The notes under the pieces are model-generated. The model ran no database searches, was not told the origin of the DNA, and worked only from the letters and a program-made list of their open reading frames with translations. From NCBI GenBank assembly GCA_028282785.1, contig JANQHE010000073.1:1-48092 (forward strand): a stretch of 48,092 nucleotides of DNA. Reading direction: 5' to 3'. The position numbers were made by a program, and so were the translations under genes. Within the stretch, counting starts at the first letter, position 1. Each line of letters begins with the position of its first letter. This document shows positions 1-48,092 of this stretch, in pieces. This stretch comes from Bacteroidales bacterium (GTDB lineage Bacteria; Bacteroidota; Bacteroidia; Bacteroidales; UBA12077).

Positions 1-1
1 A

Positions 2-3000
2 AGAGAAATCATTTTGTTTTTAAACGATGTTAAGGAAAAAGCTAATGATTTTAATATAAAGAACGTTGAAAAAAGAGAATACTATCCTGTCTCTTCAGCT
101 CAGAAGCGAATGTTTTTAATTCAACAAATTAATTCAGAGAGTACATCACAGAATATGCCTGCAACTTTTAATGTTTCGGGTAAATTAAAGACATCTGATA
201 TAGAAGATATTTTTAAAGATCTTATATCACATCACGAAAGCTTAAAAACAAGTTTTAGAATAATCAATAACGAAATTGTGCAACTAATTCATAATGAATT
301 AGAGTTTGAAGTCAAAGAAAAATATATAACATTTGATGAAGTAGAAAATATTAAAAAGGAAAACACAGAAACATTTAATTTATCAAAAGCACCACTTTTA
401 AGAGCTACCATATTTAGAATCGAAGATATGGACTCCATTCTTTTTATAGATATGCATCATATTATAAGCGATGGAGTAACAAATAATATCTTAATAAATG
501 ATTTTTTTAACCTTTTAAATAAAAATTCATTAAAACCTTTAAAAATTCAATATAAGGATTTCGCGAAATGGCAGAGTACTACGGAGTACCAACAACAAAT
601 AAAAAAGCAAGAAAATTATTGGTTAAAAAGGTTTGATGTAGCACCTGCAGAATTAATATTACCATATGACTTTTCATACAATCTTCAAGACTCTCAAGGC
701 GGAGCAAAAGTTTTCTTTAGTTTAGATCAAAATGAAACCGGAATTATTAAGAATATAATTCAAGAAAAGGAAATTACTCTATTTATGAGTATGTTATCCA
801 TTTTTAATATTTTACTTGCAAAACTGTCCGGTCAAAATGATATTGTAATCGGAACTCCGGTTATTACAAGGGATCATGTAGACTTTGAAACGGTTGTAGG
901 GAATTTTATTAACACGCTGGCTATAAGAAATAAAATACCGAATGAATTTTCATTAAATGAATTTATTGAACAAGTAAAAATAAACGTAATTAATGCTTTT
1001 GATAATAAGGAATACCAATTTGAACACCTGGTTGAGAAAGTTACAGATCATAGAGAAACAACTAGAAATCCCTTGTTTAATGTTATGCTGAATGTTCTTA
1101 ATCAAAAGGATTATGACATAGAAGTATCCGAAATTGTTAGTGAAGATAAATATATACACGAGCAAACTATTGCTCCATTTGACATTACATTTACTGTATT
1201 TGATTTGAACGAACAAATACTAATTAATATCGAATATAAAACTAATCTTTTTACCCCTAAGACAATAGAACGATATATTAGTTATTTTAAAAACATAGTA
1301 AATCAACTAATGGATTTGAATAAATTTATATCACAAATAGATCTGTTAGGAAAAAAAGAAAAGCATAAGATATTATATGAGTTTAATTGTTCTAAACAAA
1401 CCGAATATGAAAAGGAAGGTATATATCAGTTGTTTGAAAATGAATGCAAAAAGTATCCGGATCGTATTGCCCTGATATTAAATGACGAATATATTACATT
1501 TAAAAAATTACATTCTTTAGTGGCTAATTTATCTTATGTTATTAATAGTAAAACTAAAGTTAAAGAAGGTGTAATTGGAGTAAAGGTTGAAAGATCAGCC
1601 GAATTAGTAATATCAATGTTAGCAATTCTTAAATCTGGATTTGTTTATGTACCAATTGATCCAGAGCTTCCTAAAAAGAGAGTTTCATATATTATCAAAG
1701 ATACCGGAATGTCTCTTTTAATTGCTGATCAGTATCATTTTACTGATAATTTAGAGATAGAAAGTATCCATATAAATAAAGAACTTGCCGGGAAGTCAAG
1801 TAATTATAAAAATGTAGCACCATTAGTAAATAAATATGCTTACATTGTTTATACATCAGGTACCACAGGTAATCCCAAAGGAGTAATAGTTAAACAAAAT
1901 AGTATCATAAACCTAATATTAAGTCAAAGCAATGAGTTTAGTTTTTCAAAAGATGAACGCATTCTTCAGTTTTCTAATTCAAGCTTTGATGCTTCGATTG
2001 AGCAAATTTTATTACCCATTTTAAATGGCCTTAGTTTAGTATTAGTTGAAAAGGAAATTTTGTTTGATCCTATTAGGTTTAAAAAATATATTATAAAAAA
2101 CTCTATTTCTCATTTAGATACAGTACCTGCATATTTGAAAAGTGTCGATGTACATGGTTGTAAGGAGCTTAAACGCTTAATAGTAGGTGGAGAAGAATGT
2201 GATATTGCATTAGCTACACAATATTTTAATGAATATAAATTATATAATTTGTATGGACCTACGGAAACTACAATTACTTCAACTAAATTTTTATTAGAAC
2301 AGATTAAGAAAGATCAGACCAAAGTGCCAATTGGAAAGCCAATTGAAAATACGCAAATCTATATTTTAAAGAACGATCAGGTTGTGCCAATTGGAGTATA
2401 TGGAGAACTATGTATCACTGGTGATGGGATTTCAGATGGATATTTAAATGATCCGGAGTTAACTAATACAAAATTTGTAAATATACTTGATAATACGAAA
2501 ATAGCTTATAAAACCGGAGATATAGCCAGGTGGCTTCCGGACGGAAATATTGAATTTGCAGGTCGTATTGATGATCAGGTTAAAATTAGGGGGCAAAGAA
2601 TTGAGATTAAAGAGATAGAAGTAGCTATCAATAAATTTCAAAATGTAAAAAAATGTTTAGTAGTAAAAAGAGAAATTAACAATATAGAGCAATTAATTAC
2701 TTATGTTCAAAAGATTGGAAAAGAATTCATATTAAAGGGCAATAAGTATTATATAAGTACAGTTGAGCAATGCCCTCCTCTGGAAGATTCCATTGAACAA
2801 TTACACTCTTCGACATGGCCGATTTTTTTAAATAAAGATATATACTTAAAAAAATACTGGAAAAGATTATATAAAGAATATAGTTCATTTCAGTTTGGTA
2901 TTTTAAGCAGTAATGGAGAATTAGTTGCTGCAGGAAATACAATCCCGATTTACTGGGATAAAACAAAACACAATTTACCTTCCAGTTGGAGTAAGGCTTT

Positions 3001-6000
3001 GGAAATGGGATTGGAACCAAATAACAATGCGAATACTTTGTTGACTCTTGTTGGAGTTGTGAGTGAAAAGTACAGAAATGTAGGACTAAGTTATGAGATA
3101 ATTAAATGTATGCAAAATATTGCTAAAACTTGTAATTATGAAAGAGTTTTAATTCCTGTAAGACCAACTTTGAAATCTAAATTCCCTTTACTAGACCTGA
3201 AAAATTATTACAAAAAATTAAATGACAAAGGTGATGTATTTGATCCGTGGTTTAGGGTACATAAAAAAATGGGTGGAGAAGTTGTTGGATTTTGTGAAAG
3301 CTCGCAATATATTAAAGGAACTGTTGAAGATTGGGAAAAATGGACCGGAGAGACATTTTCATCTTCAGACATATATATAATCAAAGATGGACATACACCA
3401 TTAAAGATTAATATAGATAAAAATATCGGAGAGTATTATGATACTGCCGTATGGATTACACACAAAGCAGAAGGTACGTTTGATAGAACAAATTTAAATC
3501 ATATTAAGGAAGAACTAATGTTAAGTCTTCCCAAATACATGATTCCGGATTACTTTGTGGGAATTAATAATATACCAATAACGACAAGTGGTAAAATTGA
3601 TAGAAATCGTTTACCTGAACCAAAAATAATTGAAGAAAAGCAAAATGAAGCACTAAGTTATAAAGAAAGGTTACTTGCCAATATATGGGCTGAAGTTTTA
3701 GGTATATCTCAGAAAGAAATTAGCAGTAGAAAATCCTTCTTCGAACTTGGAGGTCATTCCTTGAGTGCTACAGTTTTAATAGCAAATATTCAAAAGAAAT
3801 TTGGTGTAAGTATCTCGCTTCGTGATATTTTTGAAAATCAAAAAATTAAGGATCAGGTGGAGTTGATAACCAGAGCTAAGAAAGAAGATTATTACTCCAT
3901 AAATAGAACAAATAAAAAAGAATTTTACACCTTGTCATCTGCCCAAAAAAGGTTATTTATCATTCATAATATGAATCCTGAAAGTATTACATACAATATG
4001 ACACAGGAGTTTAGAATGAATAGTGACTTTAAAATTGAGAGGATTGAATCAATATTTAAAAAAATTATTAAAAGACATGAAGTACTGCGCACTGGATTTG
4101 AATTATTGAATGAAGAACCTGTGCAAAAGATTTATGAAAATGTTGATTTTAATATTCAATATACTGATTGTAAATATCTTAACAGAGCAAATATTGATGA
4201 AATAAAGAAGGATTTTATAAAACCATTTAAGTTAAATTCACCACCGTTAATAAGAGGAGTTGTTGTAAAATCTGAAAATAACGAAAACCTGGTACTTTTA
4301 GATATGCATCATATAATTTGTGATGGAATATCACAAGAAATATTAGAGTCGGAGTTCATCAATTTATACTCTGGAATAGAGTTGCCCGAATTAAAATTGC
4401 AGTATAAAGATTACTCAGATTGGCAAAATAGCGATAAGCAAATTAAAAAGGCTAAATTGCAGGAGAGCTATTGGTTAAATGTTCTTTCAGGAGAACTTCC
4501 TGTTTTGCAATTACCAACAGATTATAAAAGACCTTTAGTACAAACATTTGATGGTGCTTCCGTTAAATTTCTTTTAGGTGAAGCAAATACCAATGATGTT
4601 AGAAAAATAGCTGTGCAACAGGATATGACATTGTATATGTTGTTACTAGCCGCACTAAAAATATTGTTATCCAGATTAAGTAATCAAAATGATATTATAG
4701 TAGGTACTCCCGTTGCCGGCAGAAGACATGTAGATTTAGAAAATATTGTAGGTAATTTTGTTAATACACTAGCGATAAGAAGTTATCCGGATAAAAATAA
4801 GACTATAAAAGAGTATTTATCAGAAATTAAATCATCTACTATATCAGCTTTTGTGAATCAGGATTACCAGTTCGAAAATTTAATTGAAGAACTTTCGGTA
4901 GAAAGAAATGCAGGAAGAAATCCTGTTTTTGATATCATGTTTGCTTGGACTATCGATGAATATGTTTCGGCAGAGTTTTTACCTAAGGCTGATCTAATGG
5001 ATCATGAAAAAGGTGAAATAAAATTTGACATGGTGTGGAATGCAATTGATAAAGGAAGTGATATTCTGGTAATATTGGAATATAATACAAATTTATTTGC
5101 ACCCCAAACAATTGAAAGAATTGTAAAATATTACAAACATATAATAGAGCAAATATGTACTAATCCGGATGGTTTAATTAGTGAAATAGATATCTTAGAT
5201 GAGGCTGATAAGAAAGAATTACTGAATAAGATTAATAATACAAATAGAAAATTCAGTGATGACAAAAGTCTAATAAATATATTTGAAGAAACAGTAATTA
5301 AGAGTCAGAATAGAATAGCCATTACCTTAAATGATCAGAATATAACATATAAGCAGCTAAATGATAGTGCGAATCGATTATCAAGATATTTGTATGAAAA
5401 AGGGATACGAGAAAATCATTTTGTAGGAGTAATGCAAGATAGATCGTTAAATCAGATCATAAGTATTTTAGGAGTTTTAAAGTCTGGAGCAGCATATTTA
5501 CCAATCGAACCAGAGTATCCAATCCAAAGAATTAGAAATGTGTTAAACGATACACAGACATCAATTTTATTAACTGACAATAAATCTTTAGAAGATAAAT
5601 CATTTGCTTTATTAAAAGGAGATAATTATGCTCCTGTGGAAATTTGTAAAAGTTCTGTAAGAAAGCAAATTGAAGATTTGGATAATCATCCGATTCCAAA
5701 TAGATCTTTAGTTGATTATGAAAAGTATAATCAACATATTGGACAAGCAATGGTTAAAAATAGTATAGTATTGCAATGTTCAAGAGGTTGTCCATACAAA
5801 TGTGCATATTGTCATAAAATATGGCCAAAAGGTCATATTACAAGATCAGCAGAGCATATTTTTAATGAATTAATACTTTATTATGAAATCGGGGTACGAA
5901 GATTTGTAATTGTTGATGATATATTCAATTTAGATATAAAGAATAGTAAAAGATTTTTCCAATTAATTGTCGATAACAATTTAAAGCTACAACTGTATTT

Positions 6001-8680
6001 TCCAAATGGGTTAAGAGGAGATATTCTAACCAAAGAATATATTGATTTAATGGTAGCAGCAGGTACAGTTAGTTTTGCACTTGCTCTAGAAACTACATCG
6101 AAAAGATTACAAAAACTTATTGGAAAAAATTTAAATGTTGAACGATTTAAAGAGAATGTAGAATATATTAGTTCAAAGTATCCTGAAGTTATTCTTGAAC
6201 TTTTTACTATGCATGGATTTCCTGGCGAAACAACAGCAGAAGCGTTAGACACTTTAAATTTTATTAAAAGTATTAAATGGTTACACTTTCCATATGTTCA
6301 CATATTAAAAATATACCCGAACACCGATATGGAAAAGATCGCATTAAAAAATGGGATATCTAAAGATGTAATCAATAGATCAATAAATTTAGCATATCAC
6401 GAATTACCTGAAACTTTGCCTTTTGAAGATGAATTTACACTAACATATCAAACAGAGTTTTTAAATAATTATTTCTTGCTAAAGGAACGTCTTCTTAAAG
6501 TTCTTCCATATCAAATGAGAGTTCTTACAGAAGATGAGTTATTACAAAAATACCGAAGTTACTTACCTGTAAAAATAGATACATTACAAGAGTTTCTGGA
6601 ATTTGTGAATATCAATATAGAAGAGCTGGAAGATTATAATTTTATAAATGAAGATTATTCTTATGTAAATAATTTAAATGAAAAAATAAAGAAAATCTTT
6701 GTGCCTGAAGAACCAGCTAATAATGATGCGCTTAAAATTTTACTCATTGATTTGTCCCAGTTTTATTCTAACGATAGCGATATATTATATGACGTTGTAG
6801 AGCCTCCTTTAGGATTAATGTATATTTCAACATACCTTAAAAACAAGCTAGGAAAACAAGTTGAATGCAAGATTATAAAATCTCGAGTTGATTTTGATAG
6901 TAATTTAGAATTAAAGCGAATAATTAAAGAGTTTGAACCTAATGTTATTGGTACTAGAACTTTAAGTTTTTATAAGGATTTCTTTCATAAAATGATTTCA
7001 TTGATTCGCTTATGGGGATATGAAGCTCCAATTATAGCAGGTGGTCCATATGCAACAAGTAATTATGATAATTTATTAAATGATACCAATATAGATATGG
7101 TATGTATGGGTGAGGGTGAAGTTACTTTTTATGAGATAGTAAAAGAGATCATAGCTAATAATGGGATATTACCTAACACTGAATCATTACTAAAAATAGA
7201 AGGTTTAGCCATAAAAACAGATGGTATTCCTAATGGTGTTACTCAAAGAGAAGTTATTGTAGTTGATGAGATTAATCTGGAAGATTATAATAATGAAAAG
7301 ATAAATATATCAAGTAGTACTGAAGATATAGTATATACCATATACACTTCAGGCAGTTCCGGTGTGCCAAAAGGAGTGTTGATAAATAATAGAAATGTTG
7401 TTAATTTAATACAAAGCCAAAAAGATGAATTCAAAATAAATAGTACTGAGAAAATTTGTCAGTTTTCATCAGTGTGTTTTGATGCTTCGGTTGAACAAAT
7501 ATGGTTGGCATTCTTTAGTGGTGCAAATCTTAATTTAGTTAGTAAAGAATCTATTTTGAATAAAGATGAATTTACCAGGTTCTTATTAAGAAAAAATATA
7601 ACTCATTTGCATGCTGTTCCTTCTTTCTTAGAAGGACTTAATGAATCAAAATATTACCTTAACAGAATTATTGCAGGTGGTGATGTATGTAGAGTTGGAT
7701 TAGCTGAGAAATTCAATAAGGAATATGATTTTTATAATGAATATGGCCCAACTGAAACAACAGTTACTTCAATTGAAATGTTGGTTAAAAAAATTAATAA
7801 AGATTATTCAAGCTTACCTATCGGAAGACCAATTGGCAACACAAGTATTTATATCTTAGATGAAAAACTTAATTTGGTTCCATTTGGCACTGTTGGTGAT
7901 TTATATATAGGAGGCGAAGGTGTTGGTATAGGTTACATAAATAAAGTTGAATTAACAAACGATAGCTTCATTGAAAATCCATTTGTAAAAAATGAAAAAT
8001 TGTATAAAACAGGCGATCGTGTTAGATTATTAAATGATACCAATATTGAGTTTCAAGGGCGAGAAGATAATCAAGTAAAAATTAGAGGTTTTAGAATTGA
8101 ATTAGGCGAGATTGAAAGTTGTATCCTAAAACACCAAGATGTTGAAAAAACTTTAGTTGTTGCAATTAACGATAGCTTTGGAGAAAAGATCCTAAGAGCA
8201 TTTTTGGTATTAAATAATGTAAAGCTAAAAGAAATATTACCTCAGATTAAAGTGTTATTATCACAAAGCTTGCCTCATTATATGATTCCATCAACATATA
8301 TGCAATTAGAAGAGATACCACTAAATCAGAATGGAAAAGTTGATAGAGAATTATTCGAAAATTCTGTTCATTATGAAAACAAAAATTATGTTAAACCTGA
8401 AGGTTTAATTGAAGAAACATTGGCAAAAGTTTGGGGAAATATTTTAAAAATTGATTCAGATAAAATAGGTGCGGAAGATAACTTTTTTGAGTTAGGAGGA
8501 CACTCATTAAAATTAAATATCTTGCTTTCAGAGATTTTTAAGAACTTTAATATTAGAATTCCTGCTAATGAGATCTTTATTCGTCCTACTATTAAAGACC
8601 AAGCAATCTATATAGAAATAAACAATCTAACAGATAGTGAATTGATTGAAGAAGAAGGGGCTGAAGAAATAAGAATTTAA
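2..8680 (+). CDS. NRPS, two modules, 5'-truncated: (docking)-C-A[GNAT]-T-C-A[rSAM-B12]-T
   Basis: Large cytosolic synthetase adding two residues. The reading frame is open to the window edge and the first ~20 residues align with the end of the TubC-like docking domains of neighbouring synthetases, so the start lies upstream; the TTG at 14 is not a believable start. Counting from base 2: C1 ~25-455 (HHIISDG, His152), A1 ~465-1205 interrupted after motif a8 by a GNAT-like domain (~905-1163), T1 (LGGHSL, Ser1253), C2 ~1300-1735 (HHIICDG), A2 ~1745-2790 interrupted between a2 (LKSGAAYLPIEP) and a3 (YTSGSSGVPKG) by a radical SAM plus cobalamin-binding insert, T2 (LGGHSL, Ser2835), then an acidic tail ending EEEGAEEIRI. 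Specificity residues read by eye: A1 DAEDIGLIT-K (acidic pocket, perhaps a basic amino acid), A2 DAEHIGEVT-K (no confident substrate). The tail likely docks on the TubC-like domain of the next protein. Confidence 0.96.
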   Translation, partial: REIILFLNDVKEKANDFNIKNVEKREYYPVSSAQKRMFLIQQINSESTSQNMPATFNVSGKLKTSDIEDIFKDLISHHESLKTSFRIINNEIVQLIHNELEFEVKEKYITFDEVENIKKENTETFNLSKAPLLRATIFRIEDMDSILFIDMHHIISDGVTNNILINDFFNLLNKNSLKPLKIQYKDFAKWQSTTEYQQQIKKQENYWLKRFDVAPAELILPYDFSYNLQDSQGGAKVFFSLDQNETGIIKNIIQEKEITLFMSMLSIFNILLAKLSGQNDIVIGTPVITRDHVDFETVVGNFINTLAIRNKIPNEFSLNEFIEQVKINVINAFDNKEYQFEHLVEKVTDHRETTRNPLFNVMLNVLNQKDYDIEVSEIVSEDKYIHEQTIAPFDITFTVFDLNEQILINIEYKTNLFTPKTIERYISYFKNIVNQLMDLNKFISQIDLLGKKEKHKILYEFNCSKQTEYEKEGIYQLFENECKKYPDRIALILNDEYITFKKLHSLVANLSYVINSKTKVKEGVIGVKVERSAELVISMLAILKSGFVYVPIDPELPKKRVSYIIKDTGMSLLIADQYHFTDNLEIESIHINKELAGKSSNYKNVAPLVNKYAYIVYTSGTTGNPKGVIVKQNSIINLILSQSNEFSFSKDERILQFSNSSFDASIEQILLPILNGLSLVLVEKEILFDPIRFKKYIIKNSISHLDTVPAYLKSVDVHGCKELKRLIVGGEECDIALATQYFNEYKLYNLYGPTETTITSTKFLLEQIKKDQTKVPIGKPIENTQIYILKNDQVVPIGVYGELCITGDGISDGYLNDPELTNTKFVNILDNTKIAYKTGDIARWLPDGNIEFAGRIDDQVKIRGQRIEIKEIEVAINKFQNVKKCLVVKREINNIEQLITYVQKIGKEFILKGNKYYISTVEQCPPLEDSIEQLHSSTWPIFLNKDIYLKKYWKRLYKEYSSFQFGILSSNGELVAAGNTIPIYWDKTKHNLPSSWSKALEMGLEPNNNANTLLTLVGVVSEKYRNVGLSYEIIKCMQNIAKTCNYERVLIPVRPTLKSKFPLLDLKNYYKKLNDKGDVFDPWFRVHKKMGGEVVGFCESSQYIKGTVEDWEKWTGETFSSSDIYIIKDGHTPLKINIDKNIGEYYDTAVWITHKAEGTFDRTNLNHIKEELMLSLPKYMIPDYFVGINNIPITTSGKIDRNRLPEPKIIEEKQNEALSYKERLLANIWAEVLGISQKEISSRKSFFELGGHSLSATVLIANIQKKFGVSISLRDIFENQKIKDQVELITRAKKEDYYSINRTNKKEFYTLSSAQKRLFIIHNMNPESITYNMTQEFRMNSDFKIERIESIFKKIIKRHEVLRTGFELLNEEPVQKIYENVDFNIQYTDCKYLNRANIDEIKKDFIKPFKLNSPPLIRGVVVKSENNENLVLLDMHHIICDGISQEILESEFINLYSGIELPELKLQYKDYSDWQNSDKQIKKAKLQESYWLNVLSGELPVLQLPTDYKRPLVQTFDGASVKFLLGEANTNDVRKIAVQQDMTLYMLLLAALKILLSRLSNQNDIIVGTPVAGRRHVDLENIVGNFVNTLAIRSYPDKNKTIKEYLSEIKSSTISAFVNQDYQFENLIEELSVERNAGRNPVFDIMFAWTIDEYVSAEFLPKADLMDHEKGEIKFDMVWNAIDKGSDILVILEYNTNLFAPQTIERIVKYYKHIIEQICTNPDGLISEIDILDEADKKELLNKINNTNRKFSDDKSLINIFEETVIKSQNRIAITLNDQNITYKQLNDSANRLSRYLYEKGIRENHFVGVMQDRSLNQIISILGVLKSGAAYLPIEPEYPIQRIRNVLNDTQTSILLTDNKSLEDKSFALLKGDNYAPVEICKSSVRKQIEDLDNHPIPNRSLVDYEKYNQHIGQAMVKNSIVLQCSRGCPYKCAYCHKIWPKGHITRSAEHIFNELILYYEIGVRRFVIVDDIFNLDIKNSKRFFQLIVDNNLKLQLYFPNGLRGDILTKEYIDLMVAAGTVSFALALETTSKRLQKLIGKNLNVERFKENVEYISSKYPEVILELFTMHGFPGETTAEALDTLNFIKSIKWLHFPYVHILKIYPNTDMEKIALKNGISKDVINRSINLAYHELPETLPFEDEFTLTYQTEFLNNYFLLKERLLKVLPYQMRVLTEDELLQKYRSYLPVKIDTLQEFLEFVNINIEELEDYNFINEDYSYVNNLNEKIKKIFVPEEPANNDALKILLIDLSQFYSNDSDILYDVVEPPLGLMYISTYLKNKLGKQVECKIIKSRVDFDSNLELKRIIKEFEPNVIGTRTLSFYKDFFHKMISLIRLWGYEAPIIAGGPYATSNYDNLLNDTNIDMVCMGEGEVTFYEIVKEIIANNGILPNTESLLKIEGLAIKTDGIPNGVTQREVIVVDEINLEDYNNEKINISSSTEDIVYTIYTSGSSGVPKGVLINNRNVVNLIQSQKDEFKINSTEKICQFSSVCFDASVEQIWLAFFSGANLNLVSKESILNKDEFTRFLLRKNITHLHAVPSFLEGLNESKYYLNRIIAGGDVCRVGLAEKFNKEYDFYNEYGPTETTVTSIEMLVKKINKDYSSLPIGRPIGNTSIYILDEKLNLVPFGTVGDLYIGGEGVGIGYINKVELTNDSFIENPFVKNEKLYKTGDRVRLLNDTNIEFQGREDNQVKIRGFRIELGEIESCILKHQDVEKTLVVAINDSFGEKILRAFLVLNNVKLKEILPQIKVLLSQSLPHYMIPSTYMQLEEIPLNQNGKVDRELFENSVHYENKNYVKPEGLIEETLAKVWGNILKIDSDKIGAEDNFFELGGHSLKLNILLSEIFKNFNIRIPANEIFIRPTIKDQAIYIEINNLTDSELIEEEGAEEIRI
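2710..3490 (+). other. GNAT-like acyltransferase domain embedded in A domain (a8-a9 site)
   Basis: About 260 residues sit between A-domain motif a8 (KIRGQRIEIKEIE, near 2580) and a9 (LPKYMIPDYF, near 3528). The core reads as a GCN5-related N-acetyltransferase: a strand ending TLVGVVSEKYRNVGLS followed by a helix, i.e. the acyl-CoA binding region, then VRPTLKSKFPL, FDPWFRVHKKMGGEV and GTVEDWEKWTG, segments I associate from memory with a free-standing actinobacterial GNAT family. Known insertions at this site are mostly N-methyltransferases; a GNAT is unusual. Inference: it acylates the residue tethered on the adjacent T domain, for example a side-chain amine, which would fit the acidic A1 pocket. 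GNAT-like loading domains in PKSs can instead act as decarboxylases or S-acyltransferases, so N-acylation is not certain. Confidence 0.72.
5620..7320 (+). other. Circularly permuted cobalamin-radical SAM enzyme embedded in A domain (a2-a3 site)
   Basis: The insert lies between A-domain motifs a2 (near 5480) and a3 (near 7341). It opens with an IEDLDNHPIPNRSLVDYEKY-like segment, which in ordinary B12-rSAM proteins is the linker after the cobalamin domain. The radical SAM core follows, with CPYKCAYC (CxxxCxxC) at 5789-5812 for the [4Fe-4S] cluster, GVRRFVIVDD, ALETTSKRLQKLIGK and MHGFPGETTAEAL. Only then comes a cobalamin-binding fold (~6730-7250): LKILLIDLSQF, EPPLGLMYISTYLK, IIAGGPYAT, MGEGEVTF, closing with IEGLAIKTDG, which normally directly precedes the linker seen at the start. 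The normal B12-then-rSAM order is therefore swapped. Known a2-a3 interruptions are linked to side-chain methylation; C-methylation of the tethered amino acid is inferred. Confidence 0.85.
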
Positions 8681-8774
8681 TCATTTGATAATTCACGTTT
8701 GTGCCTAAAGGTCAGAAAAGAAACAAAATTCGCTTTGTAATTTATTATTCATTATAAATTTAGTTCATAAGTAT

Positions 8775-11700
8775 ATGGAATTAAATGAATTATTGATAGA
8801 ATTAAAAAAACTGGGAGTTTTTCTATCAACTGATAATGGGGAACTGGTTTTAAAACTAACTAAGAATAAAATTCCTAACTCTATCTTATTGGAATTGAAA
8901 GAATATAAACAGCAGATAATTAGCATCTTGGACAAAGATTCGGATAAAAAAGATGATCTAATTTATGCTTGTGAAAAAAGGGAATATTATAAATTATCCT
9001 TTGCTCAAAAAAGAATGTATTTATTACAACAATTAAACCTGGATAGTACTTCGTATAATATTTCTGATGTTATTAATTTAGGCTATGATGCTAATATAAA
9101 TAATGTTCAAAAAAATCTAAAGAAACTTATAAATAGACACGAGATATTTAGAACAAGGTTTAAAATGATTAATGATGAGCCAGCTCAAATAGTAGATAAG
9201 GATTTAGTAATAAATATAGATCAGGTTAAGGTTTTAGAAAACGAATTACATAAAGTAAAGAAAGAATTTATCCAACCATTTAACTTAGAAGGTGAACCAT
9301 TAATTCGAATTAAGCTAATTGAAACTGAGAAGAAACAAAATTTTTTATTGATCGATATGCATCATATTATTTGTGATGGTGGCACTTATGATTTACTAAA
9401 ATCAGAGTTTAATCAATTAATGAAAAATGAGAATTTAGCTAAACTATCATTGCAATATAAAGATTATTCAGAGTGGCAGGCAAATAGTAAACGTGTAAAA
9501 GAATTTCAAAAAAGTTCATATAGTTTTTGGAATAATAAATTCGATAATGGATTTAACATTAGTGAATTAGTGAAGGATTATGTAAGTGCGTTTGATGAGA
9601 ATTCTGGTAGAAGTTTTATCTCAATTCTTGATAAAAAAACAAAAGCTCAATTACAAAATATAGCTATTAAATACGAAACAACTTTATTTACTTTGTTATA
9701 TTCAGTATTTAATATTATTCTATCTTATTTTACAGGTAGCACCGAAATAATATCAAACATAATAAGCTCCGGACGTGATAATGGCCAACTTGAAAATGTT
9801 GCAGGTCATTTTGTTAATGCACTTATTTCTAAGATAAATGTATCTAACTTAGATTCTTTTGAGGATTTTATAAAAACTGTACATAGTAATCTGTTCGAAA
9901 CACTTAAGCATCAGAATTATCCGGTTGAGTCTATTTTTGAAGAAAAGAATTTGCAATATCCCGATTTACCTTTTGCTTTTAATATGATTCATAATTCTCA
10001 AACAACAATGAATGTTGGTAATAATGGAACTCATAGTAATGATAATGAATCTATTAAATTTCAAGTTGAATTATTTGTTACTGAATATGAAGATTGTGTA
10101 GAAATAAACTGGGTATATGCCAGTTCAATTTATAAAAGTTCCACTATTGAAAATATGGGGAAAGCATTTTCAGATTTACTTAACTTTTTAGCATTTTCAA
10201 ATGAAGAACAGAAAAATTCAATTAAGATTTTAGACCTTAAAAAAGGTATAAAGCAAGTAAAACTTGAAAGACCTAAACCAAATATAGAATTTGAACCTTT
10301 TAGAAAAAATGAAAAGCAAGATAATATAATTCAAAGGTTTGAAGACATTGCAGATAAATATTCTAAGAATACTGCAATTGATTTTTATGGCGAAAAACGT
10401 ACTTATAGTGAAGTAAAACAAGATATTAAAAAAACTTCTGAAATTATTCGGTATAACTATTTTGAAAAAGGTACAGGTATAGCTTTGTTATTCGAACATG
10501 GTATTGATATGATAATTGGTTTGCTGGGAGTGCTTAAATCAGAAAATTACTATATACCTATAGATCCCGAGTTTCCGCTAAATAGAATTGAATACATAAT
10601 TAAAGATTCCTCAGTAAATGTTATACTTACAAATAATGAAAATATTGATGTCGCAAATAGGATTTATAATTCTTTGTCTCAGAAAATAACAATTATTAAT
10701 CTGTCTGATATATATTTAGATACATTTGATTATAATTTTAGTAGTGATGAATGTCAGGAGTATAAAAATGAACTAGCATATATTCTTTATACATCGGGTT
10801 CAACAGGTAATCCAAAAGGAGTAATACAAAGCCAAAGAAATGTATTACATTTTATTCGAACTTACACAAACAGATTACATATAAATAGCCATGATAAACT
10901 TACCGAGTTGTCATATTATGGTTTTGATGCTGCTGTTATGAGTATCTATGGAGCATTATTAAATGGAGCGTCCTTATATATCTATGATATGAAAAAGGAA
11001 GGCGAAAAAACTAATTTATTAGATTGGGTAAAAAAATCTGAAATAACAATTTATCATTCTACACCAACGGTTTATAGATATTTTATTTCGCTATTTGATA
11101 AAGAAAGTGATTTAAATTTACGTTTAGTTGTTTTAGGAGGTGAAGCTGTTCTTTTAAATGATTTTATAAACTTTAAAAACTTCTTACCTGATGATTGCAT
11201 CTTTATAAATGGATTAGGTCCTACTGAATCAACTGTTACAGTTCAGAACTTTCTAAATAAAGAAACCGACCAAACAAGAGAAACAATTCCAGTTGGATAT
11301 CCGGTTGATGAAACACAAGTTTTTATAAACTTAGATGATGATAAAAGATCATTACCATTTATTGAAGGAGAAATAGTTTTTCAAAGCGAATATCTGGCTA
11401 ATGGTTATTTAAATAATGTTGAGAAAACTCATTCATCTTTCAAAGTAAGTGCCAATAATAATGAGAGATGTTACTTCACCGGTGATATTGGTAGAATGTT
11501 AGCTGATGGTTCTATCGAATTTATTGGTCGAAAAGATTCACAAATTAAAGTTCGTGGTTATAGAGTAGAGCTTGGCGAAATTGAAAGTATTATCGACAAG
11601 CAAAAAGAGGTTTACAAAAGTGTTGTTGAGTATTATAACACAAATTTACCCGAAGGAGAAATTGTAGCATTTTATATGGTTAAGCCTGGAACACAATTAA

Positions 11701-13457
11701 ATGAAACAGAATTATTGCAGAAGATTAGTCGTCAGATGCCTGACTATATGATCCCTAAGAGAATTATCCAGCTTGAAAAATTCCCTTTAACAAACACAGG
11801 AAAGATTGAAAGAAAGCAGTTAAAGGAATATGATATTAACAGAAATAGTGATAATTCCAAACCTCAAAATGACATAGAGTTTAATTTATTAAATATCTGG
11901 AGTGTTATTTTAAGTGTGCCAAAAGAAGAAATCGGCATGAACTCAAACTTTTTAGACCTGGGGGGCCATTCTTTAAAAGCATCAATTTTAATATCTAGAT
12001 TGTTTAAAGATTTTAATGTTAAACTGAATATAAGGGATATATATACTTCAGGTTCAATTAGACAAATATCTAGTTTAATTAAACAATCAAATTTACAGCA
12101 ATATTATTCTATCCCTGTTGCCGAAAAGAAAGAATATTATGTACTTTCTGCTCAACAAAAAAGGATGTTCCTGTTACAGAAAATGAATGAGGAAACTACT
12201 TCATATAATATTTCAAGCTTAATTCCAATCTCAAATAGTATAAATCAAGAAAAACTTGAGAATATTTTAAATGAAATAGTAAAAAGACATGAAAATTTTC
12301 GATGTAGTTTTCAACTTGTAAATAACGAACCGGTATTAAAAACTTACGATGAATTAGAAATTAAAATTGATAGTTATGAAGTTGCAGAGGGAGAAATCAA
12401 TAAAATTCAGAAAAGTTTAATAAAACCTTTTGATCTTGGCAAAGCACCATTAATTAGAGTAGCATATATAAAAACCAGTAATAAATCCTACTTATTTACA
12501 GATTTGCATCACATAATTGGTGATGGTACCACAAGCGAAATATTAAAAAGAGAATTCGAACAATTAACTAATGATAAAAAATTAAAGAAATTAAATCTAC
12601 AATATCATGATTACTCAGAATGGCAAAATAGTAACCTGGTTAAAAAGCAGCTACAAGATCAGGAAATATACTGGTTAAATAAACTGAAGAATAATATTGT
12701 TAAATTGGAACTTCCTACTGATTATGAAAGGCCAATAATTGAAAGTAACAAAGGAGGATTTGTTGGAGTAATTTTAAATGAAGAAGATACTCAGTTTCTT
12801 AGGAAATTAAGTGCCCAGGAGAATGTTACATTAAGTATGTCTATCCTATCAATTTTTAGTGTTTTGATTTCTAAACTTTCCGGACAGAATAAAATAATTG
12901 TTGGATTGTCAATAGCAGGTAGAAATCATAACGATTTAGAAAATATAGTAGGGATGTTCGTTAATACGTTACCTGTAATTACCGAACTTCATAATGATAA
13001 ACCTCTGTTGGAATTCATAAATGAAGTAAAGAATTCTGTTCTTGAACTTCAAGATAATCAAGAATATCAGTTTAACGATTTAGTTGATAAACTAAAGGTA
13101 AAAAGAGAAGCCGGTAGAAATCCGGTTTTTGATGTATTAGTGAATATGTTAAATATGTCGGAATCTGAATATCTAAGTGTAAATGATGATCTCTACGTCA
13201 ATTTTGAGGAAGATAATGCACGAAGATTTGATATTACACTGAATGTAAAAGAATATAAGAATGTAATTTATCTAAGTTTTCAGTATTATGCCGAAATATT
13301 TAAAGCCAAAACAATTAAAAGATTTGCAAATTATTTTAAACAAATAATATCTACTATCAAGCACAATAAAAACTGTAAGATTTCTGATATAGATTTTTTA
13401 AATGAAAAAGCAGTGATAGAAATTACAAACAGACTCTTTAGTTATGGAGATAAATAA
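8775..13457 (+). CDS. NRPS: TubC-like docking-C-A-T-C
   Basis: 1560 residues. Residues 1-55 form a TubC-type beta-hairpin docking domain (ELLIELKKLGVFLSTDNGEL...), expected to bind the acidic C-terminal tail of the preceding synthetase. Then C1 ~70-480 (HHIICDG, His196), A ~520-1030 (YTSGSTGNPKG near 10789; NGLGPTESTVT), T (LGGHSL, Ser1066) and a complete second C domain (HHIIGDG near 12505) that ends the protein without a tail. The specificity string reads DAMHVGGVT-K by eye; I cannot assign it to an amino acid. The last 14 bases overlap the next synthetase gene, so the two are probably translationally coupled. The terminal C would condense the chain with the residue loaded on the next protein, which oddly begins with its own C domain. 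Confidence 0.97.
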   Translation: MELNELLIELKKLGVFLSTDNGELVLKLTKNKIPNSILLELKEYKQQIISILDKDSDKKDDLIYACEKREYYKLSFAQKRMYLLQQLNLDSTSYNISDVINLGYDANINNVQKNLKKLINRHEIFRTRFKMINDEPAQIVDKDLVINIDQVKVLENELHKVKKEFIQPFNLEGEPLIRIKLIETEKKQNFLLIDMHHIICDGGTYDLLKSEFNQLMKNENLAKLSLQYKDYSEWQANSKRVKEFQKSSYSFWNNKFDNGFNISELVKDYVSAFDENSGRSFISILDKKTKAQLQNIAIKYETTLFTLLYSVFNIILSYFTGSTEIISNIISSGRDNGQLENVAGHFVNALISKINVSNLDSFEDFIKTVHSNLFETLKHQNYPVESIFEEKNLQYPDLPFAFNMIHNSQTTMNVGNNGTHSNDNESIKFQVELFVTEYEDCVEINWVYASSIYKSSTIENMGKAFSDLLNFLAFSNEEQKNSIKILDLKKGIKQVKLERPKPNIEFEPFRKNEKQDNIIQRFEDIADKYSKNTAIDFYGEKRTYSEVKQDIKKTSEIIRYNYFEKGTGIALLFEHGIDMIIGLLGVLKSENYYIPIDPEFPLNRIEYIIKDSSVNVILTNNENIDVANRIYNSLSQKITIINLSDIYLDTFDYNFSSDECQEYKNELAYILYTSGSTGNPKGVIQSQRNVLHFIRTYTNRLHINSHDKLTELSYYGFDAAVMSIYGALLNGASLYIYDMKKEGEKTNLLDWVKKSEITIYHSTPTVYRYFISLFDKESDLNLRLVVLGGEAVLLNDFINFKNFLPDDCIFINGLGPTESTVTVQNFLNKETDQTRETIPVGYPVDETQVFINLDDDKRSLPFIEGEIVFQSEYLANGYLNNVEKTHSSFKVSANNNERCYFTGDIGRMLADGSIEFIGRKDSQIKVRGYRVELGEIESIIDKQKEVYKSVVEYYNTNLPEGEIVAFYMVKPGTQLNETELLQKISRQMPDYMIPKRIIQLEKFPLTNTGKIERKQLKEYDINRNSDNSKPQNDIEFNLLNIWSVILSVPKEEIGMNSNFLDLGGHSLKASILISRLFKDFNVKLNIRDIYTSGSIRQISSLIKQSNLQQYYSIPVAEKKEYYVLSAQQKRMFLLQKMNEETTSYNISSLIPISNSINQEKLENILNEIVKRHENFRCSFQLVNNEPVLKTYDELEIKIDSYEVAEGEINKIQKSLIKPFDLGKAPLIRVAYIKTSNKSYLFTDLHHIIGDGTTSEILKREFEQLTNDKKLKKLNLQYHDYSEWQNSNLVKKQLQDQEIYWLNKLKNNIVKLELPTDYERPIIESNKGGFVGVILNEEDTQFLRKLSAQENVTLSMSILSIFSVLISKLSGQNKIIVGLSIAGRNHNDLENIVGMFVNTLPVITELHNDKPLLEFINEVKNSVLELQDNQEYQFNDLVDKLKVKREAGRNPVFDVLVNMLNMSESEYLSVNDDLYVNFEEDNARRFDITLNVKEYKNVIYLSFQYYAEIFKAKTIKRFANYFKQIISTIKHNKNCKISDIDFLNEKAVIEITNRLFSYGDK

Positions 13458-16400
13458 AGAAAATATATTTCCAGCATCCTTTCATCAAGAAAGAATCTGG
13501 TTTATTGATAATTTTGAAAAAGGAACATTATATAGCTCCGGTCCAATTTACCATAATATTCCAATTATAATTAATATTAATGGTAAGCTTAATTATGAAG
13601 CTTTATGTAACAGTATTCGAAATGAAATACAGGGAAATAAAATATTAAGAACAGGACTACTGATTGAAAATAATAAACCATTTCAATACATAAAAAATGA
13701 AATTGAATTTATTTTAGAACAAGAATCAATTTCAGAATATGATTTTGGTAAATTATTTGAAGAATATCTTGAAAAACCTTTCGATCTGGAAGAAGATTTA
13801 TTAGTTCGTAGCAAAGTTTATAATTTATCAGATACTGAGTATATTCTTGTAATCGTTGCACATCACTTAATTATTGATACTTATTCTTTAAAACTACTTG
13901 CTCAACAAATATTTAATAATTATAATAAAACTATTAATGACAAGACTGACACTTACGGAGCTAAAAAAATTAATTATTGTGATTATACTAATTGGCAAAT
14001 AGATTCTATACAAGAAATTAAAGAACAATCTCTACCATACTGGAAAAACCAGCTTAAAGGTAAATTACCTGTAATGGAGCTGCCAGAAGATAGAAAAAGA
14101 GCTAATGTACATGTTTATAAAAGTGCTGGTTGTAATTTTAAAATTCCAGATTATATATGTAAAAAAATCATGAGCTTTTATTTTGATAATGAGAGAGATA
14201 TTAAATCTGTTTTATTGTCTGCTTTTAACATTTTATTAAGCAAATACTGTAATAATGATGAAATGGTTGTAGGAACAAGTTTTAATAATCGTGACATCCA
14301 ACCTTTAAAAGATATTATAGGACCTATATCGAACTTAGTTGCAATAAGAACTTATTTAAACGAAGGTGTAAATTTTACAGAATATTGTAAACATGTAAAA
14401 AAAACCTTAAATGAAACTAATAAGTATAAGATCTTACCTTTTGAACAACTGGTAAATGAACTCAATCCGGAAAAGGATATGAGCAGAACAGCTTTATTCG
14501 ACATTTTATTTCAGTTTAACGAAGAAGCTCTGGAAAGTCCAAAAGTTGAAGGATTAAAAATTGAAATTAGGGATTTAAATTTAGGTCTAGGAAAGTATGA
14601 TATTAATATAAAAATTAGAAAAGAAGGTAATAGTCTAAATGCAATCCTGGTATACAATGAACTTTATTTTAATGAAAATACAATAAGCTTATTTATTGGT
14701 CATTATATAAGTTTATTAGATAAACTATTAGATGATCCAAATAAGAAAATTTCTTCTATAGAATTAATTTCTGATGATGAGAAAACTTCAATTTTAAACA
14801 AACTGAATAATTATAAAAATATAAACTTAAAAGAGGATACTTTACAGAATCTATTTGAAAAGCAAGTAACTAAAGCACCTAATAAAATTGCAGTTTCCTA
14901 TTTAGATCAACAACTTACATATAAAGAGTTAAATGCAAAAGCTGAGAAGTGGGCAGTTAGTATTTCTACATCTGGAGTTGGTAAAGGAAATATCGTTGGT
15001 GTTTACTTAGAAAAATCTATTGATGTTATAATCGCAATTTTAGCTGTTCTAAAATCAGGAGCTACTTATTTACCTTTGGATGCCACTTACTCTAATGAAC
15101 GAACACAGACTATACTTGAAGATAGTAATGTTGATATGGTTATTACAAGATCTAAATATTCTCATAATATTGTTTTCAATAAGAAATTAATTACAATTGA
15201 TAATTTTCCTGAAAACGAATCAAATCAGGTTTATACGAAAGATTGGTCTGCATCCGATGTAGCTTATATCATTTACACATCCGGGTCAACAGGTAAACCT
15301 AAAGGAGTTAAAGTACAACAAAAGAATGTTATAAGTTTATTAGAAAGTTGTAAAACATTATTTGAATTTAATAGTAGCGATATATGGACATTGTTTCATT
15401 CACATACGTTTGATTTTTCAGTATGGGAAATATTTGGAACATTACTTAATGGTTGCAAGCTAGTTATAGTTGATAAAATGAATTCTGTAGATATGAGTAA
15501 TTTTTATAGACTACTACAAAAAGAGCGTGTTACCGTTTTAAGCCAGGTCCCACCTGTATTTTATAATTTAATCGATGAAGATAAAACTCAGGTAAACAAT
15601 CTGAAAAGTCTACGTTACGTGATCTTTGGGGGTGATAAATTACATTTCTCTAAGCTTGAATCTTGGATGGAAAAATATCCTTGTACTTCATTAGTTAATA
15701 TGTATGGGATAACAGAAACAACAGTTCACGTAACATTTAAGAAGATTTCTTCTAAAGATGTTAAAAATGGAATATGTAATATTGGAAAACCAATTCCCGG
15801 ATTAAGAATGTATATTTTAAATCGAGACATGCATGTTCAACCATTCGGAATTCCTGGTGAAATATATGTAGCTGGAAATGGTGTTAGTTTAGGATATATC
15901 GGAAGGGAAGATTTAACCAATGAAAAATTCATTATAAATCCTTTCAATTCAGGTGAAAGAATGTATAAGACAGGAGATATAGGTAGAGTACTTTTTAATG
16001 GAGAAGTAGAATACCTTGGGAGGGTAGATTCACAGGTTCAATTGAGAGGTTTTAGAATAGAGTTGAGAGAAATAGAGAATAACTTGTTAAAACATGACTC
16101 GATAAAAGATACAGTAGTGGTTGATGCGGAGATTGATGATGATAAGTTTTTATGTGCATATTACGTTAAAGAATCTCAGGAGGTTGATACTGATTTACAT
16201 TTAAGAGAATTTTTATTAAATAAGTTGCCAGATTATATGGTTCCTTCATATTATATGGAAGTGGATCATATTCCTTTAACAAAAAATGGGAAAGTTGATA
16301 AAGCACAACTACCTAACATAACGATAGAATCTAAAAATAAGTTGGTTAATCCTAGAAATGATACAGAAAGGAAACTTACCGAAATCTGGGCTGAAATATT

Positions 16401-16632
16401 AAATTTAAACACTACAGAAATTGGTGTAAATGTAAGTTTCTTTGAAATAGGGGGGCATTCTCTTAAAGCGGCAATGTTAATAAATAAGATTAATGAGACA
16501 TTTAATATTACTTTTTCATTAAAGGATATTTTTCAAGTTTCAACAATTGAAGAGATTGCAGTAATTATAAGTAACATGAAAACTTCTGATAATTTATTGG
16601 AAGATTTAGAGTACGAAAATGTGATTATATAG
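13444..16632 (+). CDS. NRPS: C(atypical)-A(threonine-like)-T
   Basis: 1062 residues. It begins without a docking domain, directly with a C domain (ASFHQERIWFIDNFEKG) whose catalytic motif is HHLIIDT (His140) instead of HHxxxDG. Its N-terminal style recalls C domains of the modified-amino-acid subtype. As the previous protein already ends in a full C domain, this one may be a dehydrating or otherwise non-condensing partner. The A domain (~450-955) has YTSGSTGKPKG near 15274; its specificity residues read DFWSIGMVH-K, one change from the classical threonine code DFWNIGMVHK, so Thr is the best-supported substrate in the window. T domain IGGHSL (Ser1006), followed by a hydrophobic-acidic tail (NLLEDLEYENVII) suited to docking on the TubC-like domain of the next synthetase. 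Starts inside the end of the upstream gene. Confidence 0.97.
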   Translation: MEINKENIFPASFHQERIWFIDNFEKGTLYSSGPIYHNIPIIININGKLNYEALCNSIRNEIQGNKILRTGLLIENNKPFQYIKNEIEFILEQESISEYDFGKLFEEYLEKPFDLEEDLLVRSKVYNLSDTEYILVIVAHHLIIDTYSLKLLAQQIFNNYNKTINDKTDTYGAKKINYCDYTNWQIDSIQEIKEQSLPYWKNQLKGKLPVMELPEDRKRANVHVYKSAGCNFKIPDYICKKIMSFYFDNERDIKSVLLSAFNILLSKYCNNDEMVVGTSFNNRDIQPLKDIIGPISNLVAIRTYLNEGVNFTEYCKHVKKTLNETNKYKILPFEQLVNELNPEKDMSRTALFDILFQFNEEALESPKVEGLKIEIRDLNLGLGKYDINIKIRKEGNSLNAILVYNELYFNENTISLFIGHYISLLDKLLDDPNKKISSIELISDDEKTSILNKLNNYKNINLKEDTLQNLFEKQVTKAPNKIAVSYLDQQLTYKELNAKAEKWAVSISTSGVGKGNIVGVYLEKSIDVIIAILAVLKSGATYLPLDATYSNERTQTILEDSNVDMVITRSKYSHNIVFNKKLITIDNFPENESNQVYTKDWSASDVAYIIYTSGSTGKPKGVKVQQKNVISLLESCKTLFEFNSSDIWTLFHSHTFDFSVWEIFGTLLNGCKLVIVDKMNSVDMSNFYRLLQKERVTVLSQVPPVFYNLIDEDKTQVNNLKSLRYVIFGGDKLHFSKLESWMEKYPCTSLVNMYGITETTVHVTFKKISSKDVKNGICNIGKPIPGLRMYILNRDMHVQPFGIPGEIYVAGNGVSLGYIGREDLTNEKFIINPFNSGERMYKTGDIGRVLFNGEVEYLGRVDSQVQLRGFRIELREIENNLLKHDSIKDTVVVDAEIDDDKFLCAYYVKESQEVDTDLHLREFLLNKLPDYMVPSYYMEVDHIPLTKNGKVDKAQLPNITIESKNKLVNPRNDTERKLTEIWAEILNLNTTEIGVNVSFFEIGGHSLKAAMLINKINETFNITFSLKDIFQVSTIEEIAVIISNMKTSDNLLEDLEYENVII

Positions 16633-16754
16633 TATCAAACTCAGTTAAAATTTTAAACTAAAATACTTTCTTATAATAAAACATAGTAATTATCTAGTTA
16701 TCTTATTAGTAGCATTTTAATCGTTTGGCAAGTAATTCCTGCTAGAATATATAC

Positions 16755-18305
16755 ATGAAAACAGATATTGATAATGTAATAGGTTTAGTAACTAAGCTTA
16801 ATAATTTGGGTGTATACATAGAAAATGTAAATGGCCAGTTAAAAATTAATGCTCCAAAAGGTGTTTTAAGCGCGGATATTTTAGAAGAAATAAAATATAA
16901 TAAAAGAGATCTTTTAAATTTTCTTAGTAAGAAAGTAGTAAAAAAGGTTCATAAGGGTATTCCCTGTGCTGAGAAAAAGGAATATTATAATTTATCTTCT
17001 TCACAAAAGAGAATATATATTCTTCAACAGATGGATATATCAAGTACTGCTTATAATATGCCTCAATTACTTCCAATTAATGATATAAATATTGATGAAT
17101 TAAAAGTTGTTGTAGAAAAGATTATACAAAATCACGAAAGTTTTAGAATTTCATTTGAATTGTTTAATGATAATCCAAAGCAAAAAATTGTAAAGAATCT
17201 TTCTTATGACATAGATCTATTTGAAATTAAGAATACCAAGGAAATTGATTCTGTTTTCGTACAATTTGTTAAGCCATTTAAATTAAATGAAGCTCCATTG
17301 TTTCGAGTTGCCTTAATAAAAGAAAAGGAAGGTAAATGTTATTTATTAGTTGATATGCATCACATCATATCAGATGGAATATCAATGGAGCTCTTAAGGA
17401 AAGATTTAATAAATCTTTTAAATAGAAAAAGTATTAAATATTCCAGGTTACAATATAAAGATTATTCAGAATGGCAAAATAGTAAACTGAATGATATAGA
17501 AACGAAAAAGCAGGAAGATTACTGGCTAGAAATTTTTAGCAATAATATTCCTGCACTTGATTTGCCGTATGACTTTCCTAGACCAGAAACACAGAGTTAT
17601 GAGGGAGCCACTGTAAGTTTTTTATTAGGTAAATCTATTACATCCAAAATCAGAGAATTATGTAAAAAGTCTAATTCAACAATTAGCATGACATTATTAG
17701 CCTTATACAATATCTTACTTTCAAAAATAAGCGGACAGCAAGATATAGTCGTTGGATTACCTATAGCAGGACGAAGTCATCCGGATATGGAAAAAATTAT
17801 AGGAATATTCGTAAATACAATACCATTAAGGAATTATCCAAAGTACGACTTATGCTTTAACGATTTTCTTAAGGATTTAGTAGGTAGAACATTATCAGCT
17901 TACGAGAATCAAGATTATCAGTTTGAAGACTTAGTTGAGAAATTAAATATAACTAGAGATTTTAGCAGAAATCCAATTTTTGATACCATGTTTAATGTCT
18001 TGAATGTAGGTGATTTACAAGATAATTTCCAAAATTCTCAGAACGATTTAGTTCATGTTAAAAGTGTAGCGAAATTTGATTTGATATTAGACGTAGTCGA
18101 AACAAAAGATAATATAGTTATAAGCTTTGTTTACTGTATCAGATTATTTAAGTCTGAAACAATTGATAAAATAATAACATATTTTAAAGAGATTGTCAAT
18201 CAAGTCATTAATAATACTAGTATTCGCATTAGTGAAATAATCGTGGCAAAAGAAAATGTTTCCCTTATAGACTCACAGTATGGTGATTCCTTTGGTAACT
18301 TCTAA
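16755..18305 (+). CDS. Stand-alone NRPS condensation protein: TubC-like docking-C
   Basis: 516 residues: an N-terminal TubC-like docking domain (~5-60, VTKLNNLGVYIENVNGQLKI... KRDLLNFL) and one complete condensation domain (~75-505) with intact HHIISDG (His202). There is no A or T domain. The docking domain should accept the acidic tail of the Thr-loading synthetase just upstream; the C domain then has to act with a T domain elsewhere, most likely in the synthetase at 20481, which starts with only half a C domain. Two tailoring genes lie between them. The preceding 122-bp intergenic stretch is AT-rich, with a 12-bp palindrome of no clear meaning. Fold assignment is certain; the partner is inferred. 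Confidence 0.95.
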   Translation: MKTDIDNVIGLVTKLNNLGVYIENVNGQLKINAPKGVLSADILEEIKYNKRDLLNFLSKKVVKKVHKGIPCAEKKEYYNLSSSQKRIYILQQMDISSTAYNMPQLLPINDINIDELKVVVEKIIQNHESFRISFELFNDNPKQKIVKNLSYDIDLFEIKNTKEIDSVFVQFVKPFKLNEAPLFRVALIKEKEGKCYLLVDMHHIISDGISMELLRKDLINLLNRKSIKYSRLQYKDYSEWQNSKLNDIETKKQEDYWLEIFSNNIPALDLPYDFPRPETQSYEGATVSFLLGKSITSKIRELCKKSNSTISMTLLALYNILLSKISGQQDIVVGLPIAGRSHPDMEKIIGIFVNTIPLRNYPKYDLCFNDFLKDLVGRTLSAYENQDYQFEDLVEKLNITRDFSRNPIFDTMFNVLNVGDLQDNFQNSQNDLVHVKSVAKFDLILDVVETKDNIVISFVYCIRLFKSETIDKIITYFKEIVNQVINNTSIRISEIIVAKENVSLIDSQYGDSFGNF

Positions 18306-18334
18306 TAATATATAATTTAATAAATTAAGAAATT

Positions 18335-19303
18335 ATGGAACCAGCTTTTAGTAGAATAAGTCCTGTTAACATAAATGGTATAAATACCAATAGACTTATG
18401 GTAGTGTTGAAAACTACAGGATGTGAATATGCACGACAAAATCATGGTGGTTGTACTGTTTGTGGATTTATAAAGAATGCAGTTAACAACATATCCCAAG
18501 ATGATATTATAATGCAATTTGAAAGAACATTAAAAACGCATGATCTTAACGATGTTGGTGAAATTGATTTACTAACACTTGGATCTTTTTTGAATGATAG
18601 TGAAGTTAATCCCCGGACAAGAGTAACTTTGCTTAAAATGATTGCAGATATTCCTCATATAAAGAGAGTTTCTATTGAGTCGAGAGCTGAGTATGTTACC
18701 ATTGAAAAATTAGCTGAGTGTAAAAAAGTTCTAAAAAATAAAATATTAGATTTTGGAATTGGACTTGAAAGTGCTAACGATTATGTAAGAAATACAGTAA
18801 TAAATAAAAATTTATCAAAAGAGGACTTTGAGAAAACCGTTATGATGCTTAAAGAATCAGGTTGTACATTGTTGGTTTATCTTTTAATTAAACCACCAAC
18901 TCTAACAGAAAGTGAAGCTGTCGATGATGCGGTTCAAAGTGCAAAATATGTATTTTCAGTTGCTAAAAAGTATGAGATAAATGCGCGAGTAGCATTTGAG
19001 CCGGTTTTCATATCGGAAGATTCAAACCTTGAGAAATTATATTTACAATCCGAATATAGAATGCTAAATCTTTGGAGTGTTGTTGAGGTAATATTAAAAA
19101 CGCATCAGGAAGGTTGTATTTTTGTTGGTTTAAGCGATGAAAACCTTTCTAAAGATAGAATGCCTAATTCTTGTCCAAAATGTGATGAAAATATTCGCCG
19201 GGAAATCGAATTTTTTAATAAGACACAAGATGTATCAGGTTTAAAAGGATTATTCTGTGAGTGTAAAGATTTGATCGGTAAAAAGAAAGGAGCACTTGTA
19301 TGA
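18335..19303 (+). CDS. Radical SAM protein, COG1244/RaSEA-like (TIGR01210-type)
   Basis: 322 residues, cytosolic. The cluster cysteines are in TTGCEYARQNHGGCTVCGF (Cys codons at 18422, 18452, 18461), spacing Cx9CxxC rather than the usual CxxxCxxC, recalling the COG1244 proteins related to archaeosine synthase subunit RaSEA and Elp3-like rSAM enzymes. SIESRAEYV and DFGIGLESANDYVR match the middle of that fold, and a C-terminal Cys-rich segment (CPKCDENI ... FCECKDL) may bind metal. No cobalamin domain. The stop overlaps the next start in ATGA, so it is probably co-translated with the aminotransferase-fold gene, suggesting a joint job such as making an unusual amino acid for the synthetases. 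A tRNA-modifying role cannot be excluded but fits the context poorly. Reaction unknown. Confidence 0.88.
   Translation: MEPAFSRISPVNINGINTNRLMVVLKTTGCEYARQNHGGCTVCGFIKNAVNNISQDDIIMQFERTLKTHDLNDVGEIDLLTLGSFLNDSEVNPRTRVTLLKMIADIPHIKRVSIESRAEYVTIEKLAECKKVLKNKILDFGIGLESANDYVRNTVINKNLSKEDFEKTVMMLKESGCTLLVYLLIKPPTLTESEAVDDAVQSAKYVFSVAKKYEINARVAFEPVFISEDSNLEKLYLQSEYRMLNLWSVVEVILKTHQEGCIFVGLSDENLSKDRMPNSCPKCDENIRREIEFFNKTQDVSGLKGLFCECKDLIGKKKGALV
19288..19294 (+). promoter_or_regulatory. Shine-Dalgarno-like site before the aminotransferase-fold gene
   Basis: A purine-rich AAAGGAG lies about six bases ahead of the ATG at 19300, inside the end of the rSAM gene. Most genes in this window show no such motif, as is usual in Bacteroidota, so this site together with the ATGA overlap supports the chosen start and coupled translation. 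Confidence 0.5.
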
Positions 19304-20421
19304 AAATTGACAAATTAATTATGGAAGAATGGCTAGCTGATAATCAATTTATTAGATACAATTTGGCAGAAAGTGGGTATGTTGATTTTACATTAAATGA
19401 AATATTGGAACTTTGTAATGAAGATATTAATAATCTCAAAAAAATTAATTTAATGAATCCTGACACTAGAGGATCTATTGAACTTAGAAAAGAAATAATT
19501 TCTTGTTATGAAAATGTCAATGTGGAAAACGTATTAGTAACTACTGGCGTTACTGAAGCATTATTTACTTTTTTTAATTCAATATTAAATCCTGGTGATG
19601 AAGTAATAGTAGAGTATCCGGAGTTTCAGACCTTATCGGAACTGCCAAAAGCCATAGGCTGTGAAATTAAATATTTGGATTTAAAACAGAAATCAAATTA
19701 TATACCCTGTTTAGAAACCCTTGAATCAATAATTACTCCTAAAACAAAGTTGTTAATAATCAATAATCCACACAATCCAACTGGCTCTAAACTTGATATT
19801 GAATCAGTAAAAGCTATTTCTTATATGGCTAAGAAGCATGATATTTATTTATTATTTGACGAACATTATAAGTTTTTACCATTGCAGTCTGGTACTGATT
19901 TGATATTGTCAGGATTTGATATATGTTATAAAATTCATAAAAAAGTTGCAGCAACCGGATCAATTACAAAATGTTTTGGTGTAAATGGTTTAAGAATAGG
20001 CTGGTTAATTTCAGATCAGGAAATTATAGAAGAATGCAGAGAATATAAGCATTATTTAACACATGTAACCTCACCTATTAGTGATTATCTGGCTTTAATT
20101 ATTTTGAGAAATAGAGCTAAGTTATTACTGCATATTAAAAAACAAATATTAAGTAATGTAGCTACATTAAATAGCTTTATGCATAAATATCGTCATATTT
20201 TTGAGTATGTGGAGCCTCAGGGAGGACTAGTTGCTTTTCCAAAAATTAAAGGTAACATCAATTCAAATGAATTTTGCCAAAAACTCTTAAAAAGTAAAAA
20301 TGTTTCGTTACTCCCTGGTAATGTTTTTGGTGAAAATAATCACTTTAGAATAAATTACGGAATAGAATCTATTAAATTCAATGAAGCAATTGATTTATTA
20401 GAGAGTTTCGTTTCAAACTAA
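19300..20421 (+). CDS. PLP-dependent aminotransferase-fold enzyme, resembling capreomycidine synthase (VioD-like)
   Basis: 373 residues, class I/II aminotransferase fold. Visible PLP-site elements: NNPHNPTG, DEHYKF, the Schiff-base lysine in GSITKCFGVNGLRIGW (Lys224), and a C-terminal FRINYG arginine for substrate carboxylate. The N-terminal EEWLADNQF...GYVDFTLNEI, YKHYLTHVTSP, PQGGLVAFP and LLPGNVFG segments resemble, from memory, VioD and its streptolidine-pathway relatives, which cyclise 3-hydroxyarginine to capreomycidine. If so it supplies a cyclic guanidino amino acid; but no arginine 3-hydroxylase is in the window and plain transamination remains possible. Overlaps the rSAM gene by four bases. 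The fold is secure, the substrate is not. Confidence 0.9.
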   Translation: MKIDKLIMEEWLADNQFIRYNLAESGYVDFTLNEILELCNEDINNLKKINLMNPDTRGSIELRKEIISCYENVNVENVLVTTGVTEALFTFFNSILNPGDEVIVEYPEFQTLSELPKAIGCEIKYLDLKQKSNYIPCLETLESIITPKTKLLIINNPHNPTGSKLDIESVKAISYMAKKHDIYLLFDEHYKFLPLQSGTDLILSGFDICYKIHKKVAATGSITKCFGVNGLRIGWLISDQEIIEECREYKHYLTHVTSPISDYLALIILRNRAKLLLHIKKQILSNVATLNSFMHKYRHIFEYVEPQGGLVAFPKIKGNINSNEFCQKLLKSKNVSLLPGNVFGENNHFRINYGIESIKFNEAIDLLESFVSN

Positions 20422-20480
20422 CCATCATAGTAAGATAAGCAATTAAGAAGTATAATAATAGCTTTTAATTATTGATTAGC

Positions 20481-23400
20481 ATGAGTGTTTCTGATCTGGA
20501 TAAAAGAGTCTGGGCCTATCAGCAGTTCAGGGAAAGATCTTATTGGTTAAATAAACTTTCTGATATTGAATCTGTTAGTTGTATTCCTTTTGATAAAAGA
20601 GAAAATAGGGTAAATAGTGGGCATGTTTGCAAATATGATGCATATAATATTAAATTCAGTACAGAAATATCTGAGCCAATAAGAAAGTTAAGTAGAGGTA
20701 ACAAAGAAAGGCTTCATGTAATGTTAACATCTGGCATTTTTCTTCTACTTCAGGCATATACTGGTAATAAAGATACGGTTATTGGAATTCCTATAAAAAA
20801 TGAAAGTTATACCAAGAATGTGATAAATACGATATTACCAATATATATCGAGATTAGCAAAAGTCTTTCCGTACGATCTTTTTTATCAAATATTAGAAAT
20901 TCAATTATTGAAGCAACAAGTAACCAGAATTATCCTATTGATATACTGATAAAACAAATAGGTAAATTCAATAATAGAAATCAAGGCTCTTTATTTGATG
21001 TTGTTGTTATGTTAAATGATTTCCATCATTCAGAATCTATTGCAGATTTCAATTGTGGTTTAATATTTAATTTTAATAATGATGGTTTAAATATAGATTG
21101 TAATATCAATTATGATTCTTTTAGTTATTCGTTGGATTTAATAGAAAGAATTTCAAGAAACTTAGTACATATTTTTGAGCAGATTTTTTGTTATGATTTG
21201 AATAGATCATTAAAAGAAGTAACTAGTTTAAGTTTTGAAGAACAAAAGCTTATAATACAACAATTTAATGATACAATAACCGAGTTCCCGAAGGTTAAAC
21301 TAATTCCTCAACTTTTTGAAGAGCAGGTAGCGAGAACCCCTAATAGTGTAGCTGTAATATTAGAAGACAAAAAAATTACTTATAAAGAATTATTTGAGAA
21401 ATCTTCAAATGTTGTCTCTGACTTATGTAAAAAAGGTATCAAGCCCAATGATATTGTTTCGATTCTTTGCAATACATCTATTGAAATGATTATAGCAATA
21501 TTAGGTGTGTTACGTGCTGGATCAGCATATTTACCTATAGATATTTCAAATCCGGTTGAGAGAATCAATTTTATATTAAAAGATAGTAATTCAAAATACT
21601 TAATTACTGATAGGTTAACAATCAAGGAATTAGAATTACCATCGGAGAGGATAATTAATGTAAATAAGATTATAAAAACGGAATTACCAGCGGAAGGCAT
21701 TAATTGTAAAGGAAATAATGAATGGTTAACCTCCATTGCATATATCATGTACACTTCTGGAACTACAGGTGTACCTAAAGGAATTTTGATAGAACATAAA
21801 TCATTTTTAGAGTTTAATTTATGGGCAATAAAGGAATTTGGTCATAAAAAGAATTTTCAAGTATTATTATCTAACTCTTATGCTTCTGATGGTGCTATTC
21901 AGCAAATATTCCCTCCTTTAATTTCAGGGGGAACCTTACATCTTATTAAAAAAGAATTGAGGCTAGATATCAGTAGCTATGTTAATTATCTTAGAAATAA
22001 TCATATCAATAATATTGATGAGGTACCAGTTGTGATGAAAGAAATTTTTAATATAATTGAGTTAGATTCAAATAGAGAAATTTTGCCAGATCTTAGTCAC
22101 CTATCCTTAGGAAGCGAATATATACCCATCGAAATTGTTAAAAATAGCAGAAAATATCTAAATTGGAATGGTAAGATAATAAATGCTTACGGACCAGCCG
22201 AAGCTTCTGTTGAAGCTACCACATATCATTTCTCAGGAAAATCAGATAATGAGATTTCATTAATTGGAAAACCGCGAAGTAACACGAGGATTTTTATTAC
22301 AAATAAATATAATGAGCTGTGCCCAATAGGAGTCCCTGGAGAGATATGTATTGCAGGAGAAGGATTGGCCAGAGGATATTTAAACAAAGTAGAGTTAACT
22401 CATAGTAAGTTTATTGTAAATAAGCTTGCCGGTTCAATGAACGATTTGTTATATAAAACAGGAGATCAAGGATGCTGGTTGCCCGACGGAAATATTGAAT
22501 TCTTGGGTAGAATAGATCACCAGGTTAAAATTAGAGGATTTAGAGTAGAATTAGGCGAGATTGAAAAGATATTAAATAAAATTCAAGGGATCAGAGAATC
22601 GGTTGTTATAGATTTTGACGATAAAAAAGGTCAAAAATATATTGTTGTTTATTATATTTCTGATACCGATAGTGAAAATCTTAATATAAGGAATAAACTT
22701 TCAAAGTCACTTCCAGACTATATGATTCCTTCTTTTTTTGTTCAAATAGATACAATTCCTTTAAATGCTAACGGAAAAGTTAATAGAAAATTATTGCCTG
22801 AGCCGGAGTTAGATGCAGTAGGCTGTAAGTTGCCTGCAAATGATAATGAGGAGAAAATGGTTGAGGTATGGTCGGAGGTTTTAGGAATTCCAAAAGATAA
22901 AATTAGTACTGATGCGAATTTCTTTGAGTTAGGTGGCGATTCCATTAAAACAATTCAAATTGCATCAAGATTAAATAGGTATGGTTTAAAATTATCTGTA
23001 GCAGATATATTTAAATATCAAAAAATTGATCAAATAAGTAAGAAAATCCTAAAATGTGAAAGGGAGATAAGCCAAAGTCCGGTAACTGGAAAGATCCCTT
23101 TAATCCCTATACAGTCATGGTTGCTAAATACAGGCTTTATGGATTTACATCATTATAATCAGTCTGTGATGCTGTATAAAAAAGAGGGATTTGACCTACC
23201 AATAATTAATAACGTTTTTAAAGAGCTAGTAGAACATCATGATATCTTAAGAGCAATCTTTTATAAAAGAAATAATGAATATTTCCAATATAATAATGGA
23301 TTAGAGAATAAAAACTATTCGATTGAAACTTTTAATTTGAAAGGAGAAAATGAAGTTTCAAGTTTTATAGAAAAACAAACTAATATAATTCAGAGAAGTA

Positions 23401-25877
23401 TAAACCTGGAGAAAGGCCCACTGGTTAAATTAGGACATTTTATCACAAATGAAGGCGATCATCTTTTACTTGTAATACATCATTTAATAATTGACGGAAT
23501 TAGCTGGCGAATATTACTTGAGGATTTTTCCATAGCTTATAGTTCAATTCTTAAAGATGAAAAGCCTATTTTTCCTTTAAAAACAGATTCTTATAAATAT
23601 TGGTCAGAGAGATTAAATGATTATTCTAAAAGCTCTAAGCTATTAAAGGAGAAATTGTACTGGCAAAAAGTTGTTGCAAGAGAAATTCCTAACATTCCAA
23701 AAGATTTTAATGTAAAAGGTGATTGTAAAAACATTGGAAATCAAATCATTAAAACAGTAAGTTTTAATAAGTCACAGACCGGGCAGATTTTAAAAAAATC
23801 AAATAAGGCTTATAATACAGAAATAAACGATATTCTATTATCTGCACTTGTAAAGTCGGTGTGTAAATGGGGAAACCTTAGCAAAATTGCAGTAGAATTA
23901 GAAGGACACGGTAGAGAAGCAATATTTGATGATGTTGACATTAATCGAACCATAGGTTGGTTTACTACTCAATATCCCATTGTTTTAGAAAATTATGAAG
24001 ATGTTTCAGAACTTATAAAAGAAACTAAAGAAAATTTAAGACATATACCATTTAAAGGAATAGGATATGGGATCTTAAAATATAGCAACGATGAAAATAA
24101 CGAATTATTCAATTTAAAACCGGAAATATGCTTTAACTACCTGGGAGAATTTACAGGTAGTGGAATAAGTTCCTTTGAAGAAGAAGAATTATATAGTTTT
24201 TCAAAGTATTCTGCTGGTGATTCAATCAGCCATTTGATGGAATCTGTTTACGCAATTGAAGTAAATGGAATGGCAAGTGGAGGACAATTAAGTTTTACTT
24301 TTAGATATAACAAACATGAGTATAATGAAAATACAATAGAAAAACTAACAAATCAATTTAAGCAAAGCCTCATTGAAATAACTGAACACTGCAGGTTAAA
24401 GGAAAACAACGAATTAACACCTAGTGATTTTGGATTAAAAAACATAACTCTTAATGACTTTAATAGATTAGTTAGCGTTAATCGAAATAACATTCAGGAT
24501 ATTTATGAATTAAGTCCAATGCAATATGGGATGTTATTTCATTCACTAGTTGATAGACATTCGGGAGAATATTTTGAGCAATCTGAGATTATCATTGAAG
24601 GAGATATAGATTGTAAAATATTAGAAAAAAGCTTTAATGAAGTACTAAATAGATATGAAACTCTTAGAACAAAATTTGTTTATGAAGATATAGACAGGCC
24701 GCTTCAAATTGTTTTAACAAAACGTGAAGTAAAAATAAACTTTAAAGATATTAGAAACTTAGATAATGTTGAACAACAAAAAAGTATTGAAACATATAAA
24801 ACAGAAGAAAGACATAAAGGCTTTGATTTAAATTCGGATAACTTAACTAAATTGACATTATTTAAAACTGAAGATCAAAAGTTTACTTTTATTTGGAGCT
24901 TTCATCATATTTTAATGGATGGATGGTGTACAACAATTCTTTTTAGGGATTTATTAACATTTTATAGAAATGTAAAATATGGGGCTTCGTACAAAATGCC
25001 TCCAACTAATAAATTTAGAAATTATATTACCTGGTTACAATCTCAGGATAATGATAAGTCACTTGATTTTTGGAAAAAATACTTACAGAATTTTAACGGT
25101 GCTAATAGCTTGCCTAAGAAAATTAAAGAAGAACCAGAATTTAAAAAAGGAAAGTTAACTTTAAAACTTGAAGATTCTGTTAAGCAAAGATTAATTCAAT
25201 TTGCATCCCGAAATGCAGTAACTCCAAATGTTTTATTACAAACGGTTTGGGGATTAATATTACAACTGTATAATGATACTGATGATGTTATTTTTGGATC
25301 AGTTACATCGGGTCGACCCAGTGAAATCGAAAATGTCGAAGAAATGGTGGGGCTTTTTATAAATACTGTTCCAATAAGAATAAAGCGTAATGAAACAGAT
25401 ACTTTTAATACACTCTTAGATAGAATAAAAAATGAAACCTTAGAAATAAAAAAATATGAATACTCATCTCTGGCTGATATACAATCTTTTACAGATAAAG
25501 GAATTGAGTTAATTGACCATGTTTTCTTATTTCAAAATTTTGCAATAAATGATGGTTTTAAAGAACTTAATAAAAGTAGTACACATATAGATGTTGGTTT
25601 TAAAGTCCAAAAAGTACATAACGAGGAACAAACTAATTATAACTTCAATATTATTATATCTCCAAGAGAAGAATTTGAGATCATAACAGTGTATAATAAA
25701 AATTTATTTGATGATGAATTGATTTCTAATGTTTTAAATCATTTTAGAAATATCCTTGAATATGTAGTGGTTAATCCTAATGAATTATTGGATAATCAAA
25801 ATTCAATGTTGGAGATAGGTTTGACTCAAGCTGATTCTGATTCTTTTATAAATGAGTTAAGTGATTTTGCAATATAG
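20481..25877 (+). CDS. NRPS: half-C-A-T-E-C (D-residue module)
   Basis: 1798 residues from the ATG at 20481; a TTG at 20472 in the same frame is a weaker alternative. It begins with only the C-terminal half of a condensation domain (RERSYWLNKL... ~10-250), lacking any HHxxxDG. Then A ~270-770 (YTSGTTGVPKG near 21751), T with LGGDSI (Ser821, the DS form typical before epimerases), an epimerisation domain (HHLIIDG His1000; EGHGRE; RTIGWFTTQYP; NYLGEF) and a DCL-type condensation domain (LSPMQYGMLFHS; HHILMDGW, His1475). The module therefore supplies a D-amino acid. Its A4 region is atypical (SYASDGAIQQIF in place of FDxS); a tentative code DGQDSGAVE-K matches no substrate I know. The missing C half is probably compensated by the stand-alone C protein at 16755. 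Ends EIGLTQADSDSFINELSDF. Confidence 0.96.
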   Translation: MSVSDLDKRVWAYQQFRERSYWLNKLSDIESVSCIPFDKRENRVNSGHVCKYDAYNIKFSTEISEPIRKLSRGNKERLHVMLTSGIFLLLQAYTGNKDTVIGIPIKNESYTKNVINTILPIYIEISKSLSVRSFLSNIRNSIIEATSNQNYPIDILIKQIGKFNNRNQGSLFDVVVMLNDFHHSESIADFNCGLIFNFNNDGLNIDCNINYDSFSYSLDLIERISRNLVHIFEQIFCYDLNRSLKEVTSLSFEEQKLIIQQFNDTITEFPKVKLIPQLFEEQVARTPNSVAVILEDKKITYKELFEKSSNVVSDLCKKGIKPNDIVSILCNTSIEMIIAILGVLRAGSAYLPIDISNPVERINFILKDSNSKYLITDRLTIKELELPSERIINVNKIIKTELPAEGINCKGNNEWLTSIAYIMYTSGTTGVPKGILIEHKSFLEFNLWAIKEFGHKKNFQVLLSNSYASDGAIQQIFPPLISGGTLHLIKKELRLDISSYVNYLRNNHINNIDEVPVVMKEIFNIIELDSNREILPDLSHLSLGSEYIPIEIVKNSRKYLNWNGKIINAYGPAEASVEATTYHFSGKSDNEISLIGKPRSNTRIFITNKYNELCPIGVPGEICIAGEGLARGYLNKVELTHSKFIVNKLAGSMNDLLYKTGDQGCWLPDGNIEFLGRIDHQVKIRGFRVELGEIEKILNKIQGIRESVVIDFDDKKGQKYIVVYYISDTDSENLNIRNKLSKSLPDYMIPSFFVQIDTIPLNANGKVNRKLLPEPELDAVGCKLPANDNEEKMVEVWSEVLGIPKDKISTDANFFELGGDSIKTIQIASRLNRYGLKLSVADIFKYQKIDQISKKILKCEREISQSPVTGKIPLIPIQSWLLNTGFMDLHHYNQSVMLYKKEGFDLPIINNVFKELVEHHDILRAIFYKRNNEYFQYNNGLENKNYSIETFNLKGENEVSSFIEKQTNIIQRSINLEKGPLVKLGHFITNEGDHLLLVIHHLIIDGISWRILLEDFSIAYSSILKDEKPIFPLKTDSYKYWSERLNDYSKSSKLLKEKLYWQKVVAREIPNIPKDFNVKGDCKNIGNQIIKTVSFNKSQTGQILKKSNKAYNTEINDILLSALVKSVCKWGNLSKIAVELEGHGREAIFDDVDINRTIGWFTTQYPIVLENYEDVSELIKETKENLRHIPFKGIGYGILKYSNDENNELFNLKPEICFNYLGEFTGSGISSFEEEELYSFSKYSAGDSISHLMESVYAIEVNGMASGGQLSFTFRYNKHEYNENTIEKLTNQFKQSLIEITEHCRLKENNELTPSDFGLKNITLNDFNRLVSVNRNNIQDIYELSPMQYGMLFHSLVDRHSGEYFEQSEIIIEGDIDCKILEKSFNEVLNRYETLRTKFVYEDIDRPLQIVLTKREVKINFKDIRNLDNVEQQKSIETYKTEERHKGFDLNSDNLTKLTLFKTEDQKFTFIWSFHHILMDGWCTTILFRDLLTFYRNVKYGASYKMPPTNKFRNYITWLQSQDNDKSLDFWKKYLQNFNGANSLPKKIKEEPEFKKGKLTLKLEDSVKQRLIQFASRNAVTPNVLLQTVWGLILQLYNDTDDVIFGSVTSGRPSEIENVEEMVGLFINTVPIRIKRNETDTFNTLLDRIKNETLEIKKYEYSSLADIQSFTDKGIELIDHVFLFQNFAINDGFKELNKSSTHIDVGFKVQKVHNEEQTNYNFNIIISPREEFEIITVYNKNLFDDELISNVLNHFRNILEYVVVNPNELLDNQNSMLEIGLTQADSDSFINELSDFAI

Positions 25878-25878
25878 A

Positions 25879-27588
25879 ATGAAAGAGAAAGAAAATCTAA
25901 AAAAAAATAAAACTATCCTTTTAATAATGTTGCCATATTGGGATCAGCAGATACCTCCTTTAGGCATTGCTTGCCTTAAGAGTTATATTGAGAGAAATAG
26001 TTTATTTAAGGTAAAAAATATTGATGCTAATACCAATATAGACTTTTATAACTACAAAAAAAGATACTTCTTCAATATTGAAAAAGTAATACCAGAGGAT
26101 AAAAGGTTACATCTTTATAATATTGGAATGGATGTTCTTTCAGAACATATGATGGCGTTTGCTTTTAGTAAAACTCAAGAAGAACTGAATAAAATTATTT
26201 ATACAATATTTTATAATACTTTCTATTATGATATATCGGCGAATGATGTTGAACTATTTAATGAAATCATAGGAGAGTTTTTTAATAAGCTATTAGAGTA
26301 TGTTTTAGCTTTAGTTAAAAAATATAATCCTTCAAAAGTTGGATTATCAGTTAATAAAGGATCCTTTGCGGCCTCTATGTTTGTTTGTAATATAATAAAA
26401 GAAAGGTTTCCTTATATTGAAACAATATTTGGAGGGCCAATATTCTCATCAGATTTAAAAGTAGATACTCCGAACTATAATAGATTTATTAAGGTTTCTA
26501 AAAATATTGATAAAATAATAGTTGGAGAAGGAGAACAACTGTTGCTGAATCTAATTCAGGGCAAATTAAAATCTAACCAAAAGGTTTATACAAAAGATGA
26601 TTTAATTAACATTGTAGATGCAATAAATGAGTATAAACCGGATTTTTCAGATTTTGATTTAAATTATTATTTATATCAAGCGAACTTTGCGTCAAGAAGT
26701 TGTCCCTTCCAATGTAGTTTTTGTTCCGAAACAGTTTTCTGGGGAGATTACAGGAAAAGAAATATTAAAAACGTAGTTACGGAATTAAAAACTTTATACA
26801 ATAAAAACAAGAAGCAACTCTTTTATATGTGTGATTCATTGTTAAATCCTTTGATTGATGATTTAACAAAAGAACTTTCTGAGAATAAACTTGCAGTTTA
26901 TTTTGATGGATATCTTAGAATAGATAAAAAGTCGGGTAGGATAGAAAATACATTGTTCTGGAGAAAAGGAGGATTCTATAGAGCTAGGTTAGGTATTGAA
27001 AGTGGATCAGAGAAGATTCTTGATTTAATGAATAAAAAGATATCTCCTTTGGAAATCAAAAGTGCAGTTATTAATCTGGCAAAGGCAGGAATTAAGACTA
27101 CAACTATGTGGGTGGTTGGACACCCTGAAGAAACAGAAGAGGATTTCCTTGCTACTTTGAATTTAATTGAGGAGTTACAGGATTATATCTATGAAGCAGA
27201 TTGTAATCCTTTTATATACTATTTTTCAGGTCAAGTTGACTCCAATAAATGGGAAAAATATAGGGAAACATTATACCCGGAAGAATATAATAATTCCTTA
27301 ATTATTCAAAAATGGAAACTGAACTATTATCCTAGTAGAGAAGAAGCTTATAGTAGGGTAAATAGGTTTATTAAATTTTGTAAATCACTTGGAGTACCAA
27401 ATTCATATTCTTTAAAGGAAACATATCTGGCAGATATTCGATGGAAAAACCTTCACGAAAATGCTGTTCCAGGCCTAGTGGATTTTGATGAAAATAATAT
27501 TGCAATTGATGAAAGATACCTGGTTAAGGAGACTATTGAAGCAGAGGTTACTAATATTGATTTGGATATAAATAATTGGAATTTTTAA
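25879..27588 (+). CDS. B12-binding radical SAM enzyme (probable class B methyltransferase type)
   Basis: 569 residues from the ATG at 25879, one base after the upstream stop; a GTG at 25861 inside the previous gene is less likely. N-terminal cobalamin-binding domain in the usual order (ILLIMLPYWD, PPLGIACLKSYIE, ETIFGGPIFSS, IVGEGEQLLLNLI), then the rSAM core with SRSCPFQCSFC (cluster motif 26701-26724), RLGIESGSEKILDLMNK and VGHPEETEEDF, and a C-terminal extension rich in aromatic residues. Such proteins methylate unactivated carbon or phosphorus or perform other radical chemistry. Its place between two NRPS genes suggests it acts on the peptide or a tethered residue. Unusually long N-terminal spacer between the first strand and the rest of the B12 fold (~35-135). 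Substrate unknown. Confidence 0.92.
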   Translation: MKEKENLKKNKTILLIMLPYWDQQIPPLGIACLKSYIERNSLFKVKNIDANTNIDFYNYKKRYFFNIEKVIPEDKRLHLYNIGMDVLSEHMMAFAFSKTQEELNKIIYTIFYNTFYYDISANDVELFNEIIGEFFNKLLEYVLALVKKYNPSKVGLSVNKGSFAASMFVCNIIKERFPYIETIFGGPIFSSDLKVDTPNYNRFIKVSKNIDKIIVGEGEQLLLNLIQGKLKSNQKVYTKDDLINIVDAINEYKPDFSDFDLNYYLYQANFASRSCPFQCSFCSETVFWGDYRKRNIKNVVTELKTLYNKNKKQLFYMCDSLLNPLIDDLTKELSENKLAVYFDGYLRIDKKSGRIENTLFWRKGGFYRARLGIESGSEKILDLMNKKISPLEIKSAVINLAKAGIKTTTMWVVGHPEETEEDFLATLNLIEELQDYIYEADCNPFIYYFSGQVDSNKWEKYRETLYPEEYNNSLIIQKWKLNYYPSREEAYSRVNRFIKFCKSLGVPNSYSLKETYLADIRWKNLHENAVPGLVDFDENNIAIDERYLVKETIEAEVTNIDLDINNWNF

Positions 27589-27612
27589 AATATAATAAAT
27601 ACATAATAGATT

Positions 27613-30600
27613 ATGAATTCTACTGATGAATCTAGAAGAAATAAAAAACTGTATTGGGAAAAGTTATTATCATCCAATATTTCATATTCCTCATTTCCAT
27701 ATGAAAAAAATAGAAATTATACAGATGATATAGTATATGAAAATTTCATAATTAAATTGAAAAAGGAAACTACAAATAGAATTGTTAAGCTTTGTGGAAA
27801 TTCGGAGGTGAAAGTTTATACCGTATTATTGTCTAATATATTTTTATTGTTACAAAAAATGAGTAATAATAATAATATTTTGCTTGGAGCTCCGATTTTT
27901 AAACAAAAACAGGACGTTGATTTTATCAATACCTTATTGTTACTACACGTAAATATTGATATACATGATAGCTTTAAGGATCTTTTACTAAAAGTCGGGC
28001 TGTCTATAAAAGATTCAACTGAAAACCAGAATTTTCCACTAAAAACTCTGATTCATAAATCCGGGATTGAATGTAATAAAAATAAAAATGAGCTATTCGA
28101 CATTTTTGTATTGAATAAAAAATTACATAAAAAGGAATATATTTTTGGTATTGCTTATAATCTATTATTAATTGTAGAACATAATAATGATAATATTTCA
28201 GTTAATATTGAATATAACTCTGTAAAATATACTCGGTCTGATATATGTAATATAGCAACTAAACTTGAAACTTTAATTGATGATTGCCTTCAATACCCTC
28301 ACAAAAAATTAGATGAGTTTACAATTCTGTCTGAAGAAGAAAAGGAACTGGTATTATATGAATTTAATAATTCTAAAACTGTTATTCCTGATAATAAAAC
28401 AATTCATCGGATGTTTGAAATTCAGGCAGAAAAGAATCCTTATAAAATTGCTCTTGTTAACGATGATCTACATTTGACTTACAATGAGCTGAATAAAAGA
28501 TCTAACTGCCTTGCTAATTTGCTACGGAAAAACGGAGTAACATCAGATGTAATAGTTGGAATTGCAATTGAAAAATCAGTTGAACTTATTATAGGCATAT
28601 TGGGAATTTTAAAGTCTGGTGGTGCTTATTTACCAATAGACATGAATTACCCGAAGGAAAGAAAACAATTCATTGTTAATGATAGTAAAATTAAATGTAT
28701 TGTAGCTACTGATGCAGATGACATTGATTTTGAGTTTGATGGCAAGGTAATTTTGTTGAATGAAACTGAATTATCAAAAAGTAATAATATTGACCTTAAC
28801 GAAAATGAATTAAGTGATCAACCAAGTGATCTTGCATATGTTATTTATACTTCAGGAACATCAGGAAAACCGAAAGGAACTTTATTAGAACATAAAGGAA
28901 TTGTGAGTGAAAACCATTTATGGATAGATACTTTTAAGGTAACTCCTGATGATCATATCATGTTTTATTCCAGCCCATCATTTGATGCTTCTGTTTCCGA
29001 AATTTTTATGGCACTTTTTAATGGTGCCAAACTATTTATTCCTAATAAAGAAAATAAGGTAAGTTTGATTTCATTTGAGAATGATATTTTAAAAAAAATA
29101 ATATCAATAGTTACTTTACCGCCGGTTTTTGCATCTAATGTTTCAGATTATGTAATAAAGAAGTTAAAAGTATTAATAACTGCAGGCTCGGAAACAAGTG
29201 AAACTTTAATTAAAAAGTATAATCAAGAAATAACATATATTAATGCATATGGTCCCACTGAAACTTCTATATGTGCAACAGCATGGGATACTAAAAACTA
29301 TAATTCTTTAGGAATAATAACAATTGGTAAGCCTATTCATAATACTCAAGTTTATATTTTAGATAAAAAATTAAGACCACAAGCTATAGGTGTTATAGGA
29401 GATATTTATATTTCTGGTATTGGTGTCGGAAGAGGTTATCTCGGGAAAGCCGAATTAACACGGAAAAGTTTTATTCCGGATCCATTTAATCCCGGAGAAA
29501 TAATGTATAAATCAGGAGATTGTGGAAGGTGGTTGTCTAATGGTGAAATAGAATTCAAAGGTCGTTTAGATGATCAAATAGAGCTTCGTGGGTATAGAAT
29601 AGAACTGAAAGAAATTGAAAAATGCCTGACTAATCACAATTGTATAGAAAATGCAGTCATTAGAAAACATAATATATATAATGAAGATCAATTAATAGCT
29701 TATTTTAAGCAAAAGGAGAAAATTGGATTATGGCCTTCTCTTGCCGAGTATTATGTATATGATGATAGAATATATAAACACTTTGCTAACGATGAATTAA
29801 GAAATGAAAAGTATAGAAAAGCAATACAAAAAGTTGTTAAAGACAAAGTGGTTTTAGAAATTGGACCGGGAAGTGAGTGTATATTATCACTGATTTGTTT
29901 GGAAGAAAGTGCAAAAAGAATTTATGCAGTTGAAATAATAGAAGAAGCCTATCAAAAAGCATTTAATAAAATAAAAACCTTAGGACTTGAAGATAAGATT
30001 ATTGTAATACATGGTGATGCAACGCAAATTGAGTTACCAGAAAAGATTGATTGTTGTATATCTGAAATTGTAGGATCAATAGGTGGAGCAGAAGGTGCTG
30101 CCAAGATTATTAATGAGATACATCCTAAAATGAATGAAAATTTCTCAATGATTCCTTCAAGTAGTATTTCAAAGGTTGCCGCTGTTACTTTACCAAAAAA
30201 CGATTTTGATGCTTCTTTTGATGAAGTAGCTGCTTATTATGTAGATAAAATATTTGATAATATAGGTCGGAAATTTGATTTAAGATTGGTTTTATCTTCA
30301 TTTAAAAAGAAAAACATCATCTCTGATATTGGAGTATTCGAAGATTTAAATTTTAATCAACTAATTGACCTGGAAGCGGAACATAATATTAATTTAAAAT
30401 TCAAAAAGGATTCTGTGTTTAATGGTTTGATTGTTTGGTTAGTTTTATATTGCGACGAACAAGAAGTAATTGATACTATTGAGGAAAAGTCTATTTGGTT
30501 ACCGGTTTACTTCCCTATTTTTTACCAAGGAATTAAGGTTAGTAAAGGAAATTATTTAAAGGCAAAGATAACAAGAAAGCTTTCTGAAAATGGATTAAAC

Positions 30601-31182
30601 CCGGATTATTTGATACAAGGAGAGTTATATTTAGATAACAATAAAATTGAAAAATTTGAATATATTTCAATGAACACTCCTGATTCGTTCAAAAAGATAC
30701 CATTTTACCAGGAAATATTTCCGGGAGATAAAGTAAAAATTTCAGAAAAATGTAGTGACAAAGAGTTTAAAGATTTCTTATCCAGTAAATTACCGGAGTA
30801 TATGATTCCCTCTTTTTATGTTGAAATTGACGAGATTCCACTAAATACAAGCGGGAAAATTGATTATAATCGTTTACCTGATCCTGAAATTAAATCGGAA
30901 GCAGAATTTATATTACCTGGAAATGAAATAGAGGAAAAAATTATAAAAATATGGGCGGAAGTATTGAATATTCCTCATAACCTGATTAGCACAAGTTCAA
31001 GCTTTTTCGACCTTGGCGGTCACTCACTAAAAGCAATACTTCTACAATCTAGAATAAGTAAAGAATTTGGAGTTAGCATTCCTTTGGCTGAGTTATTTGA
31101 AAAGCAAACGGTAAAAGATATAGCGGTTATGTTATTTAACTTAGAGGAATTTGAAGAAGAAACGCAAGTAATAGAAATTTAA
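27613..31182 (+). CDS. NRPS: half-C-A[PRMT-like methyltransferase]-T, Tyr/aromatic-like
   Basis: 1189 residues. Starts with the C-terminal half of a condensation domain (KKLYWEKLL ... ~10-235) without the catalytic motif; the complete C domain at the end of the previous synthetase is the likely condensing partner. A domain from ~255 with YTSGTSGKPKG near 28846; specificity residues DASTIAAIC-K, close to the Phe/Trp/Tyr family (DAWTIAAICK) with Ser in place of Trp, so an aromatic residue, perhaps Tyr. Between a8 (ELRGYRIELKEIE) and a9 (LPEYMIPSFY) sits a ~330-residue methyltransferase domain. T domain with LGGHSL (Ser1138), then an acidic tail (LEEFEEETQVIEI) that should dock on the TubC-like domain of the synthetase at 33007; the intervening gene encodes a B12-rSAM enzyme. 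Confidence 0.96.
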   Translation: MNSTDESRRNKKLYWEKLLSSNISYSSFPYEKNRNYTDDIVYENFIIKLKKETTNRIVKLCGNSEVKVYTVLLSNIFLLLQKMSNNNNILLGAPIFKQKQDVDFINTLLLLHVNIDIHDSFKDLLLKVGLSIKDSTENQNFPLKTLIHKSGIECNKNKNELFDIFVLNKKLHKKEYIFGIAYNLLLIVEHNNDNISVNIEYNSVKYTRSDICNIATKLETLIDDCLQYPHKKLDEFTILSEEEKELVLYEFNNSKTVIPDNKTIHRMFEIQAEKNPYKIALVNDDLHLTYNELNKRSNCLANLLRKNGVTSDVIVGIAIEKSVELIIGILGILKSGGAYLPIDMNYPKERKQFIVNDSKIKCIVATDADDIDFEFDGKVILLNETELSKSNNIDLNENELSDQPSDLAYVIYTSGTSGKPKGTLLEHKGIVSENHLWIDTFKVTPDDHIMFYSSPSFDASVSEIFMALFNGAKLFIPNKENKVSLISFENDILKKIISIVTLPPVFASNVSDYVIKKLKVLITAGSETSETLIKKYNQEITYINAYGPTETSICATAWDTKNYNSLGIITIGKPIHNTQVYILDKKLRPQAIGVIGDIYISGIGVGRGYLGKAELTRKSFIPDPFNPGEIMYKSGDCGRWLSNGEIEFKGRLDDQIELRGYRIELKEIEKCLTNHNCIENAVIRKHNIYNEDQLIAYFKQKEKIGLWPSLAEYYVYDDRIYKHFANDELRNEKYRKAIQKVVKDKVVLEIGPGSECILSLICLEESAKRIYAVEIIEEAYQKAFNKIKTLGLEDKIIVIHGDATQIELPEKIDCCISEIVGSIGGAEGAAKIINEIHPKMNENFSMIPSSSISKVAAVTLPKNDFDASFDEVAAYYVDKIFDNIGRKFDLRLVLSSFKKKNIISDIGVFEDLNFNQLIDLEAEHNINLKFKKDSVFNGLIVWLVLYCDEQEVIDTIEEKSIWLPVYFPIFYQGIKVSKGNYLKAKITRKLSENGLNPDYLIQGELYLDNNKIEKFEYISMNTPDSFKKIPFYQEIFPGDKVKISEKCSDKEFKDFLSSKLPEYMIPSFYVEIDEIPLNTSGKIDYNRLPDPEIKSEAEFILPGNEIEEKIIKIWAEVLNIPHNLISTSSSFFDLGGHSLKAILLQSRISKEFGVSIPLAELFEKQTVKDIAVMLFNLEEFEEETQVIEI
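29720..30750 (+). other. PRMT-like SAM methyltransferase domain embedded in A domain (a8-a9 site)
   Basis: The insert contains a SAM-binding motif I VVLEIGPGSE (from 29851), RIYAVEII for the ribose-binding acidic residue, IVIHGDATQIELPEKID, and SEIVGSIGGAEGA, which corresponds to the double-E loop of protein arginine methyltransferases. A following beta-barrel-like part has NGLIVWLVLYCDEQ and IWLPVYFPI, again PRMT-like. This differs from the usual NRPS N-methyltransferase insert. Given an aromatic-type A domain, O-methylation of tyrosine is a plausible inference; backbone N-methylation is the alternative suggested by the insertion site. Confidence 0.8.
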
Positions 31183-31285
31183 TGAATAATATCTAAGACT
31201 CTGTTAGATCTTCTTTTACAATTTAGTTTAAAAATAACAGACTAAAACTTTTTCTAGGCCTTAATAAATATCCATTTAATAGAAA

Positions 31286-32947
31286 ATGAAAAAGAAAATT
31301 GATTGTTTGATTGTTGGACATAATCAAATAAAATATGATGAATTTATAGATCTCATTGAACGTATTGGTAAAGATACTTCTACATATAGAGATTTAAACA
31401 TGAATTTTTTAACTCGTAAATCAAGAAAATATAATGCAACTGATATATATAATGATTTTTGCGTAAAATCTAATCAAAGTTTAGAACATATAAATTATAT
31501 CGAAACATTTAGTACAACTATTTCTTATTTAGTGACTTATTTAAATAAAAGAGGTTTTACTTACGAGTATATCCATTCTTTTCAAGAAGAAAAAGATAAC
31601 CTGATTGAATTACTACAAACGTGTGAGATTAATGCTATCGCAATTTCAACAACTTTATATGTTATATCAACACCTCTATTCGAAGTTCTTGACGTTGTGA
31701 AAAAGTATAATAAAGGATCTAAAATTATAATCGGAGGTCATTTTATTGCGACTCAAATGAGAATTTCATCTATTGAAGAGCAAAAGAATTTGTTTAACAA
31801 ATTAGATGCAGATTATTATGTAAATAGTTCGCAAGGAGAGAAGGCGTTAGTTGATCTTCTATCATTGATTAAAAATACAGACAAAGATATTGGAAGTATT
31901 GATAATGTTATTTACAAATCTAATGGTGAGTATATTTTTAATAAAACAAGTGAAGAAAATAATAAACTACAAGATAATTTGGTGAATTGGGATTTAGTTT
32001 CTAATAACGCAGGTAATTTTATTAATATTAGAACAAGTATTTCTTGTCCGTTTAAATGTTCGTTTTGTGGCTTTCCTGAACATGCTGGCAAATATCAGGC
32101 AATTAAAACCTATGATATTGAGAAAGAACTAAACACATTAAAAAATATTAATAGTTTGAAGAATGTATTTTTCCTGGATGATACCTTTAATGTACCACCT
32201 AAACGTTTTAAAGAGATCTTAAATATGATGATTAAACGAAAAGATAAGTTTAAATGGCATTCATTTATAAGATCACAATATGTTGATAAAGAGATAGCTG
32301 TAATGATGAAGGAAAGCGGTTGCGAAAGTGTTTTTTTAGGAATTGAATCCGGAAGTGATGCAATTTTAAAAAACATGAATAAACAGGTTAGTGCTAAGCA
32401 ATATTTAAAGGGAATAGAAATACTTTCTGATGCAGGTATCCAAACTTATGGTAGTTTTATTATAGGTTTTCCAGGAGAGACCGAAAAAACATTTCAGGAA
32501 ACATATGATTTTATAAAAAGTAGTGCGCTCGATTTCTACAGAGCTCAATTATGGTACTATGAGTTTATAACCCCAATATGGAGAGAAAGAGAAAAATATA
32601 ATATACAAGGAAAGGGATTTGAATGGTCTCATTCAACTCTCAGTTCAGAAAAAGCTTGTGATATGATTGAGAAACTAATAGTCGAAATAAACAATCCAAT
32701 TAGGGTTCCACAGTATTATTTTGATTATGAATTCTTGGTTCAATTGCAATATAAGGGTATGACTAAACAGCAATTAAAAACATTTCTAATTGCATTTAAT
32801 GAGGGTGTAAGAGAGAAAATATTAAATAAAAACATATCTGAAACAAGCGATGAAATTATCGAAATGATAAGTAAGCTAGAACTTATAGATAAAAAAAATC
32901 AGAGCGAAGTTAACTGGGAACTTGGGATTCCGGAGCTTGATCTTTAA
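31286..32947 (+). CDS. B12-binding radical SAM enzyme resembling PhpK family methyltransferases
   Basis: 553 residues. The N-terminus (DCLIVGHNQIKYDEF ... TSTYRDLNMNFL) looks like the PhpK family of cobalamin-dependent radical SAM P-methyltransferases, many members of which sit in NRPS or PKS clusters and probably methylate carbon. Cobalamin-binding part ~60-210 (IAISTTLYVIS, KIIIGGHFIAT), rSAM core with SISCPFKCSFCGF (motif 32045-32068), FLGIESGSDAILKNMNK and SFIIGFPGETEKTF, followed by a C-terminal domain. It lies between two synthetases expected to dock directly to each other, so a role on a tethered intermediate or finished peptide is likely. No phosphinate biosynthesis genes are visible, which argues against true P-methylation here. 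Confidence 0.92.
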   Translation: MKKKIDCLIVGHNQIKYDEFIDLIERIGKDTSTYRDLNMNFLTRKSRKYNATDIYNDFCVKSNQSLEHINYIETFSTTISYLVTYLNKRGFTYEYIHSFQEEKDNLIELLQTCEINAIAISTTLYVISTPLFEVLDVVKKYNKGSKIIIGGHFIATQMRISSIEEQKNLFNKLDADYYVNSSQGEKALVDLLSLIKNTDKDIGSIDNVIYKSNGEYIFNKTSEENNKLQDNLVNWDLVSNNAGNFINIRTSISCPFKCSFCGFPEHAGKYQAIKTYDIEKELNTLKNINSLKNVFFLDDTFNVPPKRFKEILNMMIKRKDKFKWHSFIRSQYVDKEIAVMMKESGCESVFLGIESGSDAILKNMNKQVSAKQYLKGIEILSDAGIQTYGSFIIGFPGETEKTFQETYDFIKSSALDFYRAQLWYYEFITPIWREREKYNIQGKGFEWSHSTLSSEKACDMIEKLIVEINNPIRVPQYYFDYEFLVQLQYKGMTKQQLKTFLIAFNEGVREKILNKNISETSDEIIEMISKLELIDKKNQSEVNWELGIPELDL

Positions 32948-33006
32948 TATACACCATGTTGTAAGAAGTAGATTTTAAGTTGTTAAAATTAATAAATAAT
33001 TAAAAT

Positions 33007-36000
33007 ATGAAAATTTCAGAGTTATTAAATGAATTATATGAAGCAGGTATCAAAATATCTCTTAAAGATGGTAAGATACAGTTGATCTCATTAAAAAAGC
33101 AGGATATCCCTATACACCTTACAGGTAAGATTAGAAAATTTAAAAATGAAATAACAGAGTATTTTATTAAGGAACAAAATAAGTATAGAAGGATTTTTGA
33201 AAAAATTAAAAGCGCTGAAAAGAAAGATTATTACAATATTTTTTCTGCTCAGAAAGGATTATATCTTTTACAGAAAAAGAATCCGGAAAGTGCTGCATAT
33301 AATTTACCGTTCGAAATTACACTTAACAAAAACGTTGACGTAAAACATCTTGAAAATACTTTTAAAAAACTTATTGAGCATCATGATAGCCTTAGAACTT
33401 CGTTTGAATTAGTGGATGGAATACCTGCACAAAGAATTCATGATACTGTTGAATTCAATATTGAAGAGTTTGAAATTGATGCTAAAGAAATAGAAAAAAT
33501 TAGAAAAGAATTTGTAAAACCATTTGATTTAAATAAAGCCCCGCTTTTTAGGGCTAATTTGTTTAAAGTTAAAGATGGTAATTCTATTTTAATGTTAGAT
33601 ATGCACCATATTATAAATGATGGTACATCTCAAAATGTTCTGTTACAGAATTTCCATCGATTTTACAATGGGGATAACTTACCTAAAATTCCACTACAGT
33701 TTAAAGACTTCTCAGAGTGGATAATAAAAAGCAATAACCAAAAAGCGAATATTAAAAAACAAGAAGAGCACTGGCTAAACTTATACAAAGACAATCCGGA
33801 TGCTTTAAACTTACCAACTGATTTCTTACGGACATCAGAGCAACAGTTTAATGGAGCAATTGTAAATTTTGCGTTAACAAAAGAAGAAACTGAAAAAGTG
33901 AAAGCTTCTTTGAAAGAATACGATATCACATTGTTTATGTTTTTTTTCTCCGCGTTTAATATATTATTATCAAAGCTTAGTGGTCAAGATGATATTGTTG
34001 TAGGTTGTCCGGCAGCAGGTCGAAAACACTCTGATATTAACAGTATTGTGGGAATGTTTGTAAATTCTCTTGCCCTTAGAACTAAAATTCATAAAAATCG
34101 ATCAGTTAGGAGGTTTATTGAAGAGGTCAAATTAAAAACATTAAAAGATTTAGATAATCAAGAATATCATTTCGAAGAACTGGTTAATAAATTAGCAATT
34201 GAAAGAGATGCTAGTAGAAATCCATTGTTTGACGTTATATTTAATGTTCAAAATCAAAGCGAAACAATCATAGATTTATCATTATTGAAGAAAGGTGAAT
34301 ATACTCATGAGTATAATATATCAAAATTTGATTTAGGATTAATAGTTTGTGATTGTGGAGAACAAATATTAATTACAATAGAGTATAGCTCTAAGTTATT
34401 TAAGCCTGAAACAATCGAACGATATATAGAATCTTTTCTAAAAATAGTAGATCAATTGAATGATTGCCCAGATCGGTTGATTTCAGATATTGAAATTTTA
34501 GAAGAAAATAAGAAACGTAAATTACTTCAAAATTTTAATAATAAAAATAATGATTATACACGACAAAAATCACTAATTGATTTTTTTGAAACAACTGTTA
34601 AGAAATTTCCCGATAAGATAGCTTTAGTAGCTAAAGACAAATCCATTACATATGGTCGTTTATATGAGATCGTTTGTGTTGTAGCAAATCAATTAGATAA
34701 AAAAGGCGTAAAAAAATCAGATATTGTATGCATATTAGACAATAGATCATTGGATATCATAATTGGTATTTTAGGTATTCTAAAGACAGGAGCTGCATAT
34801 CTACCTATTGATTCTGAAACTCCTGTCGAAAGAATAAAGTATTATATCAAAGATAGTTCGTCTAAGATAATCCTTACAGCAGAGGAACTAAAAGATAGCT
34901 TAGATCTTGATTTGGATATTGTTAATCTATGTGACAATGATTATTCAGAAAACATTACAAAATATAATGAGTTATGTGAGATATCATCCGATGATATATC
35001 GCAAATAATTTATACTTCAGGTTCTACAGGTATACCAAAAGGAGTAGTTATCACTCACGGGAAAGTGTTAAATCATTTAATACCATTAATTAATGATATA
35101 AATATAAATAGTAGTGATAAAGTATTGTTATTTTCTCCAATGTCTTTTGATGCATCAGTAGAACAGTTTTGGCTACCATTATTGACTGGAGGGGAACTTA
35201 TTTCGATTGAAAAATCCTTAATGCTCGATAAAATAGAATTTGAAGATTACATAAATAAAAAGGCAGTGACTTGCTTGTATATGGTGCCAGCTTACTTACA
35301 AAATTTGAAATTGAAAGGATTGAAAAATCTGGATAAAATTGTTATGGGAGGTGATGAATGTAAATCAGATCACGTTAAAAGTTTGTATAAGCAGTTGGAT
35401 TTTTATAATGAATACGGACCCACAGAAACTACTGTTACAGCAACTCGTCATTTAATTAAAGATTATAAAAAAGATGTAAAAATACCAATTGGAAAACCAG
35501 TACATAATAAGAATATATATATATTGGATGAAGATCTGAAAATGCTTCCAATTGGTATTGTTGGAGAAATATATATTGGCGGTCCTTGTGTTAGTAATGG
35601 CTATTTAAATAACATAGAATTAACTGCTGAAAAATTTATACAAAATCCATATTCTCCAAATCAAATTATTTATAAAACCGGTGATTTGGCAAAATGGTTA
35701 CCTGACGGAAATATAGAATTTACTGGAAGAAAAGATGAACAAGTAAAAATTCGAGGTTTTAGGATTGAGCTTGGCGAAGTAAAAACGTGCTTGTTAAAAA
35801 TTTATGGAATTAAAGATGCAGCGGTTTTAGTAAGAATTAAGGATAATGGAGATAAAGTATTATGTGCTTATGTTGTTGCTAACGAGTTTATTACAAAAGA
35901 TGAAATAAGAAATTACCTATCAAAAGAAATACCTTACTACATGATTCCACATTACGTCGAAATTATCGAAAAATTACCTTTAACATCTAGTGGTAAGATT

Positions 36001-37680
36001 AATGTAAATGCATTACCGGATATTATTAAAGATGATGTTTCCGGAAATGATGAAAAAAGAGATGAACTGTCAGAATTGGTTTATAATGCATGGAGTAAGG
36101 TTTTAAATTTGAAAACGATTAAAAGTACCGATAGATTTTTTGAAATAGGTGGAGATTCTTTAAAAGTAATGCAACTCTCTGCAGAACTTCAAAAGTCTGA
36201 TATAAAAATAACAATGGCTGATTTAATGAAATATCCGACTATTTCAGATTTAAGTAAGTTCATTAAAACGGTTAATAGATCGGGTGCAAATAAAGGTGAA
36301 AATAGTTACGTATTAAGACCAATTGAGAAAAAGGAATATTACCCATTAACATACTCACAAAGTTTCTTTATAAAATCGTTGACGGAAGGTGTGAATCCAA
36401 ATATGAAGGGAACAATAAATTTAAGCAAGATTGATAAATCTGCTTTAAAGAATGCAGTTAAAAGCTTATTAAATAAACACGAAAATTTAAGAACGAATTT
36501 TATAAAAGTTGATGAAGAACTTAAACAGAAAGTACGAAGCTTAAGTGAGCTAAACTTTAATCTTGAGGAAATTGTCATAGAAAATAAAAAGGACTATATA
36601 TCAGAATTGAAACAACTCATAACGACAGATTATAATAAACCTTTCGACTTGGAAAAAGACTGTTTAATAAGAATGAAACTGTTCTGTTTACCAAATGATA
36701 ATTATGTTTTTTATTTTGTGATACATCATATTTTATTCGATATATGGTCCTCTAATTTACTTATAAATGAACTACAAAGTTTATATAAGCAAGGTCTTAG
36801 TAATAAAAACAATCAACATTTAAATCAATTAAAGATTAATTATAAAGACTACTCTGAACGCTTATATGATTTAATAAAAAGTCAATATGGTGAAGAGTTA
36901 AAGAGATTTTGGATTAAAAGATTATTTAAAGCAACAGAAAAATTAAAACTTAAGTTAGGTAATTCTTCAAATAATGATCAGAAAAAAGGAAACTTAATCA
37001 CTTATCATAGTCCTATTCCTGTTGAAATTTATAAGCATATAATAAACTGTTCTGTAGATAAAAATTACAATGTATATGCAATATTATTAGCTGCAATGAA
37101 CCTGGTAATGTCTAAATTACAGAACGAAAAGGAAGTTGTAGTAAGATGTCCTGTTGCTTGCAGACAAAATATTGATGTTAATAAAATAATCGGATTCATT
37201 GCAAATGAGATATTTCTTCCCGGAAATATAGATGATACATATACGGGAGCCACATATTTGGAAACAGTTAGTCTTGATTTTACTGAAGCGATGAATTATC
37301 AAATGTACCCAAGTTTACTTCTTGCCAATGATCTTGGGATACCCTATGAAAATTTAAAAGATGATATGGCAATCTTAACTTTAAACCATCACAAATACAA
37401 ATCAGAGTATAAAGGGCTATACAATATAAATCCTAAAAATAGAACAACACAATTAAGTGAAGAAATTAAAAACATTCTTTGTTTATGCCATGAATATAAG
37501 AATGGAATTGTTATTGAATGGAGTTTTTGTGAAAATATTCATACCAAAGAAAAAATGATAATAGTTGAAGAAATGTTTTTTTATTTTCTTAATCAACTAT
37601 TGAATAATCCCGATGAAAAAATAAATAATTATTTAAACAAATATTCTAATTGCAATTTAGAATTGATTTTTAATAAATAA
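33007..37680 (+). CDS. NRPS, probable terminal subunit: TubC-like docking-C-A-T-terminal C
   Basis: 1557 residues. N-terminal TubC-like docking domain (~1-60, ELLNELYEAGIKISLKDGKIQL), C ~70-510 (HHIINDG, His200), A ~525-1000 (YTSGSTGIPKG near 35011; specificity residues DAEYVGEVT-K, similar to the second A domain of the first protein), T with GGDSL (Ser1051), then a second condensation-fold domain ~1100-1550 in which the motif is HHILFDIW (His1240), lacking the final Gly. No tail or thioesterase follows and no further synthetase is encoded downstream, so this last domain is the best candidate for chain release, by cyclisation or by transfer to a free amine. That role is inferred from position and motif divergence. 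Confidence 0.96.
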   Translation: MKISELLNELYEAGIKISLKDGKIQLISLKKQDIPIHLTGKIRKFKNEITEYFIKEQNKYRRIFEKIKSAEKKDYYNIFSAQKGLYLLQKKNPESAAYNLPFEITLNKNVDVKHLENTFKKLIEHHDSLRTSFELVDGIPAQRIHDTVEFNIEEFEIDAKEIEKIRKEFVKPFDLNKAPLFRANLFKVKDGNSILMLDMHHIINDGTSQNVLLQNFHRFYNGDNLPKIPLQFKDFSEWIIKSNNQKANIKKQEEHWLNLYKDNPDALNLPTDFLRTSEQQFNGAIVNFALTKEETEKVKASLKEYDITLFMFFFSAFNILLSKLSGQDDIVVGCPAAGRKHSDINSIVGMFVNSLALRTKIHKNRSVRRFIEEVKLKTLKDLDNQEYHFEELVNKLAIERDASRNPLFDVIFNVQNQSETIIDLSLLKKGEYTHEYNISKFDLGLIVCDCGEQILITIEYSSKLFKPETIERYIESFLKIVDQLNDCPDRLISDIEILEENKKRKLLQNFNNKNNDYTRQKSLIDFFETTVKKFPDKIALVAKDKSITYGRLYEIVCVVANQLDKKGVKKSDIVCILDNRSLDIIIGILGILKTGAAYLPIDSETPVERIKYYIKDSSSKIILTAEELKDSLDLDLDIVNLCDNDYSENITKYNELCEISSDDISQIIYTSGSTGIPKGVVITHGKVLNHLIPLINDININSSDKVLLFSPMSFDASVEQFWLPLLTGGELISIEKSLMLDKIEFEDYINKKAVTCLYMVPAYLQNLKLKGLKNLDKIVMGGDECKSDHVKSLYKQLDFYNEYGPTETTVTATRHLIKDYKKDVKIPIGKPVHNKNIYILDEDLKMLPIGIVGEIYIGGPCVSNGYLNNIELTAEKFIQNPYSPNQIIYKTGDLAKWLPDGNIEFTGRKDEQVKIRGFRIELGEVKTCLLKIYGIKDAAVLVRIKDNGDKVLCAYVVANEFITKDEIRNYLSKEIPYYMIPHYVEIIEKLPLTSSGKINVNALPDIIKDDVSGNDEKRDELSELVYNAWSKVLNLKTIKSTDRFFEIGGDSLKVMQLSAELQKSDIKITMADLMKYPTISDLSKFIKTVNRSGANKGENSYVLRPIEKKEYYPLTYSQSFFIKSLTEGVNPNMKGTINLSKIDKSALKNAVKSLLNKHENLRTNFIKVDEELKQKVRSLSELNFNLEEIVIENKKDYISELKQLITTDYNKPFDLEKDCLIRMKLFCLPNDNYVFYFVIHHILFDIWSSNLLINELQSLYKQGLSNKNNQHLNQLKINYKDYSERLYDLIKSQYGEELKRFWIKRLFKATEKLKLKLGNSSNNDQKKGNLITYHSPIPVEIYKHIINCSVDKNYNVYAILLAAMNLVMSKLQNEKEVVVRCPVACRQNIDVNKIIGFIANEIFLPGNIDDTYTGATYLETVSLDFTEAMNYQMYPSLLLANDLGIPYENLKDDMAILTLNHHKYKSEYKGLYNINPKNRTTQLSEEIKNILCLCHEYKNGIVIEWSFCENIHTKEKMIIVEEMFFYFLNQLLNNPDEKINNYLNKYSNCNLELIFNK

Positions 37681-37705
37681 TCCTAAATTAAAATACCTAA
37701 TTAGT

Positions 37706-39535
37706 ATGGAAAATAATAAATTATGTGTCAATCTTATTCACTGTGGTAATAGAAGTCTAGTAAATCCTAAAGACCAAGAGCAAAAAAATATATTTTTTAT
37801 GCCGATGGGAATGTTACCGCTAGCTTCTGTTTTAAAAGAAGACAATATCAATATCGAGATTATACATTCAGACCTTGAATTTGGTAAGGAGTTGAACGAA
37901 ATATTTGATTTTGAACATCTTGATGCGATAGGTTTTGATTTACACTGGGTAAATGAAAGTTTAAGCGTGCTTGAAACGGCTAAAACATTAAAATCAATTA
38001 AACCAGAACTATTCTGTTTTCTTGGAGGATATTCTGCAAGCCTTTTTTCTGAAGAACTAGTAAGCGAACATAGTTATATAGATGCAGTTATTAAAGGAGA
38101 TGGAGAAGTTCCAATTAGGGAACTTTGTAAAGTTCTTTTCGAAACAAAATTGAAATACGGAGAACTTAAAAAAGATATTCTGGATAATAAGTTAAAACAA
38201 GTGTCAAATATAACCTGGTGTAATGCAGATGGCGATGTAGTTAATTTGCCTATAACTTATTCAGGTTCTGTTGATATAATGAATAACCTTAATTTTACTG
38301 AATTTAATTTACTTAGAAATTGGGAATATTATAGAAGTGCTTCAACGTTTTTGTCACATTTTCAACCTGCAAGCAGTGAACCAATGTTTTTGCTTGAAGT
38401 TGGTCGAGGATGTCAGTATTGGTGTACCTTTTGTGGTGGAAATACATTAGCTCAAAAGAAAATTAGTAATAGAGGAAGAACTAAATTCAGATCACATCAA
38501 TCCGTTTTAAAGTCAATAACAGAAGCTTATAATATGGGCTTTAAAACTTTTTATTCTTGCTTGGAAGATGAAAATAGTGATGATTGGTATATTGATTTGT
38601 TAAATTATATCAATAAGGAAAAAATTGATATAAATTATGTATATGGTTGTTGGAGATTACCTTCGGAAGGATTGGTTGATGCTTTGTCAAGGAGTTGTAA
38701 ACAAGTTATTTTTGAGATATCTCCTGAATCAGGTGTTGAAGAACTACGATACAATAATAAAGATAAAAGAATTTCATATTCAAATAAGGAATTGACTGAT
38801 TTTCTTGATTATATAAAATCTAAATCTAATGTTAAACTTCAGTTGTTCTTTGGATATTATTGTGTTGGAGAAACTAAAGAGACAATTATTGAGACTCTTA
38901 AATTTATAGTTGATCTTATAGCTAATTATCGTGGTTATATTGAAGTTGCATATGATAATTTTTCTACAGATCCAGGATCACTAATCTTCTTTAATCCTGA
39001 AAGCTATAATATGGATATAAAGGTTAGAAGCTTAAATGATTATTTAGACCATATAGAACATAAATATATTGAAAATAAAGGGCAAGCTGCTGATATGACT
39101 TTGTTTAAACCTAAATATATTAGCGAAGAAGAAGATACTTTAATAAAGCACATTGTAACGCTGTTTAACAAAATATTCTCCTCATATAAAAATACAATGT
39201 ATTATTACATTCTAATTAAGGAACTGGATGTTAATATATTATTGTTAATAATAGAAGAGCTAGCAGCAGAAATAGATCCATACAAACATGATGCGCTTGA
39301 TGAATTAAGAATTAAATTGGAAAAACGTTTTAAGAAGTATAAAATACTTGATGATAAGCTTTTCTCGATACTCGAAGCAGAATATCAAAATCAGAAAAAG
39401 CAGATGCATATATCGAAACCAACTACTGCATTATCTTTTAATTCTGAAATAGATGATCTATATACAGAATACATAGAGGATGATTGGGGAAATTCTTTAG
39501 GAACATTTTTGGAACAAGAACTAAATTCATTTTAA
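37706..39535 (+). CDS. B12-binding radical SAM enzyme with long C-terminal extension
   Basis: 609 residues. Cobalamin-binding-type N-terminus (MPMGMLPLASVLKEDNI, DAIGFDLHW, LFCFLGGYSASLF, AVIKGDGEVPIRELC), then an rSAM core with VGRGCQYWCTFCGGN (motif 38411-38434), followed by FEISPESGVEELRYNNK and GYYCVGETKETI. About 200 residues after the core are helical and charged, ending with an acidic stretch (LYTEYIEDDWG) that could be an interaction tail. It is the fourth cobalamin-type rSAM unit in the cluster and the third free-standing one. It differs clearly from the enzymes at 25879 and 31286, so it probably modifies another position. Substrate unknown. Confidence 0.9.
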   Translation: MENNKLCVNLIHCGNRSLVNPKDQEQKNIFFMPMGMLPLASVLKEDNINIEIIHSDLEFGKELNEIFDFEHLDAIGFDLHWVNESLSVLETAKTLKSIKPELFCFLGGYSASLFSEELVSEHSYIDAVIKGDGEVPIRELCKVLFETKLKYGELKKDILDNKLKQVSNITWCNADGDVVNLPITYSGSVDIMNNLNFTEFNLLRNWEYYRSASTFLSHFQPASSEPMFLLEVGRGCQYWCTFCGGNTLAQKKISNRGRTKFRSHQSVLKSITEAYNMGFKTFYSCLEDENSDDWYIDLLNYINKEKIDINYVYGCWRLPSEGLVDALSRSCKQVIFEISPESGVEELRYNNKDKRISYSNKELTDFLDYIKSKSNVKLQLFFGYYCVGETKETIIETLKFIVDLIANYRGYIEVAYDNFSTDPGSLIFFNPESYNMDIKVRSLNDYLDHIEHKYIENKGQAADMTLFKPKYISEEEDTLIKHIVTLFNKIFSSYKNTMYYYILIKELDVNILLLIIEELAAEIDPYKHDALDELRIKLEKRFKKYKILDDKLFSILEAEYQNQKKQMHISKPTTALSFNSEIDDLYTEYIEDDWGNSLGTFLEQELNSF

Positions 39536-39554
39536 AAATATAATTCTAACAAAT

Positions 39555-41927
39555 ATGATTAAAAGTTATTTTAAGCTGGCTACAAGGAATATATTCCAGA
39601 ATTCCTTTTTTATATTAATAAATATAGTTGGATTAGCCATTGCTATGGCAATTGCTATAACTGCGTATGTTAGTTGTAAATTTCACTGGGATTGGGATAC
39701 AAGTCACAGCAAATCGGATGAAATTTATAAAATTAATGTAACTCATAATGTTCAGGGATACCAGCAGGAACATTCAATTACACCATTAACCCTCGCACAT
39801 AAAATAAAAAATAATATTACCGGTGTTGATAATGTTATCAGATTTCAAAGTAATTTATCCTTATTTAAAGTGCAAAATGAACTGTTTTCACAACCTATTG
39901 GCTATGTTGATGAGAATTTTCTTGATGTATTTGATTTTCATTTAAGAGATGGAGACAAAAACGCGCTATATGAAAAAGGAGGGATACTAATCTCAGAGAA
40001 AATGGCAAACCTAACATTTGGAAATAAAAATCCAATTGGTGAAGTCATAATATTAGTCGAAAACGATAAAAAGTATCCTCTTACTGTTAGAGGTATATTA
40101 GAAAACATTCCTCTAAATTCTAGTTTTAATTTTGAAGCATTAATTAGTATTGAAGATTATTTTGATATTTGGGATATTGATATGACCAGCTGGAACTATT
40201 TTACCGCTGCTACTTTTTTACAAGTAAAAAATCCCGAAAGGCTTACCTATATTGAAAAACATTTAAATAACTACATAAATGAGCAAAATGAAGGTTATAA
40301 GGACTGGAAAATATCAGGATTTTATACTGAGCCTTTTAAAAATATTGCAAAAACCGGTAGATATATACAAAGTAACTATTTAAAAGTTAGTTTTTCGCCA
40401 GCCGCTATAGTAGTGTCTATAACAATGAGTATTTTTATTCTTTTGATTGCTTGTTTTAATTTCGTAAATACCTCTATATCAATACTAGGTAAAAGAATCA
40501 AAGAGATCGGGATTAGGAAGATTTTCGGAGGCCATAGAAAAGAGATTATTTTTCATTTCTTTTTAGAGAATTTTATAATTTGCGGTTTGTCTTTGTTATT
40601 AGGTTTAATTTTTACACACTATCTACTACCACTTTACGAATCAATTATCACTGAAGGTGCAATTAATTTTACATTAACATTTAATGATAATGCTCCTTTA
40701 TGGATTTTCTTGTTTTTGTTAATATTATTTACTTCAATAATTGCTGGTATTTACCCTGTACTACATGTTAGTAAGTACAGCCCTGTTAATATATTCGATA
40801 GTAGATACAAACTTAGTACGAAAAAGGCAGTTTCGAATATACTTTTAACAGTCCAGTTTATATTATCAATAATTAGTATCATTATTGGTAGTATATTTCT
40901 TCAAAACGCATACTTTCAAGATAATTTTGATTTAGGTTATAATGATAAAGACTTGGTAGTCGTTAACCTTAATAACTCAAATAACTTTAATTTATTAAAG
41001 AATGAAATTGTCAGTAATAATGATGTCATAAGCTTTTCTGGAAGCAAACAACACATTGGATACAATGCCCCATCTTTTGTTATTACTTACTTAAATCAAA
41101 AAAATGAGGTTGATGTATATGAAGTTGGAGAAAATTATCTCGAAACTATGGGAATTCAGTTGTTAAAAGGAAGAACATTTACTGAATCTAATAGAAATTC
41201 TGATATAAAGGAAAATGCAATTATTGTAAATGAAAAGTTTATTAGAGACTTTGGACTAACTGATGTTATTAATAATAGAGTTTACATGAATGACTCCATT
41301 CAGATGAACATCATTGGAGTGATTAAAAATGTTTATATTAATGGAACAGCTACTCTTTTAAGGCCTGTTGCTTTTAAAATTATTGATGAAAATCAATATA
41401 GATACTTAGTGGTTAGGTCTGTTGATGGTACTATTAACCATTATTTAAAAGAAAAATGGTCTTTTATTGAACCTGATATATTATATACTTCTTCTTACCA
41501 GGAAGATATTGCATTAAACCAAAAAAGACTCAATAATAGTTTGGTGAAAATGTTCATGTTTTTTGCTCTTATTGCATTAATTCTTTCACTTATTGGACTA
41601 TATGCACAGGTGTCGTTAACTTGTCTGCGTAGGACAAAAGAATTAGGTATAAGAACTGTACTGGGAGCAACAGTAATAAATAATATTTTAGTTATAAATA
41701 AGAATTTTATTCGAATCCTTGTTATTTCAGCTATTGCAGGATGCATTTTAGGTTATTTATTAGGCATTTCAATAATTGAAAGTATATTTACCTATTATAC
41801 ACAAATTAATTTATTAACTTTTATTTTACCTGTATTTTTTATTTTTATTCTGGCTGGAATTACTGTAAGCGGTAAAGTTTATGTTACAGCTAGTAAGAAT
41901 CCTGTACATTCATTGAGATATGAATAA
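39555..41927 (+). CDS. FtsX/MacB-type ABC transporter permease
   Basis: 790 residues, inner-membrane protein of the kind abundant in Bacteroidota. One N-terminal membrane helix (FFILINIVGLAIAMAIAITAY), a periplasmic MacB-like domain, three helices with an FtsX core (LGKRIKEIGIRKIFGGHRKEI), a second signal-anchor-like helix (ISIIIGSIFLQN), a second periplasmic domain, and a final three-helix FtsX core (LRRTKELGIRTVLGAT). No ATPase domain is present, and no separate MacB/LolD-type ATPase gene is in the window. It could export the peptide, act in self-protection, or work with an ATPase encoded elsewhere. Placed between the last rSAM gene and the peptidase-exporter gene, in the same direction with short gaps. 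Confidence 0.93.
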   Translation: MIKSYFKLATRNIFQNSFFILINIVGLAIAMAIAITAYVSCKFHWDWDTSHSKSDEIYKINVTHNVQGYQQEHSITPLTLAHKIKNNITGVDNVIRFQSNLSLFKVQNELFSQPIGYVDENFLDVFDFHLRDGDKNALYEKGGILISEKMANLTFGNKNPIGEVIILVENDKKYPLTVRGILENIPLNSSFNFEALISIEDYFDIWDIDMTSWNYFTAATFLQVKNPERLTYIEKHLNNYINEQNEGYKDWKISGFYTEPFKNIAKTGRYIQSNYLKVSFSPAAIVVSITMSIFILLIACFNFVNTSISILGKRIKEIGIRKIFGGHRKEIIFHFFLENFIICGLSLLLGLIFTHYLLPLYESIITEGAINFTLTFNDNAPLWIFLFLLILFTSIIAGIYPVLHVSKYSPVNIFDSRYKLSTKKAVSNILLTVQFILSIISIIIGSIFLQNAYFQDNFDLGYNDKDLVVVNLNNSNNFNLLKNEIVSNNDVISFSGSKQHIGYNAPSFVITYLNQKNEVDVYEVGENYLETMGIQLLKGRTFTESNRNSDIKENAIIVNEKFIRDFGLTDVINNRVYMNDSIQMNIIGVIKNVYINGTATLLRPVAFKIIDENQYRYLVVRSVDGTINHYLKEKWSFIEPDILYTSSYQEDIALNQKRLNNSLVKMFMFFALIALILSLIGLYAQVSLTCLRRTKELGIRTVLGATVINNILVINKNFIRILVISAIAGCILGYLLGISIIESIFTYYTQINLLTFILPVFFIFILAGITVSGKVYVTASKNPVHSLRYE

Positions 41928-41993
41928 ACATAATATTCTTAGTAGACTAAAATACTATATTAAAAATAAATTTAACCGAAAATTGAGATTATT

Positions 41994-44900
41994 ATGAAAA
42001 CCTTAATAATAAAGAGCTTGCTGATTATCTTATTTGTCAATCAAATTTATGCAAGAAAGGTTCAAGGATATAATGAAAAAATTCCCGAAAATGTAGATAG
42101 TATCTGCAATAAAATATATAATAAAGCGGATATCCCAGGTTTAAGTTTAATACTTGTGACCGGGAATGAAATTGCAATTAAAAACTGGGGGTATACTGAT
42201 TTAAAATCAGAGGCAAAAGTTACATCAAAAACATTGTTTGAACTGGGATCAACATCTAAAGCATTTACCGCACTGGCAATTCTGAATTTAGAGAAACAAG
42301 ATCTTATAAATTTGAATGATAATATTTCCAAGTATTTACCTTGGTTTAATGCATATTATGAAAAAAGTAAAACTGATATTACAATTAATCAACTTTTACG
42401 CCATACATCAGGAATTCCTTGGAAAGCGATGACACATATACCACAAGGCGATAAAGATAATTTATTAGATAGTACAATTCGTATTATTAATAACATAGAA
42501 CTTAATAATATACCTGGAAGTAAGTATGAATACTCAAATATAAATTATGATATTTTAGGCTTGATTATTGAAAAACTTACGAAACTTTCATTTGAAAAAT
42601 ATGTCGAAGATAGTTTATTCATGCAGTTAGGTTTAAAATATACCTCTGTTGGTAAACCAATTAATGATAGTCTTTCTGATGGGTTTAAGATTAGCTTCTT
42701 TAATCCCAGGAAATATAATGCTCCACGATTTAAAGGTAATAATCCGGCAGGCTATGTTATTTCTAATGCCGAAGATATCGCAAAATGGTTACGGCTTCAA
42801 CTTGCATTAGACTCTTGTATTTTTGAAAACCTTATTGAAAAATCTCATCAACCTGATTTTACTGTAAATCCAAGAGGATTAATTTCTTATGGTTATGGAT
42901 GGGAGGTGGAACCTTATGGTGACAAGAAGGTATTTCATAGTGGTTTAAATCCAAACTTTTCATCATATATTGGTTTAATCCCTAATAAGAGTATTGGTAT
43001 CGCAATTTTGGCTAATTCGAATAGTTCCTATACGGCATATCTAGGTGACATTTTATTAAGTCAGCTTAATAATGAAGACATAAAAGAAATATCAGAACCA
43101 GATTATTCTATTGATAAGGTCTTTTCATTAATTACCTTTATTGTAGCTGTTTTTATTATTGGTATTATATCACTTCTAATATGGATGTTAAACGGAGTAT
43201 TTCGAAAACAAAGAAAATTTGCTACTTTTAGTTTTAGGTATCTTCTAAGAATCCTTGGAAGTGCTATTCTTACTTTACCATTTATATATGGAATTTACTT
43301 ATTACCAGAAGCTCTAATGGGATTAACATGGGAAACTACATTAGTATGGGCTCCTAACAGTTATTACTGGGCATGTCTACTATTTTTAATGGCTGTATTT
43401 GGTATTTGGGGATTAAATGTTATTTCTATTATGATACCAACTAAAAACCAATATTACAGATCATTACCTATGATTAGTATTCTTAGTATTATGTCAGGAT
43501 TAGCTAATATGATTATTATTTTATTGTTAATTAACGCAATTGGTAATGAAACTAAAACAATATATATATTATATTATTTTGGATTAGCACTGATATTTTA
43601 TATTGCAAGTAGAAAAATTGTTCAAACAAAACTTATTAAGATTTCGCAGTTGATTGTTTATGATCTAAGAATGACACTGATACGCAAAGTCTTCTTGTCG
43701 ACATTCCAGAAATTTGAAAAGATTGATAATGGAAGAGTGTATGCAACTTTAAATCAAGACACTGCAACAATATCAAATTCTGTTAATATATTAATTGGTT
43801 TGATCTCCAATTTGATTACAATCGTTGGTGTTTTTATTTATTTGGGTTCGATATCATTAGTAGCAACAGGTTTTATATTAGGCATAATACTGCTTGTTGC
43901 TGCAATATATTTCTTTGTAAGTAGTAAAACTAATATTCTTTTTGAGCAGGCTCGCGATACTGCCAATAAGTTCTCAGGCTTAATTGATGGTCTCTTATAT
44001 GGTTTTAAAGAACTAAGTTTATCGGGATTAAAGAAAAAAGAATATACCGATGAAGTTGAGGTATCTTGTTCTGAATTAAAGAATAAAACCGGATTAGCAT
44101 TAATTAAATTCGTTAATGCATTCTTGGTAGGCGAAGCTCTACTTATTATGGTTTTAGGGACAATCGGATTTATTATCCCTTTTCTTTTTCCAAAGATACC
44201 TAATTATAAACTACTTACTTTTATAATGATTGTTTTATATTTAATTGGACCAATTAATGGAGTTCTTAATTCAATTCCAAACATAGTTCAAATTAAAATT
44301 TCGTGGAATAGGATTAAAGGATTTATTAATGAAATAAAACCAGATTTAAATATAAAAGAAATCTTTACACTTAGAAAAGAAAAAGTAAATGTTGATAAGT
44401 TATTAGTTAAAGATTTAGTTTTTGAATATCAGAATAATAGCGAAGATAGAAATTTTAAAATCGGACCGATCAATTTAAATATTGAAAAGGGAGAAATTGT
44501 ATTTATAATAGGTGGTAACGGAAGCGGTAAAACAACATTAGCAAATCTTTTAACTGGACTATATACTTTTGATCAAGGATCTATCGAAATTAACGGTGTC
44601 AAGACCAAGAGTAATGACTTAGGTAATTATTACTCAACAATCTTTAGCAATAATCATATTTTTAAAAAATTATATGGTATAGATGTATCCTCAAAAAAGA
44701 AGGAAATAGAATATCTCCTAAAAACTTTTAGGTTGGATGAAAAGGTTGGTATTGATAATGATTCATTTACAACAATTGAATTGTCTAATGGACAACGAAA
44801 GCGATTATCATTAATGAAAACCTTTTTAGAAGATTCTCAAATCTATTTATTTGATGAATGGGCAGCTGACCAAGATCCGGAATATAAGAGAATTTTCTAT

Positions 44901-45068
44901 AATGAGATTCTTCCAGAAATGAAGGCTAATGGAAAGATTGTGATAGCAATAACTCATGACGATAATTACTTTAATGTAGCAGATAGAATTATTAAAATGG
45001 ATGGTGGAAAGATTGTGGATGAATACAGTCATGAAATCTCTGATAAAGTACAAATTGAATTAAACTAA
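41994..45068 (+). CDS. Periplasmic serine peptidase (beta-lactamase fold) fused to cyclic-peptide-type ABC exporter
   Basis: 1024 residues. An N-terminal signal sequence (LIIKSLLIILFVNQIYA) leads into a class C beta-lactamase/ClbP-like hydrolase: STSK (Ser86, Lys89), YSN (Tyr180) and HSG. Three membrane helices follow (~378-490), as in ClbP, then six more and an ABC ATPase: Walker A GGNGSGKTT (~840), signature LSNGQ (~930), Walker B IYLFDEW (~950), switch His in ITHDD. The exporter part looks like the SyrD/PvdE cyclic peptide transporter family. The order peptidase-3TM-ABC exporter is that described for ZmaM-type prodrug-activating proteins, which remove an N-acyl-D-Asn leader during export. 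Inference: the peptide leaves the cell as an inactive precursor. The leader-forming module would have to be upstream of this window. Confidence 0.93.
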   Translation: MKTLIIKSLLIILFVNQIYARKVQGYNEKIPENVDSICNKIYNKADIPGLSLILVTGNEIAIKNWGYTDLKSEAKVTSKTLFELGSTSKAFTALAILNLEKQDLINLNDNISKYLPWFNAYYEKSKTDITINQLLRHTSGIPWKAMTHIPQGDKDNLLDSTIRIINNIELNNIPGSKYEYSNINYDILGLIIEKLTKLSFEKYVEDSLFMQLGLKYTSVGKPINDSLSDGFKISFFNPRKYNAPRFKGNNPAGYVISNAEDIAKWLRLQLALDSCIFENLIEKSHQPDFTVNPRGLISYGYGWEVEPYGDKKVFHSGLNPNFSSYIGLIPNKSIGIAILANSNSSYTAYLGDILLSQLNNEDIKEISEPDYSIDKVFSLITFIVAVFIIGIISLLIWMLNGVFRKQRKFATFSFRYLLRILGSAILTLPFIYGIYLLPEALMGLTWETTLVWAPNSYYWACLLFLMAVFGIWGLNVISIMIPTKNQYYRSLPMISILSIMSGLANMIIILLLINAIGNETKTIYILYYFGLALIFYIASRKIVQTKLIKISQLIVYDLRMTLIRKVFLSTFQKFEKIDNGRVYATLNQDTATISNSVNILIGLISNLITIVGVFIYLGSISLVATGFILGIILLVAAIYFFVSSKTNILFEQARDTANKFSGLIDGLLYGFKELSLSGLKKKEYTDEVEVSCSELKNKTGLALIKFVNAFLVGEALLIMVLGTIGFIIPFLFPKIPNYKLLTFIMIVLYLIGPINGVLNSIPNIVQIKISWNRIKGFINEIKPDLNIKEIFTLRKEKVNVDKLLVKDLVFEYQNNSEDRNFKIGPINLNIEKGEIVFIIGGNGSGKTTLANLLTGLYTFDQGSIEINGVKTKSNDLGNYYSTIFSNNHIFKKLYGIDVSSKKKEIEYLLKTFRLDEKVGIDNDSFTTIELSNGQRKRLSLMKTFLEDSQIYLFDEWAADQDPEYKRIFYNEILPEMKANGKIVIAITHDDNYFNVADRIIKMDGGKIVDEYSHEISDKVQIELN

Positions 45069-45098
45069 ATTGTTGCCTTAAGCAAAATAAGGATAAAA

Positions 45099-45791
45099 AT
45101 GAGTGACATTAAACCCATATTTTTATTTGCTGATAGTCAATTACTGTTTTATAAATTAGACCAGAATCTCTTTTTGGAGAAAATTAAGAAATTAATATTA
45201 AATGACTCTAAGAAGGTAAATGATATAAAAGCAGCATATATTGGAGCCTCTAATGGTAATAATCCTATATTTTATGACATTTTTAAAGCTGCTATGAAGC
45301 AAATTGATATAAATCATTGTTGTATGATTTGTTCAGGCTCATCTGAGGATGAGAAAGAATTCATGGAAAAAGCGGATATTATTTTACTTTCTGGAGGTGA
45401 TATAAAAAAAGGTTGGGATACAATTCAAAAAAACCATTGGGACAAGATAATTTTTAATAGATATAAGGAAGGTGCAGTTATAATAGGAATCTCTGCAGGA
45501 GCAATTCAGCTAGGATTAAAGTTGTATTATGACGAAACAGAAAATGTTAGTTTTTCTAATATGTTAGGTATAGTTCCTTATATAATTTCTGTTCATGAAG
45601 AAGATAATTGGGAAAAGTTTAAAAATCAATTGCGTGCAGAAAGTTCTGATATTGAGGGGTTTGGTATCCCTTTTGGAGGAGGAATAGCTTATTTCCCCGA
45701 TAAATCAATAAAGTCAGTAGCAAAACCTTGTTTCCAAATAATAAAACGAAATCAAAAAGTACATTGTAAAATTCTTAAGAATATCTATTAA
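45099..45791 (+). CDS. Peptidase S51 / dipeptidase E-like hydrolase
   Basis: 230 residues, cytosolic. It has the class I glutamine-amidotransferase-like fold of peptidase E and cyanophycinase: the nucleophile elbow GISAGA (Ser132), preceded by ILLSGGDI, with His in SVHEEDNW a candidate for the catalytic His. Family members cleave after Asp or hydrolyse cyanophycin dipeptides. It follows the exporter gene by about 30 bases. In this context it may trim a leader or inactivate returned product, giving self-protection; neither is shown by the sequence. Confidence 0.85.
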   Translation: MSDIKPIFLFADSQLLFYKLDQNLFLEKIKKLILNDSKKVNDIKAAYIGASNGNNPIFYDIFKAAMKQIDINHCCMICSGSSEDEKEFMEKADIILLSGGDIKKGWDTIQKNHWDKIIFNRYKEGAVIIGISAGAIQLGLKLYYDETENVSFSNMLGIVPYIISVHEEDNWEKFKNQLRAESSDIEGFGIPFGGGIAYFPDKSIKSVAKPCFQIIKRNQKVHCKILKNIY

Positions 45792-45802
45792 ATTAAAAAT
45801 TA

Positions 45803-46612
45803 ATGAGTGTTTATGCTATAAGTGACTTGCATTTAGCAAATTCAGTAAACAGAAATGCTCTTGAAAAATTACCTGAATACCCAGGTGATTGGCTAATTTT
45901 AGCTGGTGATATTGGTGAAACAGAAGAGTATTTGAAATTTGCAATTTCAATATTAAAAAAAAAATTTGATAAAATTATATGGACTCCTGGAAATCATGAT
46001 TTATGGACGTTCCCTCTTAAAGAAGATGGACTTAAAGGAGTTGAAAAATACAATTCTTTGGTGTCAATATGTCAGGAAAATGGCATTACAACACCCGAAG
46101 ATGAGTACATAATATATAAAAATGATTTGAAAGATTATTGTCTTGTACCAACTTTAGTGTTGTACGATCATAGTTTTAAACCTAGCCATGTAAAAAGAGG
46201 AAAGGAAAAAGAATGGGCAGCAGAATCAGGTATAATATGTGCTGATGAGGCTTTATTAAAAGTAGATCCCTTTAATTCTATATCTGATTGGTGTCATAGA
46301 AGGTATAAATATACTAATGGAAGACTTAAATTAATACCAAAGGATAAATCAATTATTCTTATTAATCATTACCCATTATTACAACAGTTAGGAAAAATAT
46401 ATACTTTTCCCAGATTTTCAATTTGGTGTGGTACAACATTAACTGAGAAATGGTTGGATGATTTTAATATAGAAATAGTTGTATATGGACACTTACATAT
46501 TCGATCAACAAAAACAATTAATGGCATTCGGCACGAAGAAGTTTCTTTGGGTTACCCGCGTGATTGGGATCTGAATAGAAATATATCATATTATCTTAGA
46601 AAAATAGTTTAA
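45803..46612 (+). CDS. Calcineurin-like metallophosphoesterase
   Basis: 269 residues, cytosolic, no signal peptide. All metal-binding motifs of the superfamily are visible: DLH near the N-terminus, GDIGE, GNHDLW, NHYP and GHLH. The sequence resembles a family of phosphoesterases found, from memory, in actinobacterial natural-product clusters (TPGNHDLW, GYPRDW near the end). It follows the S51 peptidase gene by 11 bases and is the last gene before a 219-bp gap, so it probably closes the biosynthetic operon. It could remove a protecting phosphate from an intermediate, but no kinase gene is visible in the window. Substrate unknown. Confidence 0.9.
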   Translation: MSVYAISDLHLANSVNRNALEKLPEYPGDWLILAGDIGETEEYLKFAISILKKKFDKIIWTPGNHDLWTFPLKEDGLKGVEKYNSLVSICQENGITTPEDEYIIYKNDLKDYCLVPTLVLYDHSFKPSHVKRGKEKEWAAESGIICADEALLKVDPFNSISDWCHRRYKYTNGRLKLIPKDKSIILINHYPLLQQLGKIYTFPRFSIWCGTTLTEKWLDDFNIEIVVYGHLHIRSTKTINGIRHEEVSLGYPRDWDLNRNISYYLRKIV

Positions 46613-46831
46613 GAGTCTTATCTCAATAATGTTATAATGATAAAATATCACGGGTCTTAAGAGTTATTTGATGGCATAGAAGTTGAAAGTCATAGTCTAA
46701 CTAAACGTTAGAGTTATATGGAACTTTTAAAGTCTGATTATTTTGTTGAAGCATGAAAATTGTAAAAATTTATATCAAGAGCAAATACCAAAAACAATCA
46801 AATATTTATTAATTCAAAAAATTAAATTACT
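46613..46831 (+). other. 219-bp intergenic region, likely operon boundary
   Basis: No gene is seen. It holds a small hairpin (TCTAAC-5-GTTAGA, 46696-46712) and the repeated string CTTAAGAG/TTAAGAG near 46610 and 46654. A TTTG at 46742 and TAAAAATTT at 46763 only loosely resemble a Bacteroidota -33/-7 promoter (17-base spacing, poor -7). It is the longest gap in the window and separates the biosynthetic genes from three small genes, which may have their own promoter here. Confidence 0.35.
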
Positions 46832-47113
46832 ATGGTACAAATAGGAAATGTTCCGGAAATTAAAGCAGTAAAAAAACATTTAGACGAATTAAAAGAAAAA
46901 GGTCTTATAGCAAATTGGGAATTACCTTATGAAAATATTTTAACACGCCTCACAGCTGCTATATTCTTTTTAACACCTTCAGACAATTCTCAATTAGATG
47001 AGATATGGAAAGAGTTGGAAACTCATAAAATGCTTCAGTACAGGTTAAATGAAGATAAGAAATTATCTGAGTTAGACTGGAGAGTGGAGTTTAATAAAGG
47101 TTTTGAATTATAA
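46832..47113 (+). CDS. Small hypothetical protein
   Basis: 93 residues, soluble, charged, no signal or membrane segment. It begins VQIGNVPEIKAVKKHLDEL, probably helical, with a hydrophobic middle (LTAAIFFLTPSD) and ends ELDWRVEFNKGFEL. I do not recognise the family. First of three closely spaced small genes in the same direction (gap of 32 bases to the next), so they are probably co-transcribed. It is not an MbtH-like protein. Confidence 0.75.
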   Translation: MVQIGNVPEIKAVKKHLDELKEKGLIANWELPYENILTRLTAAIFFLTPSDNSQLDEIWKELETHKMLQYRLNEDKKLSELDWRVEFNKGFEL

Positions 47114-47145
47114 CTATTATAGTATGTAAAATAAAATTGTAAAAA

Positions 47146-47508
47146 ATGGAAAAACAATTAAACGAATTAGTAGAAAGATTAACAAAAGAACATTTAATTG
47201 AATGTGTTCGCCCTGAAAAAAAAGCATCTGCATTGAAAGAATGTATTGACAGAGATTATGTTCATGTTATGTTTAAAGAAACGGGAACTGAACTGGGAAT
47301 TCAATTAGATCGCAGATATTGTAAATTTGAAGAGGCAGATTTTGAAAATGCAAAGGGGAAAGTCTATTTAGTAGGAGGTTTAACCTTAAACTATGATAAG
47401 GTAAAATGTGTGGCAGAAGTAGATTTGTCAACTTGCGAGGGTAAAGGTTATCTGGAACCAGTTAGCGATGACTATTATAAAGAGATGATGTCTCAGAGTG
47501 ATAAATAG
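47146..47508 (+). CDS. Small hypothetical protein
   Basis: 120 residues, soluble, acidic-leaning. An N-terminal helix (KQLNELVERLTKEHLI) is followed by probable beta-strands (HVMFKETGTELGIQLD, KVYLVGGLTLNYDKVKCVAEVDL). Four cysteines are scattered without a recognisable metal motif. No family assigned. It lies 32 bases after the previous small gene and 31 before the next, with similar A-rich leaders, which supports a shared transcript. Confidence 0.75.
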   Translation: MEKQLNELVERLTKEHLIECVRPEKKASALKECIDRDYVHVMFKETGTELGIQLDRRYCKFEEADFENAKGKVYLVGGLTLNYDKVKCVAEVDLSTCEGKGYLEPVSDDYYKEMMSQSDK

Positions 47509-47539
47509 ATTATAATAATAACAATTAAAATTTAATTCA

Positions 47540-47986
47540 ATGAATCCAATATTTAACGAAAGAGTTGTTAAACAAGAAGTTTATCATAAAGATTATAATT
47601 TAGATAAAAAAGATAATATTGATGAATTACCAGAAGAACCAGCTGTGTTTGGTATTTTTGGTATTATTCATGAGACACCAATACATCCTAGGTTTATTAC
47701 TTCAACTGATAATTTAAGAAAAGCTGTTCGAAATGTGTTTGAAAATCCTGAGGGAGAAGGTTTGAAGAAGTTCATGCAAGGCCCTTGGATTCAAATGTTG
47801 TGCTTCGAATTAATTCCGAATACAAACGATCAGGAAAGAAAAAAAATAGAAAAAGCATGGAAAAATGAATATAAACCTGGAGTTAATGAAGATGGCGAAT
47901 ATCCTGAATACAATTACGAATGGCCCTATGATGATGATGGAAATATGAAATCAGAATACGCTAATCCACCAAAAGCGAAAGTATAG
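47540..47986 (+). CDS. Small hypothetical protein, faintly GIY-YIG-like
   Basis: 148 residues, soluble, acidic C-terminus rich in Tyr, Asp and Pro. The middle (AVFGIFGIIHE ... FITSTDNLRKAVRNVFENP ... LCFELIPN) has the outline of a GIY-YIG fold: two short strands, then a Ser/Thr-Asn-Leu-Arg-Lys helix; but the catalytic GIY and YIG residues are not there, so nuclease activity is unlikely. This likeness is weak and from memory. Last of three small genes; a terminator-like hairpin follows 10 bases after its stop. Confidence 0.75.
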   Translation: MNPIFNERVVKQEVYHKDYNLDKKDNIDELPEEPAVFGIFGIIHETPIHPRFITSTDNLRKAVRNVFENPEGEGLKKFMQGPWIQMLCFELIPNTNDQERKKIEKAWKNEYKPGVNEDGEYPEYNYEWPYDDDGNMKSEYANPPKAKV

Positions 47987-47990
47987 TTTT

Positions 47991-48035
47991 AAAAAAGAGG
48001 CTGTCCAAAAAGTAAAAGGACAGCCTTTAAATTTT
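47991..48035 (+). terminator. Rho-independent terminator-like hairpin
   Basis: A perfect 9-bp stem AGGCTGTCC (47998-48006) / GGACAGCCT (48018-48026) with an 11-base A-rich loop, an A run before it and TTTAAATTTT after it. It directly follows the last gene and could stop transcripts from either side. Confidence 0.75.
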
Positions 48036-48081
48036 GTTGTCCCCTTAAAAATTACGATCTTAAGGGTGCTAATGACAACAA
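48034..48081. repeat. Compound inverted repeat at the right edge
   Basis: TTGTTGTC (48034-48041) pairs with GACAACAA (48074-48081) and CCCTTAA (48042-48048) with TTAAGGG (48060-48066), leaving a 7-base bulge on one side. It may be a second terminator for a gene beyond the edge or part of a mobile-element end; the window stops too soon to say. Confidence 0.5.
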
Positions 48082-48092
48082 GATCAAAGATA

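Follow-up and report, generated by a model that had tools for sequence, protein, structure and literature searches.

A nonribosomal peptide synthetase (NRPS) gene at the edge of a bacterial contig contains an adenylation (A) domain that is interrupted, between its core motifs a2 and a3, by a radical SAM (rSAM) core followed by a cobalamin (Cbl, B12)-binding domain. This layout raises the question of where such an insert comes from, whether it is functional and what it could do to the amino acid that its host activates.

Architecture of the interrupted adenylation domain

The window, i.e. the whole stretch of 48,092 nucleotides that was analysed, is contig 29 (1-48092) of a genome comprising 5.5 Mb on 81 contigs. 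Since it begins at the contig start, the NRPS frame (2-8680) is open at its 5' end. The encoded domains are arranged as C-A(extra domain after a8)-T-C-A[rSAM-B12]-T. Pfam splits AMP-binding in the 2892-aa frame over three stretches. It places Radical_SAM at aa 1926-2088, with 64.1 bits against a cut-off of 29.5 (E 2.3e-17), and B12-binding (PF02310) at aa 2267-2379, with 39 bits against a cut-off of 32.1 (E 8.4e-10); the order within the insert is hence radical SAM, then B12. A preliminary description had assigned the two halves to these families from the letters alone, and profile searches place each of them over the respective cut-off. The features are as follows.

2..8680, + strand: NRPS gene, 2892 aa in a single uninterrupted frame, 5' end cut by the contig edge
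3917..5224, + strand: condensation domain of the insert-bearing module (Pfam Condensation, aa 1306-1741)
5282..5620, + strand: first section of the host A domain, covering a1-a2 (matches 1-106 of the 428-position A profile, at aa 1761)
5483, + strand: a2-type motif SGAAYLPI (motif search)
5636..7225, + strand: circularly permuted B12-radical SAM insert, best-supported limits
5777..6265, + strand: radical SAM core (Pfam Radical_SAM, aa 1926-2088)
5789-5812, + strand: Cys motif CPYKCAYC (motif search)
6266..6577, + strand: segment equivalent to the C-terminal region of the canonical enzymes, as far as residue 486 of 500 (hhalign)
6578..6733, + strand: new linker bridging the former C and N termini (gap between the two hhalign alignments)
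6734..7225, + strand: cobalamin-binding domain (canonical 4-146) with the first half of the linker between the canonical domains (Pfam B12-binding, hhalign)
7196, + strand: IEGLAIKTDG (motif search)
7244..8338, + strand: remainder of the host A domain (A profile and motifs)
8411..8620, + strand: thiolation (carrier) domain with FFELGGHS (Pfam PP-binding)
31286..32947, + strand: B12-rSAM protein in canonical order, bcpD/PhpK type (584 bits, slightly below the cut-off of 600)

Downstream of the insert, the host retains a3 (YTSGSSG, 7343), a5 (NEYGPTE), a8 (QVKIRGF, 8072) and a10 (NGKVDRE). An auxiliary domain thus lies between two preserved core motifs, on the a2 side at 5483 and a3 at 7343, as in other interrupted A domains, and the earlier reading of a2, a CPYKCAYC core, a B12 fold and a3 in one frame agrees with the motif positions (5483, 5789, 7343) and the order of the Pfam matches. 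The limits proposed at that time, 5620..7320, do enclose the insert, but only about 5636-7225 has a clear canonical counterpart and the edges are host linker. The specificity residues of the host A domain read DAEHIGEVT, a code without an assigned amino acid. Insert and host A domain have the same G+C content (28.4 vs 29.1%). In the first A domain of the gene, about 240 extra residues follow a8 (window 2690-3475); they have no Pfam match at E 0.05, and their look is presumably GNAT-like.

The B12-rSAM protein at 31286..32947 belongs to the same cluster, 22 kb from the insert gene. At three further loci (L029, L033 and L036), rSAM genes of similar size with a CPFxCxFC motif lie directly behind the insert-bearing gene. 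Other genes of the window include a small radical SAM protein inside the NRPS cluster (18335-19303), which scores over the RaSEA cut-off (TIGR01210, archaeosine biosynthesis; 229.9 vs 212.15 bits), and a beta-lactamase-family domain joined to an ABC transporter in one frame (41994-45068). A clear ribosome-binding site was absent at most of the 13 starts inspected. This feature, the resemblance of the ribosomal proteins L5 and S14 and the second-best PDB match of L5, 7jil (presumably from Flavobacterium johnsoniae), would point to Bacteroidota. G+C content is 28-30% on the three NRPS contigs and 31.5-36.2% at six loci that lie on other contigs. The window genome (G000) is rated 100% complete, yet searches for 16S rRNA and rpoB found neither.

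Relationship to canonical B12-radical SAM enzymes

Free-standing Cbl-rSAM methylases have the B12 domain first. For comparison with this canonical order, seven B12-first, stand-alone relatives from the order of the window genome were aligned into a profile of 500 residues. They represent a subfamily of uncharacterised function with members at L032 (a tandem pair), L061, L062, L063, L064 and L066. Positions 16-329 of the insert profile correspond to canonical residues 160-486 of 500 (hhalign, E 1.4e-48), while the B12 half (1-144) corresponds to canonical residues 4-146 (E 1.4e-29, probability 99.8%). With these E-values, chance matches can be dismissed. Nearly the whole canonical enzyme is therefore present, cut in the linker between its B12 and rSAM domains: both ends of the insert map to about residues 147-160 of the canonical relatives, and the old termini are fused inside the insert through about 50 new residues. 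The profile alignment hence places the split linker, with IEGLAIKTDG closing the insert, where the preliminary description had put it.

Rotation of the insert raised its local scores from 378-413 to 509-579 against all seven canonical relatives, whereas the scores against six unrelated ORFs, used as a control, did not change. For each of seven inserts tested, both halves gave far higher scores with the seven subfamily members than with three further B12-rSAM proteins encoded in the window. Identity between the window copy and the canonical subfamily amounts to 37-41% in the rSAM half and 27-34% in the B12 half. Together with the consecutive alignments to 160-486 and 4-146, the rotation scores bear out the circular permutation postulated earlier, which brings the two ends of the insert together. 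Judged by its sequence, the insert is a circularly permuted canonical B12-rSAM enzyme in the order rSAM-B12; members of the canonical subfamily are B12-first and stand alone, whereas the insert matches them end to end but permuted and inside an A domain. In a comparison that addressed an origin by tandem fusion, neither member of the L032 pair was consistently nearer to the inserts in either half. The nearest canonical relatives are two neighbouring genes in two of five genomes (G051 and G569), at L032 (10052-13063) and at L061 and L066; the L032 pair lies near MBOAT, AlgX-like and FkbH-type genes.

The insert did not exceed the cut-off of any NCBIfam family among the best 25 of 29 matches, the highest score being 99 bits for the PhpK type against a cut-off of 600. 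The B12-rSAM families compared include PhpK, BchE, KedN5, HpnR and TIGR04014. Among solved rSAM structures, the best profile match is 6fd2 (apramycin oxidoreductase 4), which we take to be AprD4; NCBIfam describes the AprD4 family as diol-dehydratase. TokK was matched in the PDB at E 2e-4 with the whole insert profile and only at E 0.035 with the B12 half alone.

With the class 1 Cbl-rSAM enzymes (OxsB, TsrM and TokK type), the insert shares an rSAM core with CxxxCxxC (Pfam, 64.1 bits) and a B12-binding domain of the common type (PF02310 over cut-off and hhalign). In that class the B12 domain is N-terminal to the core, an order that the permutation has reversed in the insert. A cobalamin domain after the rSAM core is the arrangement of the class 2 enzymes, Mmp10 and the DUF512 proteins (PMC13331322, PMC11659888), and a review names Mmp10 as the sole characterised Cbl-rSAM enzyme of this kind (PMC13331322). 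The cobalamin domain of Mmp10 is described as four-stranded, and the Mmp10/DUF512 type as lacking significant sequence similarity to the canonical domain (PMC13331322, PMC11659888). The insert, unlike these enzymes, contains a member of the ordinary B12-binding family, relocated by permutation: Pfam returned PF02310 and no DUF512-named family at E 0.001. Because Pfam reportedly does not group Mmp10 with DUF512 (PMC11659888), the positive evidence against a domain of the Mmp10 type is the PF02310 match together with the hhalign result, and an Mmp10-like cobalamin domain was rejected, as the insert matches the ordinary Pfam family.

Distribution, decaying hosts and host specificity

The preliminary description had proposed a survey for further rSAM inserts between a2 and a3, and such inserts were found both in the window genome and in Candidatus Aminicenantes. 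The window genome carries two more copies in separate NRPS genes on contigs 52 and 35, with 57% and 49% identity. A scan of genome contigs yielded four loci, all from Candidatus Aminicenantes and one with two copies. In the family of the richest Candidatus Aminicenantes genome, at least 7 of 34 genomes carry the insert, with at least 67 matches at E 1e-100 or better (at least 33, 16, 8, 3, 3, 3 and 1 per genome); eight of the 67 were judged partial and one has an in-frame TAA. When all candidates in the two richest genomes were scored, 34 and 20 matches were obtained at E 1e-30. The insert occurs in at least 7 of 142 genomes of the Aminicenantes class and in at least 1 of 396 genomes in a sample of that phylum. 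For the order of the window genome, a full-length match was found in at least 1 of 393 sampled genomes, namely the window genome itself, and for its phylum in at least 1 of 395. These counts are lower bounds, with at most 3 (order and both phylum samples), 9 (class) or 40 (family) candidates scored per genome. A plasmid search matched 19 records, none of which had one place covering 80% of the insert. An assembly join at the insert edges, named earlier as a finding that would undo the interpretation, is contradicted, because two more NRPS genes of the window genome and the at least 67 matches from the Aminicenantes family show the same layout.

In a tree of the inserts, the window copy groups with L006 (97/97) and L039 with two copies from the Aminicenantes family (100/100). 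The three copies of the window genome thus fall in two places, which suggests at least two acquisitions.

Not all hosts are intact. Five loci (L048, L068, L043, L080 and L051) have two A domains in succession and then the carrier; the second A domain lacks a3 and most of its core but retains the insert. At L081, the insert follows an A domain and no remnant of a host A domain of its own was found. The copies at L096 and L089 have a like layout in the domain map, giving eight such copies. The preceding A domain is complete in view at L081, L085 (which contains L048), L096 and L089, while the loci L068, L043, L080 and L051 begin inside it. Among the five eroded hosts, pairwise identity is 60.1% for the insert compared to 25.5% and 26.4% for the A-domain remnants before and after it. 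The insert is therefore retained on its own account and does not require a working host A domain.

Conservation was analysed in 40 distinct inserts with flanking DNA. The Cys triad is kept in 39 of them, the exception being L050 with Tyr at the first Cys, and 97 alignment columns are the same in at least 38 of the 40. Specificity residues of the hosts were read against GrsA. Eight inserts were cut too short downstream for codes (five were labelled from partial codes, three left unlabelled), and the codes of six hosts without a3 are meaningless and were set aside. The hosts have many codes, several of them unnamed; the others we take to stand for Leu, Ile, Val, Thr, Asn-like, Gln, Tyr-like and Pro-like residues.

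The common codes are scattered over the insert tree, changing as often as in shuffled labels (Thr, 5 changes in 5 rows; Ile, 4 in 4; Asn-like, 3 in 3; Gln, 3 in 3; Leu, 2 in 2). For the 22 rows with all parts, the labels require 10 changes on the A core, which is the minimum, and 16 on the insert. In 14 rows with standard codes, A cores that share a code are 59.0% identical and those with different codes 39.7%, a difference reached in 0 of 2000 permutations, whereas the corresponding values for the insert are 57.7% and 57.2% (p 0.25). The uncoupling applies to the common codes only, because insert and A-core distances do correlate over all 22 rows (Mantel r 0.56; 0 of 2000 permutations as high) and all labels taken jointly need 23 changes on the insert tree against a shuffled mean of 30.9 (bootstrap not fully settled); these signals are driven by the rare codes DPxY and DVMN and the hosts without a3, which cluster on the tree. 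For the common residues, these comparisons lead us to conclude that insert and side chain are not matched to each other; swapping of a3-a8 cores under a resident insert may be the reason. A side-chain-specific methylase tied to one amino acid was rejected as an explanation, as the insert does not track the common host codes.

Other A domains of these genomes are also interrupted. In the window, an A domain with a PRMT5-like methyltransferase stretch in its a8-a9 region lies behind half a condensation domain (27613-31182). NRPS proteins that start with the C-terminal lobe of a condensation domain only, without HHxxxDG, are encoded at 20469-25874 and 27610-31179 of the window and at many Aminicenantes loci (L083-L102). 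A ThiF-family domain (PF00899, E 1.7e-54) lies between a2 and a3 of another Aminicenantes A domain (L101, 9766-10878, - strand), and in the same genome an ordinary SAM methyltransferase domain occupies the a2-a3 site (L096, 16287-17189, + strand). At L088 (3148-5115, - strand), a B12-rSAM stretch in canonical order precedes a1 of an A domain, in frame and close to the start of that domain; Pfam matches B12-binding there at E 2.9e-16 but Radical_SAM only at E 0.0094. By sequence reading, one A domain at L034 apparently has both the permuted insert at a2-a3 and a PRMT-like methyltransferase after a8 (704-2431 and about 3270-4600).

Candidate reactions of the insert

The rSAM-B12 order, the permutation, the retained Cys motif, the recurrence, the retention in decayed hosts and the independence of common codes are properties of the sequences themselves, and the insert probably serves as a transferable unit that modifies amino acids while the peptide is being assembled. 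We cautiously favour the view that it represents a self-contained, permuted in-line Cbl-rSAM tailoring domain that tolerates different side chains and is most likely a C-methylase, a view that seems to us somewhat likelier to hold than to fail. The predicted domain would bind a [4Fe-4S] cluster, SAM and cobalamin and would work in line on the amino acid, or the chain, tethered to the carrier of its own module; inserted methylation domains are said to act on carrier-bound and not on free substrate (PMC11355689). The permutation would suit an insert that must start and stop at one surface point.

As the preliminary description had pointed out, methyltransferases between a2 and a3 have a precedent, described for TioN (thiocoraline) and MarQ (maremycin) (PMC11355689). 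Both are S-methylases, TioN acting on Cys, whereas the insert is a permuted two-domain B12-rSAM unit whose hosts have many specificities. The analogy can be retained for the position, but a side-chain methyltransferase is too narrow a reading, because host codes are many, the common ones are not tracked and the insert persists beside decayed hosts. Titles and opening abstract lines of the literature on radical SAM with NRPS or adenylation, interrupted A domains, permuted radical SAM and Aminicenantes, with few subscription journals and preprints among them, contain no described example, in agreement with the earlier statement that no characterised one was known.

Most likely, the insert would transfer a methyl group by radical chemistry to an sp3 carbon common to the host residues, with C-beta as the simplest choice, as in PoyC-type enzymes. 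C-methylation is preferred because it is reported to be the commonest reaction of the Cbl-rSAM class (PMC11659888), because PoyC takes more than one residue type, methylating C-beta of Ile and Val, with PoyB taking Val and Met (PMC11285071), and because the free-standing Cbl-rSAM enzyme DscE methylates Val of a nonribosomal peptide (discodermins; PMC12858407). PoyB and PoyC, from RiPP pathways, and DscE combine B12 and rSAM like the insert, but are separate proteins whose substrates are finished peptides or precursors. Homology does not in itself imply methylation, because the insert belongs to no NCBIfam family and its nearest canonical relatives are without known function. The fuller proposition, of a portable NRPS domain in which a permuted Cbl-rSAM enzyme would C-methylate almost any carrier-bound residue at C-beta, and which is used in dozens of Aminicenantes modules, was passed to another phylum and can outlive its first host A domain, is more tentative and in our estimate falls somewhat short of probable.

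B12-rSAM enzymes also catalyse ring contractions and other non-methylating reactions. The insert could accordingly be a working in-line B12-rSAM domain that forms a ring or a cross-link, dehydrates, desaturates or introduces another radical change, which we regard as unlikely but worth serious consideration. It would fit the observation that no methylase family model exceeds its cut-off in NCBIfam, that 6fd2, the top solved rSAM relative, is not a methylase and that BchE is among the matches. A single change suiting Leu, Ile, Val, Thr, Asn-like, Gln, Tyr-like and Pro-like residues would, however, be easier to envisage as a methyl transfer than as the formation of a ring.

Action at the alpha carbon, by alpha-methylation or epimerisation, appears improbable. 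It would use the one position that the host residues share exactly, which fits an insert that does not track common side chains, and TIGR04014, the glutamine C-methyltransferase of methyl-coenzyme M reductase according to NCBIfam and presumably an enzyme acting on the alpha carbon, matches the insert weakly (39.2 bits, cut-off 360). The domains behind the inserts speak against it. Among 30 distinct insert modules mapped (L092 and L093 being one copy), 22 continue in frame beyond the carrier into a further domain, which in four of these 22 (L033, L086, L094 and L097) is an epimerisation domain, with best structure matches of the GrsA/TycA/TycB/BacC type. Only L094 and L097 keep HHxxxDG whole; L086 has HHLVIDA, and the L033 domain may be inactive, since its second His is lost. 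L087 was rejected as a fifth case, as it is a condensation domain with TycC PCP-C (2jgp) as best match. Epimerisation requires an alpha hydrogen, and alpha-methylation is therefore excluded wherever these domains work; alpha-carbon chemistry was rejected as the general reaction on this basis.

It is very improbable that two unrelated domains entered the A domain separately, without circular permutation. The order of rSAM before cobalamin does exist in Mmp10 and DUF512 enzymes (PMC13331322), but here a single canonical subfamily accounts for both halves over its full length, its C-terminal part and the split linker included, and Pfam sees an ordinary B12-binding domain. A dead insertion or an assembly error, to which the contig edge at the start of the window, the loss of the first Cys in L050 and the in-frame TAA could point, is hardly credible given at least 67 matches in at least seven Aminicenantes-family genomes and three in the window genome, the strong conservation of residues and the retention of the insert while its host decays.

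The insert is a clear natural example of a circular permutation that accommodates one enzyme in a loop of another, and it can be compared directly with its canonical relatives. The intact hosts, the decayed hosts and the placement after a host form a natural series on what such a domain needs from its host. If the preferred reading of an in-line Cbl-rSAM tailoring domain is true, radical C-H chemistry would be governed by the assembly line, module by module, and a class of in-line tailoring domains would be added to the prediction and engineering of NRPSs.
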